Shown piece by piece: positions 1 through 64,000 of a DNA stretch of 64,000 nt (positions are counted from its first letter, which is position 1; every line of letters begins with the position of its first letter). This DNA is from Lichenifustis flavocetrariae (GTDB taxonomy: Bacteria; Pseudomonadota; Alphaproteobacteria; Rhizobiales; Beijerinckiaceae), in the NCBI RefSeq assembly GCF_026130545.1, contig NZ_JAMOIM010000011.1, forward strand, positions 1 to 64,000. The letters are read 5' to 3'. The position numbers and the translations under genes are program-made. A model generated the notes under the pieces. It made no database searches. It was not told where the DNA came from and saw nothing but the letters and a program-made list of their open reading frames with translations.

Positions 1-42
1 AAGGCCCACTTTCGCCCGGATGACGTTCTGATCCTTCGTCAT
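1..42 (-). mobile_element. IS481-family transposase, first 14 codons
   Basis: The minus strand starts an ATG at 42 and reads MTKDQNVIRAKVGL before the window ends. This is the characteristic N-terminus of IS481-like helix-turn-helix transposases. Only the start is present, so integrity of the catalytic DDE part is unknown. The T-rich, GCAGGGG-like stretch just upstream (about 43-70) resembles the ends of such elements, but I cannot fix the terminal inverted repeat. Confidence 0.75.
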
Positions 43-142
43 GGTCGTGCCCCTGCAAAACGCCGAGGCCGGATGCGAAGATGGCGGCGAGGTCGGTCCG
101 GAAAGCGGCCGGGTCTGCAGTGTGATCGGCGGCAACGCTCAT
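43..142 (-). pseudogene. Possible 5' end of a gene interrupted by the IS481-like element
   Basis: On the minus strand an ATG at 142 opens a frame reading MSVAADHTADPAAFRTDLAA and a few more residues before it runs into the presumed insertion-sequence end. The composition looks like a genuine N-terminus, but about 25 codons are too few to identify a product. A class II aldolase-like start is one weak possibility. If real, the gene was truncated by the transposon. Confidence 0.25.
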
Positions 143-638
143 GCTGGTCTCCACGGTCTTGGCGGCCTCAATTTGCCAGAGCAGCGGTCGCTCGCCATAC
201 CCATGGGATCTTCACGGAAGCGGCTTGACCGCTCCCGTGAACGGAACGTGGGTAAGCAGTCAAAGCAGTCACTCAGCGGCAGATACTTCCAACGCGTCCG
301 AGCCAAGTAGGGCGGTCAGGAGGAGGTCAAGCTTGTTTGGAAATGCACACTCTTCGGAGGTCGGCCGCAATTGAAGGCGAGAGCCTGTCAAAAAAGGAGG
401 CATCGGCGGGCCCGTTGTTGGGATCGCAGCCCTCGGACGCCGCACGCGCTTACCGATCGCGACCGGTCTGTCCAGGCTATGACGTGCGCGTAGCGACATG
501 TGCCGCTGATGGCCATGCTCATTCACGGCGACGCGCGGGCGGCATTCCTTTTATGTTCGCGTGATTGCCACGTCGATTAGCGCCACTTGCTTCGATGACC
601 TGATGCCCGGCGTGGAAACCAGTCTGGAGCCTTCGAAG
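143..638. other. Region without a supportable gene
   Basis: About 500 bases between the interrupted frame and the first monooxygenase. Only short overlapping frames are present and none resembles a known protein. It probably holds the promoter of the plus-strand monooxygenase gene, but I see no clear -35/-10 pair. Confidence 0.5.
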
Positions 639-2039
639 ATGTCTTTGTTTTCACGTGATCCCGCAATCAAGGTCCTCAGCTTCAACCTTCTCGACATGCA
701 GACGGTCGGCCATAACAACTACGGCCTCTGGCGGCATCCGAGGAACCGCAAGCGCTCCAATAATCTCAAGTACTGGACGGACTTCGCACAATCCTGCGAG
801 AGGGCCTTGCTCGACACGCTGTTCTTCGCCGATGTCCTCGGGATCGCGGCCGGCTACGGGGGGAACAACGACGTGGCTCTACGAGAGGGCATGCATGTGC
901 CGCTCAACGATCCTCTGATGGCTCTATCGGCCATGGCGGCGGTCACGACTCACCTCGGCTTCGCCGCCACCGTATCGACCACCTACGAGGCGCCTTTCGC
1001 CCATGCGCGGCGCATGTCGACGCTTGATCATCTCACGGGCGGGCGCATCGGCTGGAATGTCGTGACCTCCTACCTGCCGAACGCCAACGAGAACTTCGGG
1101 ATTGCCCCGGACCTCTACACGCACGACGAGCGCTATGACAGGGCCGAGGAGTTCATGGCCGTCTGCTACAAGCTTTGGGAGGGCAGCTGGGCCGATGATG
1201 CCATGATCCGCGACTCCGATCGCAACATGGTGTCGGATCCCGCGAAGGTTCGACGCATCGACCACGCCGGTCGCTACTTCCAGGTTGCCGGGCCGCACCT
1301 GGTCGAACCTTCGCCCCAGCGCACACCGGTGATCCTGCAAGCCGGCAGTTCGGGGCGCGGAAAAGACTTCGCCGCCAAGCACGCCGAGGTCGTGTTCATC
1401 GGCGGCAGGTCCGCCGACGCCTACCGGAAGAATGCCAGGGACGTTCGCGCCAGCGTTGTGTCACACGGTCGGGCGGCAGGCGACGTCAAGATCCTGGCTG
1501 AGATGGGCCTCATCGTCGCTGCGACGCAGGCGGAAGCCGAGGCCAAGCTCGCGGACTTCCAGGCACTGAGCAGTCCGGACGGCTACCTTTCGCATCACTT
1601 CGGGTCCGGTGCCGACCTGCTCAAATACGATCGCAACAAGACGATCGAGGAGATCACCGCCGAAGGAGGCCCGGGATCGGTGTTCCTCAGCCACTACAAC
1701 TATCCGCTGGGCACAACCGTCGGCGCCGTGCTCGATCAGGCCACCCGCCTCGATAGCTCGAGGGCCCTGTTCGCCTGGGGAACGCCGAAACGAGTGGCCG
1801 ACAAGATCGAGGAGTGGGCCGACACACTCGACATCAACGGGTTCCTCATGCGCCAGATGATCTCGCCTGTCTCGGTCGACGAATTTGCCGACCTGCTGGT
1901 GCCCGAATTGCAAAGGCGCGGCCGCTACCGTCAGCGCTACGAGGCAACCAGCCTGCGCGAGAACATGTTCGGCACGCCGACGCCGCGCGTGCGGTCAACG
2001 CACCCTGCGGCCGCCTTCAAGTATCCCCTGAGTCGATGA
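639..2039 (+). CDS. NtaA/SnaA/DszA-type flavin-dependent monooxygenase
   Basis: A 466-residue member of the bacterial luciferase-like (LLM) flavin monooxygenases, NtaA/SnaA/DszA branch, which oxidise small N- or S-containing molecules with FMNH2 supplied by a separate reductase. Seen: the branch-typical opening with FNLLDM, the segment around GGRIGWNVVTSYLPNA after the second strand, and the C-terminal RRGRYRQRY followed by LRENMFG. The frame is open upstream to a GTG at 561, but the ATG at 639 gives the family's usual N-terminus and has a GGAG about 11 bases before it. It converges with the nucleoside hydrolase gene, only 9 bases away. The substrate is unknown. Confidence 0.85.
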   Translation: MSLFSRDPAIKVLSFNLLDMQTVGHNNYGLWRHPRNRKRSNNLKYWTDFAQSCERALLDTLFFADVLGIAAGYGGNNDVALREGMHVPLNDPLMALSAMAAVTTHLGFAATVSTTYEAPFAHARRMSTLDHLTGGRIGWNVVTSYLPNANENFGIAPDLYTHDERYDRAEEFMAVCYKLWEGSWADDAMIRDSDRNMVSDPAKVRRIDHAGRYFQVAGPHLVEPSPQRTPVILQAGSSGRGKDFAAKHAEVVFIGGRSADAYRKNARDVRASVVSHGRAAGDVKILAEMGLIVAATQAEAEAKLADFQALSSPDGYLSHHFGSGADLLKYDRNKTIEEITAEGGPGSVFLSHYNYPLGTTVGAVLDQATRLDSSRALFAWGTPKRVADKIEEWADTLDINGFLMRQMISPVSVDEFADLLVPELQRRGRYRQRYEATSLRENMFGTPTPRVRSTHPAAAFKYPLSR

Positions 2040-2048
2040 GAGACTGCC

Positions 2049-2996
2049 TCAAGGCAGGCGCGCCAGGCGCTCCAGCATCAAGGCATAGAAGGCGTCGTTG
2101 TCGAGTTCCCGCAGGACGGTGCAGTTTGGCGGGTTTTTGGTGACGTTCCACCAATCGACGACGGTCATTCCACCCGTCAATGGAGAGACGAGATCGATGG
2201 CGACGTGGCAATGCCGCCCGCTGAACAGCGCCGGCTGCAACAGGTATCCGATCACGCAGGGATCGTGCAGCGGATAGCGATCGGTTCCGAACTTCTGATT
2301 GCCGAAGCGCTGGTAGAATTCGGCCATGCCGGCCCCTTGCACCCCGGTCCTAGTGCCGAGTGCCCGAAGCTCGCCGAGCCATGCTGGCGTCATCAGCGCC
2401 TTGTAGGTGCAATCGATGGGAACCATCGTCAGCTTCACGCCGGCGGTGAAGACGACGTGGGCAGCATGCGGATCGACGAAGATGTTGAACTCCGCGGCCG
2501 GCGTCGTGTTGCCGCCCTCGAAGAAGCCGCCCCCCATCAGCACCACTTCCGCAATGCGCGGCACGATGGCAGGCTGCTTGACCATGGCCATGGCGAGATT
2601 TGTCATGGGGCCGAGCGTGCAGATCGTGATCGTGCCGGGCTCGGCCGCCATCAGGCTGTCAATGATGAAATCGACGCCGTGCCCGGTGCCCAGCGGAGCG
2701 GTCGGAGACGGAAGGTCGCAGCCGTCGAGCCCGCTGTCACCGTGCACATATTCGGCCGTGAACAGCGCCCGCACCATCGGGCGGGCGCAGCCGGAATAGA
2801 CCGGTATGTCCGGCCGGCCGCCGAGTTCGAGCACCATCTGGGCGTTCAGGGTGGTGCGGGCGAGCGGCACGTTGCCGGCCACCGACGTGACACCGATCAC
2901 CTCCAGGTCCTCGGGCGAGCCCAGCGCCAGAAGGATGGCAAAGGCATCATCCTGGCCGGGATCGGTGTCGATGATGATCTTGCGCGGCGCACTCAC
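2049..2996 (-). CDS. Inosine/uridine-preferring nucleoside hydrolase family protein
   Basis: A 315-residue cytosolic enzyme that would cleave the N-glycosidic bond of ribonucleosides to base and ribose. The hallmark calcium-binding motif DTDPGQDDA lies at about residues 9-17, and the family's TNLAMAM and NIFVDPHAA segments follow. The GTG start at 2996 overlaps the stop of the upstream amidohydrolase remnant (GTGA), which suggests translational coupling. Length fits the family. It is the last gene of the livKHMGF operon, so the imported compound may be a nucleoside or a related glycoside. That substrate is an inference. Confidence 0.88.
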   Translation of the reverse strand: MSAPRKIIIDTDPGQDDAFAILLALGSPEDLEVIGVTSVAGNVPLARTTLNAQMVLELGGRPDIPVYSGCARPMVRALFTAEYVHGDSGLDGCDLPSPTAPLGTGHGVDFIIDSLMAAEPGTITICTLGPMTNLAMAMVKQPAIVPRIAEVVLMGGGFFEGGNTTPAAEFNIFVDPHAAHVVFTAGVKLTMVPIDCTYKALMTPAWLGELRALGTRTGVQGAGMAEFYQRFGNQKFGTDRYPLHDPCVIGYLLQPALFSGRHCHVAIDLVSPLTGGMTVVDWWNVTKNPPNCTVLRELDNDAFYALMLERLARLP

Positions 2997-3294
2997 GGCA
3001 TGCCCTCCGCGGCGAGCAGCGGCTTCGATCGCTCCCACACCTTCTCGGCGACCACTTGTACCTCGCGAATCGCTTCCGCCTTGTCGAAGCGCGTGAGGCG
3101 CTGCTCGTCGATGAGGCATTCGCCGCAGACGAAAACGTGGGTCACGTCGCGGCCGCAGGCGTTGTAGACGATGTTGGTGATCAGGTTCTCGACGCGCAGC
3201 GGGTAGGAGCCGGTGTCGCCTATCATGCCGGCCTCTTCGTCATCCATGTAGACACAATGGGCGCCGATGAACCGGCGCGAATGTAGGTTTTCAT
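2993..3294 (-). pseudogene. Amidohydrolase remnant with internal deletions
   Basis: The ATG at 3294 overlaps the livF stop (ATGA) and begins MKTYIRAG, a typical amidohydrolase start. The matching continuation is in another frame: GAHCVYMDDEEAGMIGDTG, the internal metal-ligand His region of TRZ/ATZ-like amidohydrolases. This then joins directly to SYPLRVENLITNIVYNA, the conserved C-terminal segment. About 300 bases remain of a gene normally over 1.3 kb. At least two deletions and a frame change are needed. The stop still overlaps the nucleoside hydrolase start, so the operon joints survive while the enzyme is lost. Confidence 0.7.
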
Positions 3295-4070
3295 GGAACG
3301 CTCCGCTGGGCCTGAATGGCAGGCGCTGCACCGACGCTGCCGTGCAAGAAGAGGGCGTGAAGATGGTCACGCTGGACGGCGGCTGCCGGCATATCTGCCG
3401 CCACGCTGCCGCGCACGAGCACGACGACGCGGTCGGCAATAGCAAGGCCGCGCGCGACGTTTTGCTCGACCAGCAGGACGGGGATGCGCCGCTCCCGGCG
3501 GATGCGCTGGATCGCGGCGAAGACGAGGTCGATCATCGCCGGAGCGAGGTCGCTCGAGGGTTCGTCCAGCAGCAGGACGGCAGGATCAGCCATCAGGGTC
3601 AGGGCGATGGAGAGCATTCGCCGCTCACCGCCGCTGAGCGCCCCCGCCGTGGCGCCGAGGCGCTCCCGCAGGCGTGGAAAGAGGTCGAGTACGGCCTCCT
3701 GCGCCGCCGCGCGTTTTGCGGGCTGCAGATAGGCACCCATACCGAGGTTGTCCCGCACCGACAGGCCGGCGAAGACGTTGTTGTTCTGCGGCACATAGCC
3801 AATACCGCCGGCAGCGCGGCGGTGGGTCGCCCAACGCGTGATGTCGACGTCATCCTTGTGCAGGATACCGCCCGTGATGGTCGTCAGCCCCATGACCGTT
3901 TTAAGCAGCGTCGACTTGCCGGAGCCGTTGGCACCGAGGACCAGGAGGATCTCGTCGGGCCGCAGCGCCATCGATAGCCTGTCCAGGATCACGAGTGGTC
4001 CGTATCCGGCGCTGACGGCGTCGAGCCGCAGCGCCGCGCCGGCCGCCCTCGATTCGGGTGGGACGCTCAT
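3291..4070 (-). CDS. livF: ABC transporter ATP-binding protein, LivF-like
   Basis: A 259-residue cytoplasmic ATPase of the branched-chain amino-acid (HAAT) transporter family. Walker A GANGSGKST is near residue 45, the signature LSGGERR is mid-protein, Walker B reads LLLDEPS, and LLVEQN carries the switch region in the LivF style with Gln instead of His. It overlaps livG by ATGA at 4067-4070. HAAT importers carry amino acids, urea, amides and many aromatic or purine-like compounds, so the name gives the family and not the substrate. Confidence 0.9.
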   Translation of the reverse strand: MSVPPESRAAGAALRLDAVSAGYGPLVILDRLSMALRPDEILLVLGANGSGKSTLLKTVMGLTTITGGILHKDDVDITRWATHRRAAGGIGYVPQNNNVFAGLSVRDNLGMGAYLQPAKRAAAQEAVLDLFPRLRERLGATAGALSGGERRMLSIALTLMADPAVLLLDEPSSDLAPAMIDLVFAAIQRIRRERRIPVLLVEQNVARGLAIADRVVVLVRGSVAADMPAAAVQRDHLHALFLHGSVGAAPAIQAQRSVP

Positions 4071-4822
4071 GCGGTCTCTCCCAGGTAAGACCGCATCACC
4101 TGCGCGTTGCGGCGGATGTCGACCGGCGAGCCGCGGGCGATGACAGTGCCGGCGTCGAGCACGACGACGTCGTCGCAGACGTCGGCGATCATCTCCATGT
4201 TGTGCTCGATCAGCAGGACGGTCCGTCCCTCCGCCGCCAGCGACTTGAGGAACACGATCTGCTGCTCGACCAATACCGGGTTCACCCCGGCGGCGGGCTC
4301 GTCGAGCAGCAGCACGGGTGGATCACTCATCAGCGCCATGCCCATCGAAAGCAGCTTCTGTTGACCGCCCGACAGGCCGCCTGCCGCATGGTCGGCGAGG
4401 TGAATCAAGCCGAGGCGGGCAAGCATGGCGCGGGCGTCGACCACAAGGGCCCGTTCGGAGCGGCGGCTTGCCCCAGGACGGAACAGGAGGGTGAGCAGGT
4501 TCTCGCCCGGCTGGTCGCGCCGCCCGACCATCATATTTTGGATCACGGTCAGCCGGCGCGCAAGTCGTGGGATCTGGAACGTGCGGGCGACGCCCCGTGC
4601 CGCGACCTCCTCCGGTCGGCCCGCCGGGATGGGCACGGCTTCGATCGAGACGGAGCCGCTATCGGGCGCGATGGCACCAGCGACGACGTTGAGCAGCGTC
4701 GACTTGCCCGAACCGTTCGGGCCGATGAGGCCGAGGATGCGGCCGGGCCGCGCCTCCAGGCTGACGGCATCCAGTGCCCGCACTCCGGCGAAGGCGACCG
4801 TCACGTCACGGACCGACAGCAT
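4067..4822 (-). CDS. livG: ABC transporter ATP-binding protein, LivG-like
   Basis: A 251-residue ATPase partner of LivF. It has Walker A GPNGSGKST, a LivG-type VARTFQIPRLARRLTV insertion, the signature LSGGQQK, Walker B LLLDEPAAGVNP and the switch His in LLIEHNM. The start overlaps the livM end by 17 bases (4806-4822) and the stop overlaps livF. This compact arrangement indicates one transcript. Confidence 0.9.
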   Translation of the reverse strand: MLSVRDVTVAFAGVRALDAVSLEARPGRILGLIGPNGSGKSTLLNVVAGAIAPDSGSVSIEAVPIPAGRPEEVAARGVARTFQIPRLARRLTVIQNMMVGRRDQPGENLLTLLFRPGASRRSERALVVDARAMLARLGLIHLADHAAGGLSGGQQKLLSMGMALMSDPPVLLLDEPAAGVNPVLVEQQIVFLKSLAAEGRTVLLIEHNMEMIADVCDDVVVLDAGTVIARGSPVDIRRNAQVMRSYLGETA

Positions 4823-5681
4823 CGACCCTCACCTTTCGTTCGGGCACGAGGCCCTCGCGCCGCAGCAGGAAGACCAGCACCAGGACGACGCCGAAGATCC
4901 CGAGGCGGAGATTGGCCACAAGGTCGAACGGCAGGCCGCTCCAGGCCGCCAGGAAACGAGTCGAAACGCTGATAAACTGAACGAAGGCCGTGCCGACGAC
5001 GGCGCCCAACAACGAGCCGGCTCCCCCCAGGATCAGCGCCGTCCAGACGATAAAGGTCTCGGCGACCGAGAAGGACGAGGGAGCCACGAAGCCGACGACA
5101 TGGGCGTAGAGCGCTCCCGCAAGCGCGGCCATCAGCCAGGCTACGACTGTCACCAGCGCCTGGACCCGGAAGGGATTGCGCCCGAGCGTCGCCACCAGCA
5201 GGTCGTCTTCCCGCAGCACGCGCATGAGGCGCCCGAGCGGTGAGCGATCGATGCGGCGGGCAAGCAGCAGCATGGCGAGCAACAGGCCCAGCGCCAGTCC
5301 CAGCGCGGCGAGCGGGTTGGAGACGCGAGCGACAGCGGTGCCGTCCTGGCCGCCGGCGATGGGCGTGACGTTGACCATCAGCAGCCGGAAGATCTCCGAT
5401 GCTCCGAGAGAGACCAGCGCCCAGTAGTCCTGCGACAGGCGCCCGACCGGAGCAAGCACCAGCACTCCACCGACGGCGGCCATTGCCAAGCCGAGCGCGA
5501 GGCCCGCGCTGATCGAGCCGCCGTGAGCGGCGGAAATGGCCGGACCGTAGGCGCCCAGCGCGAACGGCAGGATCTGGCCGAAGTTGACGAGGCCGCAGAG
5601 TCCGAACTGGAGATCGAGGCTGAGGGCCACGACCGACCAGATCGCGATCATCGTGACGGCGAAGACGAGGAAGTCGAGCAT
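4806..5681 (-). CDS. livM: Branched-chain-type ABC transporter permease, LivM-like
   Basis: A 291-residue inner-membrane permease with about eight hydrophobic segments and the LivM-type cytoplasmic loop around RIDRSPLGRLMRVLREDD. That is followed by the helix containing GALYAHVVGFVAPSSFS, which contacts the ATPases. It lies three bases downstream of livH and overlaps livG. The length is slightly short for LivM but complete. Confidence 0.88.
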   Translation of the reverse strand: MLDFLVFAVTMIAIWSVVALSLDLQFGLCGLVNFGQILPFALGAYGPAISAAHGGSISAGLALGLAMAAVGGVLVLAPVGRLSQDYWALVSLGASEIFRLLMVNVTPIAGGQDGTAVARVSNPLAALGLALGLLLAMLLLARRIDRSPLGRLMRVLREDDLLVATLGRNPFRVQALVTVVAWLMAALAGALYAHVVGFVAPSSFSVAETFIVWTALILGGAGSLLGAVVGTAFVQFISVSTRFLAAWSGLPFDLVANLRLGIFGVVLVLVFLLRREGLVPERKVRVDAVGP

Positions 5682-5684
5682 GGC

Positions 5685-6569
5685 TCAGCGCACTCCGCCG
5701 CTTCGCAACTGGCGCGGCCGGAAGCAGAGCACCAGCACCATGGCGGCAACCGCGATCGTGTCGCGGAACTGGCTGGGGAGGAACCACGACCGGCTGCTCA
5801 GCACGGCACCGAAGTCGACCCCGATCGCGATGTTCTGGGCCAGTGACAGGATGCAGGCGCCTGCCACCGCGCCGGCGATGCTGCTGAGGCCGCCGATGGT
5901 CACCGCAGCGAAGACGGGCAGCAGGATCTGCAGGTCCATGTCGGGCTGCAGCCGGGTTTCCAGGGCGAAAAGGGTACCGCCGAGGGCCGCGAAGGCTCCG
6001 GCCAGGAACCACATGAGGGCGGTCAAGCGGTCGGGCGGGATGCCGCGCGTCGCGGCAAGGTCGCGGTTGTCGGCTAGCGCGCGCAGGCCAGTGCCGATGC
6101 GCGTGCGGTAGAGCAGCAGTTGCAGCACGACCATTGCCGCGATCGTGGTCGCCACGACGGCGAGGTCGAGACTCGTGATGACGGCATCGCCCAAGAGGTA
6201 AGTGTCGGTCTCCACGTCGAAGACGCGCGCTGCGCCGCCGAAGACGGCAGCAACCCCGGAACGGAAGGCCAGGGCCACCCCCCATGAGGCGATCATCTTG
6301 GCCTCGGGCCGTAGGCCGCGGAGCGGGTGGAAGACCAGCCGTTCGACGATGATCGCCACCAGCCCCGTCAACACCGCGGAGATCGCCGTAGCGACGGGAA
6401 AGCCGAGGCCGAGGCCTCGCGCCGCATAGGTAAAGTATCCCCCCAGCACCGCATACTGGATATGGGCGAAATTGGCGAAGCGGACCACCGAGTAGGCTAG
6501 CGAAATTCCCACCGCGATGACGGCGATCTCGCTGGCGTAGACGATCGAGTTCAGAAGGATCTGCAGCAC
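5685..6569 (-). CDS. livH: Branched-chain-type ABC transporter permease, LivH-like
   Basis: A 294-residue membrane permease. The frame is open far upstream, but the GTG at 6569 gives the standard LivH opening VLQILLNSIVYASEIAVIAV and a normal length. The loop around YRTRIGTGLRALADN is the expected coupling region. It follows the binding-protein gene after a 230-base gap and precedes livM by three bases. No strong Shine-Dalgarno is visible at the GTG, so the exact start is moderately sure. Confidence 0.85.
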   Translation of the reverse strand: MLQILLNSIVYASEIAVIAVGISLAYSVVRFANFAHIQYAVLGGYFTYAARGLGLGFPVATAISAVLTGLVAIIVERLVFHPLRGLRPEAKMIASWGVALAFRSGVAAVFGGAARVFDVETDTYLLGDAVITSLDLAVVATTIAAMVVLQLLLYRTRIGTGLRALADNRDLAATRGIPPDRLTALMWFLAGAFAALGGTLFALETRLQPDMDLQILLPVFAAVTIGGLSSIAGAVAGACILSLAQNIAIGVDFGAVLSSRSWFLPSQFRDTIAVAAMVLVLCFRPRQLRSGGVR

Positions 6570-6799
6570 GGAAACCCGTTCTTGACCGCGAGGTGGATAA
6601 GGTCGTCGCCGGGCCCTTGCGATCGCAGACGGCCTGGCTCGATGATGTCTTGTCACGCTCGCGCAGCTCGATTGGGAGCGATGGCCGGTCAAGCACCAGG
6701 CGACGTCGCCCCGATCGAGGGTGTAAGCCCCTAAGATCGCAAAGGGTGGACTTCGGCACGCAGCGTTGCTGTGGCACCGCCGCATGCCATCCGGATGGG

Positions 6800-7912
6800 C
6801 TACTGCTGACCCGTCGTGACGAACTTGCCGTCCTTGTAGCTGATGACGTCGATGGGAGGATCGATGCGCTGGCCGCGCACGTCCCACTTGATGGCGCCCG
6901 TCGCGCCCTGGTAGCCGTCGATGCTCTTGGCCATGGTGGTAGCCGAGAAGCCGCCGGGCGCGGCGGCGGCGCGGGCGATTAGCATCAGCGCGTCGTAGCC
7001 ATAGAAGACGTGCGGCAGCGGCTCCTCCTTGCCGAACTTGGCGGCATAGTCGGCGCCGACCTTCTTGGCGACGTCACCGGACAAGCCGCCATTGTCGACG
7101 CCCATCAGATGGCCGTTCATCCAGGCCTCGTTCTCGACAGTCAGGATCGAGGGATAGCCGGCGTACCAGACCTGCTTCAGTCCGAGCGTGCGGGCGTCCT
7201 TGAAGATCGTGCGGGAATCGTCTCCGTAGCCGGTCGTCATGATGGCATCCGGCTTGCTCGATACCAGCTGCTGGATGTCGGCGCGGTAGTCGGGCTGGCC
7301 CTCGCTATAGGCGATCTTGGCGACGATCTTACCCCCCTTCGCTTCGAAGGCAGTTGCGGCGGCGTCCATAAGGCCGGTGCCGAAGGTGTTGTTGGGGACG
7401 ACGAAGGCGGCGGACTTGACGCCTTGTGCCGCCGTCCATTCGCCGAGTGCCTTGCCCACGATGTCGTCGAGCGGCAACACCGAATACACTGTGCCGGGGA
7501 AGTCGCCGAGCTTGGCCGAGCTCGAAGAGGTGTTGACGATGATCTTGCCCTTCTGCTTGGCGATGGGCGCGACGGCCAGCTCGATGCTGGAGCCGCCGAA
7601 CATGATAACGGCCGGGACCTTGTCTACGTCGTAGAGCTTGGTGGCGGCGTTGAGCGCCTCCTGCGTCTTGTACTGCGCGTCCTCGATGATGAGCTTGATG
7701 GGCTGGCCGTCGACGCCGCCGTCCTTGTTTACGGCATCGGCCGCGATCTGGATGCCGCGCACCATGTCGGTGCTGGTCTTGACGTCCATGCCCGTCAGGT
7801 TCGCGATGACGCCGATGGGGATCGGCTCCTTTGACTGGGCCTGCGCTCCCGAGCTCAGAAACGCCAGCGCGACCGCGCCGGCGCCAACCATCGAGTGTAT
7901 GAACCGCTGCAT
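6800..7912 (-). CDS. Periplasmic substrate-binding protein, LivK-like
   Basis: A 370-residue exported protein with a signal peptide ending near SSGAQA and a type I periplasmic binding fold beginning PIPIGVIANLTGMD. The ATG at 7912 has an AGGAG eight bases upstream and removes a spurious upstream extension. It is the ligand-capturing part of the LivHMGF importer encoded downstream. The 230-base gap before livH is long and may contain an mRNA-processing or attenuation site, which would fit the usual excess of binding protein over membrane parts. Confidence 0.9.
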   Translation of the reverse strand: MQRFIHSMVGAGAVALAFLSSGAQAQSKEPIPIGVIANLTGMDVKTSTDMVRGIQIAADAVNKDGGVDGQPIKLIIEDAQYKTQEALNAATKLYDVDKVPAVIMFGGSSIELAVAPIAKQKGKIIVNTSSSSAKLGDFPGTVYSVLPLDDIVGKALGEWTAAQGVKSAAFVVPNNTFGTGLMDAAATAFEAKGGKIVAKIAYSEGQPDYRADIQQLVSSKPDAIMTTGYGDDSRTIFKDARTLGLKQVWYAGYPSILTVENEAWMNGHLMGVDNGGLSGDVAKKVGADYAAKFGKEEPLPHVFYGYDALMLIARAAAAPGGFSATTMAKSIDGYQGATGAIKWDVRGQRIDPPIDVISYKDGKFVTTGQQ

Positions 7913-8022
7913 GGAAGCTCCTGTTTCCGACCCGTTAGAGCCGCGCTGGTGACCTGAAGCGTTTCCCCTCCGCCCATTGAGAGCGGTTATTCTTGGCCAC
8001 GGGCAGTCCAACCTTCTATGGG

Positions 8023-8718
8023 TCAGGCTGATTCCTTGGCGGCATCGTCCCCGGCCGTAGCCAGGAGCGCGGCGCGGATCATCTGGCCGGACCGCGTCAC
8101 GAGATCCCGGGTCACCTCGGCCGCCTGATCGGGCGCTCGCGCCTTGATGGCGGCGACCAGTGCGACGTTTGCCTCGATACTGAACAGCATCATGTCGCGG
8201 TTACGGCGATAGCAGTAGAGGCGGTAGCGGAGCGCCTGCTTGTCGAGGCTTGCCAGGATGGTGCGCAGGGTCTCGTTGCCGCATTCGGCGTGCAGCAGGT
8301 TGGTTAGGGCGACGTTGGCCGCGAAGGCGGTGTCGCGAGCATCTTTCTCGATCGCACGGCCCATGTCCCGCACGAGCTTTTCGAGCGAGGAGACGGTCCG
8401 CGCACTGGCATTCCGCGCGACCCCCGACGAGGCGAGGGCTTCGAGCGACGCCCGGCAGGCATAGACCTCGTCCAGCTTGCGTACTGAGAGCTCGGTCACG
8501 AACATGCCGACCCTAGGGCGACGCTCGACCAAGCCGTACGACGCGAGGATCTGAAGCGCCTCCCGCACCGGCGACCGGCTGACCGCGAAGCGCTGACAGA
8601 TCTCCTCCTCGACCAGACGCATGCCGGGCGGGAAGTGCATGTGAATAAGGTCCTCCTCGAGCCTTCGCAGGAGGTCTTCGCCTAAAAGCGCCGGCCGTTG
8701 CAAAGCTTCGCCGGACAT
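8023..8718 (-). CDS. GntR-family transcriptional regulator, FCD subfamily
   Basis: A 231-residue one-component regulator. The N-terminal winged helix includes FAVSRSPVREAL and LVERRPRVGMFV. The C-terminal all-helical FCD domain, which usually binds a carboxylate or similar effector and often a metal, has the conserved Arg/His pattern (YACRASLE, LLHAECGN). It is transcribed away from the dioxygenase gene and lies 110 bases upstream of the livK-like gene in the same direction. It probably controls both the importer operon and the divergent oxygenases. Confidence 0.85.
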   Translation of the reverse strand: MSGEALQRPALLGEDLLRRLEEDLIHMHFPPGMRLVEEEICQRFAVSRSPVREALQILASYGLVERRPRVGMFVTELSVRKLDEVYACRASLEALASSGVARNASARTVSSLEKLVRDMGRAIEKDARDTAFAANVALTNLLHAECGNETLRTILASLDKQALRYRLYCYRRNRDMMLFSIEANVALVAAIKARAPDQAAEVTRDLVTRSGQMIRAALLATAGDDAAKESA

Positions 8719-8898
8719 GTGCTCAACCACGGCGGCGCGTGACAGGCCGATCTTCCATGACCGACGCCACACCGGGATGGACCTGCGGAAAGGGACTAGA
8801 CAAGCGGGGGGTTCCTCTGATTGCCTGTATACTGTCGACTGCGCCTTGGAACGAGTCAAGGTGTGTCGTACAAGTCCACCTTAAGCAAAGGTCAAGCC
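8719..8898. promoter_or_regulatory. Divergent promoter region of the GntR regulator and the dioxygenase
   Basis: A 180-base intergenic region between two divergently transcribed genes, the natural place for a GntR operator. Two short dyads are visible: GTATAC at 8827-8832 and TGTCGTACA (TGT-N3-ACA) at 8864-8872. Neither is long enough to call an operator with confidence, but they are the best candidates. Confidence 0.35.
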
Positions 8899-9915
8899 AT
8901 GTCAGCGACCAGAACGGTCAAGCCCGTCTCGGCGGGGGACGAGACGATCGATCGCCTGCCGATCGTAGACCTTCAGAACTTTGCCTTCGACGAGGCCGGT
9001 GCCGATCGTATCGCTAAGGAGATCGACCGGATCTTCTCGGAAACGGGCTTCTGCTATCTCAGCAACACCGGGGTGTCGGATGCCGAGATAGCCAGGATTT
9101 TCGAGGCATCCAAAGCGTTCCACGCCTTGCCGCAGGCCGACAAGGAGGCGGTCGCGATCAATGCCTACCATCGCGGCTACATGGCGCCAAAGACGTCACT
9201 GATCGTGACCTCGTCGGTCGCGACAGTGACCAAGCCCAACAACAGCGAATCCCTGATGATCATGCACGAGATCGCGGGGGACGACCCGCGCTTCGGACAA
9301 GATCTCCAGGGCCCCAACCAGTGGCCCGACAAGCTCCCCGCCTTCCGCGCCGATGTGCAGGAGTATGTGGACGCGATGCTCGGCCTCGCGCGACGGTTCA
9401 CGACGCTCATCGCGCGTGCGCTCGGTATGGCGCCCGACGCCCTCGACCATTTCTTCGCCAGGCCGACCACGTTCCTGCGCCTGCTCCACTATCCGCCACA
9501 GCCGAACGCCGCGGACGACGAGTTCGGATCGGCGCCGCATACGGACTACGGCTTCATCACGATCCTCCTGCAGGACGGTGTGGGGGGGCTCGAAGTCAGG
9601 CGGCGTGGCGGCGGCTGGATCAAGGCCACGCCAGTGCCGGGCACATTCGTGATCAACGTCGGCGACATCCTGGCGCGATGGACGAACGGCCGCTGGCAAT
9701 CGACGCCCCACCGGGTCCAGAACAAGAACACCGTCGATCGCTACTCCGTGCCCTTCTTCTTCGACCCGGATATGTCCGAAACCATCACCTGCCTGCCGGG
9801 CTGCGTGGCCGCCAACGAGGCGCCCCGGTTCGAACCGATCGTCTATGGGAAATACCTTATGGAACGCATCGACAAGAACTACAGCTATCGGAACGCCGCA
9901 GGCGGGGCAGCGTAG
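8899..9915 (+). CDS. Isopenicillin-N-synthase-like 2OG/Fe(II)-type dioxygenase
   Basis: A 338-residue non-haem iron oxygenase. The iron ligands are H214 and D216 (APHTDYGF) and H271 (TPHRV). The co-substrate Arg-x-Ser pair is R281/S283 (RYSVPFFF). The N-terminal DIOX_N-type segment LPIVDLQNFAF and FSETGFCYLSNTGV are typical. It would hydroxylate or dealkylate a small molecule. The ATG at 8899 follows AAAGGTC. It is followed by the second flavin monooxygenase in the same direction, and the two probably act in one pathway with the importer encoded opposite. Confidence 0.87.
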   Translation: MSATRTVKPVSAGDETIDRLPIVDLQNFAFDEAGADRIAKEIDRIFSETGFCYLSNTGVSDAEIARIFEASKAFHALPQADKEAVAINAYHRGYMAPKTSLIVTSSVATVTKPNNSESLMIMHEIAGDDPRFGQDLQGPNQWPDKLPAFRADVQEYVDAMLGLARRFTTLIARALGMAPDALDHFFARPTTFLRLLHYPPQPNAADDEFGSAPHTDYGFITILLQDGVGGLEVRRRGGGWIKATPVPGTFVINVGDILARWTNGRWQSTPHRVQNKNTVDRYSVPFFFDPDMSETITCLPGCVAANEAPRFEPIVYGKYLMERIDKNYSYRNAAGGAA

Positions 9916-10012
9916 CGAAGGCAATATCGATGGATCGATGCCGATCGCCCTCATGGATACCCGAAACGGCGGATGCCGCCTTTGACGGGATCAATCATGG
10001 ATACCGAGACTG

Positions 10013-11329
10013 ATGCCGACGCCACGCCGTATGAAGCTTATCGCCTATCTCAAGACCGGTCCCAGCGCCGGCCACAGCGGCGGGTGGCGCCATCCGTCGG
10101 CGGCGCTCGACGATATCTTCGAACCGTCTCGGTATGAACATATCGCCCGTGTCCTCGAGGCCGCCTGCTTCGACGCTGGCTTCTTCGCCGATACCTTCGG
10201 TCTCGGCGATACGTTTGGTGGCAGCTACGACACCTACCTGCGCCTGGGCGGGCAGACCAGCTATCTCGACCCGATGGCGGTGTTGCCCCTCATGGCTCGC
10301 GTGACCAATCATCTGGGGCTCGGCGCGACACTGTCGACGACCTTCAACACCCCGTACTGGATCGCCCGAACCCTGGCTTCCCTGGACCACCTGTCCAAGG
10401 GGCGCATCTGCTGGAATGTCGTGACCTCCGCGACCGAGATGGAGGCTCGGAATTTCGGCTTTGATGCACTTCCCTCCAAGTCCGAGCGCTACGATCGGGC
10501 CGACGAGGTGCTGGAGGCGTGCTGTACTCTTTGGGACGGTTGGCAGCCCGATCCTTTCGTGCTCGATCGCGAGAAGGGCATCTTTATCGACCCGACAAAG
10601 GTGGCACGCGCCGATTATGTCGGCCGCTATGTCAGCACGCGCGGTCCCCTCACGATTCCGCGCAGCCCGCAAGGGCGCCCCGTGTTCTTGCAAGCGGGCG
10701 CCTCCGACCGGGGCCGCGAATTCGCTGCGCGCTGGGCGGAGGCGATCTTCACAGAATCGTATTCGAAGGCCGATGCGCAGGCTTTCTACGCCGACATCAA
10801 AAGCCGAATGGCGGCCTATGGGCGACCGCCCGAACACTGCGCCGTGCTGCCTTTGATGTCGGTCGTGCTCGGCGAGACGGAGAGCATCGCCCGCGAAAAG
10901 GCGGCCTATCTCGACACGCTGGTCAGCGATGAACTTCAACTGGCCATCACCTCACAACTTGTCGGCGTCGACCTCAGTCGCGGCATCGAGAGCGAGGCAG
11001 CCGTGGTGGACGAACTTTCCCGGGGCAATCACGGCATCGAAGGCGAGCGAGCGCATGTCGCACAGGTAGCCAAGGCAGCAGGGGTGAGCTTTGCCGCCGC
11101 GGCGAAGCGACCCTACGAAATGATCGTCGGCACGCCGGACTTGGTGGCCGACCATATGGAGGACTGGTTTTTGGGGGGCGGTGCCGATGGCTTCATCCTG
11201 ATGCCCACCGTCTTCCCCATCATGTTCGAGGAGTTCGGCCGTCTAGTGGTCCCGATCCTTCAACGCCGCGGCCTGTTCCGCACCTCGTACCAAGGCGCCA
11301 CGCTACGCGACAACCTCCGGTCACCCTGA
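10013..11329 (+). CDS. NtaA-type flavin-dependent monooxygenase (second copy)
   Basis: A 438-residue LLM-class flavin monooxygenase of the NtaA/DmoA type. It shows GRICWNVVTSATEMEARNFG, RPVFLQAGASDRGREFAARWAEAIF and the C-terminal ADGFILMPTVFP with RRGLFR. It is only distantly similar to the copy at 639-2039, so the two probably take different substrates or steps. The ATG at 10013 or the one six codons later (10031) could be used. It lies about 100 bases after the dioxygenase and is likely cotranscribed with it. Confidence 0.85.
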   Translation: MPTPRRMKLIAYLKTGPSAGHSGGWRHPSAALDDIFEPSRYEHIARVLEAACFDAGFFADTFGLGDTFGGSYDTYLRLGGQTSYLDPMAVLPLMARVTNHLGLGATLSTTFNTPYWIARTLASLDHLSKGRICWNVVTSATEMEARNFGFDALPSKSERYDRADEVLEACCTLWDGWQPDPFVLDREKGIFIDPTKVARADYVGRYVSTRGPLTIPRSPQGRPVFLQAGASDRGREFAARWAEAIFTESYSKADAQAFYADIKSRMAAYGRPPEHCAVLPLMSVVLGETESIAREKAAYLDTLVSDELQLAITSQLVGVDLSRGIESEAAVVDELSRGNHGIEGERAHVAQVAKAAGVSFAAAAKRPYEMIVGTPDLVADHMEDWFLGGGADGFILMPTVFPIMFEEFGRLVVPILQRRGLFRTSYQGATLRDNLRSP

Positions 11330-12137
11330 GCATTGTCGGCAAGGCGGCGTTTGACCTCGGATCGGCTCGGAATATTCGTCCCACGTCATCCTCATAATAC
11401 CAAATGCCCTCAGGTTGACCCGCAAAGACTCATTCGCCCATCCGATTGAGATGATGGTGCTGGGAGGTCGGATCCGGCCCTCGCAGCATTCCTCGCGTGG
11501 GCGCCGCGCCGAATCCGACGATTTTCACGCACCGACTCTGCCGACGAAATCGCGGCACGGGACCGACGCCCATCGTGACAAGTGTTGAGGGACGGTCGCA
11601 CCCTCACCGCAAGATCAGCTCCCGAAGCCGACGTTTGGGTACGGGATCGGCACCGAGCCGGACATGATCGGACCATCGGGCAGCGGGAATGACAGCGGCG
11701 GCATGGCGCCACCCGACGTCACGAAAGCTCGCGCCTGGGTACTTTGAGCGAGTTGCCGCTGCTGGCTCTGATGCAGTGGCAACGATCCGCCGATGCTCAT
11801 CAATTGGGGTGAGCCGATTGGAACCGGCGGCGCGCTCAAGGTGAGAGGGCGAAGGCTGAGCGAGGTGTTCGGCCCGGTCGGGATGTGGAGGATCCTACGG
11901 GCCAGGGCGGACCGCTGCCGTGCGAGATCCCACATCACGGGAACGGCGGCGCAGGTGCGACCAGCCTTCTCAATACATCAAAGATACGACGGTACGGTGA
12001 TGGACAGCTAGGCTTATCTGTGCTCGTTTCATGCTCGCCGTCCGCCAAATGCCGCTTGCGGCGCAGATCTGCAAAATGCCGACAGGAGCTGCGAGCGAAG
12101 CCTCGAACCTGAGAAGAATGTCGCCCGAAGAAGGTCA
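11330..12137. other. Region without a confident gene
   Basis: About 800 bases between the second monooxygenase and the AraC-type regulator. A minus-strand frame at 11615-11938 (107 codons) is proline- and serine-rich and ends with SVPIPYPNVGFGS. It resembles no family I can name and may not be expressed. The last 100 bases probably contain the promoter of the regulator gene. Confidence 0.4.
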
Positions 12138-13112
12138 GTGGAGGTCGTCACTTTGAGAGCCACCTACTCTTCCGCTCAAACTGCGAGGGACAGAACTCGC
12201 AGCTTTTGGGAAGAAGCTGTCGCTGCCGTCTACTTCCCGCTGGAGCTGCAGTTTGAGAATGGGCGCGAGTTCGCCGGAAAGCTCGACACATGGTCTCTCG
12301 GGCAAGTTTCGGTGTCCCGTAACGTGTCGGACGGATTACTCTATCGCAGGCATGCCCGTCACCTCGCCGCCGAGCGCGAGGAAAGCTTTCTAATCACCAT
12401 ACCTGAGCGGAACGAGATTCGCTTCTCCCAGGCCGGCCAGGAAGTCAGATGCCGACCAGGCGCTTGCCTGGTCGAGCGAAGTCATCTTCCTTACGAGTTC
12501 AGCCACCGAGACCCGACGTCGCTCTGGGTGCTCAAGATCCCCAACGCTCAGTTGAAAGCCCGAGTGGCTCGGCCCGAGCGCCTCGCCACGCTCCAATTCG
12601 ACGTCACGGGCGGCGTCGGCGCCTTGTTCGTTGACATGCTGCGTCTGAGCGTCGAACGGCTCGACGGGAGGAGCGAGGCGGCACAGTCCACCGCCGGCTG
12701 GCACCTGATCGACCTGCTGGCCCTGACCATCGGGGCCGACGACCGCGTTCTTGGAAGCCAGGCCTCGTCGATCCGGAACGCGCATCTGCACCGGTCGGAG
12801 CACTTCATCCGTGCCCGTCTCGCCGATGCCCGGTTGTCCCCGCAGGCGGTCGCTGACCATTGCGGGATTTCGCTGCGCTACCTGCACCGGCTGTTCGAAG
12901 AAGAAGGCACAACGGTGTGCGATTTCATCCGCACCGAACGCCTGCTGGCGTGCGATGCCATGTTGCGCGACCCGCTCTGCCGGAAAAGCATTGCCGAGAT
13001 CGCCTATGGCATGGGTTTCAGCGATCAAGCCCAATTCAGCCGCCATTACCGCGCCCGGTTCGGCTGCACGCCGCGAGAAGCCCGCGCGATGTCGCGCTTC
13101 ACGGTCCAATAG
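12138..13112 (+). CDS. AraC-family transcriptional regulator
   Basis: A 324-residue regulator. The N-terminal half matches the AraC-binding-like (PF14525-type) cupin-like sensor domain with a GACLVERSHLPYEF segment. The C-terminal hundred residues hold the two helix-turn-helix motifs (VADHCGISLRYLHRLFEEEG and IAEIAYGMGFSDQAQFSRHY) and the closing PREAR. The GTG at 12138 is preceded by GAAGAAGG. It sits directly upstream of the hyuAB/ABC/molybdenum-hydroxylase operon in the same direction and is the natural candidate activator. Confidence 0.87.
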   Translation: MEVVTLRATYSSAQTARDRTRSFWEEAVAAVYFPLELQFENGREFAGKLDTWSLGQVSVSRNVSDGLLYRRHARHLAAEREESFLITIPERNEIRFSQAGQEVRCRPGACLVERSHLPYEFSHRDPTSLWVLKIPNAQLKARVARPERLATLQFDVTGGVGALFVDMLRLSVERLDGRSEAAQSTAGWHLIDLLALTIGADDRVLGSQASSIRNAHLHRSEHFIRARLADARLSPQAVADHCGISLRYLHRLFEEEGTTVCDFIRTERLLACDAMLRDPLCRKSIAEIAYGMGFSDQAQFSRHYRARFGCTPREARAMSRFTVQ

Positions 13113-13403
13113 CTCCGGCCGGCCAAGGCGGATCCTCCATCGGCTACTTCGCCCGTGACGTGCCTGCGTAAGTGGCAGTTCTTCGTTTGCCGAGAATCTG
13201 GGCAGCTTATGCGCTGATGCGCAAGAACGACGCCCCTCAGGCGCAAGAACGACGCTCCGAAATTTCCTCTAATCCCGATCACGCCCTGCGCGACGACTGC
13301 CGAGATCACCCGGTCCGGGCAGCTTCGTCCAACCGCAGATCCGCTGGAACGAGTGAGACCTCGGCGTCAGTCGTCGAGGCTTGCGTCTGAGAAGGAAGCC
13401 TTC

Positions 13404-15428
13404 GTGCCGAACCTGCGCGTGGCTGTCGATGTCGGCGGCACCTTCACCGATATCTGCATCATGGACGAGACGACCGGTGCAATCCGGATTGAGAAGACCG
13501 CCTCCACCCGCGATCCGATTGACGGCATCATGAGCGGAGTGGGCAAGGCCGGCATCGACCTCACCCAAGTTGCCCTCTTCTCCCACGGCACGACCGTGGC
13601 TACCAACGCGCTCATCACGCGCCGCCTGCCGCGCACGGCTGTGGTCGGAACGCAAGGGTTCCGCGACGTCATCGAGATCCGCCGCGCCAACAAGGAGGAC
13701 CTCTGGGACGTCTATAAGGATGTAGTGAAGCCCTATGTCCCGCGGCGCGACCGGCTGACCGTGCCGGAGCGCGTGGACGCGGCCGGCCGCGTGGTCGAGC
13801 CGCTCGACGAGGCCGCGGCCCGCGAGATGGCCCGCATCCTCAAACGGCGGGGCGTCGAGGCTATCGCAGTGTGCTTCATGAACGCATACCTGAACGGCGC
13901 CAACGAGCGTGCCATGCAGGCGATCCTGCGAGAGGCAATGCCCGACGTGCCGATCTCGATCTCCTCAGTGGTGCTGCCGGAGATCTTCGAGCACGAGCGC
14001 TTTTCCACGACCGTGGCCAATGCGGCCGTCAGCCCCGTGGTGGTCGACTACACGACCCGGCTCGGGGACCGGCTCGCCCGCGAAGGCTACACCCGCGACC
14101 TGCTGCTGCTCCACACCGGCGGCGGCGTGATGACGCCGGCGAGCGTGAAGGATTTCGCGGCCCGTCTCGCCGGCTCGGGAATCGCGGCCGGTGCCATCGC
14201 GAGCCGTTACATCGCGGGCCTTTGCGGCTATCCCAACTCCATCGGTCTCGACATGGGCGGAACTTCGACCGACGTCTCGCTGGCCTACGACGGTCAGTCC
14301 CGTGTCACCAAGGATTGGCACATCGAGTTTGGCTACCCGATCCGCTTCTCGTCGATCGAGGTGCTCACCATCGGGGCCGGTGGTGGCTCGCTGGCTTGGA
14401 CGGACCCCGCCGGCTCATTGCGCAACGGCCCGCAATCGGCCGGCGCCCATCCCGGGCCGGCCTGCTACGGCAACGGCAATCGGCAGCCGACCAACACGGA
14501 CGCGAACGTGACGCTGGGACGGCTCGGCACGCGGCTCGCCGGCGGCAAGATCACCCTCGATCCAGAGCTTGCGCGCACCGCCGTCGCGGAAGGCGTGGCC
14601 AAGCCCTTCGGTCTCTCCGTGCCGGACGCCGCGGATGCCATTCTACGGGTGGCCAATGCAAACATGTCGGATGCCGTGCGGCTCATCTCGATCAGCCGCG
14701 GCTACGACCCGCGTGATTTCGCGTTGGTTGCCTTCGGCGGCGCCGGGGCGCTGCATGGTGTCGACGTGGCGCGTGAGCTCGCGATCCCGGTGGTCATCGT
14801 GCCGCCGAACCCTGGCGTCACCTCGGCCCTTGGTTGTTTGCTGGTCGACATGCAGCACGACTTCTCGCAAAGCTGCATGGTCGGCACCGAAGAGGCCGAC
14901 CCGGCCGCCATCGAGGCGCAGTTCGCCGAGATCGAGCGGGAGGCGCTGGACCGCCTGACTCATGAAGGCGTTGCCGAGGCCGACATCCTCCTGCAGCGCT
15001 CGGTCGACATGATGTATCGGGGCCAATGGCGCTCGCTGGCCGTCCAGGCGCCATCCCGTATCGTCTCGATCACGGAACTCGTTGCGAAATTCCATGCCGA
15101 GCACCAGCGCGAATACAACTTCCGTCGCGACGATGCGCCGGTCAGCCTGTTCCGTATCAATCTCAAGGCCACCGGGCTGGTGCCCAAGGCCGAATTCCCC
15201 GTGCACGAGCCAACCGGCGTCGTGCCCTCGCCCGCCGGGTCCCGTCCGGTCTGGTTCGACGGCACCGAGCACGACACACCGATCTATCAGCGCGACGACT
15301 TGCCGTGCGGCTTCGATTGGGTGGGGCCGGCCGTCGTCGAGCAGGTTGACGCCACCGTCGTGATCCCGCCGGGGACGCGCGCGGAGGTCGACAAATACCT
15401 GAACATCCTCATCCGCGTGAAAGGCTGA
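13404..15428 (+). CDS. hyuA: Hydantoinase/oxoprolinase subunit A
   Basis: A 674-residue cytoplasmic ATP-dependent amidohydrolase subunit. It has the actin-like phosphate-binding motifs VDVGGTFTDICI near the N-terminus and LDMGGTSTDVSL mid-protein, plus HGTTVATNALI. The family hydrolyses cyclic amides (hydantoins, 5-oxoproline) or carboxylates acetone-like substrates together with subunit B. The GTG at 13404 follows GAAGGAA at a good distance and gives the conserved start. It is followed by hyuB after four bases and heads the nine-gene operon. Confidence 0.9.
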   Translation: MPNLRVAVDVGGTFTDICIMDETTGAIRIEKTASTRDPIDGIMSGVGKAGIDLTQVALFSHGTTVATNALITRRLPRTAVVGTQGFRDVIEIRRANKEDLWDVYKDVVKPYVPRRDRLTVPERVDAAGRVVEPLDEAAAREMARILKRRGVEAIAVCFMNAYLNGANERAMQAILREAMPDVPISISSVVLPEIFEHERFSTTVANAAVSPVVVDYTTRLGDRLAREGYTRDLLLLHTGGGVMTPASVKDFAARLAGSGIAAGAIASRYIAGLCGYPNSIGLDMGGTSTDVSLAYDGQSRVTKDWHIEFGYPIRFSSIEVLTIGAGGGSLAWTDPAGSLRNGPQSAGAHPGPACYGNGNRQPTNTDANVTLGRLGTRLAGGKITLDPELARTAVAEGVAKPFGLSVPDAADAILRVANANMSDAVRLISISRGYDPRDFALVAFGGAGALHGVDVARELAIPVVIVPPNPGVTSALGCLLVDMQHDFSQSCMVGTEEADPAAIEAQFAEIEREALDRLTHEGVAEADILLQRSVDMMYRGQWRSLAVQAPSRIVSITELVAKFHAEHQREYNFRRDDAPVSLFRINLKATGLVPKAEFPVHEPTGVVPSPAGSRPVWFDGTEHDTPIYQRDDLPCGFDWVGPAVVEQVDATVVIPPGTRAEVDKYLNILIRVKG

Positions 15429-15432
15429 TCCG

Positions 15433-17394
15433 ATGACCGGAGACCTGCGGCTCGACCCCGTGACCTTCGAGGTGCTGAAGAACGCCTTCATCACCAGTGT
15501 CGATCAGATGGGTGAGCAGATCCTGAGGACCTGTTATTCCTTCGTGATCTACAACCACGATTTTTCGAGCGCGCTACACGACGCGCAGGGCGAATGCGCC
15601 GCCCAGGGTAACCAGGATATCGCGGTCCACGTCGGTACCCTGCACTTCACCTGTAAGGAAGTGATGCGCTACTTCGATGGCGACATGAACCCGGGCGACG
15701 TCTTCGCCATCAATGACCCCTATGCGGGCGGCACCCACTTCTCGGATGTGCGCCTCATCCGGCCGATCTTCGCCGACGGCAAACTCATCGCCTTCGCGCA
15801 GTCGAACGGCCACTGGTCGGACATGGGCGGCAGCGTGCCCGGGTCGTTCGACGTCGCGGCCCGGGATATGTTCCGCGAGGGCTTGCGCATCACGCCGGTC
15901 AGGCTCTTCGACAAGGGGCGGTTCTGTCGAGACGTCGCCCATCTCATCGCGTCGAACACACGCGACCCGGCCTCCATCATTGGCGACATTCAGGCGCAGG
16001 CGCAGGCCACCCAGGTCTGCGAGCGCGAGATCCTGCGCCTCGTCGGTAAATACGGCCGCGACACGGTCGAAACCGGACTTGGCGCCGTGCAGGACTATGT
16101 CGAACGGTCGGTGCGCCAGCGCATCGCGGCGCTGCCGGATGGCAGCTGGGAAACAGTGGATTTCATCGACCGCGACCCGGCCGGCGGCGAGGGCATGATC
16201 CCCATCCGCATCAAACTGACCATCCGGGGCGATAAGGCAATCTACGACTTCACCGGCAGCCACCCCACGATAGGCACCATCTATAACTCGGCTTTTGGAG
16301 CCACCTTCTCGGCGGTCGCGGCCGGCATGAAGACATTCTTCCCTGACCTGCCGCTCAATTCGGGATTCTACCGTGCTTTCGAGATCGTGGTCCCGGAAGG
16401 CTCGATCGTGGATGCCAAATGGCCCGTCGCGGTCACCGGATTCCTGATGCCCTTCGAAAAGATCATGAACGCGATCTACGAGATGTGGTCGAAGCTGATG
16501 CCGGAACGCGCGCTCGCTTGCGCGTTCAACCTCGAATACCTGCTGACGGGCGGTCGCGACGCGCGTAGCGCCGACAAGCCCCTCTTCATGTTCTACGATT
16601 GGCTTCCCGGCGGCTGGGGTGGCCGCAACGGCAAGGACGGCAGCAACGTCACGACAGCCTGCTTCGGCACCGGCATGATGGCGCAACCGGTCGAAGGCCA
16701 GGAACGGGCAAACCCGATCCTCACGACCGAGTTCGAGATCCTCCGCGACTCGGCCGGGCCCGGCAAATGGCGGGGCGGCGCGGGCGCGATCAAGACGTCC
16801 CGCCTGCTCGAATCCGAGAACACCGTCATCTCCTATATCTGCGACCGCGAGCGAGCCGTGGTGTGGGGCATCGAAGGCGGCCTGCCGTCGATGCCACATG
16901 GCCTGACCCTGAGGCGGGTCGGCGCGGAGCGGGACGAGCGCCTCGGCTCCATTTTCTCCGACGTGCCGCTCCGCGAAGGCGACGTCTTCTCGCGACCGAC
17001 CGCCGGTGGCGGTGGTTTCGGCGATCCCCTCGAGCGCGACCCCGCCCTCGTCTGCGAGGACATCAAGGACGACTACGTGTCGGTCGAACGCGCCGCCAAG
17101 GACTACGGGGTCGTGATCCGGCCCGTCGATGTCGAACTGTGCCACTACGAGGTCGATGCGGCCGCAACCGATCGCTTGCGCAACACCATACGGGCCGAGC
17201 GGCTCGCCTGGGCGCGGCTCGATCCCGAAGTCGTGGCGGCTCGTTATCGGGCCGGCGAGATCAACGCACTCGATGCCGTTCGCCAGCACGCCGTGATCCT
17301 CGACTGGGACACGGGAGCGCTTCTGCCCGAATCCACGCGCCAGTTCAGGGACGTGTTCGAACGTCGGTCAGCCGCCCAGTGGCAGGGTGGCTGA
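15433..17394 (+). CDS. hyuB: Hydantoinase/oxoprolinase subunit B
   Basis: A 653-residue partner of HyuA. Recognised segments are DPVTFEVLKNAF at the start, NDPYAGGTHFSDV near residue 95, the glycine-rich PGGWGGRNGKDG, and GPGKWRGGAGA towards the C-terminus. Together with HyuA it would open a cyclic amide ring using ATP. The tail after residue 560 is longer than in the shorter HyuB proteins. The stop lies about 90 bases before the binding-protein start. Confidence 0.9.
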   Translation: MTGDLRLDPVTFEVLKNAFITSVDQMGEQILRTCYSFVIYNHDFSSALHDAQGECAAQGNQDIAVHVGTLHFTCKEVMRYFDGDMNPGDVFAINDPYAGGTHFSDVRLIRPIFADGKLIAFAQSNGHWSDMGGSVPGSFDVAARDMFREGLRITPVRLFDKGRFCRDVAHLIASNTRDPASIIGDIQAQAQATQVCEREILRLVGKYGRDTVETGLGAVQDYVERSVRQRIAALPDGSWETVDFIDRDPAGGEGMIPIRIKLTIRGDKAIYDFTGSHPTIGTIYNSAFGATFSAVAAGMKTFFPDLPLNSGFYRAFEIVVPEGSIVDAKWPVAVTGFLMPFEKIMNAIYEMWSKLMPERALACAFNLEYLLTGGRDARSADKPLFMFYDWLPGGWGGRNGKDGSNVTTACFGTGMMAQPVEGQERANPILTTEFEILRDSAGPGKWRGGAGAIKTSRLLESENTVISYICDRERAVVWGIEGGLPSMPHGLTLRRVGAERDERLGSIFSDVPLREGDVFSRPTAGGGGFGDPLERDPALVCEDIKDDYVSVERAAKDYGVVIRPVDVELCHYEVDAAATDRLRNTIRAERLAWARLDPEVVAARYRAGEINALDAVRQHAVILDWDTGALLPESTRQFRDVFERRSAAQWQGG

Positions 17395-17482
17395 CCAGCA
17401 CACAAACCCAGCCCGAATCTTGCGAATGCGGGCCGACAAAGCCGACTTCATTATCGCACCCTTGTTTCAGGAGTTCGTCTCT

Positions 17483-18571
17483 ATGTGCATTGCGACATCC
17501 TCAATAAAGGCGTCCAGCCGCTTTGGGCTGTGCTCCCTGGCTGTTCTGGCGATAGCGACGACACCGGCCTGGGCCGCGGACGCTCCCTTTTTTCCCATGA
17601 AGATCTACGACTCGTCATCGGGCACGCCGAAGGCAGCCGAATATCAGCCACTCGACAAGGCCCAGAAACCCTACAACCTTTGCGTGCTCTTCCCGCACAT
17701 GAAGGACAGTTTCTGGGTCGCGGTCGCCTACGGCATCGTCAAGCAGGCCGAGACCGAGAACGTCAACATGAACCTCTACGAGGCGGGGGGATACGAGAAC
17801 CTGCCAAAACAGCTTTCGCAATTCGACGACTGCATGGCGGGCGGCGTCGATGCCATCATTGTTGGCGCCATCTCGGGTGCCGGCTTGACCAAGAAGTTCG
17901 AGGAAGCCAAAGCCAAGGGGATCCCGGTTGTCGGCGTCACCAACCCGCTGCCGCCGAACGCTCTGCCGGCCGCCAATTATGTCGATTTCACCGCGATGGG
18001 CGGTGTGACGGGCGAAGGACTCCTGGCGCAGTTGAAGCCTGGCGAGAAGGCAAACATCGTAACTTTCCCAGGCCCGGCTGGTTCGGGTTGGGCGGAGTCG
18101 TTCAACGATGGCTTCAAGAAGGCTGTCAGCAAGAACCCGGACGTGAAGATCCTGGGTGAGAAATTCGGTGACTCCGGTGTTGCGGTACAGCTGCAGCTCA
18201 TTCAGGACGCGCTGCAGGCCTACCCTTCGATGAACGTCATCTGGGGCTCGGCACCGACCGCCGAGGCCGCCATCGGTGCCGTTGCCGAGGCTGGCCGCAG
18301 CGACATCAAGATCATGTCGTCCTACGAGAACCAGGCGATGCTCGATGCCTTGAACCGCGGCGATATCCTGGCCTTCGCCACGCAATATCCGGTCGGCGAG
18401 GGCGCGATGGCGATCGACCAGGCCGTGCGCCTGATCGAGAAGAAGCCGGTCATCAGCCTCGTGCAGCCCATCGCGGCAGTCGTGGACAAGACGACCGTGC
18501 CCAAGCTGCAGATGGATCTCGTCCTGGCGCCGTCCAACTGGACGCCGGTCTACAACGTCAAAGCCAAGTGA
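17483..18571 (+). CDS. TorT-like periplasmic binding protein
   Basis: A 362-residue exported protein with a signal peptide ending ATTPAWA. The segments FPMKIYDSSSGTPKAAEYQP, VLFPHMKDSFWVAVAYGIV, YEAGGYENLPKQLSQFDDC and DAIIVGAISGAGL closely resemble TorT, the periplasmic TMAO-sensing partner of the TorS kinase. Here no kinase is nearby. Instead the gene is followed by a ribose-type ABC ATPase and two permeases, so it probably feeds an importer. The ATG at 17483 has CAGGAG upstream. The ligand cannot be read from sequence. Confidence 0.8.
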   Translation: MCIATSSIKASSRFGLCSLAVLAIATTPAWAADAPFFPMKIYDSSSGTPKAAEYQPLDKAQKPYNLCVLFPHMKDSFWVAVAYGIVKQAETENVNMNLYEAGGYENLPKQLSQFDDCMAGGVDAIIVGAISGAGLTKKFEEAKAKGIPVVGVTNPLPPNALPAANYVDFTAMGGVTGEGLLAQLKPGEKANIVTFPGPAGSGWAESFNDGFKKAVSKNPDVKILGEKFGDSGVAVQLQLIQDALQAYPSMNVIWGSAPTAEAAIGAVAEAGRSDIKIMSSYENQAMLDALNRGDILAFATQYPVGEGAMAIDQAVRLIEKKPVISLVQPIAAVVDKTTVPKLQMDLVLAPSNWTPVYNVKAK

Positions 18572-18640
18572 GATGACGCGGCACGCCGCCCTCGATCGGA
18601 CGGCGGCGTTCCGGTGCCACCCAGCAGCCAGGCTCTGCCC

Positions 18641-20179
18641 ATGAACAGTCTCGGCACCGCAGGCCGGCAGGATGCCCCCCTGCTCGAGCTGAAGGGAATT
18701 TCCAAGCGTTTCACCGGCGTACGGGCGCTCGATGGCGTCGATCTCGACGTCCGGGCCGGCGAGCTTCACGTGCTGTTCGGCGAGAATGGCGCAGGGAAGT
18801 CCACCCTCATCAATGTCATTTCGGGCAGCTTTCCGCCTGATGAAGGCACGTTCCGCTTCGGCGGGGAAGAGATCCACGATCTGACGCCGCATCGGGCGCG
18901 GGCGATCGGCATCTCGCCTGTGTTCCAGGAGTTTTCCCTCGTGCCGAGCCTGAGCGTCGAAGACAACCTGTTCCTCGGACGCGAGATCGCAGCCGGCGGC
19001 GTGCTCAATGCACGGCGGATGCGCAAGCGGGCGCGCACGCTGATCGACGAACTCGGCTTCGATCTCGATCCGTCGCGCCGCGTCGACGACCTGTCGCGCG
19101 CCCACCAGCAGATGACCGAGATCGCCAAGGCGCTGCTTGGCCGCGTGCGGCTGCTGATCCTCGACGAACCCACCGCCTCACTGACCGAGCGGGAAACCGG
19201 ACGCCTTTTCGAGCTCATTGTGAAGCTTAAGACCGAAGGCGTGGGCTTGATCTACGTCTCCCATCGGATGCGGGAAATCCGCGCTTTGGCCGACCGGGTG
19301 ACCGTGCTGCGCGACGGCCGCCACATCCGTACGCTCGATGCCGCGTCGGCCTCGGACGGCGATCTGGTCGAGCTGATGACGGGCCGCAAGATCGACGTTC
19401 TGTTTCCGGCCATTCCGCATGCGCCGGGTGCCGTCACCCTCGACGTCGAGAATCTGACGACGGCTGACGGCGCCGTGCAGGGCGTCAATTTCCACGCCAG
19501 GGCTGGCGAGATCACAGGCATTGCGGGCCTTGTCGGCTGCGGCAAGTCCGAGCTGGTCCGCGCCATCTACGGGATCGACGCCATCGTGGACGGGATGGTA
19601 CGACTGCATGGACATTCCGTCGAGCAGTCCGGCCCTCGGGAGAGCCTACGTCGTGGCGTAGCTTACTTCCCGGCCAACCGCGTGGCCGAAGGCCTCGCCC
19701 TGTCACGCCCAATCCGCGAGAACTCCTCGATGACGGCGCTGGATCTCGACCGTTTCGCCCGGTTAGGTTTCCTGAGACCGCGCGCAGAGCGCAGGGCGAT
19801 CTCGGTCGTCATGGAGCGGCTGAAGCTCAGGCCGCCTGACATCGAACGCAACGCCGGGGCGCTTTCGGGCGGCAACCGTCAGAAGGTGATGCTGGGCCGC
19901 GCCCTTACGCGCGACCTGCAGGTCTTCCTGTTCGATGAGCCGAGCGTGGGCATCGACGTCGGCGCCAAGGTCGAGGTCTACGAATTCATGAAGCATCTGG
20001 TCGAGACCGGTGCAGCCGTGGTGGTGGTCTCCTCCGAACTGCCGGAAGTGCTGGCCCTGTCGAACCGCCTTTACGTCATGCATCAGGGTCGCATCGCGGC
20101 CGAACTCTCGGGCGACGACAAGACCGAGCAGAACGTGCTCGCGAGTTTTTTCCAGGATCACGGGCGGGAGGCTGCATGA
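18641..20179 (+). CDS. Ribose-type ABC transporter ATP-binding protein (two ATPase domains)
   Basis: A 512-residue tandem ATPase of the RbsA/MglA type. First domain: Walker A GENGAGKST, a signature drifted to LSRAHQQ, Walker B LLILDEPTAS. Second domain: degenerate Walker A GLVGCGKSE, signature LSGGNRQK, Walker B LFDEPSVGID. The degenerate second Walker A is normal for this family. The ATG at 18641 is preferred over a GTG at 18614. The stop overlaps the first permease start (ATGA). It energises uptake of the TorT-like protein's ligand. Confidence 0.9.
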   Translation: MNSLGTAGRQDAPLLELKGISKRFTGVRALDGVDLDVRAGELHVLFGENGAGKSTLINVISGSFPPDEGTFRFGGEEIHDLTPHRARAIGISPVFQEFSLVPSLSVEDNLFLGREIAAGGVLNARRMRKRARTLIDELGFDLDPSRRVDDLSRAHQQMTEIAKALLGRVRLLILDEPTASLTERETGRLFELIVKLKTEGVGLIYVSHRMREIRALADRVTVLRDGRHIRTLDAASASDGDLVELMTGRKIDVLFPAIPHAPGAVTLDVENLTTADGAVQGVNFHARAGEITGIAGLVGCGKSELVRAIYGIDAIVDGMVRLHGHSVEQSGPRESLRRGVAYFPANRVAEGLALSRPIRENSSMTALDLDRFARLGFLRPRAERRAISVVMERLKLRPPDIERNAGALSGGNRQKVMLGRALTRDLQVFLFDEPSVGIDVGAKVEVYEFMKHLVETGAAVVVVSSELPEVLALSNRLYVMHQGRIAAELSGDDKTEQNVLASFFQDHGREAA

Positions 20180-21192
20180 GTTCCGCGGTCGCGGCGTATC
20201 CGCGCCTTGAGCGGCACCCTGGCTTCGGCCTTCTCGGACGCCTCGGTATTCTGCCGGCGCTGCTGCTCGCGGTCGTGATCGGAATGTCGGCGGCCGATCC
20301 GCACTTCTACGGGCCGATCAATATCCTCAATATTCTGCGCAACACGGCCTTTCTCACCATCGTGGCTTTTGGACAGTCGTTGGTGATCATCGGCGGTGGG
20401 TTCGATTTGTCCGTGGGGGCCATCGTGGCGCTGGCAAGCGTGGTCGCTGCGAAAGCCATGGCGGGACTCGGCGCATCCGTTCCCGGTCAGGACGCCACGA
20501 TCATCGCGGGCGGCGTCGCAGCGGGTCTCGGCTGCGGCCTGGCCGCTGGCATCGTCAATGGGCTCTGTGTCGCGAAACTCCGGGTGACCGGCTTCGTCGT
20601 TACGCTCGGCACAATGTCCGCCGTGACTGGGCTGGGGCTGATGCTGACCAACGGCATTCCGGTCTACGGTATGCCCGACAGTTTCGTGAAGGGATTCGGG
20701 CGCGCCCAGCTTCTCGGCCTTCCAACCGCCGTCTATGCGGCTCTGCTGATCCTGGCGCTCATGATCTTCGTGCAACGGCGCACGCTGTTCGGTCGATACA
20801 ACTACGCGATCGGCGGCAATGTCGAGGCCGCGGTGGTGTCCGGCGTCTCTATCGGGTGGCATGTGATCGCCGCCTATGCGGTCTCCGGGCTTCTCGCCGC
20901 CGCGACCGGACTGTTGCTGACGGCCCAGGTCGGTTCCGGGCAGGCGAGCTTTGGCGGCGACCGCATGATGCTGCAATCGATCGCCGCTGCGGTGATCGGC
21001 GGGGTCAGTCTTCGGGGTGGCGTCGGCAGGGTGGAGATCGTCGCCATCAGCGCGCTCTTCCTCTCCATCCTGAGCAACGCGGTCAACCTCCTGCACATCG
21101 ACTCCCGCATCCAGCCCATCATCCTCGGTTTGATCATGGTGGTGGCCGTCGCACTCGATGAGGCGAGCCGGCGGAGGAAGGCCCGTGTCTGA
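20176..21192 (+). CDS. Ribose-type ABC transporter permease 1
   Basis: A 338-residue inner-membrane permease of the RbsC family, with about eight to ten hydrophobic segments. It has the signature region VIIGGGFDLSVGAIVALASV and, near the C-terminus, AAVIGGVSLRGGVGRVEIVA. The ATG overlaps the ATPase stop by four bases. It forms a heterodimeric channel with the next gene's product. Confidence 0.9.
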   Translation: MSSAVAAYPRLERHPGFGLLGRLGILPALLLAVVIGMSAADPHFYGPINILNILRNTAFLTIVAFGQSLVIIGGGFDLSVGAIVALASVVAAKAMAGLGASVPGQDATIIAGGVAAGLGCGLAAGIVNGLCVAKLRVTGFVVTLGTMSAVTGLGLMLTNGIPVYGMPDSFVKGFGRAQLLGLPTAVYAALLILALMIFVQRRTLFGRYNYAIGGNVEAAVVSGVSIGWHVIAAYAVSGLLAAATGLLLTAQVGSGQASFGGDRMMLQSIAAAVIGGVSLRGGVGRVEIVAISALFLSILSNAVNLLHIDSRIQPIILGLIMVVAVALDEASRRRKARV

Positions 21193-22201
21193 CGCCGAGA
21201 CGTCCTCCGATATGGCGCTCGGTGCGACGCGAGAGCTCCGCTCCGCGGTTCGCCGGTCGCTTGTTCAAGCAGCATTGCCGATCGCTCTCCTGATGCTGCT
21301 GCTTGGCTTCGCGATCGTAGACGTCCGGGTGCTGTCGCCCGCGAACCTGATGAACATCGCGCAGCAGACCGGTTATCTGGCGCTGTTTGCCATGGCCCAG
21401 ACCGTGGTGATCCTGACCCGTGGTTTCGACCTGTCGCTCGGCCCGACGGTGTCGGCCGTCAGCGTCGGGGCGGCTCTCGCCATGGCGTCCGGCACCTCGG
21501 CCCATCAGGGGCCGAGCGTCATCCTGCTGCTCGGGCTCGGGGCTGGGTTCGTGCTCGGCGCCGCCTGCGGTCTCTTTAACGGCAGCGTGGTGGCGCTGCT
21601 TGGCGTCAACCCCTTCGTGGCGACGCTGGGCAGCTATAATATCGCCATCGGCATCGCCACGACGATATCGGGCGGTCGTCCCGTGCAAGGCGTGCCGGAT
21701 GTCTTCACCCAACTGTTCTACGGCGGCACGCTGTTCGGCGTGCCGGCCGTCGTCATCATAGCGCTGATTTTGGGCGTCATCCTCCACATCGTGCTGACCC
21801 GCAGCGTGTTCGGTCGCTCCCTTTACCTCATCGGTACCAACCCGCGTGCGGCAATGGTGGCGGGCCTTCCCGTGAAGCGGATTCTGGTCACCACCTATCT
21901 GCTGTGCTCCGGGATCGCGGCGCTCGGCGCCCTGATGCTGACAGCGCGAACCGGCTCTGGCGAACCGAACCTCGGCGGATCGTTATCGCTGCAGGCCACT
22001 GCCGCAGCCGTTATCGGCGGCACCAGCCTTGCGGGGGGCAAGGGTGGGGTCGGCACCGCCGTCCTCGGCGCCCTGTTCGTCACCATTCTCTCGAATGGCA
22101 TGAACCTTGTGCGCATCGATGGCTACGTGCAAATGGTGGTGCTCGGCGCCATCGTGATCGCCGGGGTCGTACTCGACCGTGCCCGACTGGAGCAGCGATG
22201 A
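21185..22201 (+). CDS. Ribose-type ABC transporter permease 2
   Basis: A 338-residue RbsC-like permease with VVILTRGFDLSLGPTVSAVS and AAVIGGTSLAGGKGGVGTAV. The GTG at 21185 overlaps the first permease's end by eight bases and has AGGAAGG in front of it. Two distinct permeases indicate a heteromeric translocation pore. The stop overlaps the FAD-subunit start (ATGA), which physically links importer and oxidase genes in one transcript. Confidence 0.9.
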   Translation: MSDAETSSDMALGATRELRSAVRRSLVQAALPIALLMLLLGFAIVDVRVLSPANLMNIAQQTGYLALFAMAQTVVILTRGFDLSLGPTVSAVSVGAALAMASGTSAHQGPSVILLLGLGAGFVLGAACGLFNGSVVALLGVNPFVATLGSYNIAIGIATTISGGRPVQGVPDVFTQLFYGGTLFGVPAVVIIALILGVILHIVLTRSVFGRSLYLIGTNPRAAMVAGLPVKRILVTTYLLCSGIAALGALMLTARTGSGEPNLGGSLSLQATAAAVIGGTSLAGGKGGVGTAVLGALFVTILSNGMNLVRIDGYVQMVVLGAIVIAGVVLDRARLEQR

Positions 22202-23091
22202 GCATCTTTTCGCCGCTCGTCCTGCACCAGCCGGCGTCGATTTCTGAGGCCGTGGCTCTGCTGGCTGCGGGGGGACGCGACTGCGCCCCTCTCGCGGGCG
22301 GCACATGGATTATGCGGGCACCGATCCGCCATGAAGCGCCGCCGCCCGTCTTCGTGTCATTGTCAAAGATCTCCGCATTGAGCGCCATCGCAATCTCCGA
22401 AGAACGCGTCGAACTCGGTGCTGCAGTCACTCATGCGGCGCTCGCGGAGGCCGTCGCGGGCTACCCGGACCTTCAGGTGCTCGCCGAGGCCGCCGGCCGC
22501 TCGGCCAATCCTGCGATCCGGGCGACCGCGACGATCGGTGGCAACCTGTGCACGACGAGCTTTCCGGCTGCCGATCTGTTGCCGGCTTTGCTGAGCCTCG
22601 ACGCCGAGGTGGACCTCGCCCGATCGCAGGGCCGTGAGCGCCTCAGCCTCGAAGTTTTCCTGGAACGTCGAGCGGCCCTTGTGCCCGGCTGGCTGCTGAC
22701 CAGGGTCGTCGTCCCGCGCGAGGCAGGGCGGAGCGCGCATGCGCGCCTGCCACTCCGTAAGGCCGGGGATTACCCTGTCGCCATCGTCAGCGTCGCGATC
22801 AGGCTTTGCGAGCGCGACCGCGTCACGAAAGCCTGTGTGGCAATCGGCGCTGTCGAAACCGTGGCGCGACGCTGGCGGAGCCTCGAAGCCGTGCTGCTAG
22901 GCGAGCCGGTCGATCCGGAACGTGCCGGCGCGGCAGCCGAGCGCCTTCTGTACGAGATTACGGGACGTGAGGGCATCGAGGCGCCTGGCTGGTACCGCGT
23001 CCACGTGTTGCCGTCCCTCGTCCGCCGTGCCATGGCCGGCATTGCAGAGTCACTCTCGTCAGGGAATTCGCGCCCATGCCGCTCGCCTTGA
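22198..23091 (+). CDS. Molybdenum hydroxylase FAD-binding subunit (CoxM/XdhB-like)
   Basis: A 297-residue medium subunit of the xanthine dehydrogenase/CO dehydrogenase family. FAD-binding motifs are seen at LAGGTWIMRAPIRHE near residue 36 (the usual AGGTxL is altered to AGGTWI) and ATIGGNLCTTSFPAADLLPA near residue 105. It accepts electrons from the iron-sulfur subunit and passes them to an acceptor. The start overlaps the permease stop. The end overlaps the 2Fe-2S subunit start by 16 bases. Confidence 0.88.
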   Translation: MSIFSPLVLHQPASISEAVALLAAGGRDCAPLAGGTWIMRAPIRHEAPPPVFVSLSKISALSAIAISEERVELGAAVTHAALAEAVAGYPDLQVLAEAAGRSANPAIRATATIGGNLCTTSFPAADLLPALLSLDAEVDLARSQGRERLSLEVFLERRAALVPGWLLTRVVVPREAGRSAHARLPLRKAGDYPVAIVSVAIRLCERDRVTKACVAIGAVETVARRWRSLEAVLLGEPVDPERAGAAAERLLYEITGREGIEAPGWYRVHVLPSLVRRAMAGIAESLSSGNSRPCRSP

Positions 23092-23558
23092 CTGTCAACG
23101 GGGAGGTCCGCCTCTCCAACGCGGGACCGATGACCCCGCTCCTCGACATCCTGCGCGAGGAGTTCCAGTTGACGGGCGCGAAGCCCGTTTGCCGAGAGGG
23201 TTTCTGCGGCGCCTGCATGGTGCTGCGTGATGGGCGGCCCATCTTGTCCTGCCTGACCCCTGCTGGCCTGGTCGAAGGAAGCGACATCTGCACGATCGAA
23301 GGCCTGTCGCCCGGTGGCACCCTGACGCCGCTGCAGGACGCCCTCGAGTCCCACGACGCCGTCCAATGCGGGATGTGCTTTCCTGGCATGGTGATCACCT
23401 TAACCCACGCCCTGAGGCGGACACACGACCTCACCGACGCCGAGGTTCGGCAAGCTCTCGTGGGCAACATCTGCCGTTGCACAGGCTACGAACGCATCGT
23501 CGCCGCCGCACTGGCGATCGCCGCTGCTCATGGTCCGGAGGCGGCCCGCGATGGTTGA
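23076..23558 (+). CDS. Molybdenum hydroxylase 2Fe-2S subunit (CoxS/XdhC-like)
   Basis: A 160-residue small subunit. The plant-ferredoxin-type cluster ligands are in CREGFCGAC and a fourth Cys 12 residues later (ILSC). The second cluster is bound by CGMC and CRC (NICRCTGY) in the C-terminal helical domain. It carries electrons from the molybdenum site to FAD. It overlaps its neighbours on both sides. Confidence 0.92.
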   Translation: MPLALTVNGEVRLSNAGPMTPLLDILREEFQLTGAKPVCREGFCGACMVLRDGRPILSCLTPAGLVEGSDICTIEGLSPGGTLTPLQDALESHDAVQCGMCFPGMVITLTHALRRTHDLTDAEVRQALVGNICRCTGYERIVAAALAIAAAHGPEAARDG

Positions 23559-25935
23559 TCCTGCCGACACCGTCATGAATTTCCGCCGCCGCGACGCGCG
23601 CGACAAGCTCACCGGGCGCACGCGCTTCACCATCGATCGCTTCCCGGCGGGTCTGCTGCACGGCGCGGTGTTGCGCGCCGGCGTAGCCTCGGGCATTTTG
23701 CGCAAACTCGATGTCAGCCGGGCCGCGACGATGCCGGGCGTGCGCGCCGTAGTGACGGCGGGCGATGCGCCGGGGCGGATCGGCATCGGCATCGCCGACC
23801 ATCCGCTCTTCGTCGTGGATCGGGTCCGCTACCATGGGGAGCCGCTGGCAGCTATAGCGGCCGATACGTTCGATCAGGCGCAGGCCGCGCTTGCTGCCAT
23901 TGTCTTCGACATCGCGCCGATGCCGGCCGTACTCGACATGGAAGCGGCTCTCGCCGCAGAGGCGCCGCTGGTGCACCCCGACTGGCGGAGCTACGAGGTT
24001 CTCTTCGCAGGCGGCGCGCGGGGCGGCAATGTCGCCTGGGAGGCGACCGCCGTGCGCGGCGACGTCGATGCGGCCTTCGCCCGGCCTGACGTGACGATCG
24101 TCGATAGCGCCTTTCGGGTCGGCCGCCAGAACCACGTCGCCTTCGAGCCGCGCGCCGCCATCGCCGCTTTCGAGGATGGCCGCCTCCATATCGAGACCTC
24201 GACCCAGGTGCCTTGGACGGTGCGCAACGGTACGGCACGGCTACTCGGCATCCGCGCTTCCGCGGTACGGGTCACGGTTCCGCCGGTTGGCGGCGGCTTC
24301 GGGCTCAAGTTCGACCTCGCCATCGAGCCTTTCGCGGCGCTGCTCGCGCGGAAGAGCGGCCGTCCGGTCCGCCTCGTGAATTCCCGCGAGGAGGAGATGC
24401 TGACCTGCCTGTTCCGTGAGAATGCCGAGATCCGTATACGCTCAGCGGTCACAAAGGCCGGCGAGATCCTCGGCCGGGAGGCGGTTGTGCTGATGGATTG
24501 CGGTGCCTATGGGGGCGAGCAGATCTTTCTTACCACCATGACGGCGCACACGCTGGGAGGCAATTATCGGGTGGGTGCGACGCGGCTGGTGTCGCGCGCT
24601 ATCTACACCAACACGGCCCCGAACGGCGCCTTCCGGGCCTGCAACGGCGTCTACAACACCTTTGCGCTCGAGCGGCATACCGATGAGATCGCGGCGGCGA
24701 TCGGCATGGACCCGCTCGCCTTCCGCCGCCGCAACGTTCTTGGCGACGGCGCGCTAGGCGCAACCGGCCAAATCTTCGAAGGTGACGTGCTCGGCCCCAT
24801 GCTCGATCGGATGGCGGAGCTGCGGGCCGACGCGCCGGACCTTGTTCCGGGTGACGACGGCCGGCTCTACGGGCGAGCCACGACGGTCGGCACATGGTTC
24901 GTCTTCGTCGGGCCCTCGGCCGCGACGGTGAACATGAACGCCGACGGGAGCGCGACCCTGGTAACGTCCGGGGTCGAGATCGGCTCGGGATCGACCATGC
25001 AGGCCTTGCCGCAGATCGTGGCCGGCGTACTTGGGATCCGGCCCGACGACGTGGTGGTGCGGAGTGCCGACACCGACGCGGCCGGCTACGACGTCGGAGT
25101 GGGCGGCGGCCGGACTACGGTGTCGCTCGGCGCCGCGAGCTTGAAGGCGGCCACCGAGGTACGCGGCAAGTTGCTCGCCGTCGCGGCCGCGATGATGGAT
25201 GTCGCGCCCGACGATCTCGTCATGCGCGACGGTCGCATCGAGCGTCCGGGCGCGAACCGTTACGGTTATTCGATTGCCGAAGTCGCGGCTCGGGCCCAGG
25301 CGCTGCAAGGGCCTGTGGCCGGAACCGGCGCCTTCACGGGTCAGGGCGTCAAGGCCATGGTAGGCTGCGCGGCGGGCCACTTCCTCGACGCGATCGATAT
25401 CCCGGTTTTCGCCGTTCACGACTGCGACGTGGCGGTTGACCGCGAGACCGGCCACGTCGAGGTCCTGGGCTATCGTGTGGTCCAGGATGTCGGCCGCGCC
25501 CTCAACCCGAGCGCAGTCGGGGGGCAGATCCAGGGCGGCGTCGTGCAGGGACTTGGCTACGCGCTGCATGAAGATGTGACGATCGGCTCGGACGGCTGCG
25601 TCCGCCAGTCCGGTTTCGAAACCTACCGGCTGCCGCTCGCGGGCGACGTCGTGCCGGTCGCGATCAGCCTCTACGAGGGCGCGCCGTCATCGGGCCCACT
25701 CGGCACCAAGGGCGCCGGCGAAGTGCCGATCCTCAATGTCGGAGCGACTGTCGCCTGCGCGGTGGCCAATGCCACCGGCTTGCGGGTGCAGGAACTACCG
25801 TTGACGCCGCCACGCGTGCTCGAACGGCTGCTCGGGCGCAAGCCGGACCTGGCATTCCCGCACATCGCCGAGCGCTGGGCCGACAATCTCCTGCATCCGC
25901 ATGGGCAGAGTACGGGGTCGGGAGACGGTGGGTGA
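23551..25935 (+). CDS. Molybdenum hydroxylase large subunit (CoxL/XdhA-like)
   Basis: A 794-residue molybdopterin-cytosine-dinucleotide-type catalytic subunit. The N-terminal Ald_Xan_dh_C-like region (KLTGRTRFTIDRFPAGLLHG) is followed by VGGGFGLKFDLAIEPFAALL, the cofactor segment PNGAFRACNGVYNTFALE and the catalytic Glu in GTKGAGEVPILNVGA. The CO dehydrogenase active-site loop (AYRCSFR) is absent at the corresponding place, so this is an organic-substrate hydroxylase. Such enzymes add oxygen from water to an N-heterocycle or aldehyde. It is the last intact gene of the operon. Confidence 0.9.
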   Translation: MVDPADTVMNFRRRDARDKLTGRTRFTIDRFPAGLLHGAVLRAGVASGILRKLDVSRAATMPGVRAVVTAGDAPGRIGIGIADHPLFVVDRVRYHGEPLAAIAADTFDQAQAALAAIVFDIAPMPAVLDMEAALAAEAPLVHPDWRSYEVLFAGGARGGNVAWEATAVRGDVDAAFARPDVTIVDSAFRVGRQNHVAFEPRAAIAAFEDGRLHIETSTQVPWTVRNGTARLLGIRASAVRVTVPPVGGGFGLKFDLAIEPFAALLARKSGRPVRLVNSREEEMLTCLFRENAEIRIRSAVTKAGEILGREAVVLMDCGAYGGEQIFLTTMTAHTLGGNYRVGATRLVSRAIYTNTAPNGAFRACNGVYNTFALERHTDEIAAAIGMDPLAFRRRNVLGDGALGATGQIFEGDVLGPMLDRMAELRADAPDLVPGDDGRLYGRATTVGTWFVFVGPSAATVNMNADGSATLVTSGVEIGSGSTMQALPQIVAGVLGIRPDDVVVRSADTDAAGYDVGVGGGRTTVSLGAASLKAATEVRGKLLAVAAAMMDVAPDDLVMRDGRIERPGANRYGYSIAEVAARAQALQGPVAGTGAFTGQGVKAMVGCAAGHFLDAIDIPVFAVHDCDVAVDRETGHVEVLGYRVVQDVGRALNPSAVGGQIQGGVVQGLGYALHEDVTIGSDGCVRQSGFETYRLPLAGDVVPVAISLYEGAPSSGPLGTKGAGEVPILNVGATVACAVANATGLRVQELPLTPPRVLERLLGRKPDLAFPHIAERWADNLLHPHGQSTGSGDGG

Positions 25936-26700
25936 GGGGCAAACCACGACGGCAGCGGCTCAGCCTGCGGTCCTGACCACCGACGTCCCACGCTTGGAGG
26001 ACGCCGAAGCGACCCGCCTCGCGCAGGAGCTCTTCGGCATCTCGGGGCGGGTCGCCCGGCTGACGAGCGAGCGGGACGCCAACTTCCAAGTTGAGGCGCC
26101 GGACGGGCGCGCCTTCGTTCTGAAACTCAGCAACGCGGCCGAGGACCCGGCGATCACCAATTTTTAGACTGCGGCGCTGCGGCACATCGAGCGATGCTCG
26201 CCCGGTCTGCCCGTACCGTTCGTCTGCGCTTCCTTGGCGGGCGAGGACGAGACCACGGTCACGATTGCGGCTGGCTCGCGCCATGTTGTCCGCCTGCTCA
26301 CCTATCTCCGAGGGGAACCCCTGCACCGCGTGGTCCCCTCCTTGCCGCAGGCCGCCAACCTCGGTCGCTGCCTCGCTGGGATCGGGCTCTCGCTTCGCGA
26401 CTTCCGGCCGCCGATCATGATCTGCTCTGGGATCTCAAGGGCGCCGCTCGCCTACGGCCTCTGCTGCCACATGTGGCCTCGGACAGCCGTGCCCTCGTTG
26501 CACGGCGGCTCGACCACCTAGAGGATAACATACTGCCGCGCCTTGCCAAGCTGCGGCGGCAGGTGGTGCACAACGATCTCAATCCCCACAATGTACCCGT
26601 CGATCCGGCCTACACGGACCGCGTCACCGGCATCCTCGAATTCGGCGACATGGTGGACACGCATCGGGTCAACCACGTCGCCGTGGGCGCCGCCTACCAG
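25928..26700 (+). pseudogene. Aminoglycoside-phosphotransferase-like kinase, nonsense and frameshift
   Basis: The GTG at 25928 overlaps the oxidase stop, and the frame matches the N-terminus of the hydroxylysine-kinase-like phosphotransferases (ERDANFQVEAPDGRAFVLKL). A TAG at 26165-26167 stands where the family has Gln in NFQTAALLHI, a one-base change from CAG. The same frame continues to about 26402 (RLLTYLRGEPLHRV). There it shifts to another frame carrying the catalytic loop VVHNDLNPHNV and ILEFGDMVDT. The C-terminus is lost after about 26700. It was once the tenth gene of the operon. Confidence 0.8.
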
Positions 26701-26756
26701 GTCGGCTGCCCCGACATGATTGGACAGATCGCCGCCTTCGGGGCGCCTACCATGCC

Positions 26757-26913
26757 GCCTACCCCGCTCGATCGGCCACTCTCAGTAGACCATCTTGCCG
26801 GCCGCAAGCGCGGGCTCGAACAGGGCCCGGTGGTGGGGCACCTTCACGCAAACCATGATGAGATGGACGGCCGGATCGCGCCCCAGAGCGGCAACGTCGG
26901 CATAGGCTTCGGG
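26757..26913 (-). pseudogene. Gfo/Idh/MocA oxidoreductase fragment
   Basis: On the minus strand about 50 codons read PEAYADVAALGRDPAVHLIM, VCVKVPHHRALFEPALAAGK, MVY, then a stop and EWPIERGR. This is the Rossmann-fold stretch of Gfo/Idh/MocA dehydrogenases, where VYCEWPL is usual; a TGC to TGA change explains the stop. Both ends are missing. It abuts the kinase remnant head to head, so two decayed genes meet here. Confidence 0.65.
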
Positions 26914-27097
26914 GACTCAGAACTCGGCCGCTGCGGTCTCCGCAGACTCGAGGCGACGCTATCTGTCAGGTCAAGTACAAACTACTACATTTGGGCCGAC
27001 ACGGCCTTTCGCATCACGGCGATCGCCGGCCGCCGCTCCAGGATCTAGCGGATCGTCTCGGGACTGGGAGACTGGCGCACATGAACCGAAAACACCA

Positions 27098-27295
27098 TCA
27101 GTCCGCCATCACGAGCCCGACCGTGATCCCTGCAATTGCGCCGCCTAAGAGCATGTAGCCGATCAGCAAGAAGGCGAAGAGGTTGGAGACCTCCTTTTGC
27201 TCCTTTCGCCGCAAAGCTTTTGCCCTAATCCCGGCGCAGTCGGCACGGTAGCCTTCGTACCAGCGTATCCAAGGGTCGGCGCCTGGGTCGATCAT
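27098..27295 (-). CDS. Small single-pass membrane protein, hypothetical
   Basis: A 65-residue frame with a charged N-terminal half (IRAKALRRKEQKEVSN) and one long hydrophobic segment, LFAFLLIGYMLLGGAIAGIT, ending in VMAD. No strong ribosome-binding site is seen. The charge pattern supports a real inner-membrane protein, but no family is recognised. Confidence 0.4.
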   Translation of the reverse strand: MIDPGADPWIRWYEGYRADCAGIRAKALRRKEQKEVSNLFAFLLIGYMLLGGAIAGITVGLVMAD

Positions 27296-27391
27296 TGCGG
27301 CAGTGGGCCTCTCTGTCGAAGCAACTCTAAGCAGGCGCGGAGCTTTACGAGCGCCCCAATCGTGGTCAAGAGTTGACAGTGCCGCTCACGA

Positions 27392-27634
27392 TTACCGGAC
27401 CTCGGCTGCCCTCTTCCCACCCGGATAAAACTCAGCACATCCAGGGCTGACGAGCTTCTTCTTGTCCTTCATGCAGGCTCGGGCCTGATCGGCATCCAGC
27501 ATCGCCTCGGGGCAAAGCCGGACCACGTCACCGAGGCACGCAAGCCGGGCCTGAGCGTACCGGTCTTCCTCTTGGGCGATCGCGCCACTGGCCAGCATCG
27601 CCAGCACTACCGCTCCCACGATCCGTCCGAGCAT
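27392..27634 (-). CDS. Small periplasmic cysteine-rich protein
   Basis: An 80-residue protein with a signal peptide ending SGAIAQ. The ATG at 27634 has a textbook GGAGG seven bases upstream, so the longer open frame is not used. The mature part holds ARLACLGDVVRLCPEAMLDA, then ACMKDKKKLVSPGC. This resembles one unit of the Cys-rich repeat family (PF00839-like), found in many alphaproteobacterial exported proteins of unknown role. Confidence 0.75.
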   Translation of the reverse strand: MLGRIVGAVVLAMLASGAIAQEEDRYAQARLACLGDVVRLCPEAMLDADQARACMKDKKKLVSPGCAEFYPGGKRAAEVR

Positions 27635-28288
27635 GGTGACCTCCTTGCATGTGAGAGGTGAACTTCCTGCAAGCCGCCCGGCGGCGTCCAGTGCTATGTT
27701 GACGCGGCCGTTAGTCATGACCCGGCCACTTTGCGAAAGTCCGGAGGCCTCAAGAATCTCGGCACGCGATAGGCGATCACTCAGCACCGCCGCACCTGCT
27801 CCAAATTCCGGGGCACGAGGGAGGGCGCCCCCCAAGAGTTGTTCAACATGACCAAGCGACTGAGCGACACAACGAGGTCCGCGAGGCACCGACGATCATC
27901 GGCCGCACGCACCCGAGAAATCGCCACCAATTTAGCGGCGAGAGCGGCAGCCAATGTCGCGGCCCAGTACGAGGACGGGGCCTGGCGCAGTTACACTCCA
28001 TGACGTCGCGGAGTTCACTTAATCTGGCAGCTCATCTGGATGACGCAATCCGAGCATGCCGCCATGGAAAACGAGGCGGCGGGCAAAAGGTTTTCGAAAA
28101 CAGAGGCTGTTGGCCCCGTCTAATCCGTGCTCCAACCATGCCAATAGGCTGTCGATCATCTCTACGTTGCGTCGGGCCCGAAGCCATCCGCAAGGCGATG
28201 TGGCAGCACGCACGATCACCATGGCTTTCCCAATCTTAATCTCAGGGAAGCGGTGCACTCACAAACGTAGGCTAAGAAACTTCATTCG
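27635..28288. other. Region without a confident gene, left flank of the island
   Basis: About 650 bases between the Cys-rich gene and the island boundary. Two short frames could be translated: plus 27848-28003 (51 codons, Arg/Ala-rich) and minus 28019-28258 (79 codons, containing VEMIDSLLAWLEHG). Neither has a clear ribosome-binding site or known relatives. Confidence 0.4.
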
Positions 28289-28337
28289 TTGGTGAGCGCG
28301 CTGGGACTCGAACCCAGGACCCTCTGATTAAAAGTCA
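28289..28337. repeat. Left attachment repeat (displaced 3' half of tRNA-Lys)
   Basis: Forty-nine bases identical to 48608-48656. On the minus strand it reads from the 5' side of the anticodon stem through the TTT anticodon, variable loop, T arm and acceptor strand to CCA. The 5' half of a tRNA is missing here, so it is a remnant and not a functional tRNA gene. Confidence 0.92.
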
Positions 28338-28453
28338 CCGCCGCCAAAGGTGTGGTACACATCTTAGCTGATCATTAGCGCCGAATTTCCTTGCAAAAAC
28401 ACCAGAACCATCTGATTGATGGAAGCATAGATGATCATTGGGGAGCAGGAGGC

Positions 28454-28473
28454 TGCTTCCCATGTGCTTCCCA
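28454..28473. promoter_or_regulatory. Candidate integrase arm-binding sites, left
   Basis: Two direct copies of TGCTTCCCA with an 11-base period. The 19-mer gcttcccatgtgcttccca occurs identically at 48531-48549 near the other end. Short repeated sites just inside both attachment repeats are the usual pattern of arm-type integrase sites. It overlaps the likely integrase start codon, which would allow autoregulation. Confidence 0.55.
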
Positions 28474-29673
28474 GAATGGCCGATGCGACTAACGAAAGCG
28501 AATATCGCAAAATACGTCCTTCCGGCCGGGAAGGCGGAGGCGCTTCTGTTTGACGACGACTTGCCCGGCTTTGGCCTGCGGGTCCGTGCCGGCGGTAAGC
28601 GAGTTTTTTGCGTGCAATTCCGCATCGGCTCGAAGCAGAGGCGTGTGACGCTCGGCACCACCGAAACCCTCGACGCAGATCAGGCCCGCAAGCGGGCCCG
28701 TGAGGCGCTGGCCAAGGTCAGCCTGGGTGCCGACCCGCAAACCGAGAAGCGAGCGGCCAAAGAGCATGCCTCCGTCACGCTCGCGGCGGTCGTGCCGCGC
28801 TACTTGGCCTACGCGGAACGGCGACAGAAGGCCGGCCATCACCAAGGCACAAGAACATACCTCCAACGTCATTGGGCGCCGCTCGCAGAAATTTCACTGG
28901 AGAAAGTCTCGCGAGCGACTGTCTCCGAACGGCTTGCAGTCATCGCAAATGAGAACGGCCCGTACGCCGCAAACCGCGCCAGGGCTGCCCTTTCGGCCTT
29001 CTTCACTTGGGCTATCGGCGAGGGCGTTGCGACGGCGAATCCCGTGGTCGGGACTCACAAGCCGGCGGACGAGAAGGCACGGGACCGGGTACTCAATGAC
29101 GCAGAATTAGCGGACATTTGGCACCACGCCGGTGACGGAGACTTCGGCGCCATCGTGCGCCTTCTGGTCTTGACCGGTCAGCGTCGCGAAGAAGTTGGCG
29201 GCCTGCTGTGGTCGGAACTGACAAGTGATTTGTGGACGATCGGTGCTTCGCGCACCAAAAATGGCAAGCCGCACGCTCTGATGCTGCCGCCGCAGGCTCT
29301 AGCCATTCTCGACGGCCGGCCTCGCCAGGACGGGCGCGACTTGGCATTCGGGTCCGGTGTCGGCTCATTTCAAGGTTGGTCCAACGGGAAACAGAGCCTC
29401 GACGCTCGTATTGCCGTCGCCCGCAAAGCCCGACGAGCTGTGCCGGTTGAGATGCCTCCCTGGAGGCTGCATGACGTCCGGCGAACCGTGGCGACCGGCA
29501 TGGCGCGCCTGGGCGTTGTGTTGCCGGTGATCGAGAAGCTTCTGAACCACACCAGCGGCAGCTTCGGCGGCATCGTCGGCGTCTACCAACACCACACCTT
29601 TCGTGACGAAAAGCGAGCCGCGCTAGAGCTTTGGGCAGAACACGTCCAGAGCATCGTGGCGCGCACACGATGA
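28462..29673 (+). CDS. int: P4-type tyrosine recombinase (island integrase)
   Basis: A protein of about 403 residues. The N-terminal DUF4102-type arm-binding domain reads KAEALLFDDDLPGFGLRVRA. A SAM-like core-binding domain is next, then the catalytic part with Arg in LTGQRREEVGGLLW, His-x-x-Arg in LHDVRRT, LLNHTSG and the nucleophile Tyr in VGVYQHH. The ATG at 28462 has AGGAGG nine bases upstream. The ATG at 28483 (MRLTKAN) gives the more usual family start and is an alternative. It lies 125 bases inside the left repeat. It catalyses insertion into and excision from the tRNA-Lys 3' end. Confidence 0.92.
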   Translation: MCFPEWPMRLTKANIAKYVLPAGKAEALLFDDDLPGFGLRVRAGGKRVFCVQFRIGSKQRRVTLGTTETLDADQARKRAREALAKVSLGADPQTEKRAAKEHASVTLAAVVPRYLAYAERRQKAGHHQGTRTYLQRHWAPLAEISLEKVSRATVSERLAVIANENGPYAANRARAALSAFFTWAIGEGVATANPVVGTHKPADEKARDRVLNDAELADIWHHAGDGDFGAIVRLLVLTGQRREEVGGLLWSELTSDLWTIGASRTKNGKPHALMLPPQALAILDGRPRQDGRDLAFGSGVGSFQGWSNGKQSLDARIAVARKARRAVPVEMPPWRLHDVRRTVATGMARLGVVLPVIEKLLNHTSGSFGGIVGVYQHHTFRDEKRAALELWAEHVQSIVARTR

Positions 29674-30440
29674 TTGAAACTCAGGATTCGCGCCACTTGG
29701 CCCTTAAAGCCGCATTCGGCAAGTTGATCGTGAAGGCTGATCGCGAGGACCTTCGAGAACGCGCAATCACAGGATTTTTGTTGGACGAAGGATTCCATGA
29801 AACGCAAAGTAACTTCTGGACCCCGGACACCGTCACGGGAGCAAAATTGAGAATTGTCGCGGCGAGAGCGCGACGACTTCGAGCCGCGCTCGACGATTTG
29901 CCAGAAGGCGTCGAGCTTAGATTTACAGACACCCTAGAAAGAACGTTGGCAGAGCTGAGCCAATTTGTCAAATCGCAAAAACATCGCGACACTTATAAAT
30001 CAGTTATCGGTCGCACTCAGCGATTACAGAAGGCCATGCATGACATTTCTTTTGTTGGAAAAGATGCGCTTATTCTTGGAAATTGGAACATCGATTACGG
30101 GCCAAAAAGTACGTCTATTATGGATTTACTAAATTGGTTGGCGACGAAAGCAGACGCTGCACATGAAGGCTTAAAAGCTGGCATGCTTCACGCCAAGCCT
30201 ACCAGCAAAGCAATGCGCATCGCTGAGCGGGCCGCCTTCTGGTACACAAAGCTTACTGACAGGCTTGTAACGCTGTACAGCGCCACAAACGATAGTGAGC
30301 CAAAAACTGGTCCCTACATCACTCTTCTCAGCGACATCTTCGCGGCACTTGGCGTGCCCCAAAAGAAGGTGCAGTGGGCTGCTAAAATCGCGCGCGACGC
30401 CCAACGCCACGAGGACGCTCGGGCCAAAAAGCAAAAATAG
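29670..30440 (+). CDS. Hypothetical protein coupled to the integrase
   Basis: A 256-residue soluble, helix-rich, basic-ended protein with no motif I recognise. The start overlaps the integrase stop (ATGA), so the two are translationally coupled. From about 29960 the base composition falls well below the surrounding GC level, suggesting a separate origin. A role in integration or superinfection control can only be guessed. Confidence 0.65.
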   Translation: MIETQDSRHLALKAAFGKLIVKADREDLRERAITGFLLDEGFHETQSNFWTPDTVTGAKLRIVAARARRLRAALDDLPEGVELRFTDTLERTLAELSQFVKSQKHRDTYKSVIGRTQRLQKAMHDISFVGKDALILGNWNIDYGPKSTSIMDLLNWLATKADAAHEGLKAGMLHAKPTSKAMRIAERAAFWYTKLTDRLVTLYSATNDSEPKTGPYITLLSDIFAALGVPQKKVQWAAKIARDAQRHEDARAKKQK

Positions 30441-30513
30441 AAACTTTCCTCCCCGTGGCGCTTTCGCTCTTTATTGCTCAGTTTGACTTCGCAATCACTC
30501 GTGAGGTCATTCG

Positions 30514-30741
30514 ATGCAACCTAAGAGCAACACTAGTCATCATGAGCGAGTAACCATTCCAGCTTCTCTTGAAGAGGCACGAGTGCTCAACGTCGCGCAA
30601 GTTGCTGAATTTCTGGGTTTTTCAGTGAGCCAGGTTCGTCGACTGTACCGCACCGGCCGAATTTCCGCGCCAGTGCGCGTTGGCGCACGGAAGCTAGGCT
30701 GGCCAATGAGCGTCGTCCGCGCGATGGCGCGCACCAACTAA
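30514..30741 (+). CDS. AlpA-like excisionase / helix-turn-helix protein
   Basis: A 75-residue small DNA-binding protein. LNVAQVAEFLGFSVSQVRRL followed by YRTGRISAPVRVGARKLGWP is the MerR-like winged-helix pattern of AlpA/Xis proteins of P4-type elements, including the wing Gly and the Trp that follows it. GTGAGG precedes the ATG. It probably directs excision together with the integrase. Confidence 0.75.
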   Translation: MQPKSNTSHHERVTIPASLEEARVLNVAQVAEFLGFSVSQVRRLYRTGRISAPVRVGARKLGWPMSVVRAMARTN

Positions 30742-30807
30742 GGCAAAATCTGGCAATCACGTTTTAGTTGACGGGCAGGCTGAAACGAACACCTTTGGTG
30801 ATCGTCG

Positions 30808-31185
30808 ATGGTTCATTCAAATAAAGGGACGCGCCGCCGCCAAGCACGCGCCCCCTATTCATTCCAGGACAGCAGAAAAGATAGCTCGAAAGCCGCCGCC
30901 GGGCAAGCGCAGGTGGCGAGAAACGGGCTGGTTGGCGCTCTCGCAGCGATTGAGGCGATCGTCGCCGAACATCCGCCGCTGCGCGGTTTCGGCGTTCTCC
31001 TACGATGCGGCATCAACGGCGAGCCGCTCGACATCAAACGCCTCGCGGAAATCGCGGGCGTGACGCCGGCGACGCTTCGCAGACGAGCGCAGACAATCCG
31101 CGGCGCTAAGCCGGCAGGCCGATATCGCATAACCCCTGCGATGTTGCCTGTGCTACTTGGGTCGGAGGCGCGGCATGACACTTGA
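30808..31185 (+). CDS. Hypothetical protein with a C-terminal helix-turn-helix
   Basis: A 125-residue basic protein. LKR-like IKRLAEIAGVTPATLRRRA looks like a helix-turn-helix, preceded by an Arg/Lys-rich N-terminus. The end overlaps the next gene by 11 bases. It sits directly upstream of the RepA-like ATPase group and may be a replication or regulatory accessory. No family assigned. Confidence 0.6.
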   Translation: MVHSNKGTRRRQARAPYSFQDSRKDSSKAAAGQAQVARNGLVGALAAIEAIVAEHPPLRGFGVLLRCGINGEPLDIKRLAEIAGVTPATLRRRAQTIRGAKPAGRYRITPAMLPVLLGSEARHDT

Positions 31186-31747
31186 ACTGCTTCTCGCACT
31201 AGCCGATCTCACCGTTACAGCCGAGCCGGGCACGGCATACTACCACGCACACCGGCTCAATACCCAAGTAATCACGCGCGCGGCCGGCGGTGTTTACCTG
31301 AGCCCGATCCGCATCGTGCCCCCACGCTTTTTCGAACCCGACCCAACCGGCAAGCTGGCAGCGTGGACCGAAGTGCGTGATGAACATAGCGAGACGATTG
31401 ATGCGGTCGCATGGTCGATCAGGAGACCCGACAAGATCGTGACGCTTCTCGGCCGCGCGTCGGTGCTTGGAGCCGAATGGGCTGCCGATCCGATCAGCTA
31501 CATGGGCGGCTTGCCTCTTCGAGTGTTTCGCACGCCGCTGAATTGGTTGAAGGCCAAATGCGAAGGGGTGGCCGCGCTCGATACCATGCGCACTGCCCGC
31601 TTCCTGCTCGACGTCCCCACGTCCCGGATCGCGGCCGAGGACGATCAACATGCCCGTGAGATCGTCCACGCCCGGCACGCGCTGATGGATCGTCAGAGCA
31701 TCGTCGTGCCGCAACGCAAGCGCCAGTCCGATCAGGAGGCTGCTTGA
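31175..31747 (+). CDS. Hypothetical protein of the RepA-like ATPase operon
   Basis: A 190-residue soluble protein. The ATG at 31175 follows CGGAGGCGGC, and an earlier in-frame start at 31157 lacks such a site. It overlaps the gene before and is directly followed by the ATPase gene. No recognised domain. The position is that of the small replication-associated proteins common in alphaproteobacterial islands. Confidence 0.6.
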   Translation: MTLELLLALADLTVTAEPGTAYYHAHRLNTQVITRAAGGVYLSPIRIVPPRFFEPDPTGKLAAWTEVRDEHSETIDAVAWSIRRPDKIVTLLGRASVLGAEWAADPISYMGGLPLRVFRTPLNWLKAKCEGVAALDTMRTARFLLDVPTSRIAAEDDQHAREIVHARHALMDRQSIVVPQRKRQSDQEAA

Positions 31748-32908
31748 ATGGATCAATATAGGCCTGCCCGGCTCGACGATGGGCCGCCCGAACTTGAGAG
31801 TGACTGGCGGAAGAACAGCCGGGAGGCGCCGAAACAACCCCCGCGCAAGCTGCCGATCGTCGATGCAGCCTCCTTCGCCGGCCGTGAGGTGCCGGAACGC
31901 CAGTGGTTTGTTGAAGGCATGATGCCTGCTGGGACCGTGACAATGCTGGGGGGCGACGGCGCAACAGGCAAAAGCCTGCTTGCGCTGCAACTAAGCGCCG
32001 CCACGGTGCTAGGCATGCCGTGGATCGGACGCGACGTGCGACGAGGCCCAGTGCTTTTCTTGACCGCAGAAGATGATAATGAGGAACTTCACCGGCGTTT
32101 AAACGACATTCTTGCCGATATAGGCATGACGTTCGAAGATTTTAGGGCGCGCGGATTTTCGCTTTGCTCATTGACGAAAGTAGATGCAGTCCTCGGCACC
32201 TCTGACGCCCACACCCATGTCGTTAAGCCCACAGTTTGGTTCGAATTGATTCAAGAGCATATCCGCATCGCAAAGCCGGCGCTCGTAGTGCTCGACCCGC
32301 TCAGCGACCTGTTCGCGGGTGACGAAAATCAACGGACGCAGGCCCGGCAGTTCATTGGTTTACTTCGGCGCTTTACGGTGGAGCACGGCAGCACCGTGCT
32401 CCTTCTCGCTCACCCGAGCTTATCCGGCCTATCGTCGGGTTCGGGCACGTCAGGCTCAACGGCGTGGTCGAATTCGGTTCGCAGCCGCCTGTATTTCGAG
32501 CGCGTCAAGCGCGACGGCGGGGCCGAGGATGACCCCGATGCTCGCGTTCTCAAGGTCCTAAAAGCGAACTATGGGGCTGTGGGCGCGGAGATCAAATTGC
32601 GGTGGCGCGAGGGCGTGTTCATTCTGGACGGCAAGGCAGGCAGCGGGTTCGCGGCGATTGCGGTTCAAGCACGCGCTGATCAGATCTTCATGGATCTTTT
32701 GGGAACATATACGGCCGAAAATCGATACGTCAGCCCAAACAGGTCATCGAGCTATGCTCCCGCAGTCTTTGCAAAAGACCAACGGGCCGGCGGAATGAAC
32801 AAAAAATCCCTCGAAGGCGCGCTCAACCGCCTCCTTGCCGCCAGAAGGATCGAGATTACGGAATGTGGCCCGGCGAGCCGCAAGGTGCAAAGGCTCCGAC
32901 GATGCTAA
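31748..32908 (+). CDS. RepA-like AAA ATPase (AAA_25)
   Basis: A 386-residue RecA-fold ATPase. Walker A is GGDGATGKS near residue 71, Walker B is ALVVLDPLSDLF near residue 180, and VLLLAHPS and SGSTAWSNSVRSRLYF correspond to the hexameric RepA-helicase motifs. A C-terminal winged-helix-like part follows. The start directly follows the previous stop. Such proteins are plasmid/phage-type replicative helicases. The 11-bp repeat array begins eight bases after its stop. Confidence 0.85.
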   Translation: MDQYRPARLDDGPPELESDWRKNSREAPKQPPRKLPIVDAASFAGREVPERQWFVEGMMPAGTVTMLGGDGATGKSLLALQLSAATVLGMPWIGRDVRRGPVLFLTAEDDNEELHRRLNDILADIGMTFEDFRARGFSLCSLTKVDAVLGTSDAHTHVVKPTVWFELIQEHIRIAKPALVVLDPLSDLFAGDENQRTQARQFIGLLRRFTVEHGSTVLLLAHPSLSGLSSGSGTSGSTAWSNSVRSRLYFERVKRDGGAEDDPDARVLKVLKANYGAVGAEIKLRWREGVFILDGKAGSGFAAIAVQARADQIFMDLLGTYTAENRYVSPNRSSSYAPAVFAKDQRAGGMNKKSLEGALNRLLAARRIEITECGPASRKVQRLRRC

Positions 32909-32915
32909 ATTCACC

Positions 32916-33000
32916 TTCAGACGGCCCTCAGACGGGATTCAGACGGGGTTCAGACCCCCATTCCGACCCTCATTCTGACGGTATTCAGACGGGTACAGAC
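32916..33000 (+). repeat. Iteron-like array of eight TTCAGAC units
   Basis: TTCAGAC or close variants begin at 32916, 32927, 32938, 32949, 32961, 32973, 32984 and 32994, so the spacing is 11, 11, 11, 12, 12, 11 and 10 bases. Four of the eight are followed by GGG or GG. A near-helical period places all units on one face of the DNA, as in iterons bound by a replication initiator. A reading frame through it would encode repeated SDGxQTG, so a coding origin is not excluded. Confidence 0.6.
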
Positions 33001-33033
33001 TGCCTAGCCACACACTCCCCACACCCCTATATG

Positions 33034-33067
33034 CGTGCCCGCCCGCCCTAAGGGTCGGGGCGGCACG
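33034..33067. other. GC-rich stem-loop next to the repeat array
   Basis: CGTGCC at the left pairs with GGCACG at the right, and CCGCCC pairs with GGGCGG inside, around an AAGGGTC-type loop with a small bulge. It is followed by TTA only, so it is a weak intrinsic terminator for the ATPase operon. As part of an origin it is also plausible. Confidence 0.4.
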
Positions 33068-33717
33068 TTAAGATCAATCAGCCCGGCCACAGAGGGTGCC
33101 CTGCTCGCAGGTCCGCCGGAGGGCCTTCGGCGGCATGCTGCCGTGCCGAATCTCGGTCAAATTCAAAGCGGCGTGTCGGAACAAAGCGCAGCCAAAAGGA
33201 AAGAAAACTGAAAAAATCGGTTTCGCAAATACTCGCGACGAGGGCGTACCGCGGGACCCGCTCCCCGTTCAAACTGTCGGGAAGGACCCAATACGGGCCG
33301 TTGTCCGTGCCACCAGAGACTTTTGTCGCCACGCTGCGACTGATTTAGTCCCAATTAGGTTGTCCTACCAAATCAAAAATTCCCGGTCTTGTTGACCAAC
33401 CACGCGAAGGTGTCGCGCCTGTTCCAGCCGTACGACTGGATTGGATGGGAAGCGGAAGTTGACCTTTCGCCTCGAAGCGGATGCTCCGCCGCCGACCTGT
33501 CACCAATTTTGACGACTCATGCCCAGGATCTCCCACTTCGGCGCCCTTCGCTTGCGGGTTACTGCTGGCACCCGTTAAGAAGTCTATCAGACTTGCTTTT
33601 TTGGCGCCCACTCGTCTAACGTCAGTTTGCGTCGTAGCTCTGGTGAGCACCGCCTTCAAAGGGCTCTGAATGCTCCTTCAAAGCGGACGGGCACGTTCGA
33701 TTCGGGCACGCGTACCT

Positions 33718-34641
33718 ATGTCATATGAAATAAATAGAACTGATGCTCGGGCCGTTTTCAAACAACTTCTTGGGCAAGCCAATCATTTTCTAATTACAAT
33801 CTTGGTTGGGCTGCAAGGCGTAAGAGACGGGAAAGTTACGCCAGACGACGAATTTAGTACGTCATGGAACCCTAAGAGCGTTAAGGATTCAGCTGATCGA
33901 AGTCGTATGTTTTCGTTAGACTTGGCCTTAATCCGTGCGATTGATGCACTTGACACGTACATGATGCGTACGAATAGGAAGCCATTTGCTATTTCTTCGT
34001 CTTCTTTCCGGAACGCAATGGACGGTACTGGGCAAAGTGTAAGCAGAAGACTTGCTGTCTTTCGAACCCACACAGGTCTCTTGCCTCCTGAACACGCTAA
34101 CCTTCTGAGTCTCGGAATTGCTTGGAGAAACCGCCGTGTCCATTCATTGTCGGATAACGACATCACGATGGAAGAAAGGAAATGCCTGATATCAAAGCAA
34201 GATGAACTTCTGCGTGACTACGCGGGCCTATCGATTTCTGACATGCTGAAAGATTTTGACGCATCGGAGCCGCCGCATTTTAAGGAAGCTGCTGCGATTA
34301 TACGTGCCGTTCAGAATGCGGTAGAATGTTTCGATGGCAAGTTGTTGGAGCAAATTGATCTAAAAGAGTACTTACGCGGCCTGCTTTCCGAGCGACTTGG
34401 TAGAGGCCCATCTAATCAGAGCATAAACCGTAAACATGCGGTGAGGCAGACTTGGGGACATCAGACTTCAAAGGGAGTTAAGGTACTGCGGATACTCGCT
34501 ATGGTTGGTGTGCACAAGGTAGTTGCACCGCAAAGCTCGCCCAAAAAAGTAGTGGCTACGCGAAAAATACCAGATGAATTAATCCATCAAATAACTAACA
34601 TGAGTCAAGCAGAAGCCCTAGAGTTTTTATCTGCAGATTAA
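33718..34641 (+). CDS. HEPN-like protein (putative RNase), AT-rich
   Basis: A protein of about 307 residues. At residues 137-142 it has RNRRVH, the exact RNxxxH signature of HEPN ribonucleases, inside helical sequence (LLSLGIAWRNRRVHSLSDN). Another helical segment, LDLALIRAIDALDTYMM, lies before it, as in HEPN four-helix bundles. The ATG at 33718 is preferred over one at 33670. The gene is clearly AT-richer than its surroundings and converges with the DUF262 gene. HEPN proteins are often toxins or anti-phage RNases. The assignment rests on the motif only. Confidence 0.55.
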   Translation: MSYEINRTDARAVFKQLLGQANHFLITILVGLQGVRDGKVTPDDEFSTSWNPKSVKDSADRSRMFSLDLALIRAIDALDTYMMRTNRKPFAISSSSFRNAMDGTGQSVSRRLAVFRTHTGLLPPEHANLLSLGIAWRNRRVHSLSDNDITMEERKCLISKQDELLRDYAGLSISDMLKDFDASEPPHFKEAAAIIRAVQNAVECFDGKLLEQIDLKEYLRGLLSERLGRGPSNQSINRKHAVRQTWGHQTSKGVKVLRILAMVGVHKVVAPQSSPKKVVATRKIPDELIHQITNMSQAEALEFLSAD

Positions 34642-34838
34642 TGTTCCTTGGGGTCCATAACTCAGGCCGTATTCCGGTTCAGCTTTGCAGCCAAAACAAC
34701 GTCTGTTTTCCTATCGCGAACGCAGATGTCGTTCATCAAGCTGTGGGGAAGCGGACATTTCCAAGGTCTGCAAAGGGTCGAAACCCGCAACCAGCCGTTG
34801 CTCTCGCCTACTACCTCTCAAGGAGCTGGGCAGGCACC

Positions 34839-36704
34839 TTATCGCGGCCAGATCGTCAACGCCCGCGCGAAGAGAGCCTCGCCTCGCTGTTGAATTGCGG
34901 TCTCGTTCCAGGTCTCAATTTGCATCGCGCTCTGATTGATCGGCAGGATGGAGTGAATGCCGAGCTGGAATCGCTTCGTCGACCACGCGCTATTCGACTG
35001 CGCGGAATTGAGTTCCATCGTGATGATCGTCAGGTTGCCGATCGTCTGCAGCACCTCGTCCCTTCGACGCGTGGCTTGCGCACGGGCGTCCGACGGCGGT
35101 GCGGCCAGCATATCGCTCAGCTCCATGCCCTTCGAGCCGTCCTGTAATGGCCAGTTCGGCCGCCAGCTGCGAGGCAGGAGATGTTCGACGGTAGGCTGCT
35201 TCTCGAATGCAATCATCTCGATCTTCGAGGTCAGGAACGTCTGGTTGAGGCGCGTAAGGATGTAGACCAGCCTCGCATTGTTCAGACAGGTGTACAGCGG
35301 CTCGCGGAGCCACGCGTCACGGAACACCGCGTCGTTTGGCCAAAGCGCTGAATCGCCCGACAGGGCCAGGAGCGCTGATTTGAGGTTGGCTGCCGTGAAG
35401 CCGTTCTCTCTCAGGTTGCGGGACAGAGAGAGGAACACGCGGTTGTAGTTTTTGGTGGTGAGATCGCATACTGCGCGTCGCAGCACATAGGACTCGAGGA
35501 GGCTGCAGACGGCCAGCAACTCATCGTCGTCGGTCTTCGCGTCCAGCATGGCGAGCAGCAGCGGGTAGGTCGTCCTCACGTCGAAGGTGTCGAGGAACGT
35601 CGACAGGCCGAAAAGAAGGTCGTCCTTGGCGGGGGCGATAATCCGACGGAAGTCGTCACGCTGCCGGGACAGCGTCTGCAGCTCGGCTTCCACTCCGGCA
35701 AAGGGCTTTGTAGCTTCCAGCCAGTGCTTGTACTCAACATAGAGGTGCTTGATCGGCACGTCCCGTCCCTGTCGACTCGATAGGAAATGCTGCATGAATA
35801 GATCGCTTCTAGGCCGATACAGGCGCCCCTGGCTGACCTCCTGCCGCCAGAACTCTTCATCGAAACCACTCCAGTACTTCTGATAGACAACCTCGATGAC
35901 GAGCTTCTCCCTCGCTGCGCGAAAGAAGATGTAGTTCCTCAGGAGGTCGGCCGGGAGCAGAGGTTCGCCGCGCGCATTCAGGGTTTCGAAGATGACCTGC
36001 GGGTCGTCGTCCTTTTGGAGGTCGATGACGACCACCATCAGGGCATTGCGGAGCGCCTGGAAGCACTCGTCCGTGCGCGTCGCAAGTGGGATCGAGGCGG
36101 CCGTCAGCTCCTGACCTTCCTCGCCCAGGAAGAAGGCCTCCAGCTGGGCGAAGAAGAAGAGGTAGGCCTCAATCATTCGCGGCCGCGGATCGGGCTTTCT
36201 GGCGTATGGCTTCTTTTTCAGAGGGTGCCGCTTCAGGATCTCCGCCCGCGACCCGGCCGTGGTGACGTCGATGAATTGCGGCCGGTCGAGCTGGGTCGGC
36301 CAAACCTTGAACTTGTCGACTTCAGGGTTTGCCATCATGCCAGTGTTTAGAATGAACTTCTCGCACTCCGCGGCGAGCGGCTGGCACCCTTGCGACCGAC
36401 AGAAGTCCCGGAAGGCAGCGAGGAAGATCTGGAGGGTCGTCAGCCGCTGCTGGCCGTCGATCACCTGCCGAACCACGACGTGCCCCGTGGGCGTCTGTTT
36501 CTGGTCGAGGACCATGGCGCCAAGAAAGTGGTGAGGGGCGTTGGTACGGCCCTCCAAAACCTCACAGAACTTGCGCTCGATGTCCTCCCAGAGCGGCGTC
36601 CATTGCTGCTCCTCGTTCCACACGTATTGCCGCTGAAAGAGCGGTACCTCGAGGCGCTGCTTGACGTCGAAAACGGTCAGGACCGGCGTTTTGTTAACTT
36701 CCAT
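34839..36704 (-). CDS. DUF262/DUF1524 protein (GmrSD-like)
   Basis: A 621-residue single-chain protein. The N-terminal DUF262 (ParB/Srx-like NTPase) shows VPLFQRQYVWNEEQQW and VIDGQQRLTTLQIFL. The C-terminal DUF1524 HNH nuclease shows VEHLLPRS and IGNLTIITMELNSAQSNSAW. This is the fused architecture of GmrSD, a type IV restriction enzyme against glucosylated hydroxymethylcytosine DNA, and of related anti-phage proteins. Both signature regions look intact. The target modification is not predictable. Confidence 0.88.
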   Translation of the reverse strand: MEVNKTPVLTVFDVKQRLEVPLFQRQYVWNEEQQWTPLWEDIERKFCEVLEGRTNAPHHFLGAMVLDQKQTPTGHVVVRQVIDGQQRLTTLQIFLAAFRDFCRSQGCQPLAAECEKFILNTGMMANPEVDKFKVWPTQLDRPQFIDVTTAGSRAEILKRHPLKKKPYARKPDPRPRMIEAYLFFFAQLEAFFLGEEGQELTAASIPLATRTDECFQALRNALMVVVIDLQKDDDPQVIFETLNARGEPLLPADLLRNYIFFRAAREKLVIEVVYQKYWSGFDEEFWRQEVSQGRLYRPRSDLFMQHFLSSRQGRDVPIKHLYVEYKHWLEATKPFAGVEAELQTLSRQRDDFRRIIAPAKDDLLFGLSTFLDTFDVRTTYPLLLAMLDAKTDDDELLAVCSLLESYVLRRAVCDLTTKNYNRVFLSLSRNLRENGFTAANLKSALLALSGDSALWPNDAVFRDAWLREPLYTCLNNARLVYILTRLNQTFLTSKIEMIAFEKQPTVEHLLPRSWRPNWPLQDGSKGMELSDMLAAPPSDARAQATRRRDEVLQTIGNLTIITMELNSAQSNSAWSTKRFQLGIHSILPINQSAMQIETWNETAIQQRGEALFARALTIWPR

Positions 36705-37123
36705 TCGCTGCGCTTCCCCATTGCGAGCATACCGTGCTTCCCGTTTCAGGTGCGACGCCGTCCACCGTCTCCGCGCCCGTCAGAGCAGACCAGGGTGCCG
36801 ATGTAGAAACGCCAGCCCTTCCGCGCAGCTGTTTCGTTCTACAGCCAGATGGGCTCAGAAGCGAAGTGTCGGCCTACTTGCTCGCGGACCTTCCGAACTT
36901 CCGATGCCCGGCCGGCAATGGCCGCGGCCCTCTCAGCATTCACCTCCGAGCCTTGGTCTTCAAACTCAACGTGGACGCCGCAGTCTGGGTCTTCCGCAAT
37001 TGAGTAAGCTGCGACAGCAGAGCTGTTTCGAAATCCAGCGTTTTCCGGTTTTTTGGAGTGCGTAAACCCTCCACATCGGGTATGATGTTGTCGCCGGGCG
37101 GCTCGCGACCATAGGGTTGTATT
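36705..37123. other. Intergenic region with a possible gene fragment
   Basis: About 420 bases upstream of both the DUF262 gene and the next plus-strand gene. The minus strand has an open frame ending at 36839 whose last 60 codons (YSIAEDPDCGVHVEFEDQGS and RASEVRKVREQVGRHF) look protein-like. It has no credible start. I treat it as an unidentified fragment at best. Confidence 0.35.
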
Positions 37124-37933
37124 ATGAAGAATGCTGCCAGACTCCGCCTCGATATCGAGGAAAGCGAACGCGATCACACAAGTCTAATGTCGGCACGACG
37201 TCACGCGCAAACCAAGCGGAACGAGCTGGTCATCTCCGGTGCGGACGATGCCGAAATCGACACCGCCGACGCTGAAATCATCCGCGTCGATCGTTGCATC
37301 GAACGCGCCACCGCGGTCGCCGAATTTGCACGAGCGGCTCTGCCAGTGGCACTGGAAGCCGAGGTGGCGACGCGCCTCGACGATCTCGCGGAAGAAGCGA
37401 AACTCGTTGCCGATGAATATCGGCGCATCGTTCTGTACGAGTATCTGCCGGCAGCTCGCGCGGTTGCCGAATCACTTCACCGACTTCAGGCGCAGGCAGC
37501 CGCCGTTGATTCGATCAACGCGTCGCTCCCGCTGGACAGGCGCATTCGGACCGAGGCATTCCGCTTTGTCTCTCCCTCCAGCCGGCACCTGCCGACTTTA
37601 GCTGACTCAACAGTCTTGCCGCCGATCCATAACGATGACGACGCGATCTGGGACGCAAAGGAGCAAGCATGGCGCGCAACGCTGGAGCGCGAGGCGGCCC
37701 AACGGGATGCCGCCGACCGCCGGGCAATCAGCTTGTCCCCTATCGCCCAGCGCCCCTCGGAGCCAAGGCCCATCTCAGCTCGATATGCTGGCACTGAATC
37801 CGTTGGCATTCGCATCCAGAGGCCCGATGAGGCTGCGTGGTTCGGGGAGCGGGAGGAGCGCCTCGCCGCCGAAGAAGCCGCTCAGCAGCCAAATTTGAGC
37901 GACCAGTCTAAACGGACTGGGGGAGCACGCTAA
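37124..37933 (+). CDS. Hypothetical coiled-coil protein, phage-like
   Basis: A 269-residue Ala/Arg/Glu-rich protein. The first 130 residues are predicted by eye to be long coiled-coil helices (heptad-like RLRLDIEESERDHTSLMSAR and following). The C-terminal third is proline-rich and polar. No signal peptide. The stop overlaps the next start (TAATG). The composition resembles small phage structural or accessory proteins, but I recognise no family. Confidence 0.6.
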   Translation: MKNAARLRLDIEESERDHTSLMSARRHAQTKRNELVISGADDAEIDTADAEIIRVDRCIERATAVAEFARAALPVALEAEVATRLDDLAEEAKLVADEYRRIVLYEYLPAARAVAESLHRLQAQAAAVDSINASLPLDRRIRTEAFRFVSPSSRHLPTLADSTVLPPIHNDDDAIWDAKEQAWRATLEREAAQRDAADRRAISLSPIAQRPSEPRPISARYAGTESVGIRIQRPDEAAWFGEREERLAAEEAAQQPNLSDQSKRTGGAR

Positions 37934-38304
37934 TGTCCGCTTCAATCGATCATCGCATCGCCGCAATCCTTGGGCACCCTGAGGCGGACGGCCGTCAGAA
38001 ATACGCCGCCTTTCTCGCCTTCGAAACCGGAATGTCCGTCGACGAAGCCGGCAAACATCTTGCCGCGTCGAACAAGTCGACCGGCAGCGCCGAAGTTGCC
38101 GCGATGGCGGGCGCTTCCACCGCAAGGGCCTTGCTTGGCATGCCGCCCGATCCGACCGCCGACGCCGAGATCGGGCGACGTGCGGCGGCGTTCGAGGCGC
38201 AAACGGCGGCAGCTGGAGCGGTTGTCGATGAAGCGGAATGGCACCGGAAAGCCGCCGAAGGCCGCGCCGGAGCCATGGCTCTGCTGGGCAAGGGAGCGCA
38301 CTGA
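37933..38304 (+). CDS. Hypothetical protein resembling a prophage protease C-terminal segment
   Basis: A 123-residue protein. The stretch IAAILGHPEADGRQKYAAFL followed by AFETGMSVDEA resembles the short helical module found at the C-terminus of phage S49/ClpP-type head maturation proteases (IxAIL..PEA.GR...A..LAFET). No protease domain is encoded upstream, so the module stands alone. It is coupled to the preceding gene by a one-base overlap. Function unknown. Confidence 0.6.
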   Translation: MSASIDHRIAAILGHPEADGRQKYAAFLAFETGMSVDEAGKHLAASNKSTGSAEVAAMAGASTARALLGMPPDPTADAEIGRRAAAFEAQTAAAGAVVDEAEWHRKAAEGRAGAMALLGKGAH

Positions 38305-38311
38305 GGCCAGT

Positions 38312-38350
38312 GGTCGGAAGCGGGCTGAAAAGTAAAGCCCGATTCCGACC
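38312..38350 (+). terminator. Strong hairpin after the two phage-like genes
   Basis: GGTCGGAA-G-CGGGCT at 38312-38326 pairs with AGCCCG-A-TTCCGACC at 38336-38350: a 15-position stem with one mismatch and a nine-base loop. It begins eight bases after the stop codon. There is no T run, so it may be a processing or Rho-linked 3' end more than a classical intrinsic terminator. Confidence 0.5.
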
Positions 38351-38492
38351 CAACGCGGAAGTTCGAGCCGTCCGGTTGCAGGCAGCCTGATACGTCCGGC
38401 AGTGAGCCATTCCTGGCCATCTTAAAGGGCGACAGGCTTTCGTACGCCACTGCTGAGGGGAATGCAGCCGGCGCGAGGTCATCTCACCACTG

Positions 38493-38612
38493 TCACCGAA
38501 ACATTTCGATCGTTTCAGTGACGTAGCTCTGCGCGACCAGAATGATCGAATTGGGTGGGATACGGAAGTAGATGTCGGGGCCGGCTGTCGGGAACAGGGT
38601 TCTGAGCCGCAT
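38493..38612 (-). CDS. Possible 39-residue small protein after the caspase-like gene
   Basis: Immediately downstream of the caspase-like stop, in the same frame, an ATG at 38612 encodes MRLRTLFPTAGPDIYFRIPP and NSIILVAQSYVTETIEMFR. The mix of residues looks like real protein. The stop codon of the large gene (TAA) is the only break, and a TTG nine bases before the ATG could also serve as start. An inverted repeat (38492-38502 with 38512-38522, one mismatch) covers its end. Function unknown. Confidence 0.35.
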   Translation of the reverse strand: MRLRTLFPTAGPDIYFRIPPNSIILVAQSYVTETIEMFR

Positions 38613-38633
38613 CGGCAACTTCAGCCCTTGAGC

Positions 38634-40157
38634 TTACTTTTTGGAGACTCCCCACCCATATCGATACCGGATCGTATCGGTGGGCTGAAGCGCAGGTGTG
38701 TACCTCACCTGCAGCAGTCGCTTAGGGATAATCAACTCCTTCGCAAGCTCCTCCTCGAAATCACTTTGACTTAAGCTTCGCGCCAACATCGGTTCGTCCT
38801 CTTCCACAGCATACTCAGGATCTTTCAGTCTAAGTACGTCTACCGTATCGATGAATACGCCAGTGACCAGGCTGCCGCGCTTGTTAGCCTTCGTAACTAC
38901 CGTCACTGAGAGAGCATGGCCCTTGCCAGGCACTCTGTAGAAATCCGCATGCGCTCCGACCAAGGTTTCAGCGATGAAATCAAAACTGTCCTTGAACTGT
39001 GGAAGTTTCTGCAGATCGAACGCATCGTTGAACATATTTCCTTTGATTTCTTCGCGCAACTCGCCTTTGGAGTTGAAGAAAATCTCGAAAAGAATACCAT
39101 CGAGAAGCGCACGAATTTTCTCCGGCTTCATCCCGCTTGTACTGCCGACTAAATTCCGGATGAATGCTTCCGCTGATCGGGCGCCACCATGTGCAGCCTG
39201 ATAAATGTTTCGGCCGAGGACAAAGAGAGTCTCGTCCTTGACCGTGTTTGCTAACTTCGGCGTCAGCCGGTCCAACGCAGGATTTTGAATGTACCAGTCG
39301 ATGCTCTTCAAGCCACGAATGATTTGATGCGAAGCTTTGCCTGGGTCCGGGACGAACAAGTTGTCGGAAAGCGACGACGACGCGTACCTGGTCACAATAT
39401 TAGCTGAACTAGTGTTGAAATAGAAGTCGCCCGCGAGCGAGGTATGTTCCCAGGTTACTTGCTTTCCACCCGTATCAGCCGCGACGGTATTGCGTACACG
39501 CTTGAAGAGGGTTTCGATCGGAATATCCGGTACGTCGATATGCTGCAGCAGCGCGCCGGTGTAAACGCCATTGCTCGACAAACCATCGGCCGCGATTTGC
39601 CCTGGGGACGTCGCAAAGGCGATGATTGTACCTCGAGGCGCGAACACGGAGGCCAGTCCACGATTCGAACCTGATCGATGCCATGCGGCTTCGAATGGGT
39701 TTTCGCGACATGCGTCGAGAATGACAATCTTGGTGTCCGCCTTTGAGCGATCAAGTACGTCGATGACTTGGTTTAGTGAAAGCGACGAATACTTCGCCTG
39801 ATTCTCGCCGCTTGCATCGGTATCGCAGGCAAAAATAAAATTCTCGCCTTCAATCTGGATACCGTGACCGGCAAAAAAGACCAAAGCCACGCCTTGTGGC
39901 TGTATCATGCTCCGAAAATTGTCCAACGCGGTGCGCATGTCTACGAATGAGCCGTCGTAAACTGTAGTCAAAGAGAACCCATATCGTTTCAGCTTAGTCG
40001 CGATTGCGGTCGCGTCATTGACGGGGTTTCTGAGCTTCTTTGTGTTTGGTCCAGTGTATTTGGCATTCCCAATCACCAGTGCTCCACGCTGTCGGATCAA
40101 GGTCACCCCCGAAAGTCTCTGCAGGATGCGGCTGCAGCCGAAGCCCACCATAGCCAC
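38634..40157 (-). CDS. Caspase-like (peptidase C14) protein
   Basis: A 507-residue protein with an N-terminal caspase p20-like domain. It opens ALVIGNAKYTGPNTKKLRNP (the family start VIGN.xY..LRNPVNDA), has catalytic His98 in FFAGHG and catalytic Cys150 in VILDACRENPF, and SNRGLASV follows. The remaining 300 residues form an unassigned domain. Prokaryotic caspase-like proteases often act in abortive-infection or signalling systems. No signal peptide is evident. The start could also be the ATG two codons later. It lies within a defence-like stretch with the HEPN and GmrSD-like genes. Confidence 0.85.
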   Translation of the reverse strand: MAMVGFGCSRILQRLSGVTLIRQRGALVIGNAKYTGPNTKKLRNPVNDATAIATKLKRYGFSLTTVYDGSFVDMRTALDNFRSMIQPQGVALVFFAGHGIQIEGENFIFACDTDASGENQAKYSSLSLNQVIDVLDRSKADTKIVILDACRENPFEAAWHRSGSNRGLASVFAPRGTIIAFATSPGQIAADGLSSNGVYTGALLQHIDVPDIPIETLFKRVRNTVAADTGGKQVTWEHTSLAGDFYFNTSSANIVTRYASSSLSDNLFVPDPGKASHQIIRGLKSIDWYIQNPALDRLTPKLANTVKDETLFVLGRNIYQAAHGGARSAEAFIRNLVGSTSGMKPEKIRALLDGILFEIFFNSKGELREEIKGNMFNDAFDLQKLPQFKDSFDFIAETLVGAHADFYRVPGKGHALSVTVVTKANKRGSLVTGVFIDTVDVLRLKDPEYAVEEDEPMLARSLSQSDFEEELAKELIIPKRLLQVRYTPALQPTDTIRYRYGWGVSKK

Positions 40158-40289
40158 TCAACGACAGTCCGGAACGACCTATTCGATGCGAGCCACTTAG
40201 GGTCCGCTTATTGACCGGGTGCCAATTTCGGCTTTCCACCCCGAAGCGGACCTCTCGGGCCCTCGCCTGGACCAGCTTCATCACGCCGA

Positions 40290-40950
40290 CTGTCTCGACG
40301 AGACTCGGATCATCATCACCCTGACCAGTTCGGTTCACACGGTCGGACACGATCCATTCCCGCAAGGCGCTTTCCGCCGCCGGCCGCAGCACATCCGGCC
40401 CGGCCCCGCCCGACAACCAAGCGTCAAAATGTTCCGGCATCAGCAGGACGGGCATACGGTCATGATAGGGGACCATCCACTCGCTTGCGCCGGAAACGAT
40501 AATGGTCGCCGAGAGGATCTGCTCGCCCTCAGGGTTCTTCCACCGGTCCCATAACCCGGCGAACGCCAGCACGGGCGACCCATCTGCCGCGCTGAACAGG
40601 TGCGGGACCTTCGCCCCCTTCTCGCCAGTCCACTCTTAGAAGGCTGAGGCAGGGATGATGCAACGGCGCGCCTTGAACGCGCTCCGGAACATCGGCTTCT
40701 CGGCCACTGTTTCGGCACGCGCGTTGAAGGTCGCCGGCACGTCCTTGAGCGGCTTCGACCACCAGCCCGGCACCAATCCCCAGCGCATTCGGACAAGCTC
40801 GCGCTATCCTTCTGAATCAAGACGCACAACATCGATCGTCGTGGTCGGAGCGATATTGTAGCGGGGCTGCAGGTTCAGCGGCGCGCCGACGACCGACAGG
40901 AACTCGCGGACCTGCTGCCACGTGTAATTTTGGGTGAACCGTCCGCACAT
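40290..40950 (-). pseudogene. SRAP-family (YedK/HMCES-like) gene with two stop codons
   Basis: The ATG at 40950 reads MCGRFTQNYTWQQVREFL, with the catalytic Cys2 of SOS-response-associated peptidases, which protect abasic sites in single-stranded DNA by covalent linkage. The frame continues through RYNIAPTTTIDVVRL and FNARAETVAEKPMFRSAFKA. It has a TAG near 40808 (after LDSEG) and a TAA near 40634, where FYEW is conserved (read F-stop-EW). The rest (GLWDRWKNPEGE, RMPVLL) remains in frame to about 40290. No frameshift is needed: two point mutations disabled it. Confidence 0.85.
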
Positions 40951-41138
40951 GGGCTGATAATGGTGGAGGTACGGCACGGAGTCGAGAGGTGCTGGGACTG
41001 GGTAGCAAGGGAACCCGAGACGACTGCCGGAGGGCCACCGGGTGTCACATCGCTGCCTAAAGCGCGGCCGACGCTAGATGGCCCTTCGCGCCGACCGCTT
41101 GTACCATCGTGGCAGGTCAACACGTACGCGCCCATAGC

Positions 41139-41486
41139 TTACGCTGCGGACGTTTTTGTTTGATGCGCGGCGAACACGGCCTGCCGTATCGCCAGAGCAG
41201 CTTGTCGTTCCGCCTTGCTCGTCCCGACGTAGCCGGGGAAGCCGGTGCTGGCTCGCACGACCAAGCACGCGAGATCCGGCCGCCCTTCCGCGCGCTCATC
41301 CGCAGCGATCCCATCCAGCATCACTTTCCACGGACCTTGTGAAGCGAGCCCGATCATCGCTCCCATCTCACCGTAGGTGATTGTTTTTCTGTTTTCGGCT
41401 CGGCCGCGTAGTTCTGCGACGACGCAGTTTTTCCGGTCAACCGACGTCAATTCACACCTTCCTGTAGCTGCCGCGAAGTATCCCAT
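41139..41486 (-). CDS. Hypothetical protein with faint alkyltransferase-like pattern
   Basis: A 115-residue protein. The ATG at 41486 follows GAGGAAAA. KTITYGEMGAMIGLASQGPW resembles the helix-turn-helix of O6-alkylguanine transferases (tYGelA..ig), and DLACLVVRASTGFPGYVG lies where PCHRVv..dG..gGY would be, but the reactive Cys motif is missing. This may be only a chance resemblance. It overlaps the end of the 47-residue gene by 40 bases in another frame and is last of a four-gene minus-strand cluster. Confidence 0.6.
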   Translation of the reverse strand: MGYFAAATGRCELTSVDRKNCVVAELRGRAENRKTITYGEMGAMIGLASQGPWKVMLDGIAADERAEGRPDLACLVVRASTGFPGYVGTSKAERQAALAIRQAVFAAHQTKTSAA

Positions 41487-41590
41487 TTTTCCTCAAGCCG
41501 TTCGGATTTCCTGAACGTGCGCTTTGCCCGGCGCAGGTGCTTCCACCACTCGGGCGGTGAGGCAAGCTGTCCCCTCTTCACGCTGGCCAT
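41447..41590 (-). CDS. 47-residue basic protein
   Basis: An ATG at 41590 encodes MASVKRGQLASPPEWWKHLR followed by RAKRTFRKSERLEEKWDTSR and a short tail. The pattern K+GQL...EWWKHLR...K+.FWK.ER recurs in small hypothetical proteins of rhizobial islands, as far as I recall. It starts two bases after the preceding gene's stop and overlaps the next gene, supporting a real operon member. Function unknown. Confidence 0.6.
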   Translation of the reverse strand: MASVKRGQLASPPEWWKHLRRAKRTFRKSERLEEKWDTSRQLQEGVN

Positions 41591-41592
41591 GG

Positions 41593-41826
41593 CTATCCAC
41601 GTTCCTTTGGCTCAACGTGAGCCCAGAATCCAATCCATGTCAGCCAATCTTTGAGCGCGGCCCGAATGGCGGCATTCCCAGCCAACGGTGGCGTTTGCGA
41701 TATGCCCCACAGATCGATTGCGGCACGGATCGCCATGCCCTCTGAGTCTGTCAGGTCCAGGCCGGCAAGCGCGCCCTCAGGATCAAGATGGCGCAAGGCT
41801 TCGATGTGGTCGACCGGTTGCGGCAT
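41593..41826 (-). CDS. 77-residue hypothetical protein
   Basis: A small acidic-amphipathic protein starting MPQPVDHIEALRHLDPEGAL and containing MAIRAAIDLWGI and WLTWIGFW. It starts nine bases after the stop of the 75-residue gene and is followed by the 47-residue gene after two bases. The spacing is the main support. No known domain. Confidence 0.55.
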   Translation of the reverse strand: MPQPVDHIEALRHLDPEGALAGLDLTDSEGMAIRAAIDLWGISQTPPLAGNAAIRAALKDWLTWIGFWAHVEPKERG

Positions 41827-41835
41827 CTTGGAACA

Positions 41836-42063
41836 TTACCCTTCCAGGGCGTCAAGGTCGACGTCACCGAAGCTCGCGAGTACCACGCCCTCCGCAAAGT
41901 CACCGCTGTCCGGATCGCCCGTACGTGAGAACGCGATGGCGCCGATGTTGCCAGACGCAGTTGACACAGCCAAGGCCCGGCGCCGCGCTGCTTCCCCGTT
42001 CGGCGCTTCCATGGCCTCGGCCGGCGAGAGCATGCCGTCCCCATCCCGCAGAAACGGCACCAC
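41836..42063 (-). CDS. 75-residue hypothetical protein
   Basis: Starts MVPFLRDGDGMLSPAEAMEA and ends GVVLASFGDVDLDALEG. The sequence is regular, acidic and protein-like, with a GAIAFSRTGDPDSGDF core. It is first of the four small minus-strand genes (42063 to 41139). No family recognised. The cluster probably shares one promoter in 42064-42160. Confidence 0.55.
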   Translation of the reverse strand: MVPFLRDGDGMLSPAEAMEAPNGEAARRRALAVSTASGNIGAIAFSRTGDPDSGDFAEGVVLASFGDVDLDALEG

Positions 42064-42162
42064 GACGTATCAGGGGATACTGGGCATCATCATCCCGCGA
42101 CTATTTGCCGCGATCCTAGCAGAACTCCTGCCGTCGTTCTCCATCTGTTCACATGCTGGCGA

Positions 42163-42416
42163 ATGCTTCGGCCGAAGACACTCGCGCAGTATCCCTGGGT
42201 CGTGGTTCAGATCGATTGCGTGCTCTGCGATCGGCTCTGCTGCTACCGACCGGCGCGTCTGGCGGCGGAGTATGGGCCGGAGCAGACCATCGACGGCCTG
42301 TTGCGCGAGCTGGCCTCAAGCTGCTCTGGTACAATGAGCAACCCCGAAAATACGGAGCGCGCTGCATGGCGCGCTTTCTCGACTTGTCGGGCTGGGCCGC
42401 CGACGAGGTCGGCTAG
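42163..42416 (+). pseudogene. Frameshifted small CxxC protein, copy 1
   Basis: One frame reads LAQYPWVVVQIDCVLCDRLC, CYRPARLAAEYGPEQTIDGL and LRELASSC. The matching continuation, PRKYGARCMARFLDL to the stop at 42416, is in a different frame. The break is near 42310-42330. It belongs to the same small Cys-rich (CxxC, probably zinc-ribbon) type as copies at 43463 and 45743. Function unknown. Confidence 0.55.
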
Positions 42417-42477
42417 TGCTGCACGCAATCCTAGCGGTTCTCCAAGGCGGGGCTGCTGCACCACTAAGGCGACCAGC

Positions 42478-42572
42478 GGCTGACGGATCTCTTGGCGCGT
42501 TACGGCAAGCTGCCCGAGGCAGGGCACGCAGGTCTACGAACTGTGCGGGGCCGTGTTCGTGACGCCGGAATA
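42478..42572 (+). pseudogene. Fragment of a small CxxC-type protein
   Basis: LTDLLARYGKLPEAG in one frame and, after a one-base shift, GTQVYELCGAVFVTPE and a stop. The last part matches SVYEKCGAMFERPS at the end of the gene at 43463-43681. It may be the far end of the frameshifted copy immediately upstream. Confidence 0.45.
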
Positions 42573-42596
42573 GTTGGCGGCCACCGCAGCAACGAA

Positions 42597-42624
42597 AACG
42601 CCCGCAGCTCTCGCCGCGGACGTT
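42597..42624 (-). terminator. Intrinsic terminator after the VPLPA-CTERM gene
   Basis: On the minus strand AACGTCCGC and GCGGGCGTT pair (one G-T type mismatch) around a ten-base loop, followed by TTCG and, counting the stem end, four T residues in a row. It starts 22 bases downstream of the stop at 42646. Confidence 0.5.
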
Positions 42625-42645
42625 CGAGTATCTCTGCCGAGAAAT

Positions 42646-43272
42646 TTAGGCCGCAGTAGCAGCCTGCTTGCGCTTGGCCGCGTAGCCAAAGCCAGCGAGC
42701 GCCAGAAGAGCGGCGCCGAACATGGGCGCTGAAGCAGGGAGCGGGACGGAGGAAACCGACACGCTCACGTTGTCGAGGATGTTGCCAATGTTGTCAGACG
42801 AGCCCACCTCGGTAAAGCTCAGCGCCGAAGCCGAGCCACTCACCATCGCCGTGAATGACTCCGTTAGGAAACCAGCATTGGAAGCGAGTGTGTAGCTCTG
42901 AGTGGTCCCGCCCAGTGACACCGTAGTCGTCTTGTCGCCATCGCCACGGTCGTTACCGCCGAGATTGAACATTACGGTATAGGTGCCTGGATTGAACAGC
43001 ATCTTTGATGAGATCGTGCTGGCCGGCGACCCGGGAGTGTTTGTGCCGTCAAGGTCAACGTACAAACCATTGCCGGGGTAGAAATCGAAGTTTCCACCGG
43101 AAGGTATAACGTCGATCGAACCGGCGGTGATATTGAAGTTCGTGAGCGTCGAAGGCGTGCCTGGAGTCTCATTGTTGAAATTGTCGGTGAAGATGACTCC
43201 CGCTTGCGCCGAGCCAACACCCAACAGTAGTAACCCGGCCAAGCCCGTCGTGATTAAGCTCTTACGTCTCAT
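42646..43272 (-). CDS. VPLPA-CTERM-type exported protein
   Basis: A 208-residue secreted protein. A signal peptide (MRRKSLITTGLAGLLLLGVG to AQA) leads to a beta-rich, Gly/Thr/Asn-rich domain. The C-terminal tripartite sorting signal is VPLPASAPMFGAALLALAGF plus GYAAKRKQ. Proteins with this tail are processed by an exosortase in extracellular-matrix-producing bacteria. No exosortase is encoded in this window. GGGAGG precedes the ATG, and an intrinsic terminator follows. It is a surface or matrix protein cargo of the island. Confidence 0.85.
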   Translation of the reverse strand: MRRKSLITTGLAGLLLLGVGSAQAGVIFTDNFNNETPGTPSTLTNFNITAGSIDVIPSGGNFDFYPGNGLYVDLDGTNTPGSPASTISSKMLFNPGTYTVMFNLGGNDRGDGDKTTTVSLGGTTQSYTLASNAGFLTESFTAMVSGSASALSFTEVGSSDNIGNILDNVSVSVSSVPLPASAPMFGAALLALAGFGYAAKRKQAATAA

Positions 43273-43462
43273 TGAAAACCTCCCTTAAAAATGACTTGCA
43301 CCTGTTTGGTTACGAGAAATTAATCAATTTGACAAGCAGCGCGAATCACGGTCTCGGACCATGGTTATCGTGCCGAACGAGCCAGTGCATCACCGCCGGT
43401 CTCCCGCTCGTGAGGACGGGCCGAAACGGCCTGCTGCTTCCCAGCCGCGGCTTCTCGGCGAG

Positions 43463-43681
43463 GTGCCTCGACTCTCGACGTGGCCGCACGCCGAGATCAT
43501 CGTGGCCTGTGCCAGATGCGAGCGACGCGACGTTCTCTCGGTGGAGCACCTTCGTTTAGCTGTCCCGGGCGGCGACGCGAGGTTGACGGATCTCCTGGTC
43601 ATCTTGACGGCGGAATGCCCGCGGCGCCGATCGCAATCGGTCTATGAGAAATGCGGGGCGATGTTCGAACGGCCGAGCTGA
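43463..43681 (+). CDS. Small CxxC protein, copy 2 (apparently intact)
   Basis: A 72-residue frame from a GTG at 43463: VPRLSTWPHAEIIVACARCE, then RRDVLSVEHLRLAVPGGDAR, LTDLLVILTAECPRRRSQSV and YEKCGAMFERPS. Four Cys residues (CxxC plus two single Cys) suggest a metal site. It is open upstream to an ATG at 43361, but the short form matches the sibling fragments. Degenerate siblings lie at 42163, 42478 and 45743. Function unknown. Confidence 0.55.
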   Translation: MPRLSTWPHAEIIVACARCERRDVLSVEHLRLAVPGGDARLTDLLVILTAECPRRRSQSVYEKCGAMFERPS

Positions 43682-43748
43682 TGACACCGGTTGGTCATCT
43701 GGAAGCGACCATCCGTAACTCGGTGAGAATTCTAACTTTTAACCGTTT

Positions 43749-44003
43749 ATGACGCTCTGTTCGACTGCCATTCAGATTCGGCATGGCATTCGCCACCTGA
43801 GTTCCGTTGAGCTCGGTGGCCTGCCATTGTCGGACAAGATTGCCCCAATAGAGAACGAACGGGAGACGAACGCTGCGCCGCGTCGAGCTCCATCCATCGG
43901 CGTGGCGCTCGTACTTGCCGGCATTTTGCTGACTGTCGTTTGGGTCGTCTACCTGCTTTGGACCACTCTCCTGATCCTGAAATGGCTTTGGACCGTCCTT
44001 TAG
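43749..44003 (+). CDS. Small membrane protein, hypothetical
   Basis: An 84-residue frame whose C-terminal half is a strong membrane segment, IGVALVLAGILLTVVWVVYL followed by LWTTLLILKWLWTVL. The true start may be internal. Its stop overlaps, tail to tail, a tiny minus-strand membrane frame. Confidence 0.4.
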   Translation: MTLCSTAIQIRHGIRHLSSVELGGLPLSDKIAPIENERETNAAPRRAPSIGVALVLAGILLTVVWVVYLLWTTLLILKWLWTVL

Positions 44004-44086
44004 TCGACGTCCATCTCCGGCGCGACGTAGAGCAGATAGGCGAGAATGGCCAAGCCGGCGCACACGGCGCCTACAAAAATGATCAT
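44000..44086 (-). CDS. Possible 28-residue membrane peptide
   Basis: An ATG at 44086 preceded by GGGGGGAGTGGCG encodes MIIFVGAVCAGLAILAYLLY then VAPEMDVD. One membrane helix with an acidic tail. Good ribosome-binding site spacing is the main support. It converges on the gene at 43749-44003. Confidence 0.35.
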   Translation of the reverse strand: MIIFVGAVCAGLAILAYLLYVAPEMDVD

Positions 44087-44334
44087 CGCCACTCCCCCCG
44101 GAGTATCTGAGGCAATCTGGTCAACCGCCGATTGCTTGAGACCAGGATATGTTAATCTTTGATCTGGTCAAACGATGATCATCACTTCGCACCCAGGCGA
44201 TCAGCCTCGCGCAAGGATCCCGCGGCAGCCTCGACACCAAGCCGGACCGGCTTTGTTGGCTCAATCTGCCTTTGTATCTTTCTACTGCGGCGATGTGCGC
44301 AGATACGTTTTCACCGCTTGCACGTTGCTTCCGC

Positions 44335-44655
44335 ATGAAGACATCAGCACAAGGCGGCAGCGACACGGTTGCCCAGTTGAAGCAAGACATTCACGTCGCT
44401 CAGGCCGGCGAAAGTGTCGCCGTACATGATCTTGGCGTCTCACCACTTGGCACTGACGATGAAGCCGGTGGCCATTCGCCCCTACCAGAAGAGATCGCGC
44501 TGGCTCGTCGGCAAGAGGCATCAACCAGCAAAGCTGCCCTTCGAGCCGATCCCTCCTCAGGCGTCGCCAAGAAGGTCTGGCCCATTGTCGCGATGATGGC
44601 GTTAGTAGGCGTCGTCGTGCTCGTGGTCATGGCAAAGGTCATCGGCGGGATTTAA
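44335..44655 (+). CDS. Tail-anchored-type membrane protein, hypothetical
   Basis: A 106-residue protein. The soluble N-terminal part (TVAQLKQDIHVAQAGESVAV and SPLGTDDEAGG) precedes a C-terminal membrane helix, VWPIVAMMALVGVVVLVVMA. The ATG at 44335 is chosen over an earlier one at 44272. No family assigned. Confidence 0.5.
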   Translation: MKTSAQGGSDTVAQLKQDIHVAQAGESVAVHDLGVSPLGTDDEAGGHSPLPEEIALARRQEASTSKAALRADPSSGVAKKVWPIVAMMALVGVVVLVVMAKVIGGI

Positions 44656-44710
44656 TGAATTGCGGAGTGCAGTGCGACCTCAATGTAGCGACCTTAGGTA
44701 GGATGCTTGG

Positions 44711-44878
44711 ATGCCCAGCAATCTTCCCCCTCGCAAAACACGCCGATTCGTCCGCATCCGTCGCCAAAGCATTTTTCCCTACATCATGCTTTTTATCCTC
44801 AGCGCGATCATCGTGATAGCGGGATCCAAGCCGCGGCCGATTGAAGATCCGAACGCGAGCGTGTCGCATGACAAGTGA
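44711..44878 (+). CDS. 55-residue membrane protein
   Basis: An ATG at 44711 preceded by TAGGTAGG encodes MPSNLPPRKTRRFVRIRRQS, then a membrane segment IFPYIMLFILSAIIVIAG and a polar tail. The basic N-terminus followed by one helix is a convincing small inner-membrane protein. Its last codons overlap the next start (44868). Confidence 0.45.
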   Translation: MPSNLPPRKTRRFVRIRRQSIFPYIMLFILSAIIVIAGSKPRPIEDPNASVSHDK

Positions 44879-45068
44879 ATTGCTTCCCGATGACAGGCCG
44901 CGACTGTTCGAGAGCGCACCTCTCGGCTGGCGAAGCACGACAGTGCCGGGCGGCCCGGCCAACCCTACCCAGGAAGTGGCGTGCCGACGCGCCGCCATCC
45001 GTATATCTGAGGTACGCGGCGGCGCGTCAGCCGGGTCACAATGCTGGACGAGGGTTGACGCGAGGTGA
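44868..45068 (+). CDS. 66-residue hypothetical protein containing a repeated segment
   Basis: Begins MTSELLPDDRPRLFESAPLG, overlapping the previous stop. The last 29 codons coincide with the first copy of the 88-bp repeat. It is short, without known domains, and may have been created by the repeat. Confidence 0.3.
   Translation: MTSELLPDDRPRLFESAPLGWRSTTVPGGPANPTQEVACRRAAIRISEVRGGASAGSQCWTRVDAR
44981..45068 (+). repeat. 88-bp dispersed direct repeat, copy 1
   Basis: Aligns without gaps to 46178-46265, with 16 differences in 88 positions by hand count (about 82 percent identity). It contains CTGAGGTACG and AGGGTTGACG blocks that are perfectly shared. Confidence 0.7.
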
Positions 45069-45383
45069 AAGGCGGCGGGCTGATCTTAGTAGGTTCGGGG
45101 CCATCCGCGGTTAGGTGAGACTGCGTTACCTTTGCGTAATGTATAAAGCGCCATGAGAGAGCTTGAACTCCGGCGGGGTATGCGTGCGCGGGAACGTGTG
45201 TCGGCTCTGCCACCGGATTGACGGCTTGATCGGTAGCCCGCGTGGCGGCATGAGCTCGACTCTCATCACCGCCTCATCTCACTATTCTGATGCGGCAGGA
45301 TGCTCGTCCGGCCGTGACCCTACGCCGGGCGTGTCCGCGTTGCGCGCCCGGTGTCTCGTCTCTCTTGAATTCGGCCATCGCGC

Positions 45384-45599
45384 TCACAGGCATCGCGACC
45401 AAATGCGGGAAGCTCGGCCTCGTCGGCGCTTGATCTCAGTCGCGACGTCGTGCCAGTGCCCATTATCGGTTACCTCAAGGTCGCCCTTCGCGCCTGCCAT
45501 CGCGGCAGCGTGAGCCCGGTACGGATTGGCGGCCATAAGTCGATCAGCGTCCACGATGACGCGTGGAAGGAACAGCCAGAGCCAGATGGTGTGTAGCAT
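45384..45599 (-). CDS. 71-residue hypothetical protein
   Basis: The frame ends with ANPYRAHAAAMAGAKGDLEV, TDNGHWHDVATEIKRRRGRA and SRIWSRCL. The second half looks protein-like, and the first half may be untranslated. No recognised family. Confidence 0.35.
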   Translation of the reverse strand: MLHTIWLWLFLPRVIVDADRLMAANPYRAHAAAMAGAKGDLEVTDNGHWHDVATEIKRRRGRASRIWSRCL

Positions 45600-45684
45600 G
45601 CGGGACAGGCGCGGTGGCGATCACCGCAATATGGACTGTCGCCCACTAACTTTTGATGTGATGGATCGCCACATCGCCGTCCGC

Positions 45685-45714
45685 GCCCATGGCTTTTGCT
45701 GCGGGCGTTTTTTT
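45685..45714 (+). terminator. Possible intrinsic terminator
   Basis: CGCCC pairs with GGGCG across a 14-base loop and is followed by seven T residues at 45708-45714. The stem is short, so this is tentative. Confidence 0.35.
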
Positions 45715-45742
45715 GTGGATGGTCAATCGTAGTCGGGCTTCT

Positions 45743-45814
45743 GAATGTGCTCCGCGGCGACGGTCGAGATCGGTCTATGAGCAGTGCGGGGCGCTGTTCA
45801 AGCGCTCCGGCTGA
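45743..45814 (+). pseudogene. C-terminal fragment of a small CxxC protein, copy 3
   Basis: Reads ECAPRRRSRSVYEQCGALFK then RSG and a stop. The corresponding end of copy 2 is ECPRRRSQSVYEKCGAMFER then PS. The similarity is visible at the base level as well, so this is a duplicated and truncated copy. Confidence 0.6.
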
Positions 45815-45822
45815 TGAAGCCC

Positions 45823-46083
45823 TCAAGCATTGGGATGATCTATGAGGTATGCGATGAGTTCCTCGGCCAGCCTACTCGCTCGCTGTTTCGCGCGCTCGTG
45901 CGTGACTGGCACTTGAACAAGCCCACTTTCGCTCTCGGTAGAAGTTTGAAGGATTTGGCGAGGCGTAAACGTGAAAGTGCCTTCCTCATTTCCGAAAATG
46001 AACAGCCCTTCGGCCTTCCCGATACCGCCCCACTCAAATTTTGCCACGCGCGTCTCCCAACTTGCTAACAAGCTAGACGACAA
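45823..46083 (-). CDS. 86-residue hypothetical protein
   Basis: MSSSLLASWETRVAKFEWGG then IGKAEGLFIFGNEEGTFTFT and a helical end, RAKQRASRLAEELIAYLIDH. The sequence is balanced and soluble. No known domain. Composition differs from the GC-rich neighbours. Confidence 0.5.
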   Translation of the reverse strand: MSSSLLASWETRVAKFEWGGIGKAEGLFIFGNEEGTFTFTPRQILQTSTESESGLVQVPVTHERAKQRASRLAEELIAYLIDHPNA

Positions 46084-46177
46084 GGCAACTCAGGCCGTCA
46101 AGGTCAATCGAGGCCTCGACACTAAGCGCGACCAGTTTTGTCCCGGGCTGTCCGGCCAAGCCATCCTCAGCACAACC

Positions 46178-46265
46178 GTGCCGACGTGTCGCCATCTGTA
46201 TGTCTGAGGTACGGGGCGGCGCGTCTGCTGGACCATAATGTTGGAGCAGGGTTGACGGGGGATGA
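46178..46265 (+). repeat. 88-bp dispersed direct repeat, copy 2
   Basis: Partner of 44981-45068, same orientation and no indels. Unlike copy 1 it is not part of a convincing reading frame. Confidence 0.7.
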
Positions 46266-46308
46266 ACGGGATCTCCGCCGCCTACCTCGCGTCGAAGCCG
46301 CCGACCTT

Positions 46309-46467
46309 TTAGCCTAGTTGAACGCCAAGATCGGCCAATCGCCGGATGATTTGCTGCTGACGTTCACGGTTGGCATCGGACGGTTCGGAACCCTGACCAG
46401 CTTCCACCTCGGTTCTCAGGCGATCGAGCTCCTCTTTCAGGGTTCTCTTCTCTTCCTCAGCGTCCAT
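46309..46467 (-). CDS. 52-residue coiled-coil protein
   Basis: An ATG at 46467 encodes MDAEEEKRTLKEELDRLRTE, VEAGQGSEPSDANRERQQQI and IRRLADLGVQLG. Heptad-like leucines suggest a short coiled coil. No family known. Confidence 0.5.
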   Translation of the reverse strand: MDAEEEKRTLKEELDRLRTEVEAGQGSEPSDANRERQQQIIRRLADLGVQLG

Positions 46468-46696
46468 CGCCCGCCTGCTCCTCAGCTCGCCATTGCGCGA
46501 CGCCTTTTCCGAGTCGCACTATGACCCGCGGATGCTGCACTGGAAGCCCTCTTTCTCCAGTTGGGATGCGGCACTCGGTGAGACGATCGGGCGTCAGATC
46601 GCCCCATCTTGCCCGCACCCGGGCGTCGCTCCGCCAGCCTCTTGCGGTCGCTAAGTGCCAACTGGGTGCTCCGTTTTGGACGCTTGCCGGCGGGCC

Positions 46697-46945
46697 TTAA
46701 GGCTCGCTCGCTGCCAGAGTGGCAATGAGGTCTAGAAGTGCGCCCTGCGCCGGACTTTTTTCGTGAAGAAAGTCTGGCAAGCTCAGAATGAACGCTGTTT
46801 CGCTTGTGGCATGCGAGGTGTCATGCTCGGTTGTTTGCAGGTGAAGGACATGGACCGGCATGGACCCATGTTCCAGATCGTGCACAAGAAAGAACCGAGA
46901 GCCGATCTCGCCATCGCCTTCTTTATAAAACTCACGTTGTGACAT
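46697..46945 (-). CDS. 82-residue hypothetical protein
   Basis: The ATG at 46945 follows GGAGAG by six bases and encodes MSQREFYKEGDGEIGSRFFL, then VHDLEHGSMPVHVLHLQTTE and a helical end. Several His residues are clustered. No recognised domain. Confidence 0.5.
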   Translation of the reverse strand: MSQREFYKEGDGEIGSRFFLVHDLEHGSMPVHVLHLQTTEHDTSHATSETAFILSLPDFLHEKSPAQGALLDLIATLAASEP

Positions 46946-47122
46946 TGGCTGCATCTCTCCGTGTCCCGAAGCTATCGCTTTTGTCGCTTTCGTTACGACA
47001 AAAACGAATACTTTCAATGTGTTGGCTATTGACGGCGGCCGAACTTCGTCGCATGATGACGGCACCGGCGAGGAAGTGCAATTCCTCGCCGGGCCTGACC
47101 ATCAAACGAAAAGCCTCGTCCA

Positions 47123-47263
47123 ATGGCTACCCAAATTCTTACCACGCCCTTCGGCGTGAACTACACCGCTTTGCCGACCCACACCCCCGCCGATCCGATC
47201 GCCTTCGCGATTGCCCAGCATCGCCGCGCCTATCCGCTCGCAAGCCGGCATCCAATGTCGTGA
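47123..47263 (+). CDS. 46-residue hypothetical protein
   Basis: MATQILTTPFGVNYTALPTH then TPADPIAFAIAQHRRAYPLA. The DPI..AI..HR.A pattern is familiar from short proteins in rhizobial mobile elements, where it is usually longer. This may therefore be a truncated copy. Confidence 0.35.
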   Translation: MATQILTTPFGVNYTALPTHTPADPIAFAIAQHRRAYPLASRHPMS

Positions 47264-47453
47264 CTTTGAACGCTGAGGAGATGCAGGCGAACACAATAGC
47301 CAGACGGCTTATGAAGGATTGCCTCGGCGCGCCATCCAAAGCGCGGGTCGCATTTGACTTGCTTTACGAACGGCGCGCCGCGCCGTTGGAGCATCCGGCG
47401 AGGTGACGCGCTAGAGCACCCTGCTTTTGTCGAAGAGCGGGGCTTTTGCGCGT

Positions 47454-47810
47454 CTAGTGCTGCGATTTGAAAGCGACGACGAGCTGAACGACCCGGGTGT
47501 GCATCTCTTTTGCGTAGAGCTCCGCAATCGCTTCATGCTGCTGCGCCGTCGCGTGCATAGATTGTTTGGCGAACGCGAAGAAAGCCTCGGTCGCATTATC
47601 CGCTTCCTGCCGGCATGCTTCCAAGGCCGCAGTCACGAGGAACTCGGACGATTCCGCCTTCCCAAGGGTGGCGATCTTCTCTGCGGTGCAAAACTGAAAG
47701 TTCGTCATTGCCTCGTCGGCCTTGTCTTTTAGATCGGTGCCCGCGCCGGCCGCGTTGGCGGTCGAGATAGCGCCGAAAGAGAAGACCGCAAAAACGAACG
47801 ATTTCAGCAA
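47454..47810 (-). CDS. Small exported protein, hypothetical
   Basis: A 118-residue protein with a signal peptide (LKSFVFAVFSFGAISTANA, cut near ANAAG) and a helical, acidic mature part with two Cys residues (NFQFCTAEKIA, LEACRQEADN). The start is a TTG at 47810 with CTGGAG eight bases upstream; no ATG or GTG fits. Periplasmic, function unknown. Confidence 0.6.
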   Translation of the reverse strand: MLKSFVFAVFSFGAISTANAAGAGTDLKDKADEAMTNFQFCTAEKIATLGKAESSEFLVTAALEACRQEADNATEAFFAFAKQSMHATAQQHEAIAELYAKEMHTRVVQLVVAFKSQH

Positions 47811-47936
47811 TACTGTGCTCCAGATCTAGTAGACGCACGGTCACACAGGTTGCTTAATCCGGCAAGGCGCCCAGGACTTTTGCGCGTATGAGCCGTCGTG
47901 CTACGACCTTGGAGCAGTGCTTCGTGGAGCGCATTC

Positions 47937-48305
47937 ATGCGATTGATGGTCGTGGCGTCGGTGCTGTTAGTCCTTTCGACGGGCATCGCGGGCGCTGTTG
48001 CTCTGCCGGAGGGATTTCTCGATCCGAGCAATGCCACACTTAAAACGGGCAAGCTGCAGATCGACGGACGTGACGAAGCGACCGTGAACTTCAGTGTGAC
48101 AAACCACGCGTCACAGCCGGTGGCTATTATCGCCGTTGATTGTACGGCGCTGGTTGAAGATGAACCCATCGAGACCAACAGTCATCCTGTCCAGAACGTG
48201 GGCTCAGGCGAGACCGCCTATGGCGCAGTGGATTTTTTCAAATTGCGCGGAAATGCGGGTGCGACGGTTCGCTGCCGGATCGAGTACATCCGGATCGGTT
48301 TTTGA
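47937..48305 (+). CDS. Small exported beta-rich protein, hypothetical
   Basis: A 122-residue protein. The ATG at 47937 gives a signal peptide (MRLMVVASVLLVLSTGIAGA). The mature part is beta-strand-like (ATVNFSVTNHASQPVAIIAV and GATVRCRIEYIRIGF) with two Cys that could pair. GTGGAG precedes the start. Function unknown. Confidence 0.6.
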   Translation: MRLMVVASVLLVLSTGIAGAVALPEGFLDPSNATLKTGKLQIDGRDEATVNFSVTNHASQPVAIIAVDCTALVEDEPIETNSHPVQNVGSGETAYGAVDFFKLRGNAGATVRCRIEYIRIGF

Positions 48306-48392
48306 TTGCTACGGCGCGGCGACGTGTGAAGCTCCTGTTCCAGGTCGAACGAGCCTTCTGCAATTACGGCCCACTAGGGCCGAATCACGCAC

Positions 48393-48509
48393 TCAAGCGT
48401 CTAAGTCAGGCCCCATGCTCCGGATCGTATCGGCCATATAGGACGGCGCAAGGTGGGCGTAGTGCTTGTCCATTGATCGCGTGCCGGAGTGGCCGAGAGG
48501 GTCCGGCCA
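48393..48509 (-). pseudogene. C-terminal remnant of a second tyrosine recombinase
   Basis: The minus strand reads PDPLGHSGTRSMDKHYAHLA then PSYMADTIRSMGPDLDA and a stop. LGH...T..M..HYAHLAPSY.A.TIR is the C-terminal box of phage-type integrases, with the nucleophile Tyr. Everything upstream is missing. It differs from the island's own integrase and lies 100 bases from the intact tRNA-Lys, as expected of an earlier island at the same site. Confidence 0.75.
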
Positions 48510-48530
48510 TTAAGCTGTGGATAACATCAA

Positions 48531-48569
48531 GCTTCCCATGTGCTTCCCAAACAAGTTTTCTGGGAAGCA
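48531..48569. promoter_or_regulatory. Candidate integrase arm-binding sites, right
   Basis: The 19-mer gcttcccatgtgcttccca at 48531-48549 matches 28455-28473 exactly, and an inverted TGGGAAGCA follows at 48561-48569. Three copies of one core near the right attachment repeat mirror the left side. Confidence 0.55.
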
Positions 48570-48607
48570 GGAGTGACCCTAAACAACATTAAACCCGTTG
48601 ATAACGC

Positions 48608-48656
48608 TTGGTGAGCGCGCTGGGACTCGAACCCAGGACCCTCTGATTAAAAGTCA
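48608..48656. repeat. Right attachment repeat inside tRNA-Lys
   Basis: Identical to 28289-28337. Forty-eight of its 49 bases are within the intact tRNA-Lys gene, so integration at this site preserves a working tRNA. Confidence 0.92.
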
Positions 48657-48684
48657 GATGCTCTACCGACTGAGCTACGCGCTC
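48609..48684 (-). tRNA. tRNA-Lys(TTT)
   Basis: A 76-base cloverleaf on the minus strand with CCA encoded. The acceptor stem GAGCGCG/CGCGCTC pairs perfectly. The D arm contains AGCTCAGTCGGTAGAGC, the anticodon loop is CTTTTAA with TTT at 48649-48651, and the T arm has GGTTCGAGTCC. It is the integration target of the island. Confidence 0.97.
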
Positions 48685-48835
48685 TCACCGAGCCACACTG
48701 CACCTAGCGGCATCGTGCCTGATGGTCAAGCCGAAGCTGCCTGAGAAGAAGTCGCAGCCTTGGCTCTGGTCCGATACATGGTTCAGCGCCATGATCAGAT
48801 CAGGTCGATTGGCGACCGAACGAGCGAGGCCTGCG

Positions 48836-49264
48836 ATGCGCCCTGCGATCTTGGTGTCTGCCCTCCTTGCACTGTGTTCCGTCTCACCCGCCTTGGCGGA
48901 CGGCGATGCGCCCGACGCGGCGGCCCAAACGGCCATCCAGTCGGTAATCACACAACAGCTGAATGCGCTTCAAAGCGAAGATGGTACGACTGCGGAATCC
49001 TTCGCGTCGCCTGGAATCAAAGAGAAATTCCCGGATCCCGGCGCCTTCATGAGCATGGTGCACCAATCCTACAGCGCGCTCGTGCATCCCAAGTCAACCC
49101 ACTTTGGCGACTTGTCTCAGACGGCCCTTGGACTGGTGCAGAAGATGACGATCGTCGACAGCAAAGGCGGCGTTTGGACCGCCGCCTACACGATGACCCA
49201 GGTCGATGGTCAGTGGCGCATCAGCGGTTGTTTCATGCTGAAATCCGAGGCTGTGGAGGCCTGA
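48836..49264 (+). CDS. DUF4864-like exported protein
   Basis: A 142-residue protein with a signal peptide (MRPAILVSALLALCSVSPAL, cut after LAD or nearby). The mature part is SNTF2-like: IQSVITQQLNALQSEDGTTA, MVHQSYSALVHP, and the closing WTAAYTMTQVDGQWRISGCF typical of DUF4864. The ATG at 48836 is chosen for the signal peptide. It converges with the DUF1467 gene. Role unknown. Confidence 0.75.
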   Translation: MRPAILVSALLALCSVSPALADGDAPDAAAQTAIQSVITQQLNALQSEDGTTAESFASPGIKEKFPDPGAFMSMVHQSYSALVHPKSTHFGDLSQTALGLVQKMTIVDSKGGVWTAAYTMTQVDGQWRISGCFMLKSEAVEA

Positions 49265-49270
49265 ACGGTC

Positions 49271-49516
49271 TCACGCATCGGGATTCAAGGCCAGGACCAC
49301 CATCAAGGCCGCGAAGGCGACCGTCGTGAGAACGGTCGTCCACAGCGCCTTTTTCAGAAGAGCCGGGGTCTGCGGAGCGCCGGGCTCGCTGCCGGGCACC
49401 GTGGTGCCCGTCTCCTGCTGCGAGCGAACTCCGAACGGCAGCACCGCGAACAACAGCGTCCACCAAAGAGTGAAGTAAATGGCGAGTGCCATCGGGAGAC
49501 TGACCGGCAGGGTCAT
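49271..49516 (-). CDS. DUF1467 family membrane protein
   Basis: An 81-residue protein with two membrane helices (LPMALAIYFTLWWTLLFAVL and TVAFAALMVVLALNP) and the conserved loop LPFGVRSQ. This small family is a regular companion of the rnj gene in Hyphomicrobiales. The last gene of the nuo-birA-rnj run. Confidence 0.85.
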   Translation of the reverse strand: MTLPVSLPMALAIYFTLWWTLLFAVLPFGVRSQQETGTTVPGSEPGAPQTPALLKKALWTTVLTTVAFAALMVVLALNPDA

Positions 49517-49531
49517 GCGACAGACGCCCGA

Positions 49532-51208
49532 TCAGACCTCGACCACCAACACATGCACGGTCGGCTTCTTGCCCCAAGCCGCGCCGACTTGGCCACGAAC
49601 AGCGCGCTCGACAGCCGTCGAGGTCGCGTCGGCATCCCGGCGCTTGTTGCGACCGAGATTATCGAGCGTGTCGAAAATGGCGGCGTCGATGACGGCATCC
49701 ATGGCTTGGCCATCCCGGGTCCTGGACGGAAGCCCCGAGAACACGACATCCGGCGTTCCCGTGAGTTCACCCCGTGCACTGATCGCGAAGGCAATCGAGA
49801 CCACTCCCGCAAAGGCCAACCGATTTCGGGCGGCAATCGACGGGTCGCCAACCGGAACCAGCATGTTGCCGTCCTTGGCGATGCGCCCATGGGGTGCATC
49901 CGCGATGATGCCTGGCTCATCCGGACCAATCAGCACCACATCCCCGTCACTTGCCCGGATCACATGCGGAACCCCGATCGAACGTGCGAACGCCGCGTGC
50001 TCAGACAGGTGAAGCGGCTCGCCGTGCGCCGGGATCGCGATGTGAGGCTTCAACCAGCCGTAGAGCTGGGCCACCTCCTCACGACGGGGGTGCCCCGAGA
50101 CATGCACCAGCTCGGTGCGGTCGGTCACCACTTCGATACCCTGACGGATCAGACCGTTGATGATCTTTCCCACCTCCCGCTCGTTGCCCGGGATCGTGCG
50201 CGACGAGAAGATCACCCGATCTCCCTGCGTCAGGCGCGCATCTGGATGATCATCCTGAGCAATGCGGGCGAGAGCTGCACGCACCTCCCCCTGGCTTCCG
50301 GTGGCTAGAATAACGACCCGTTCGCGAGGCAGTTGAGCGAGAGCGTCGGAGGACAGGAACGGCGCCACCCCATCCAGATAGCCGCATTCCCGTGCCACAC
50401 CGATGACACGGTCCATCGCGCGGCCAAGCACGATAACACTTCGTCCACAGGCAGCAGCCGCAACAGCGACCGCGCGCAACCGCGCCACATTGGACGCGAA
50501 AGTGGTGACCACTACACGGCCCGGTGAATGTTCGATGATCTCGCGCAGACGGTCGGCGACTTCCGTCTCGGACGGGCTGACCCCCGGTCGCATGATGTTG
50601 GTCGAATCGCAGACGAGGGCCAGGACGCCCTCCTGCCCGATCTCCCGCAGGCGGGCTTCGTCGGTCGGCTCACCCACGAATGGCGTCGGATCGATTTTCC
50701 AGTCGCCGCTGTGCACCACAAGACCCACTGGGGTCCGAATGGCCAGACCGGTACTCTCAGGGACCGAATGTGCCATCGAGATGATCTCCACCTCGAAGGG
50801 TGCAAGATCGAGCCGCTGGCCCGGCTTCATGATCGTGATCGGGATCCGCGGCGCACCCGGCTCGTTCAGACGCTTGACCTCCAACAATCCCGCCGCGAAA
50901 CGTGTCGCATAGACAGGGCATCCGAGTTTTGGCCAAAGGTCCGCCACAGCTCCTATGTGGTCTTCATGGGCATGCGTGATAATGAGCGCGAGAAGGTCCC
51001 GCCGGATCGACTCCACAAAACTGATGTCGGGAATGACCAGATCGATGCCGGGCAACTCCGGCCCGGCAAAGGACAAGCCACAATCCACCATGATCCATTT
51101 TCGGCGATTGGGCGGTCCGAAACCATAGAGAGCCGCATTCATGCCGATCTCGCCCAAGCCCCCAAGGGCGCAGAAGACGAGATTGTCGTCGCGATTTGCC
51201 ATCATCAT
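49532..51208 (-). CDS. rnj: Ribonuclease J
   Basis: A 558-residue metallo-beta-lactamase/beta-CASP ribonuclease with 5'-3' exonuclease and endonuclease activity on mRNA and rRNA precursors. The metal-binding motif is HAHEDHIGA near residue 78, VHSGDWKIDPTP and VCDSTNIMRPG follow, and VSGHPRREEVAQL and IPAHGEP are the beta-CASP and final metal motifs. The start has three ATG codons in a row; any of them may be used. It is 9 bases downstream of birA. Confidence 0.9.
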   Translation of the reverse strand: MMMANRDDNLVFCALGGLGEIGMNAALYGFGPPNRRKWIMVDCGLSFAGPELPGIDLVIPDISFVESIRRDLLALIITHAHEDHIGAVADLWPKLGCPVYATRFAAGLLEVKRLNEPGAPRIPITIMKPGQRLDLAPFEVEIISMAHSVPESTGLAIRTPVGLVVHSGDWKIDPTPFVGEPTDEARLREIGQEGVLALVCDSTNIMRPGVSPSETEVADRLREIIEHSPGRVVVTTFASNVARLRAVAVAAAACGRSVIVLGRAMDRVIGVARECGYLDGVAPFLSSDALAQLPRERVVILATGSQGEVRAALARIAQDDHPDARLTQGDRVIFSSRTIPGNEREVGKIINGLIRQGIEVVTDRTELVHVSGHPRREEVAQLYGWLKPHIAIPAHGEPLHLSEHAAFARSIGVPHVIRASDGDVVLIGPDEPGIIADAPHGRIAKDGNMLVPVGDPSIAARNRLAFAGVVSIAFAISARGELTGTPDVVFSGLPSRTRDGQAMDAVIDAAIFDTLDNLGRNKRRDADATSTAVERAVRGQVGAAWGKKPTVHVLVVEV

Positions 51209-51217
51209 CCACCATTG

Positions 51218-51994
51218 TCAGCCGACAGAGGCGGCTGATCTTTCGTCCAAAAATACATCTCCGGCTTCGACCGTCACAGGGCCGTGAGGCCCGAGCAACA
51301 GGAGCCGACCCTGTCCGTCAATACCCTGAAATCGACCTTCCACCTGCTCCCGATCCGAGCGGACGGTCAAGGGCGTATCGACCGGCAAGGCGTCCGCGAG
51401 CCACAGAGCCCGTATTTCACCAAAACCTCGGCCCTCATCCCACAAGGCGAGATGTTCCGCCATCGCCGGGCGCAGGTGCTGAAGCAGGTCCGCCGCCGAG
51501 ATGGCACGCCCGGACACGCGCGAGAGGTCGGTCGTGAGGTACGCCAGTCCCTCAGGGTGATACGAGCAATTGACTCCCCAGCCGATCACACAGGCTTGTG
51601 TCCGGTCGGGCGCCATAGTGGCTTCCACCAGAATCCCGGCCACCTTTGCCTTGTCGACCAGGACGTCATTGGGCCACTTGATGCACAGGCGAGACACAGG
51701 GCTTGCCGTCGCCCGAATCGCTTGAACAAGAGCAACCGCGGCGACATGAGCCAACTGCGGCAAGGCAGATGGTGCCGCTCCGGTTCGAAACATGAGCGAC
51801 ACATAGAGATTGCCCACGGGCGAAACCCATGATCGACCCCGTCGACCACGCCCTTGCGTCTGCTGGTCGGCACTAATCCAAAGCGGCCCCGCATCGCCTC
51901 TTCGGGCGTGAGCCAATGCTTCCTCATTCGTCGAGCCAAGCCGCGCCACATGTGTCAGGGGCGCAGTATCGATGTCCCGCAATCGTAAGGTCAC
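51218..51994 (-). CDS. birA: Biotin--[acetyl-CoA-carboxylase] ligase
   Basis: A 258-residue ligase that activates biotin with ATP and attaches it to carboxyl carrier protein. It has the catalytic signature TQGRGRRGRSWVSPVGNLY, KWPNDVLVDKAKVAGILVEA and IGWGVNC. There is no N-terminal helix-turn-helix, so it is a monofunctional type I ligase and not a repressor. It lies three bases after nuoN, as in related genomes. Confidence 0.9.
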   Translation of the reverse strand: MTLRLRDIDTAPLTHVARLGSTNEEALAHARRGDAGPLWISADQQTQGRGRRGRSWVSPVGNLYVSLMFRTGAAPSALPQLAHVAAVALVQAIRATASPVSRLCIKWPNDVLVDKAKVAGILVEATMAPDRTQACVIGWGVNCSYHPEGLAYLTTDLSRVSGRAISAADLLQHLRPAMAEHLALWDEGRGFGEIRALWLADALPVDTPLTVRSDREQVEGRFQGIDGQGRLLLLGPHGPVTVEAGDVFLDERSAASVG

Positions 51995-51997
51995 GCC

Positions 51998-53431
51998 TCA
52001 GAACAAGGAGTGAGCTGCGACCGTCGCCGCATCCTTGAACGGACCTGGCCAGATCGTAAACAGAAGGACAAAGACTCCCGCAAGCGACAAAACCACGTTT
52101 ACGGCCGGACTCATCGGATCGAAGGCTTCTACAGGTTCGTCGAAATACATCAACTTGACGATCCTGAGATAGTAGAAGGCGGCAACGACGCTCGAAAGCA
52201 CGCCGATCACGGACAGCGCGAACAAGTTGGCCTGGATAGCCGCTTGAAAGACATAGAATTTCGACCAGAAACCCGCGAGCGGCGGAATGCCTGCCAGGGA
52301 AAACATGATCATGGCGAGAAAGAACGCCATGGGGCCGTTATGCCGAGACAGCCCCGCCAGGTCGGAGATCGTCTCAACATTGAGACCTTTCCGCTTCATG
52401 GCCAGGATCGCCGCAAAAGTCCCAAGCGTCATCACAAGATAGATCAGCATGTAGATCAATACGCCGAAGACACCCGCCTCGGTCCCTGCGGCGAGCCCCA
52501 CCAGAGCGAAGCCCATATTTCCGATCGCCGAATAGGCCATCAGCCGCTTGAAGTTTGTCTGCCCGATCGCGGCGAACGATCCCAAAAGCATTGAGGCGAT
52601 CGAGATGAAGATGATGATCTGCTGCCACTGCGCCACAATGCCCGGAAAGGCCGTGATGACGACACGCACCGTGATGGCAACCGCAGCCATCTTGGGCGCT
52701 GTCGCAAAGAAAGCCGTTACCGGAGTCGGTGCACCCTCGTAGACGTCAGGTGTCCACATGTGAAAGGGAACAGCCGACATCTTGAAGGCCAGGCCGGCGC
52801 TTAGAAACACGAGACCGAACACCACGCCGATTCCGGCGTTGCCCTGCAGTGCCGTACCGATCACCGCGAAATTAACCGACCCCGTGAAGCCGTAAATCAG
52901 CGATGCCCCGTAGAGCAGCAACCCGGACGACAAGGCGCCGAGCACAAAATATTTGAGGCCCGCTTCGCTCGCGCGACCGTCGTCGCGGTGAAACGCCGCG
53001 ATCACATAGAGCGCGAGACTCATGAGCTCGAAACCAAGATAGAGCGCGATGAGATTGCCGGCCGAAATCAGGGTCATCATGCCGAGCGTCGACAGCATGA
53101 CAAGGATTGGAAACTCGAACTTGTTGATCCCCTGCTGTCGCAGAAACGGGATGGACATGATCAGTGTCGCGATCGACCCGATCAGCGCCAATACTTTCAT
53201 GAAATGGCTGAACGGGTCATCCACGAAGGCACCATCGAAGCTGATGCTCTCGCCGCGCTTGTCGAAAATAACCGTGAGCAGGACGACACCCAGGATAACG
53301 ATCGCGATCTCATAGACTACCTTGGTCAGCCGCTCCCCGGCGACCGCCCCAAAAAGCAGAAGCAGAAGCGCACCGACGGCGAGGATGAACTCGGGCAGAA
53401 CGGGTGCGAGACTAAATCCGGCGATGACCAT
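51998..53431 (-). CDS. nuoN: NADH-quinone oxidoreductase subunit N
   Basis: A 477-residue antiporter-like membrane subunit of complex I with about 14 membrane helices. It carries the conserved [22 protein letters not shown] region (lysine in helix 7) and [20 protein letters not shown]. It forms one of the three proton channels. It follows nuoM after nine bases. Confidence 0.94.
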
Positions 53432-53440
53432 TGTTCTTCC

Positions 53441-54949
53441 TTATTGGCCGGCAAGATTTGCGGTGTGGGTCGGGGCAGGTAGGGAGACGGCTTTCACCAC
53501 ACCGTCGACCGTCGCCTGCGACGCATTGAGCACCGGCCCAGGGTGGACGCCGTAGTAGAGCGTGAGGGCGATCAGCGGCGCCAGAGTGACAATCTCGCGC
53601 GCGTTCAGGTCCATGATGGTCTTCAACGAAGCTTTTTCCAACGCTCCGAACACCACACGACGATAGAGGAACAACGCATAGGCGGCTGCCAGAATGGTCC
53701 CCAAAGTCGCGATCAGCGCCACCCAGGTGTTGACCTGGAATGCGGCCAGCATGGTCAAGAACTCACCCACGAAACCGGACGTGCCCGGCAATCCAATATT
53801 GGCCATGGTAAACACCATGAAGGCCACCGCATAGCGCGGCATCCGGTTGACAAGTCCACCGTAGGCCGAGATCTCACGGGTATGCATCCGGTCGTAGATC
53901 ACGCCGACGCAGAGGAACAGCGCGCCGGATACGATCCCGTGGGAGATCATCAGGAACACGGCGCCCTGGACGCCTTGGGTCGTCATCGTGAAGATGCCCA
54001 TCGTCACGAACCCCATATGGGCGACGGACGAATAAGCGATGAGCTTCTTCATATCCTCCTGCACCAACGCGACCAGCGAGGTGTAGACGATTGCGATGAC
54101 CGACAGGGCGAAGACCAGAGGCGCGAAATAATGCGACGCCTCCGGAAACATGGGAAGTGAGAAACGGAGGAAGCCGTACCCACCCATCTTCAGGAGAATA
54201 CCTGCCAGGATCACCGAACCGGCCGTCGGCGCCTCGACGTGCGCGTCGGGCAGCCACGTGTGGACAGGCCACATCGGCATTTTCACCGCGAAGGAGGCGA
54301 AGAAGGCCAGCCAGAGCCAGATCTGCATGGAGCGCGCGAAAGGCGTGTGTAGGAGAACCGTGATGTCGGTGGTGCCGGCGACGCCATACATCTTCATGAT
54401 CGCGAGCAGCATCAGCAGCGAGCCGAGCAACGTGTAGAGGAAGAACTTCAAACTCGCGTAGATGCGCCGCTTCCCGCCCCAGATCCCGATGATCAGGAAC
54501 ATCGGAATGAGACCACCCTCGAAGAAGAGGTAGAACAGCACGAGATCAAGCGCCGAAAACACGCCGATCATCAGGGATTCAAGAACCAGGAAGGCGACGA
54601 AATATTCCTTCACGCGAACCTGGATCGAGGACCAGGACGCCAGGATGCAGAAGGGCATCAGGAAGGTTGTGAGAAGCACGAACGGCATCGAGATACCGTC
54701 GACGCCGAGCTTGTAACCGATGCCCGAGCCGAACCACGCCTTGCTCTCGATGAGCTGAAACGCAGACGTGCTTGTATCAAAGCGACCCCAGGCGACGAGC
54801 GACAAGAGGAACACCACCACGGTGGTCATCAGCGCCGCCCAGCGCGCGTTCTGCAGCGTGGACTCGTCCTCACCTCGCAGCACCAGAATGAAAGCGGCGC
54901 CGACGAGAGGCAGAATGATCAGGCCTGAAAGAATTCCGAACCCGAACAT
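53441..54949 (-). CDS. nuoM: NADH-quinone oxidoreductase subunit M
   Basis: A 502-residue antiporter-like subunit. [20 protein letters not shown] carries the essential Glu, and [20 protein letters not shown] and [13 protein letters not shown] carry the channel Lys/His residues. One base overlaps with nuoL. Confidence 0.95.
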
Positions 54950-56997
54950 CAGTGAATACCCCCGACCAAATACCAGGTGATGAAGGCCGCCACGCCGAGC
55001 ATCATCGCGAAGGCATAATGATAGACGAAGCCCGTCTGGATCTTCACGACGCGGCCGGTGGCGCCGATCACAGCCGCCGCGACCCCGTCCGGTCCAAACC
55101 CGTCGATGATCATCCCATCGCCACCCTTCCAGAACAGGCGTCCTATCCAGAAGGCTGGACGTACAAACAGGAAGTCATAGAGCTCGTCGAAGTACCACTT
55201 GTTCAACAGGAACAGGTACAAGGGTCGGTTTCGTTCCGCGAGCCGTTGTGCGGTGCCGGGTGCCAGAATGTACATATAGAGAGCGACGAAGAACCCGAGC
55301 AGCATCATGATCGTCGGCAGGAAACCGATCATGAAGGGAACTTCATGCTCCATGTCTTCGAGCACATGATTGTTTGGCGAGAAGAAGAGAGCTTCCTTCC
55401 AGAAGCTTTCCGCCCCCGTACCGATGAAGAAATGCTTGAAGATGAGCCCGGCGAACAAAGCCCCAAAGGCGAGCACGTAAAGCGGGATGAGCATCACATT
55501 GGGCGACTCGTGCGGTTCATGATGATGCCCATGGCCATGAGCATGCCCATGTACATCGGCCGCGGCATTTCCATGCGCATGGCTATGCTGATCACCCGCA
55601 ATCGGTTCGTCATGCGCGTTTGAATCATGAGGCTCGGTCGATCCTTCGACGGTGCGCGGAACGTCGAAGAAGGTAAGGAAGACAAGGCGCCAGGAGTAGA
55701 ACGAGGTCAGCCCTGCCGCGATGACCGTCATCAGGAAGCCGTAGAGAGCCGCCGGTCGATGGGAGACGTAAGCGGCCTCGATAATCGCGTCCTTGGAGTA
55801 ATAGCCCGCCGTCAATGGGAAACCGGTCAGCGCAAGCGTGCCGATCGTCATCATCAGGAACGTCATCGGGATCTTACCCGCGAGACCGCCCATCTTCCGC
55901 ATATCCTGCTCGTGGTGCATCGCATGGATCACCGATCCGGCGCCAAGGAACAGCAAGGCCTTGAAGAAAGCATGCGTGAAGAGGTGGAAGACGGCCACGC
56001 CATAGGCGCCGCAGCCGAGTGCCACAAACATGTAGCCAAGTTGCGAACAGGTCGAATAGGCGATCACGCGTTTGATGTCGTTCTGAACCAGACCAATCGT
56101 GGCGGCGAAGAACGCTGTCGTCCCACCGATGATGAGCACGAAATTAAGCGCGTGCGGGGCCAGCTCAAACAGGGGGGAGAGGCGCGCCACCATCACCACA
56201 CCGGCGGTCACCATGGTCGCCGCATGGATCAGGGCCGACACCGGGGTCGGACCTTCCATGGCGTCGGGCAGCCAGGTGTGCAGCAGGAACTGCGCCGACT
56301 TGCCCATGGCGCCCATAAACAGCAGCAGACAGGTGATGGTGAGAGCGTTCCCGGTGATGCCGAAGGCATGAAAGGACTTCCCCACGAGGCCCGGAGCGGC
56401 GGCAAAGACCGCATCGAAGGCAACCGAGCCCGTGAGCGCGAAGACCAGGAAGATGCCAAGCGAGAAACCGAAGTCACCAACCCGGTTGACCACGAATGCT
56501 TTGATGGCCGCCGCATTGGCGCTCGGCCGCTCATACCAGAAGCCGATCAGCAGATAGGAGGCGAGACCCACGCCCTCCCAGCCGAAGAACATCTGAACGA
56601 GGTTGTCGGCGGTCACCAGCATCAGCATGGCGAAGGTAAAAAGTGACAGATAGGCGAAGAAACGCTGACGGTGCGGATCTTCCTCCATGTATCCAATCGA
56701 ATAGACGTGCACGAGCGTCGAGACGGTGTTCACCACCACGAACATGACGACCGTCAACGTGTCGATGCGGAACGCCCAGTCGATCTGCAAATTGCCGACC
56801 GTCATCCAATTCGCGACGAGGACGCGCGTGGTGCCGCCGCCGAGTCCGACGTGAAAAAATGCCACCCAGGACAGAAGCGCAGAGATGCCGACGAGCGACG
56901 TGGTCACCAGCTCCGCCCGGTGTGCCCCGAGTTGGCGGCGAAACACACCCGCGATCAAGCTGCCGAGAAGTGGCAGGAAGACGATGAGATGATACAT
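54949..56997 (-). CDS. nuoL: NADH-quinone oxidoreductase subunit L
   Basis: A 682-residue distal antiporter-like subunit. The motifs are [39 protein letters not shown] and [13 protein letters not shown]. The C-terminal part includes the lateral helix. At about residues 462-499 there is a striking His-rich hydrophilic insert with runs such as [10 protein letters not shown] between two membrane helices. Such inserts occur in other alphaproteobacterial NuoL proteins, to my knowledge, and could bind metal. Confidence 0.95.
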
Positions 56998-57007
56998 CTG
57001 ACCCGCC

Positions 57008-57316
57008 TCAGCCCTTCATCATGTTGATGTCTTCGACCGCGATCGTGCCGCGGTTCCGGTAATAGACGACGAGGATCGCCAGGCCGATGGCCGATTCCGC
57101 TGCCGCCACGGTCAGGATCAAAAGTCCGAAGACCTGGCCCGTGAGGTCGCCCAGGTAAGACGAGAAGGCCACGAGGTTCAGATTGACGGCCAAGAGGATC
57201 AGTTCGACCGACATCAGAATGACGATGATGTTCTTGCGGTTGAGGATGATACCAGCGATTCCAAGCGTGAGCAGGATAGCGGCGACGATCAGATATTGGT
57301 TAAGACCGATGGTCAT
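57008..57316 (-). CDS. nuoK: NADH-quinone oxidoreductase subunit K
   Basis: A 102-residue subunit with three membrane helices. The two conserved Glu residues lie in [16 protein letters not shown] and [14 protein letters not shown], which form the proton-conducting E-channel with NuoH, A and J. It follows nuoJ after 13 bases. Confidence 0.96.
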
Positions 57317-57329
57317 GGATGAGTCCTGA

Positions 57330-57938
57330 TCACAAACCAGCGCGGGACGGGACCTTGCGCAGCGTCACGGCCTTGTGCCTGTCGCGCAGGTTCTGCTCGG
57401 AGATATTCTGCCGCTTCACTCCGACCTTATGGCGCAATGTCAGCACGATCGAACCGATCATCGCCGTGAGAAGGATGAAGCCGGCCGCCTGGAAGAAATA
57501 GATATATTGCGTGTACAGGATGCGCCCGAGCGCCGCTGTATTGCTGATGCCCGCCGGCGTGGCCGACCCTAAGACACGGGAGCCGGCGGGTGCGAGCGTC
57601 CAGCCGCCGACCACCAGAACCAGCTCGATCAGAACGACGGCTCCGACAAGCGCGCCGACCGGCAGATATTGCAGGAATCCTTGCTTCAGCACAGCGAAGT
57701 CGACGTCGAGCATCATGACGACGAAGAGGAACAGAACCGCCACGGCGCCCACGTAGACCACGATGAGGATCATGGCGAGGAACTCCGCGCCGAGCAGCAT
57801 GAACAGTCCGGCCGCATTCACAAAGGCGAGAATGAGAAACAGGACCGAGTGAACGGGGTTGCGAGCCGCGATGACCATGAAGGCCGAAGCCACGCAGATG
57901 GCCGAGAAGATGTAGAAAAAACCGTCGGCCGCCGTCAT
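57330..57938 (-). CDS. nuoJ: NADH-quinone oxidoreductase subunit J
   Basis: A subunit of about 202 residues with five membrane helices, including the conserved [20 protein letters not shown] segment that contains the pi-bulge Tyr. The ATG at 57938 has GAGGCGGG in front and gives the usual length. An upstream ATG at 57971 is possible. Confidence 0.94.
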
Positions 57939-58026
57939 GCCCGCCTCATACCCCTTCGGCCTCGCGGCCACACGTAGAGCACCGGCCCGAAGACTCGGTG
58001 CTCGCTCATTTCAATCCACGCATCGA

Positions 58027-58515
58027 TTACCGGTACGGCGCGTCCATCGCGATGTTGCGAGCGATCTCACGCTCCCAGCGATCGCCGTTGTCGAGCAGCT
58101 TTTGCTTGTCGTAGAGGAGTTCCTCGCGAGTCTCCACCGAGAATTCGGCGTTCGGACCCTCGACGATGGCATCGACCGGGCAGGCTTCCTGGCAAAGCCC
58201 GCAATAAATGCACTTCACCATATCGATGTCGTAACGCGTGGTCCGCCGGGTGCCATCGTTACGTCGCGGGCCTGCCTCGATCGTTATCGCCTGCGCAGGA
58301 CAGATCGCCTCGCAGAGCTTGCAAGCGATGCAGCGCTCTTCCCCGTTGGGATAGCGACGCAGCGCATGCTCTCCGCGATAGCGCGGGCTCTGCGGGTTCT
58401 TTTCGTGCGGGTAATTCAAGGTCCGCTTGGGCTTGAAGAAATACCGCATCGAGAGCGCGAACGCGCCCAGGAACTCAGTGAGGAACAGCGATCTGGCCGC
58501 TTGGTCCAGTCTCAT
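58027..58515 (-). CDS. nuoI: NADH-quinone oxidoreductase subunit I
   Basis: A 162-residue ferredoxin-like subunit. Two 4Fe-4S motifs, [12 protein letters not shown] and [12 protein letters not shown], bind clusters N6a and N6b, which pass electrons towards N2. It lies 40 bases after nuoH and about 90 bases before nuoJ. Confidence 0.96.
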
Positions 58516-58555
58516 TGGATCTCGTCCTTATACGCCGCCATCGCGGATCTCGATA

Positions 58556-59578
58556 TCAATGAGGCAGTCCACCCCAGCCGGTCACCTGCAGCACGCCTGC
58601 CACCACGACCACGCAAACGAGAGAGATCGGCAGGAAGACCTTCCATCCGAGGCGCATCAGCTGGTCGTAGCGATAGCGCGGCACGAAAGCCTTGACCATG
58701 GCGAACATGAAGAACACCGCAGAGGCTTTGAGCACGAACCAAATGATACCCGGCACCCAGGTGAAAGGTGCAAAGGGGATCGGCGACAGCCATCCACCCA
58801 GGAATAGGACCGCTGTCATCGCGCACATGCTGACGATCGCGACATATTCGCCGAGCATGAACAGCATGTAGGCCGAGGAGGAATATTCCACCATGAAGCC
58901 GGCCACGAGCTCCGACTCGGCTTCCACGAGATCGAAAGGCGGCCTGTTCGTCTCGGCCAAGGCCGAGATGAAGAAGATGATGAACATCGGAAACAAGGGC
59001 AGCCAATACCATCCGAAGACGCCATAGGCGGTGTTTTGAGCGTTCACGATGTCGGTCAGGTTCAGCGAGCCGGCACACAGCAGCACGGTGACCAGCACGA
59101 AGCCGATGGAGACCTCGTAGGACACCATCTGGGCCGCGGACCGCAAAGCCGCCAGAAATGGATACTTCGAGTTCGAGGCCCAGCCGGCCATGATCACGCC
59201 GTAGACGCCCAGTGATGAAACAGCAAAAATGTAGAGGATGCCGACATTTAGGTTCGAAATGACCCAATCCTGATCGATCGGGATCACGGCCCAGGCCGAA
59301 ATCGCCAATGCACCCGTGACGAGTGGCGCGAGAAGGAACACGCCCTTGTTGGCGCTCGCCGGGATGATCGGTTCCTTGAAGACGAACTTCAGGAGATCGG
59401 CGAAGCTCTGCAGCAATCCGAAGGGCCCGACCACGTTCGGGCCCCGGCGCAGCTGAACCGCTGCCCAGATCTTGCGATCTGCCAGCAGCACATAGGCCAC
59501 GTAGATCAGCAGGCCGACGACGAGCGCCAAGCTTTCGATGATCTTGAGAATGACGGAAAGAACCGAGCCGTCGGTCAT
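58556..59578 (-). CDS. nuoH: NADH-quinone oxidoreductase subunit H
   Basis: A 340-residue quinone-chamber membrane subunit. [20 protein letters not shown], the loop [20 protein letters not shown] with the conserved acidic residues, and [18 protein letters not shown] near the C-terminus are diagnostic. Thirteen bases separate it from nuoG. Confidence 0.96.
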
Positions 59579-59591
59579 TGGGAGGTCCGTC

Positions 59592-61658
59592 CTATTCCGC
59601 AGCTAGCGGCTGCCGAAGCCGATTTGCGTGCAACGCTGAACACTCCGCCATGACGGCTGAGGCGCGGGCGATGGGGTTGGTCAGGTAGAAGTCGCTGATG
59701 GGCGACACGAAAGGCGCTTTGTCAAGCGTCCCACCGATCTCCGCAAGCTCGCCGAGCCCCGACGTTTCACCGGCCGCAATCGCGTCGAGCTCACCGAAGT
59801 GCGGATGAGCGGCCACCAAGGCCTCCCGTAAGGCACGATGAGAGTCGAACGGCAGCTTGGCACCAAGTACGTCCGACAGAGCACGGAGAATTGCCCAATC
59901 CTCGCGGGCATCGCCCGGCGGAAAGGCAGCACGGTCGCCGCGTTGCACACGGCCTTCCGTGTTCACATAAAGCCCGGGCTTTTCGGTATAGGCAGAGCCC
60001 GGAAGGATCACGTCGGCCCGATGCGCGCCGCGGTCGCCATGAGAGCCCTGGTAGACCACGAAAGCCCCGGGTGCGACATCGATCTCGTCAGCACCAAGCA
60101 AAAACAGAACATCGAGCGCACCGGCCGCTGCCATCTGATGCGCTGTCAAACCTCCCTCGCCCGGCACGAAGCCGAGATCGAGCCCACCGACCCGGGCTGC
60201 CGCCGTATGCAACACAGCGAGCCCGTTCCAGCCTTCCTTGATGGCGCCCAGACCCTGCGCGAGTTTGACGACTTGTGCCAAAACCGCGGCGCCGTCGCCA
60301 CGCGTCAAGGCTCCCTGCCCTACGAGCACAAGAGGACGCTCCCCCGTCACCTCAGCCCGACCGGCGAAGTCAGAAAGCGTGTCGGTGCCGGCGCCGTGGT
60401 ACGTCGTGGCATAGGTCAGATCGGCGTGTTCGCCGATCACGTTGATCGGGAAATTGCCCCGGAGCCAGCGCTTGCGGATGCGGGCATTCAGAACCGGGCT
60501 TTCCTTGCGCGGGTTGCTACCGATGATCCACAAGGAGTCGGCTTCTTCAATCCCCGCCACCGTCGGATTGAAGATATAGGAGGCCCGGCCGAAGCGTGGG
60601 TGCAACACCGTGCCGTCCTGGCGACAATCCAGATTCTTGACGCCGAGCTTCGCGAGCAGTTGTTGCAGGGCAAACATTTCCTCCACCGCGACGAGATCGC
60701 CCGCGATCGCACCGATGCGCTCGAGCTTCGCCGCCTTGACCTTGGTGGCGATCGCCGCGAAGGCCTCGCCCCATGTGGCGGGTGCAAGCCGGCCATTCCG
60801 CCGTACGTAAGGACGGTCGAGCCGCTGGGACTTCAACCCATCGGCCATATGGCGGGTCTTGTCGGAAATCCATTCCTCATTCACGGCGTCATTCACACGC
60901 GGCAGGATCCGAACGACCTCCTTGCCCCGCGAATCGACCCGGATGGCGGAACCGAGCGCATCCATCACGTCGACCGTTTCGGTCTTGGTCAGCTCCCAGG
61001 GTCGCGCCTTGAACGGGTAGGGTTTCGGCAACAACGCGCCAACGGGGCAGAGATCCGCGATATTGGCCTGGAGCTCCGAGCCCAGCGAGGTCTCGAGATA
61101 GGTCGTGATCTCCATATCTTCGCCGCGACCGATGGCGCCCATGTCACCAGTGCCGGCGACTTCCGCCGTGAATCTCACGCAGCGTGTGCAGTGGATGCAG
61201 CGGTTCATCGACGTGCGGACCAGCGGTCCGATGTACTTGTCTTCGACCGCGCGCTTGTTCTCATGGAAGCGAGAACCGGCCACTCCGAAGGCCATGGCCT
61301 GGTCCTGCAGATCGCACTCGCCGCCCTGGTCACAGATCGGGCAATCGAGAGGATGATTGATGAGCAGAAACTCCATCACCCCGTTGCGGGCCTTCTTGAC
61401 CATTGGCGACTTGGTCACGACCGTCGGCAGCTCGCCATTCGGGCCGGGCCGGCAGTCCTTGACGCCCCAGGCGCAAGAGGCCACCGGCTTAGGCGCACCT
61501 TTGAGTTCCACCAGACACATGCGGCAATTGCCGGCAATCGACAGCCGTTCATGGAAGCAGAAACGAGGGATCTCGGCGCCGGCGGCCTCGCAGGCCTGCA
61601 GCAGCGTGTAATCCGCCGGAACATCGACTTCGACTCCGTCGACGACGATCTTGGTCAT
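59592..61658 (-). CDS. nuoG: NADH-quinone oxidoreductase subunit G
   Basis: A 688-residue iron-sulfur subunit. The N-terminal 2Fe-2S ligands are in [20 protein letters not shown], and the 4Fe-4S ligands are in [17 protein letters not shown] and [10 protein letters not shown]. The rest is a molybdopterin-oxidoreductase-like fold without active cofactor. The ATG at 61658 gives the standard start [13 protein letters not shown]. The open frame upstream is not expected to be translated. A 113-base gap separates it from nuoF. Confidence 0.94.
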
Positions 61659-61771
61659 CCAACCATCCTTACTGCGGGTGCCACGATAACCACCCCGGAC
61701 TTCATGCACACATCTACCAACGTGAGACACCCGACACGATCGAGACGAAGCTTGATCTCGCCGATCATCCC

Positions 61772-63073
61772 CTACTCCGCCGCGACCCGGATGGGCTCGG
61801 GATGTGGGTTCGCCATATAGCTGTCGATCCGCTTCTCGATTTCTGGACGGAAGTGCCGGATCAAGCCTTGGACCGGCCACGCGGCCGCATCACCGAGGGC
61901 ACAGATCGTATGGCCTTCGATTTGGGTCGTGACTTCGAGAAGCATGTCGATCTCACGCTTCTGCGCGCGCCCTTCGGCCATACGGTTCATGACGCGCCAC
62001 ATCCAACCCGTGCCTTCGCGGCAGGGGGTGCACTGGCCGCAGCTCTCGTGCTTGTAGAAATAGCTGATCCGGGCGATCGCCCGAACGATGTCGGTCGACT
62101 TGTCCATCACGATCACGGCGGCCGTGCCGAGACCCGATTTGAGGTTGCGCAGCGTATCGAAATCCATCGGCGCATCGATGATCTGATCCGCCGGGACGCA
62201 GGGAACCGACGAGCCACCGGGGATGACAGCCAGCAGATTGTCCCAGCCGCCCCGGATGCCACCACAATGCCGGTCGATCAGCTCCCGGAACGGGACCGAC
62301 ATGGCCTCTTCAACGTTGCAGGGCTTGTTGACGTGACCTGAAATGCAGAAGAGCTTCGTGCCGCTGTTGTTTTTTGCGCCAAATCCAGCGAACCAAGCCG
62401 CGCCGCGCCGCAGAATGGTCGGCGCAACGGCGATCGACTCGACATTGTTGACCGTCGTCGGATTGCCGTAGAGACCCATATTGGCCGGGAAAGGCGGCTT
62501 CAGCCGGGGCATTCCCTTCTTGCCCTCGAGCGATTCCAACAGAGCGGTCTCTTCGCCGCAGATGTAGGCGCCAGCGCCCCGATGCACGTAGATGTGGAAC
62601 GGATATCCGTGGACATTGGTGGGCCCGACGAGATTGGCCTCATAGGCTTCCTCGATAGCGGCATCCAGACGATCCGCCTCCAGAACGTATTCGCCGCGAA
62701 TGTAAATGTAGCAGGCGTGAGCCCCCATCGCGAAGGAGGCAATGAGGCACCCCTCGATGAGCATGTGCGGGTCATTGCGCATGATCTCCCGGTCCTTGCA
62801 GGTACCGGGCTCCGATTCATCGGCATTGACTACGAGATAGGAAGGCCGCGCCGCATCGGGCTTTGGCATGAACGACCATTTGAGGCCCGTCGGGAAACCG
62901 GCGCCGCCACGGCCCCGAAGACCCGACGCCTTCATCTCGTTGATGATCCAGTCCTTGCCCTTTTCGATTAGTCCCTTCGTGCCATCCCAAAGCCCACGCG
63001 ACCGCGCGCCTTCCAGGCGCCAATCACCGAAGCCATAAAGATTCTGGAAGATCCGGTCCTTGTCCTCAAGCAT
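61772..63073 (-). CDS. nuoF: NADH-quinone oxidoreductase subunit F
   Basis: A 433-residue NADH- and FMN-binding subunit. [18 protein letters not shown] is the FMN/NADH glycine-rich motif, and [20 protein letters not shown] supplies three ligands of cluster N3, with the fourth Cys in [12 protein letters not shown]. Twelve bases separate it from nuoE. Confidence 0.96.
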
Positions 63074-63085
63074 CGAGTTCAGCCT

Positions 63086-64000
63086 TCACTTCTCGGGAGA
63101 GCCGGCCGGACCAGGCACGGACGGGTTGTTTCTCGTGGACTGCTCCTGCCTTTCCTTGGCCTGATCGGGAGCATCCGTTGTTCTCGCGCTCGACTCGATC
63201 TGGTTCGATCCGACCGGATCATCGGTCCGTGTGCCGGTATCAGCCACCGATCCCCGTGGCTTGCCGATCGTATTGTCGCGAGCGTGATCCACGCCACCAT
63301 GGGTGTGCTCGTTCGGAACGTTGTCCTGGTCGGACACGGCAGAAGGTGCGGTGGCTCCTGTCCCGCTCGTATGCGGCTGTACCGGTCCGGCTCCGTCATG
63401 GCCGTAGAAGCCGGTCAGCGTGGTCAGGCCGCCCTCCGGTTCCGACGTATGGCGTCCCGCCTGGGACCCCACTTTCACGTCACGGCCCGCAGCGAGGTTG
63501 TCGAGCAAGGTGGAAACGTTTTCAGGAGTCAGGTCTTCGAAATAATCGTCGTTGATCTGCACCATGGGCGCATTGCAGCAAGCCCCGAGACACTCGACTT
63601 CCAGCCACGAAAAGAGCCCGTCCGGCGTCACATGATCCTGCTCGCCGATTCGGGCGGCCAGAACGGCCTTGATGCCATCCGATCCCCGCAGCACGCACGG
63701 TGTCGTCCCGCACATCTGGATGAAGTATTTCCCGACAGGCTTCAGGTTGAACATCGAATAGAAGGTGGCGATTTCAAGCACCCGAATGTCGGGCATGTCG
63801 AGGATCGCGGCGACTTTCTCGATTGCTGGCCGGGGGAGCCAGCCGTCATGCTGGCGTTGCGCCCGATGCAGCAGAGCGATCACGGCCGAGGCCTGACGGC
63901 CAGCCGGATATTTCGCGATCTGCTTCTCTGCCCACGCCTGATTTTCAGGCGTGAATTCGAAGCTCTCGGGCTGGATTTCAGCGAGACGGCGTACAGCCAT
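63086..64000 (-). CDS. nuoE: NADH-quinone oxidoreductase subunit E with long polar tail
   Basis: A 304-residue thioredoxin-like 2Fe-2S subunit. Cluster N1a ligands are in CGTTPCVLRG and CLGACCNAP. The core ends near residue 190. The following 110 residues are an Asp/Ser/Thr/Gly-rich disordered tail (for example NVPNEHTHGGVDHARDN), far longer than the 160-220-residue proteins usual for NuoE. The ATG ends exactly at the window edge and matches the known alphaproteobacterial start MAVRRLAE. An upstream extension cannot be excluded. Confidence 0.93.
   Translation of the reverse strand: MAVRRLAEIQPESFEFTPENQAWAEKQIAKYPAGRQASAVIALLHRAQRQHDGWLPRPAIEKVAAILDMPDIRVLEIATFYSMFNLKPVGKYFIQMCGTTPCVLRGSDGIKAVLAARIGEQDHVTPDGLFSWLEVECLGACCNAPMVQINDDYFEDLTPENVSTLLDNLAAGRDVKVGSQAGRHTSEPEGGLTTLTGFYGHDGAGPVQPHTSGTGATAPSAVSDQDNVPNEHTHGGVDHARDNTIGKPRGSVADTGTRTDDPVGSNQIESSARTTDAPDQAKERQEQSTRNNPSVPGPAGSPEK

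Follow-up and report, generated by a model that had tools for sequence, protein, structure and literature searches.

Gene content and layout of the operon

The window (the whole stretch of DNA analyzed; 64,000 nucleotides) comes from the sequenced genome of Lichenifustis flavocetrariae (7.5 Mb in 180 contigs). Positions 12138 to 25935 carry, all on the plus strand, a gene for an AraC-family regulator followed by nine genes for HyuA, HyuB, a TorT-like protein, an ABC ATPase, two permeases, and the FAD, iron-sulfur (FeS), and molybdenum (Mo) subunits of a hydroxylase. The regulator gene (12138 to 13112; Pfam AraC_binding_2 and HTH_18) precedes the gene for HyuA (13404 to 15428), the ATP-binding subunit of an ATP-dependent lactamase/hydantoinase as assigned by Pfam and by the PDB relatives 7hk5 and 6yra (the NCBIfam caprolactamase alpha model was matched below its cut-off). 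The HyuA start is the GTG at 13404; the frame is already open from 13353. HyuB (15433 to 17394) was assigned as the metal-dependent ring-opening subunit by Pfam and by metal ligands aligned with those of CapB (6yra_B). Domain models identified the importer genes, i.e., a TorT-like substrate-binding protein of the Peripla_BP_4 type (17483 to 18571; PDB relative 4yhs_A), a tandem ABC ATPase of the sugar/CUT2 type (18614 to 20179), and two BPD_transp_2 permeases (20176 to 21192, and 21185 to 22201 with an alternative start at 21158). The last three genes encode the FAD subunit of a molybdenum hydroxylase (22198 to 23091; FAD_binding_5 and CO_deh_flav_C), a two-[2Fe-2S] subunit (23076 to 23558; Fer2 and Fer2_2, with cysteine motifs visible in the translation), and a Mo cofactor large subunit (23551 to 25935, with an alternative start at 23530; Ald_Xan_dh_C, MoCoBD_1, and MoCoBD_2, with invariant pocket residues). 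The initial annotation of this DNA had named nine plus-strand genes of these families with an AraC gene ahead, and Pfam and NCBIfam recovered all of them.

Direct reading of the junctions gave gaps of 4 bases (HyuA/HyuB), 88 bases (HyuB/binding protein), and 42 bases (binding protein/ATPase), with ATGA overlaps at 20176 (ATPase/permease 1) and 22198 (permease 2/FAD subunit). The permease genes overlap by 8 bases with the GTG start at 21185 and by 35 with the ATG at 21158, the FAD and FeS genes overlap by 16 bases, and the FeS and Mo genes overlap by 8 bases with the ATG start at 23551 and by 29 with the ATG at 23530. Three overlaps of 8 to 16 bases had been proposed and hold with the chosen starts; ATGA junctions had been put at three, and we found two. 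The operon is bordered by the remnant of an APH-family gene (25955 to 26739, plus strand), which we read as decayed by a stop codon and a frame change. APH-family relatives also adjoin the operon elsewhere, i.e., at locus L039 (PRK06148-like), with one at L044.

Conservation of the gene order

Relatives were collected with an alignment of six Mo subunits as the query, each species being represented by a single genome, and the best 80 of 139 were analyzed, a choice biased towards window-like loci. All nine genes occurred in identical order in 27 of these best 80 loci (16 Bradyrhizobium, 4 Ancylobacter, 6 Aurantimonadaceae, and one Xanthobacteraceae), and an Aureimonas plasmid likewise carried them in the same order. 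Such a recurrence (27 of 80 loci) puts the cluster beyond chance: the nine-gene block is a genuine conserved operon. A search for this gene order in other genomes had been proposed as a check on the earlier claim that import, oxidation, and ATP-driven ring opening form one unit, and its recurrence upholds the unit. The carriers of the gene block were soil and plant-associated bacteria.

The Mo subunit is rare. Within the class, 4 of 385 genomes had it (E value, 1e-150), counting the genome of origin, as did 13 plasmid records (66 to 71% identity; E < 1e-120). The genome of origin yielded 17 MoCoBD_2 matches representing 14 loci, and none of the four HyuB sites had any of the 13 other Mo large-subunit loci within 10 kb. 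Among 20 neighbor genes chosen from loci with an odd or the exact order (L033, L058, L059, L063, L065, L067, L076, L078, L099, L103, and L105), there was no common extra gene. CoxE- and AAA-type genes stood behind the Mo gene at L063 alone, and a mu-crystallin-like gene of L059, considered as a candidate, turned out to be the iminosuccinate reductase BhcD (over cut-off).

Sequence features of HyuA and HyuB

The HyuA motifs DVGGTFTD, DMGGTSTD, and GAHPGP are present in the alignments and correspond to the phosphate and adenosine motifs of CapA, while an Asp-His-Asp-His set in HyuB aligns with Asp41, His99, Asp102, and His124 of CapB (positions assigned by eye); the motif and metal-ligand list for caprolactamase CapA/CapB is that given in the accessible part of PMC8453981. 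With these motifs, HyuA and HyuB are assigned to the ATP-dependent lactamase/hydantoinase family. Against the caprolactamase models NF050156 and NF050157 (cut-off, 1000), HyuA scored 494.7 bits and HyuB 311 bits. Given this score, HyuA is placed outside the caprolactamase equivalog. The best PDB match of both subunits was N-methylhydantoinase; for HyuA, 7hk5 (445 bits) ranked above caprolactamase 6yra (345 bits), which counts against the lactam scheme proposed below.

The TorT-like importer and its genomic partners

The binding protein scored 284.8 bits against PRK10936 (cut-off, 200) and 215 bits against TIGR02955, the TorT model (cut-off, 310); its best PDB match was 4yhs_A (E value, 1.4e-72). 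We rejected a role in trimethylamine N-oxide (TMAO) sensing: the TIGR02955 cut-off was missed, ABC genes lie alongside, and TorS-linked relatives come without a lactam opener. The annotated genes from 561 to 29673 include no sensor kinase.

Plasmids provided a survey of such importers, in which 24 of 34 records with a TorT relative were read. Among 20 TorT loci with ABC partners, 17 carried HyuAB or Pxp, and 3 had an amidohydrolase instead; none of the 4 loci with a TorS kinase had a lactam opener. The TorT-Pxp cassette adjoins GABA transaminase and SSADH genes in Ruegeria TM1040 (L140) and Aestuarium (L141), the latter pair passing curated cut-offs (818.1 versus 724 bits and 712.8 versus 646.35 bits, respectively), and in Rhizobium CIAT894 it adjoins SSADH and biotin synthesis genes. 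This linkage to HyuAB/Pxp, GABA transaminase, and SSADH is most simply read as the opening of a lactam to give a GABA-like amino acid. The plasmid binding proteins are about 40 to 50% identical to that of the window, so the ligands may differ. In Rhodococcus, an amidohydrolase and SSADH lie beside TorT-type importers, a set that looks like one for a pyridine route.

On balance, we consider it likely that the operon serves lactam catabolism in general. Purine-, pyrimidine-, hydantoin-, and lactam-like compounds had all been listed as candidate substrates; the lactam entry is favored over the other three by the plasmid loci (GABA-pathway genes in two cases) and by the Mo subunit missing the xanthine dehydrogenase cut-offs (see below). 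Hydantoin-type substrates are still conceivable in view of the nearest PDB relative of HyuA.

The molybdenum hydroxylase

The FAD, two-[2Fe-2S], and Mo cofactor subunits matched their Pfam domains over cut-off, and the catalytic Glu731 is present. Judged from these features, the three-subunit enzyme belongs to the xanthine-oxidase superfamily of molybdenum hydroxylases. Family labels, together with a nucleoside hydrolase gene on the opposite strand (2049 to 3119), would suggest purine catabolism via a true xanthine dehydrogenase. However, all three subunits fell far below the cut-offs of the xanthine dehydrogenase models (374.8 versus 780 bits for the Mo subunit), on which ground we rejected the purine route, and the nucleoside hydrolase lies outside the nine conserved genes. 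When aligned with Rhodobacter xanthine dehydrogenase (1jro_B), Phe261 and Met337 fall on a Glu and an Arg, a pair with a role in purine binding. Both residues are thus replaced, although the pair is a weak test against xanthine dehydrogenase since E. coli XdhA also lacks them (Gln and Ala). We regard purine catabolism as extremely unlikely.

Six positions of the Mo subunit (Phe261, Glu330, Met337, Cys371, Asn372, and Glu731) were identical in 89 of 89 aligned rows, in which the window is counted and a few genomes appear twice; E. coli XdhA has the same residue only at Glu731. In the alignment with Desulfovibrio aldehyde oxidoreductase, Phe261 corresponds to Phe425 and Cys371 to Tyr535, the two residues between which benzaldehyde is held in the Desulfovibrio enzyme according to the part of PMC4726530 available to us. 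The invariant pocket residues thus appear to set this Mo family apart from both xanthine dehydrogenases (Rhodobacter and E. coli), which does not by itself exclude purines. With one aromatic wall lost and a fixed acidic residue nearby, the predicted pocket would fit a small, possibly charged, non-aromatic ring. The pocket segment was nearest to nicotinate dehydrogenase 3hrd, an aromatic-ring enzyme; this nearness argues against a non-aromatic ring, making the lactam claim slightly less likely and an aromatic or ureide substrate slightly more so. Little can be concluded about the substrate from how PDB matches rank, since E. coli XdhA itself best matches 4-hydroxybenzoyl-CoA reductase.

An aromatic N-heterocycle or cyclic ureide (imidazole, creatinine, pyridine, pyrimidine, or hydantoin type) would be oxidized by the Mo enzyme to an oxo ring, with HyuAB acting as a hydantoinase. 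The PDB matches of HyuA, HyuB, and the pocket segment are consistent with such a route, as is the presumed pyridine set of Rhodococcus. However, a ring reductase, a carbamoylase, and a ureidase are all missing from the nine genes, the residue at the second aromatic-sandwich position (Cys371) is neither Phe nor Tyr, and the linkage to Pxp and GABA-pathway genes speaks for lactams. We consider this reading quite unlikely.

Proposed pathway

The operon probably serves to break down a small cyclic nitrogen compound by way of a lactam and is probably induced by its substrate. Uptake of this compound would fall to the TorT-like protein together with the ABC transporter of the CUT2 type. The molybdenum hydroxylase would then transfer an oxygen atom from water onto the carbon that adjoins the nitrogen in the ring of a cyclic amine or imine (e.g., of the 1-pyrroline or piperideine type), yielding a lactam. 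HyuA would activate the lactam with ATP, and HyuB, the predicted metal enzyme, would hydrolyze it to an amino acid. The final steps could be carried out by a class III aminotransferase, which some relatives encode within the cluster or next to it, and by ordinary aldehyde dehydrogenases, these functions otherwise being encoded elsewhere. The main doubt concerns the place of the Mo enzyme: that it acts upstream of HyuAB is a tentative assignment, nearly as probable as its opposite. Homarine was considered as a substrate lead and dropped.

Lactam openers, aminotransferases, and SSADH around the operon

In flanks of up to 10 kb, with HyuAB orthologues defined by 60% identity or more, the 80 loci comprised 54 with HyuAB, 13 with a Pxp set and no HyuAB, and 13 with neither. 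The last group counts against the proposed scheme; two of its members (L068 and L098) are contigs under 4 kb. A LamB_YcsF search in 18 genomes was followed by extending 20 of the 27 exact-order loci upstream. The full Pxp set (PxpA, BCCP, biotin carboxylase, PxpB, and PxpC) lay upstream in 18 of these 20, and the other two (L043 and L047) had a second, divergent HyuAB pair there instead. HyuAB and Pxp therefore occur together in at least 41 of the 54 HyuAB loci (the 18 extended ones and 23 others with Pxp in their flanks). The idea that HyuAB and Pxp replace each other was discarded as a flank artefact for most loci; 13 of the 80 still have Pxp without HyuAB, in flanks of limited length. The co-occurrence is also a point against the scheme: two different amides may be opened, which the scheme leaves unexplained.

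In the genome of origin, another contig (C136) carries PxpC-PxpB-BC-BCCP divergent from LysR-PxpA, the layout found upstream of the Ancylobacter operons, and a tblastn search of the window revealed no Pxp or aminotransferase remnants (best E value, 0.088). The HyuAB/Pxp cluster thus looks split between contigs in this strain. Six sites carried HyuAB orthologues (59 to 71% identity) but, as far as the sequence was read, no orthologous Mo subunit; one of them had a 31% Mo relative about 5 kb away. On these six cases, HyuAB would not depend on the Mo enzyme everywhere, which again speaks against the scheme.

Aminotransferase genes were found in or beside at least 29 of the 80 loci (25 in the flanks and 4 more upstream); the latter lay between the AraC and HyuA genes in 4 of the 20 extended exact-order loci. 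The cluster aminotransferases of L016, L053, and L026, the three scanned, exceeded the cut-off of the broader PRK06105. The frequent Pxp and aminotransferase partners, together with the Pxp set on a separate contig in the genome of origin, do not support the initial view of a self-contained route. No GABA transaminase exceeded the TIGR00700 cut-off in any of 24 genomes searched, a further point against the scheme, and SSADH exceeded its cut-off in 22 of the 24. Near importer-lactamase cassettes on plasmids, SSADH-like genes were found in 7 of 12 cases without the Mo enzyme and in 0 of 5 with it; at the genome loci, they occurred in 2 of 80 (L094 and L095), both with the Mo enzyme.

This SSADH pattern counts against the scheme and fits a different order of steps, in which the imported compound is already a lactam, ring opening by HyuAB comes first, an aminotransferase then yields a semialdehyde, and the Mo enzyme acts as an aldehyde oxidoreductase that forms the dicarboxylic acid in place of SSADH. 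The aminotransferases in or beside the loci are consistent with this order, as is the alignment of Phe261 with the benzaldehyde-sandwiching Phe425 of the Desulfovibrio enzyme (in the part of PMC4726530 available to us). However, where the aminotransferase lies elsewhere, the operon would encode steps 1 and 3 without step 2, and 16 of the 20 loci read upstream lack an aminotransferase between AraC and HyuA. With SSADH over cut-off in 22 of 24 genomes, no stand-in would be needed, and L094 and L095 carry the Mo enzyme and an SSADH-like gene together. We judge this order of steps unlikely, although it deserves serious weight.

Returning to oxidation before ring opening, a more specific version would have the Mo enzyme oxidize a charged cyclic iminium ion (N-methylpyrrolinium or pyrrolinium, of plant alkaloid or polyamine origin) to a lactam. 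The invariant acidic Glu330 would probably lie in the substrate funnel. HyuAB would open N-substituted lactams, whose carboxylation by a biotin carboxylase would not be feasible, and biotin-PxpABC would open N-H lactams. We offer this version as a speculation that is rather doubtful as it stands. If true, plant-associated bacteria would have a two-track lactam catabolism, which would explain the usual co-occurrence of HyuAB and Pxp.

The AraC regulator

Of 31 genomes searched, 27 had an orthologue of the AraC protein: all 27 HyuAB types carried it and none of the 4 Pxp-only types did. Its gene adjoins HyuA in all 20 exact-order loci read upstream. This distribution among types favors regulation of the HyuAB half by the AraC protein. 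Weaker AraC relatives (29 to 49% identity) near the Mo genes of L063, L072, L076, L093, L099, and L105, all without HyuAB orthologues, argue against a strict AraC-HyuAB link. The protein probably senses the imported compound or its lactam.

Significance and comparison with known systems

The operon is apparently undescribed in the literature searched: no description of an operon joining HyuAB, its own importer, and a molybdenum hydroxylase was found in the titles and abstract beginnings of open-license articles, which is weak evidence of absence. Three families labeled as unrelated (hydantoinase, xanthine dehydrogenase, and TorT/sugar transporter) that recur together in many rhizobia thus receive a hypothesis of joint function. 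If the hypothesis is true, the operon would provide a molybdenum-dependent entry into lactam catabolism and a reason why "TorT" proteins often belong to importers. It would also supply lactam-converting enzymes and a lactam sensor, and certain lactams serve as nylon monomers.

TorT is a periplasmic TMAO protein with a solved relative (3o1h), and the window protein shares its PRK10936 membership. In contrast to TorT, it misses TIGR02955 and is adjoined by an ABC ATPase and permeases, with no sensor kinase. PxpABC 5-oxoprolinase, with biotin carboxylase and carrier protein, is likewise annotated as a cyclic-amide opener and adjoins the operon in 18 of the 20 extended loci. PxpABC and HyuAB are different protein families, and Pxp is absent from the window and found on C136. 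Mammalian aldehyde oxidase acts on cyclic iminium ions, and conversion of a cyclic imine to a lactam by a molybdenum hydroxylase is a known reaction type; the enzyme in the window differs in having three separate subunits, and its activity is a prediction.

Degradation of indoleacetate has a molybdenum-dependent first step. An Aromatoleum-like route might apply here as well, with 2-oxoindole-acetate formed by the Mo enzyme and the ring opened by HyuAB in the manner of IaaCE; the anaerobic pathway of Aromatoleum and Azoarcus resembles the operon by description, an ATP-dependent HyuAB-like enzyme being proposed to open the oxidized N-ring there (PMC8453981, in the part accessible to us). The aminotransferase and Pxp partners observed here argue weakly against this route, which we regard as highly unlikely.

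Closer parallels come from lactam degradation. The caprolactam pathway proceeds by lactamase, aminotransferase, and aldehyde dehydrogenase, an order that window-type clusters resemble. The lactam operon of Pseudomonas putida has the AraC-type regulator OplR (PMC11683335, in the part available to us), and such a regulator is common to both operons, a likeness by description. Caprolactamase CapAB is an ATP-dependent two-subunit lactamase with the same motifs as HyuAB of the window; the operon differs from it in scoring below the caprolactamase cut-offs and in adding a dedicated importer and a molybdenum hydroxylase.

Borders of the operon

The gene for the molybdenum cofactor large subunit, the last of the nine operon genes, is followed immediately on its 3′ side by an APH-family gene remnant (25955-26739) that is interrupted by a stop and a frame change. 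In two Aureimonas loci (L039 and L044), an APH-family relative, adjoining a class III aminotransferase, lies 3′ of the same operon. Farther downstream in the window, a tyrosine integrase is encoded at 28438-29673, past which the G+C content falls from approximately 0.67 to 0.56-0.62. This region is probably an integrated element adjoining the operon end.

Upstream of the operon, positions 561-11329 form a neighborhood of their own, with two NtaA/DmoA-type flavin monooxygenases, a 2-oxoglutarate-Fe(II) oxygenase, a nucleoside hydrolase, a GntR regulator, and a Liv-type ABC importer.

Related loci in the same genome and in other genomes

A full biotin-linked Pxp module (i.e., PxpABC, biotin carboxylase, and carrier protein) with a LysR regulator is present on another contig of the same genome (C136; L169, 4041-11931). 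Its layout resembles that of the part which relatives carry as the upstream half of their cluster, and the module is followed by an open APH-family gene. A further contig of this genome (C90) contains four molybdenum large-subunit matches, three of them inside about 13 kb.

On a Sinorhizobium sojae plasmid (L137), a single stretch holds Pxp, the TorT importer, AraC, HyuAB, and the molybdenum hydroxylase. Three other loci (L029, L148, and L143) have an amidohydrolase in place of a lactamase beside TorT-type importers, and the two Rhodococcus loci among them also carry succinate-semialdehyde dehydrogenase (SSADH); these amidohydrolase-type loci are perhaps a side branch for other ring substrates. 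In Rhizobium CIAT894, biotin synthesis genes (L138, 13259-18984) adjoin a TorT-Pxp-SSADH cassette, an arrangement that fits the biotin dependence of the Pxp system.
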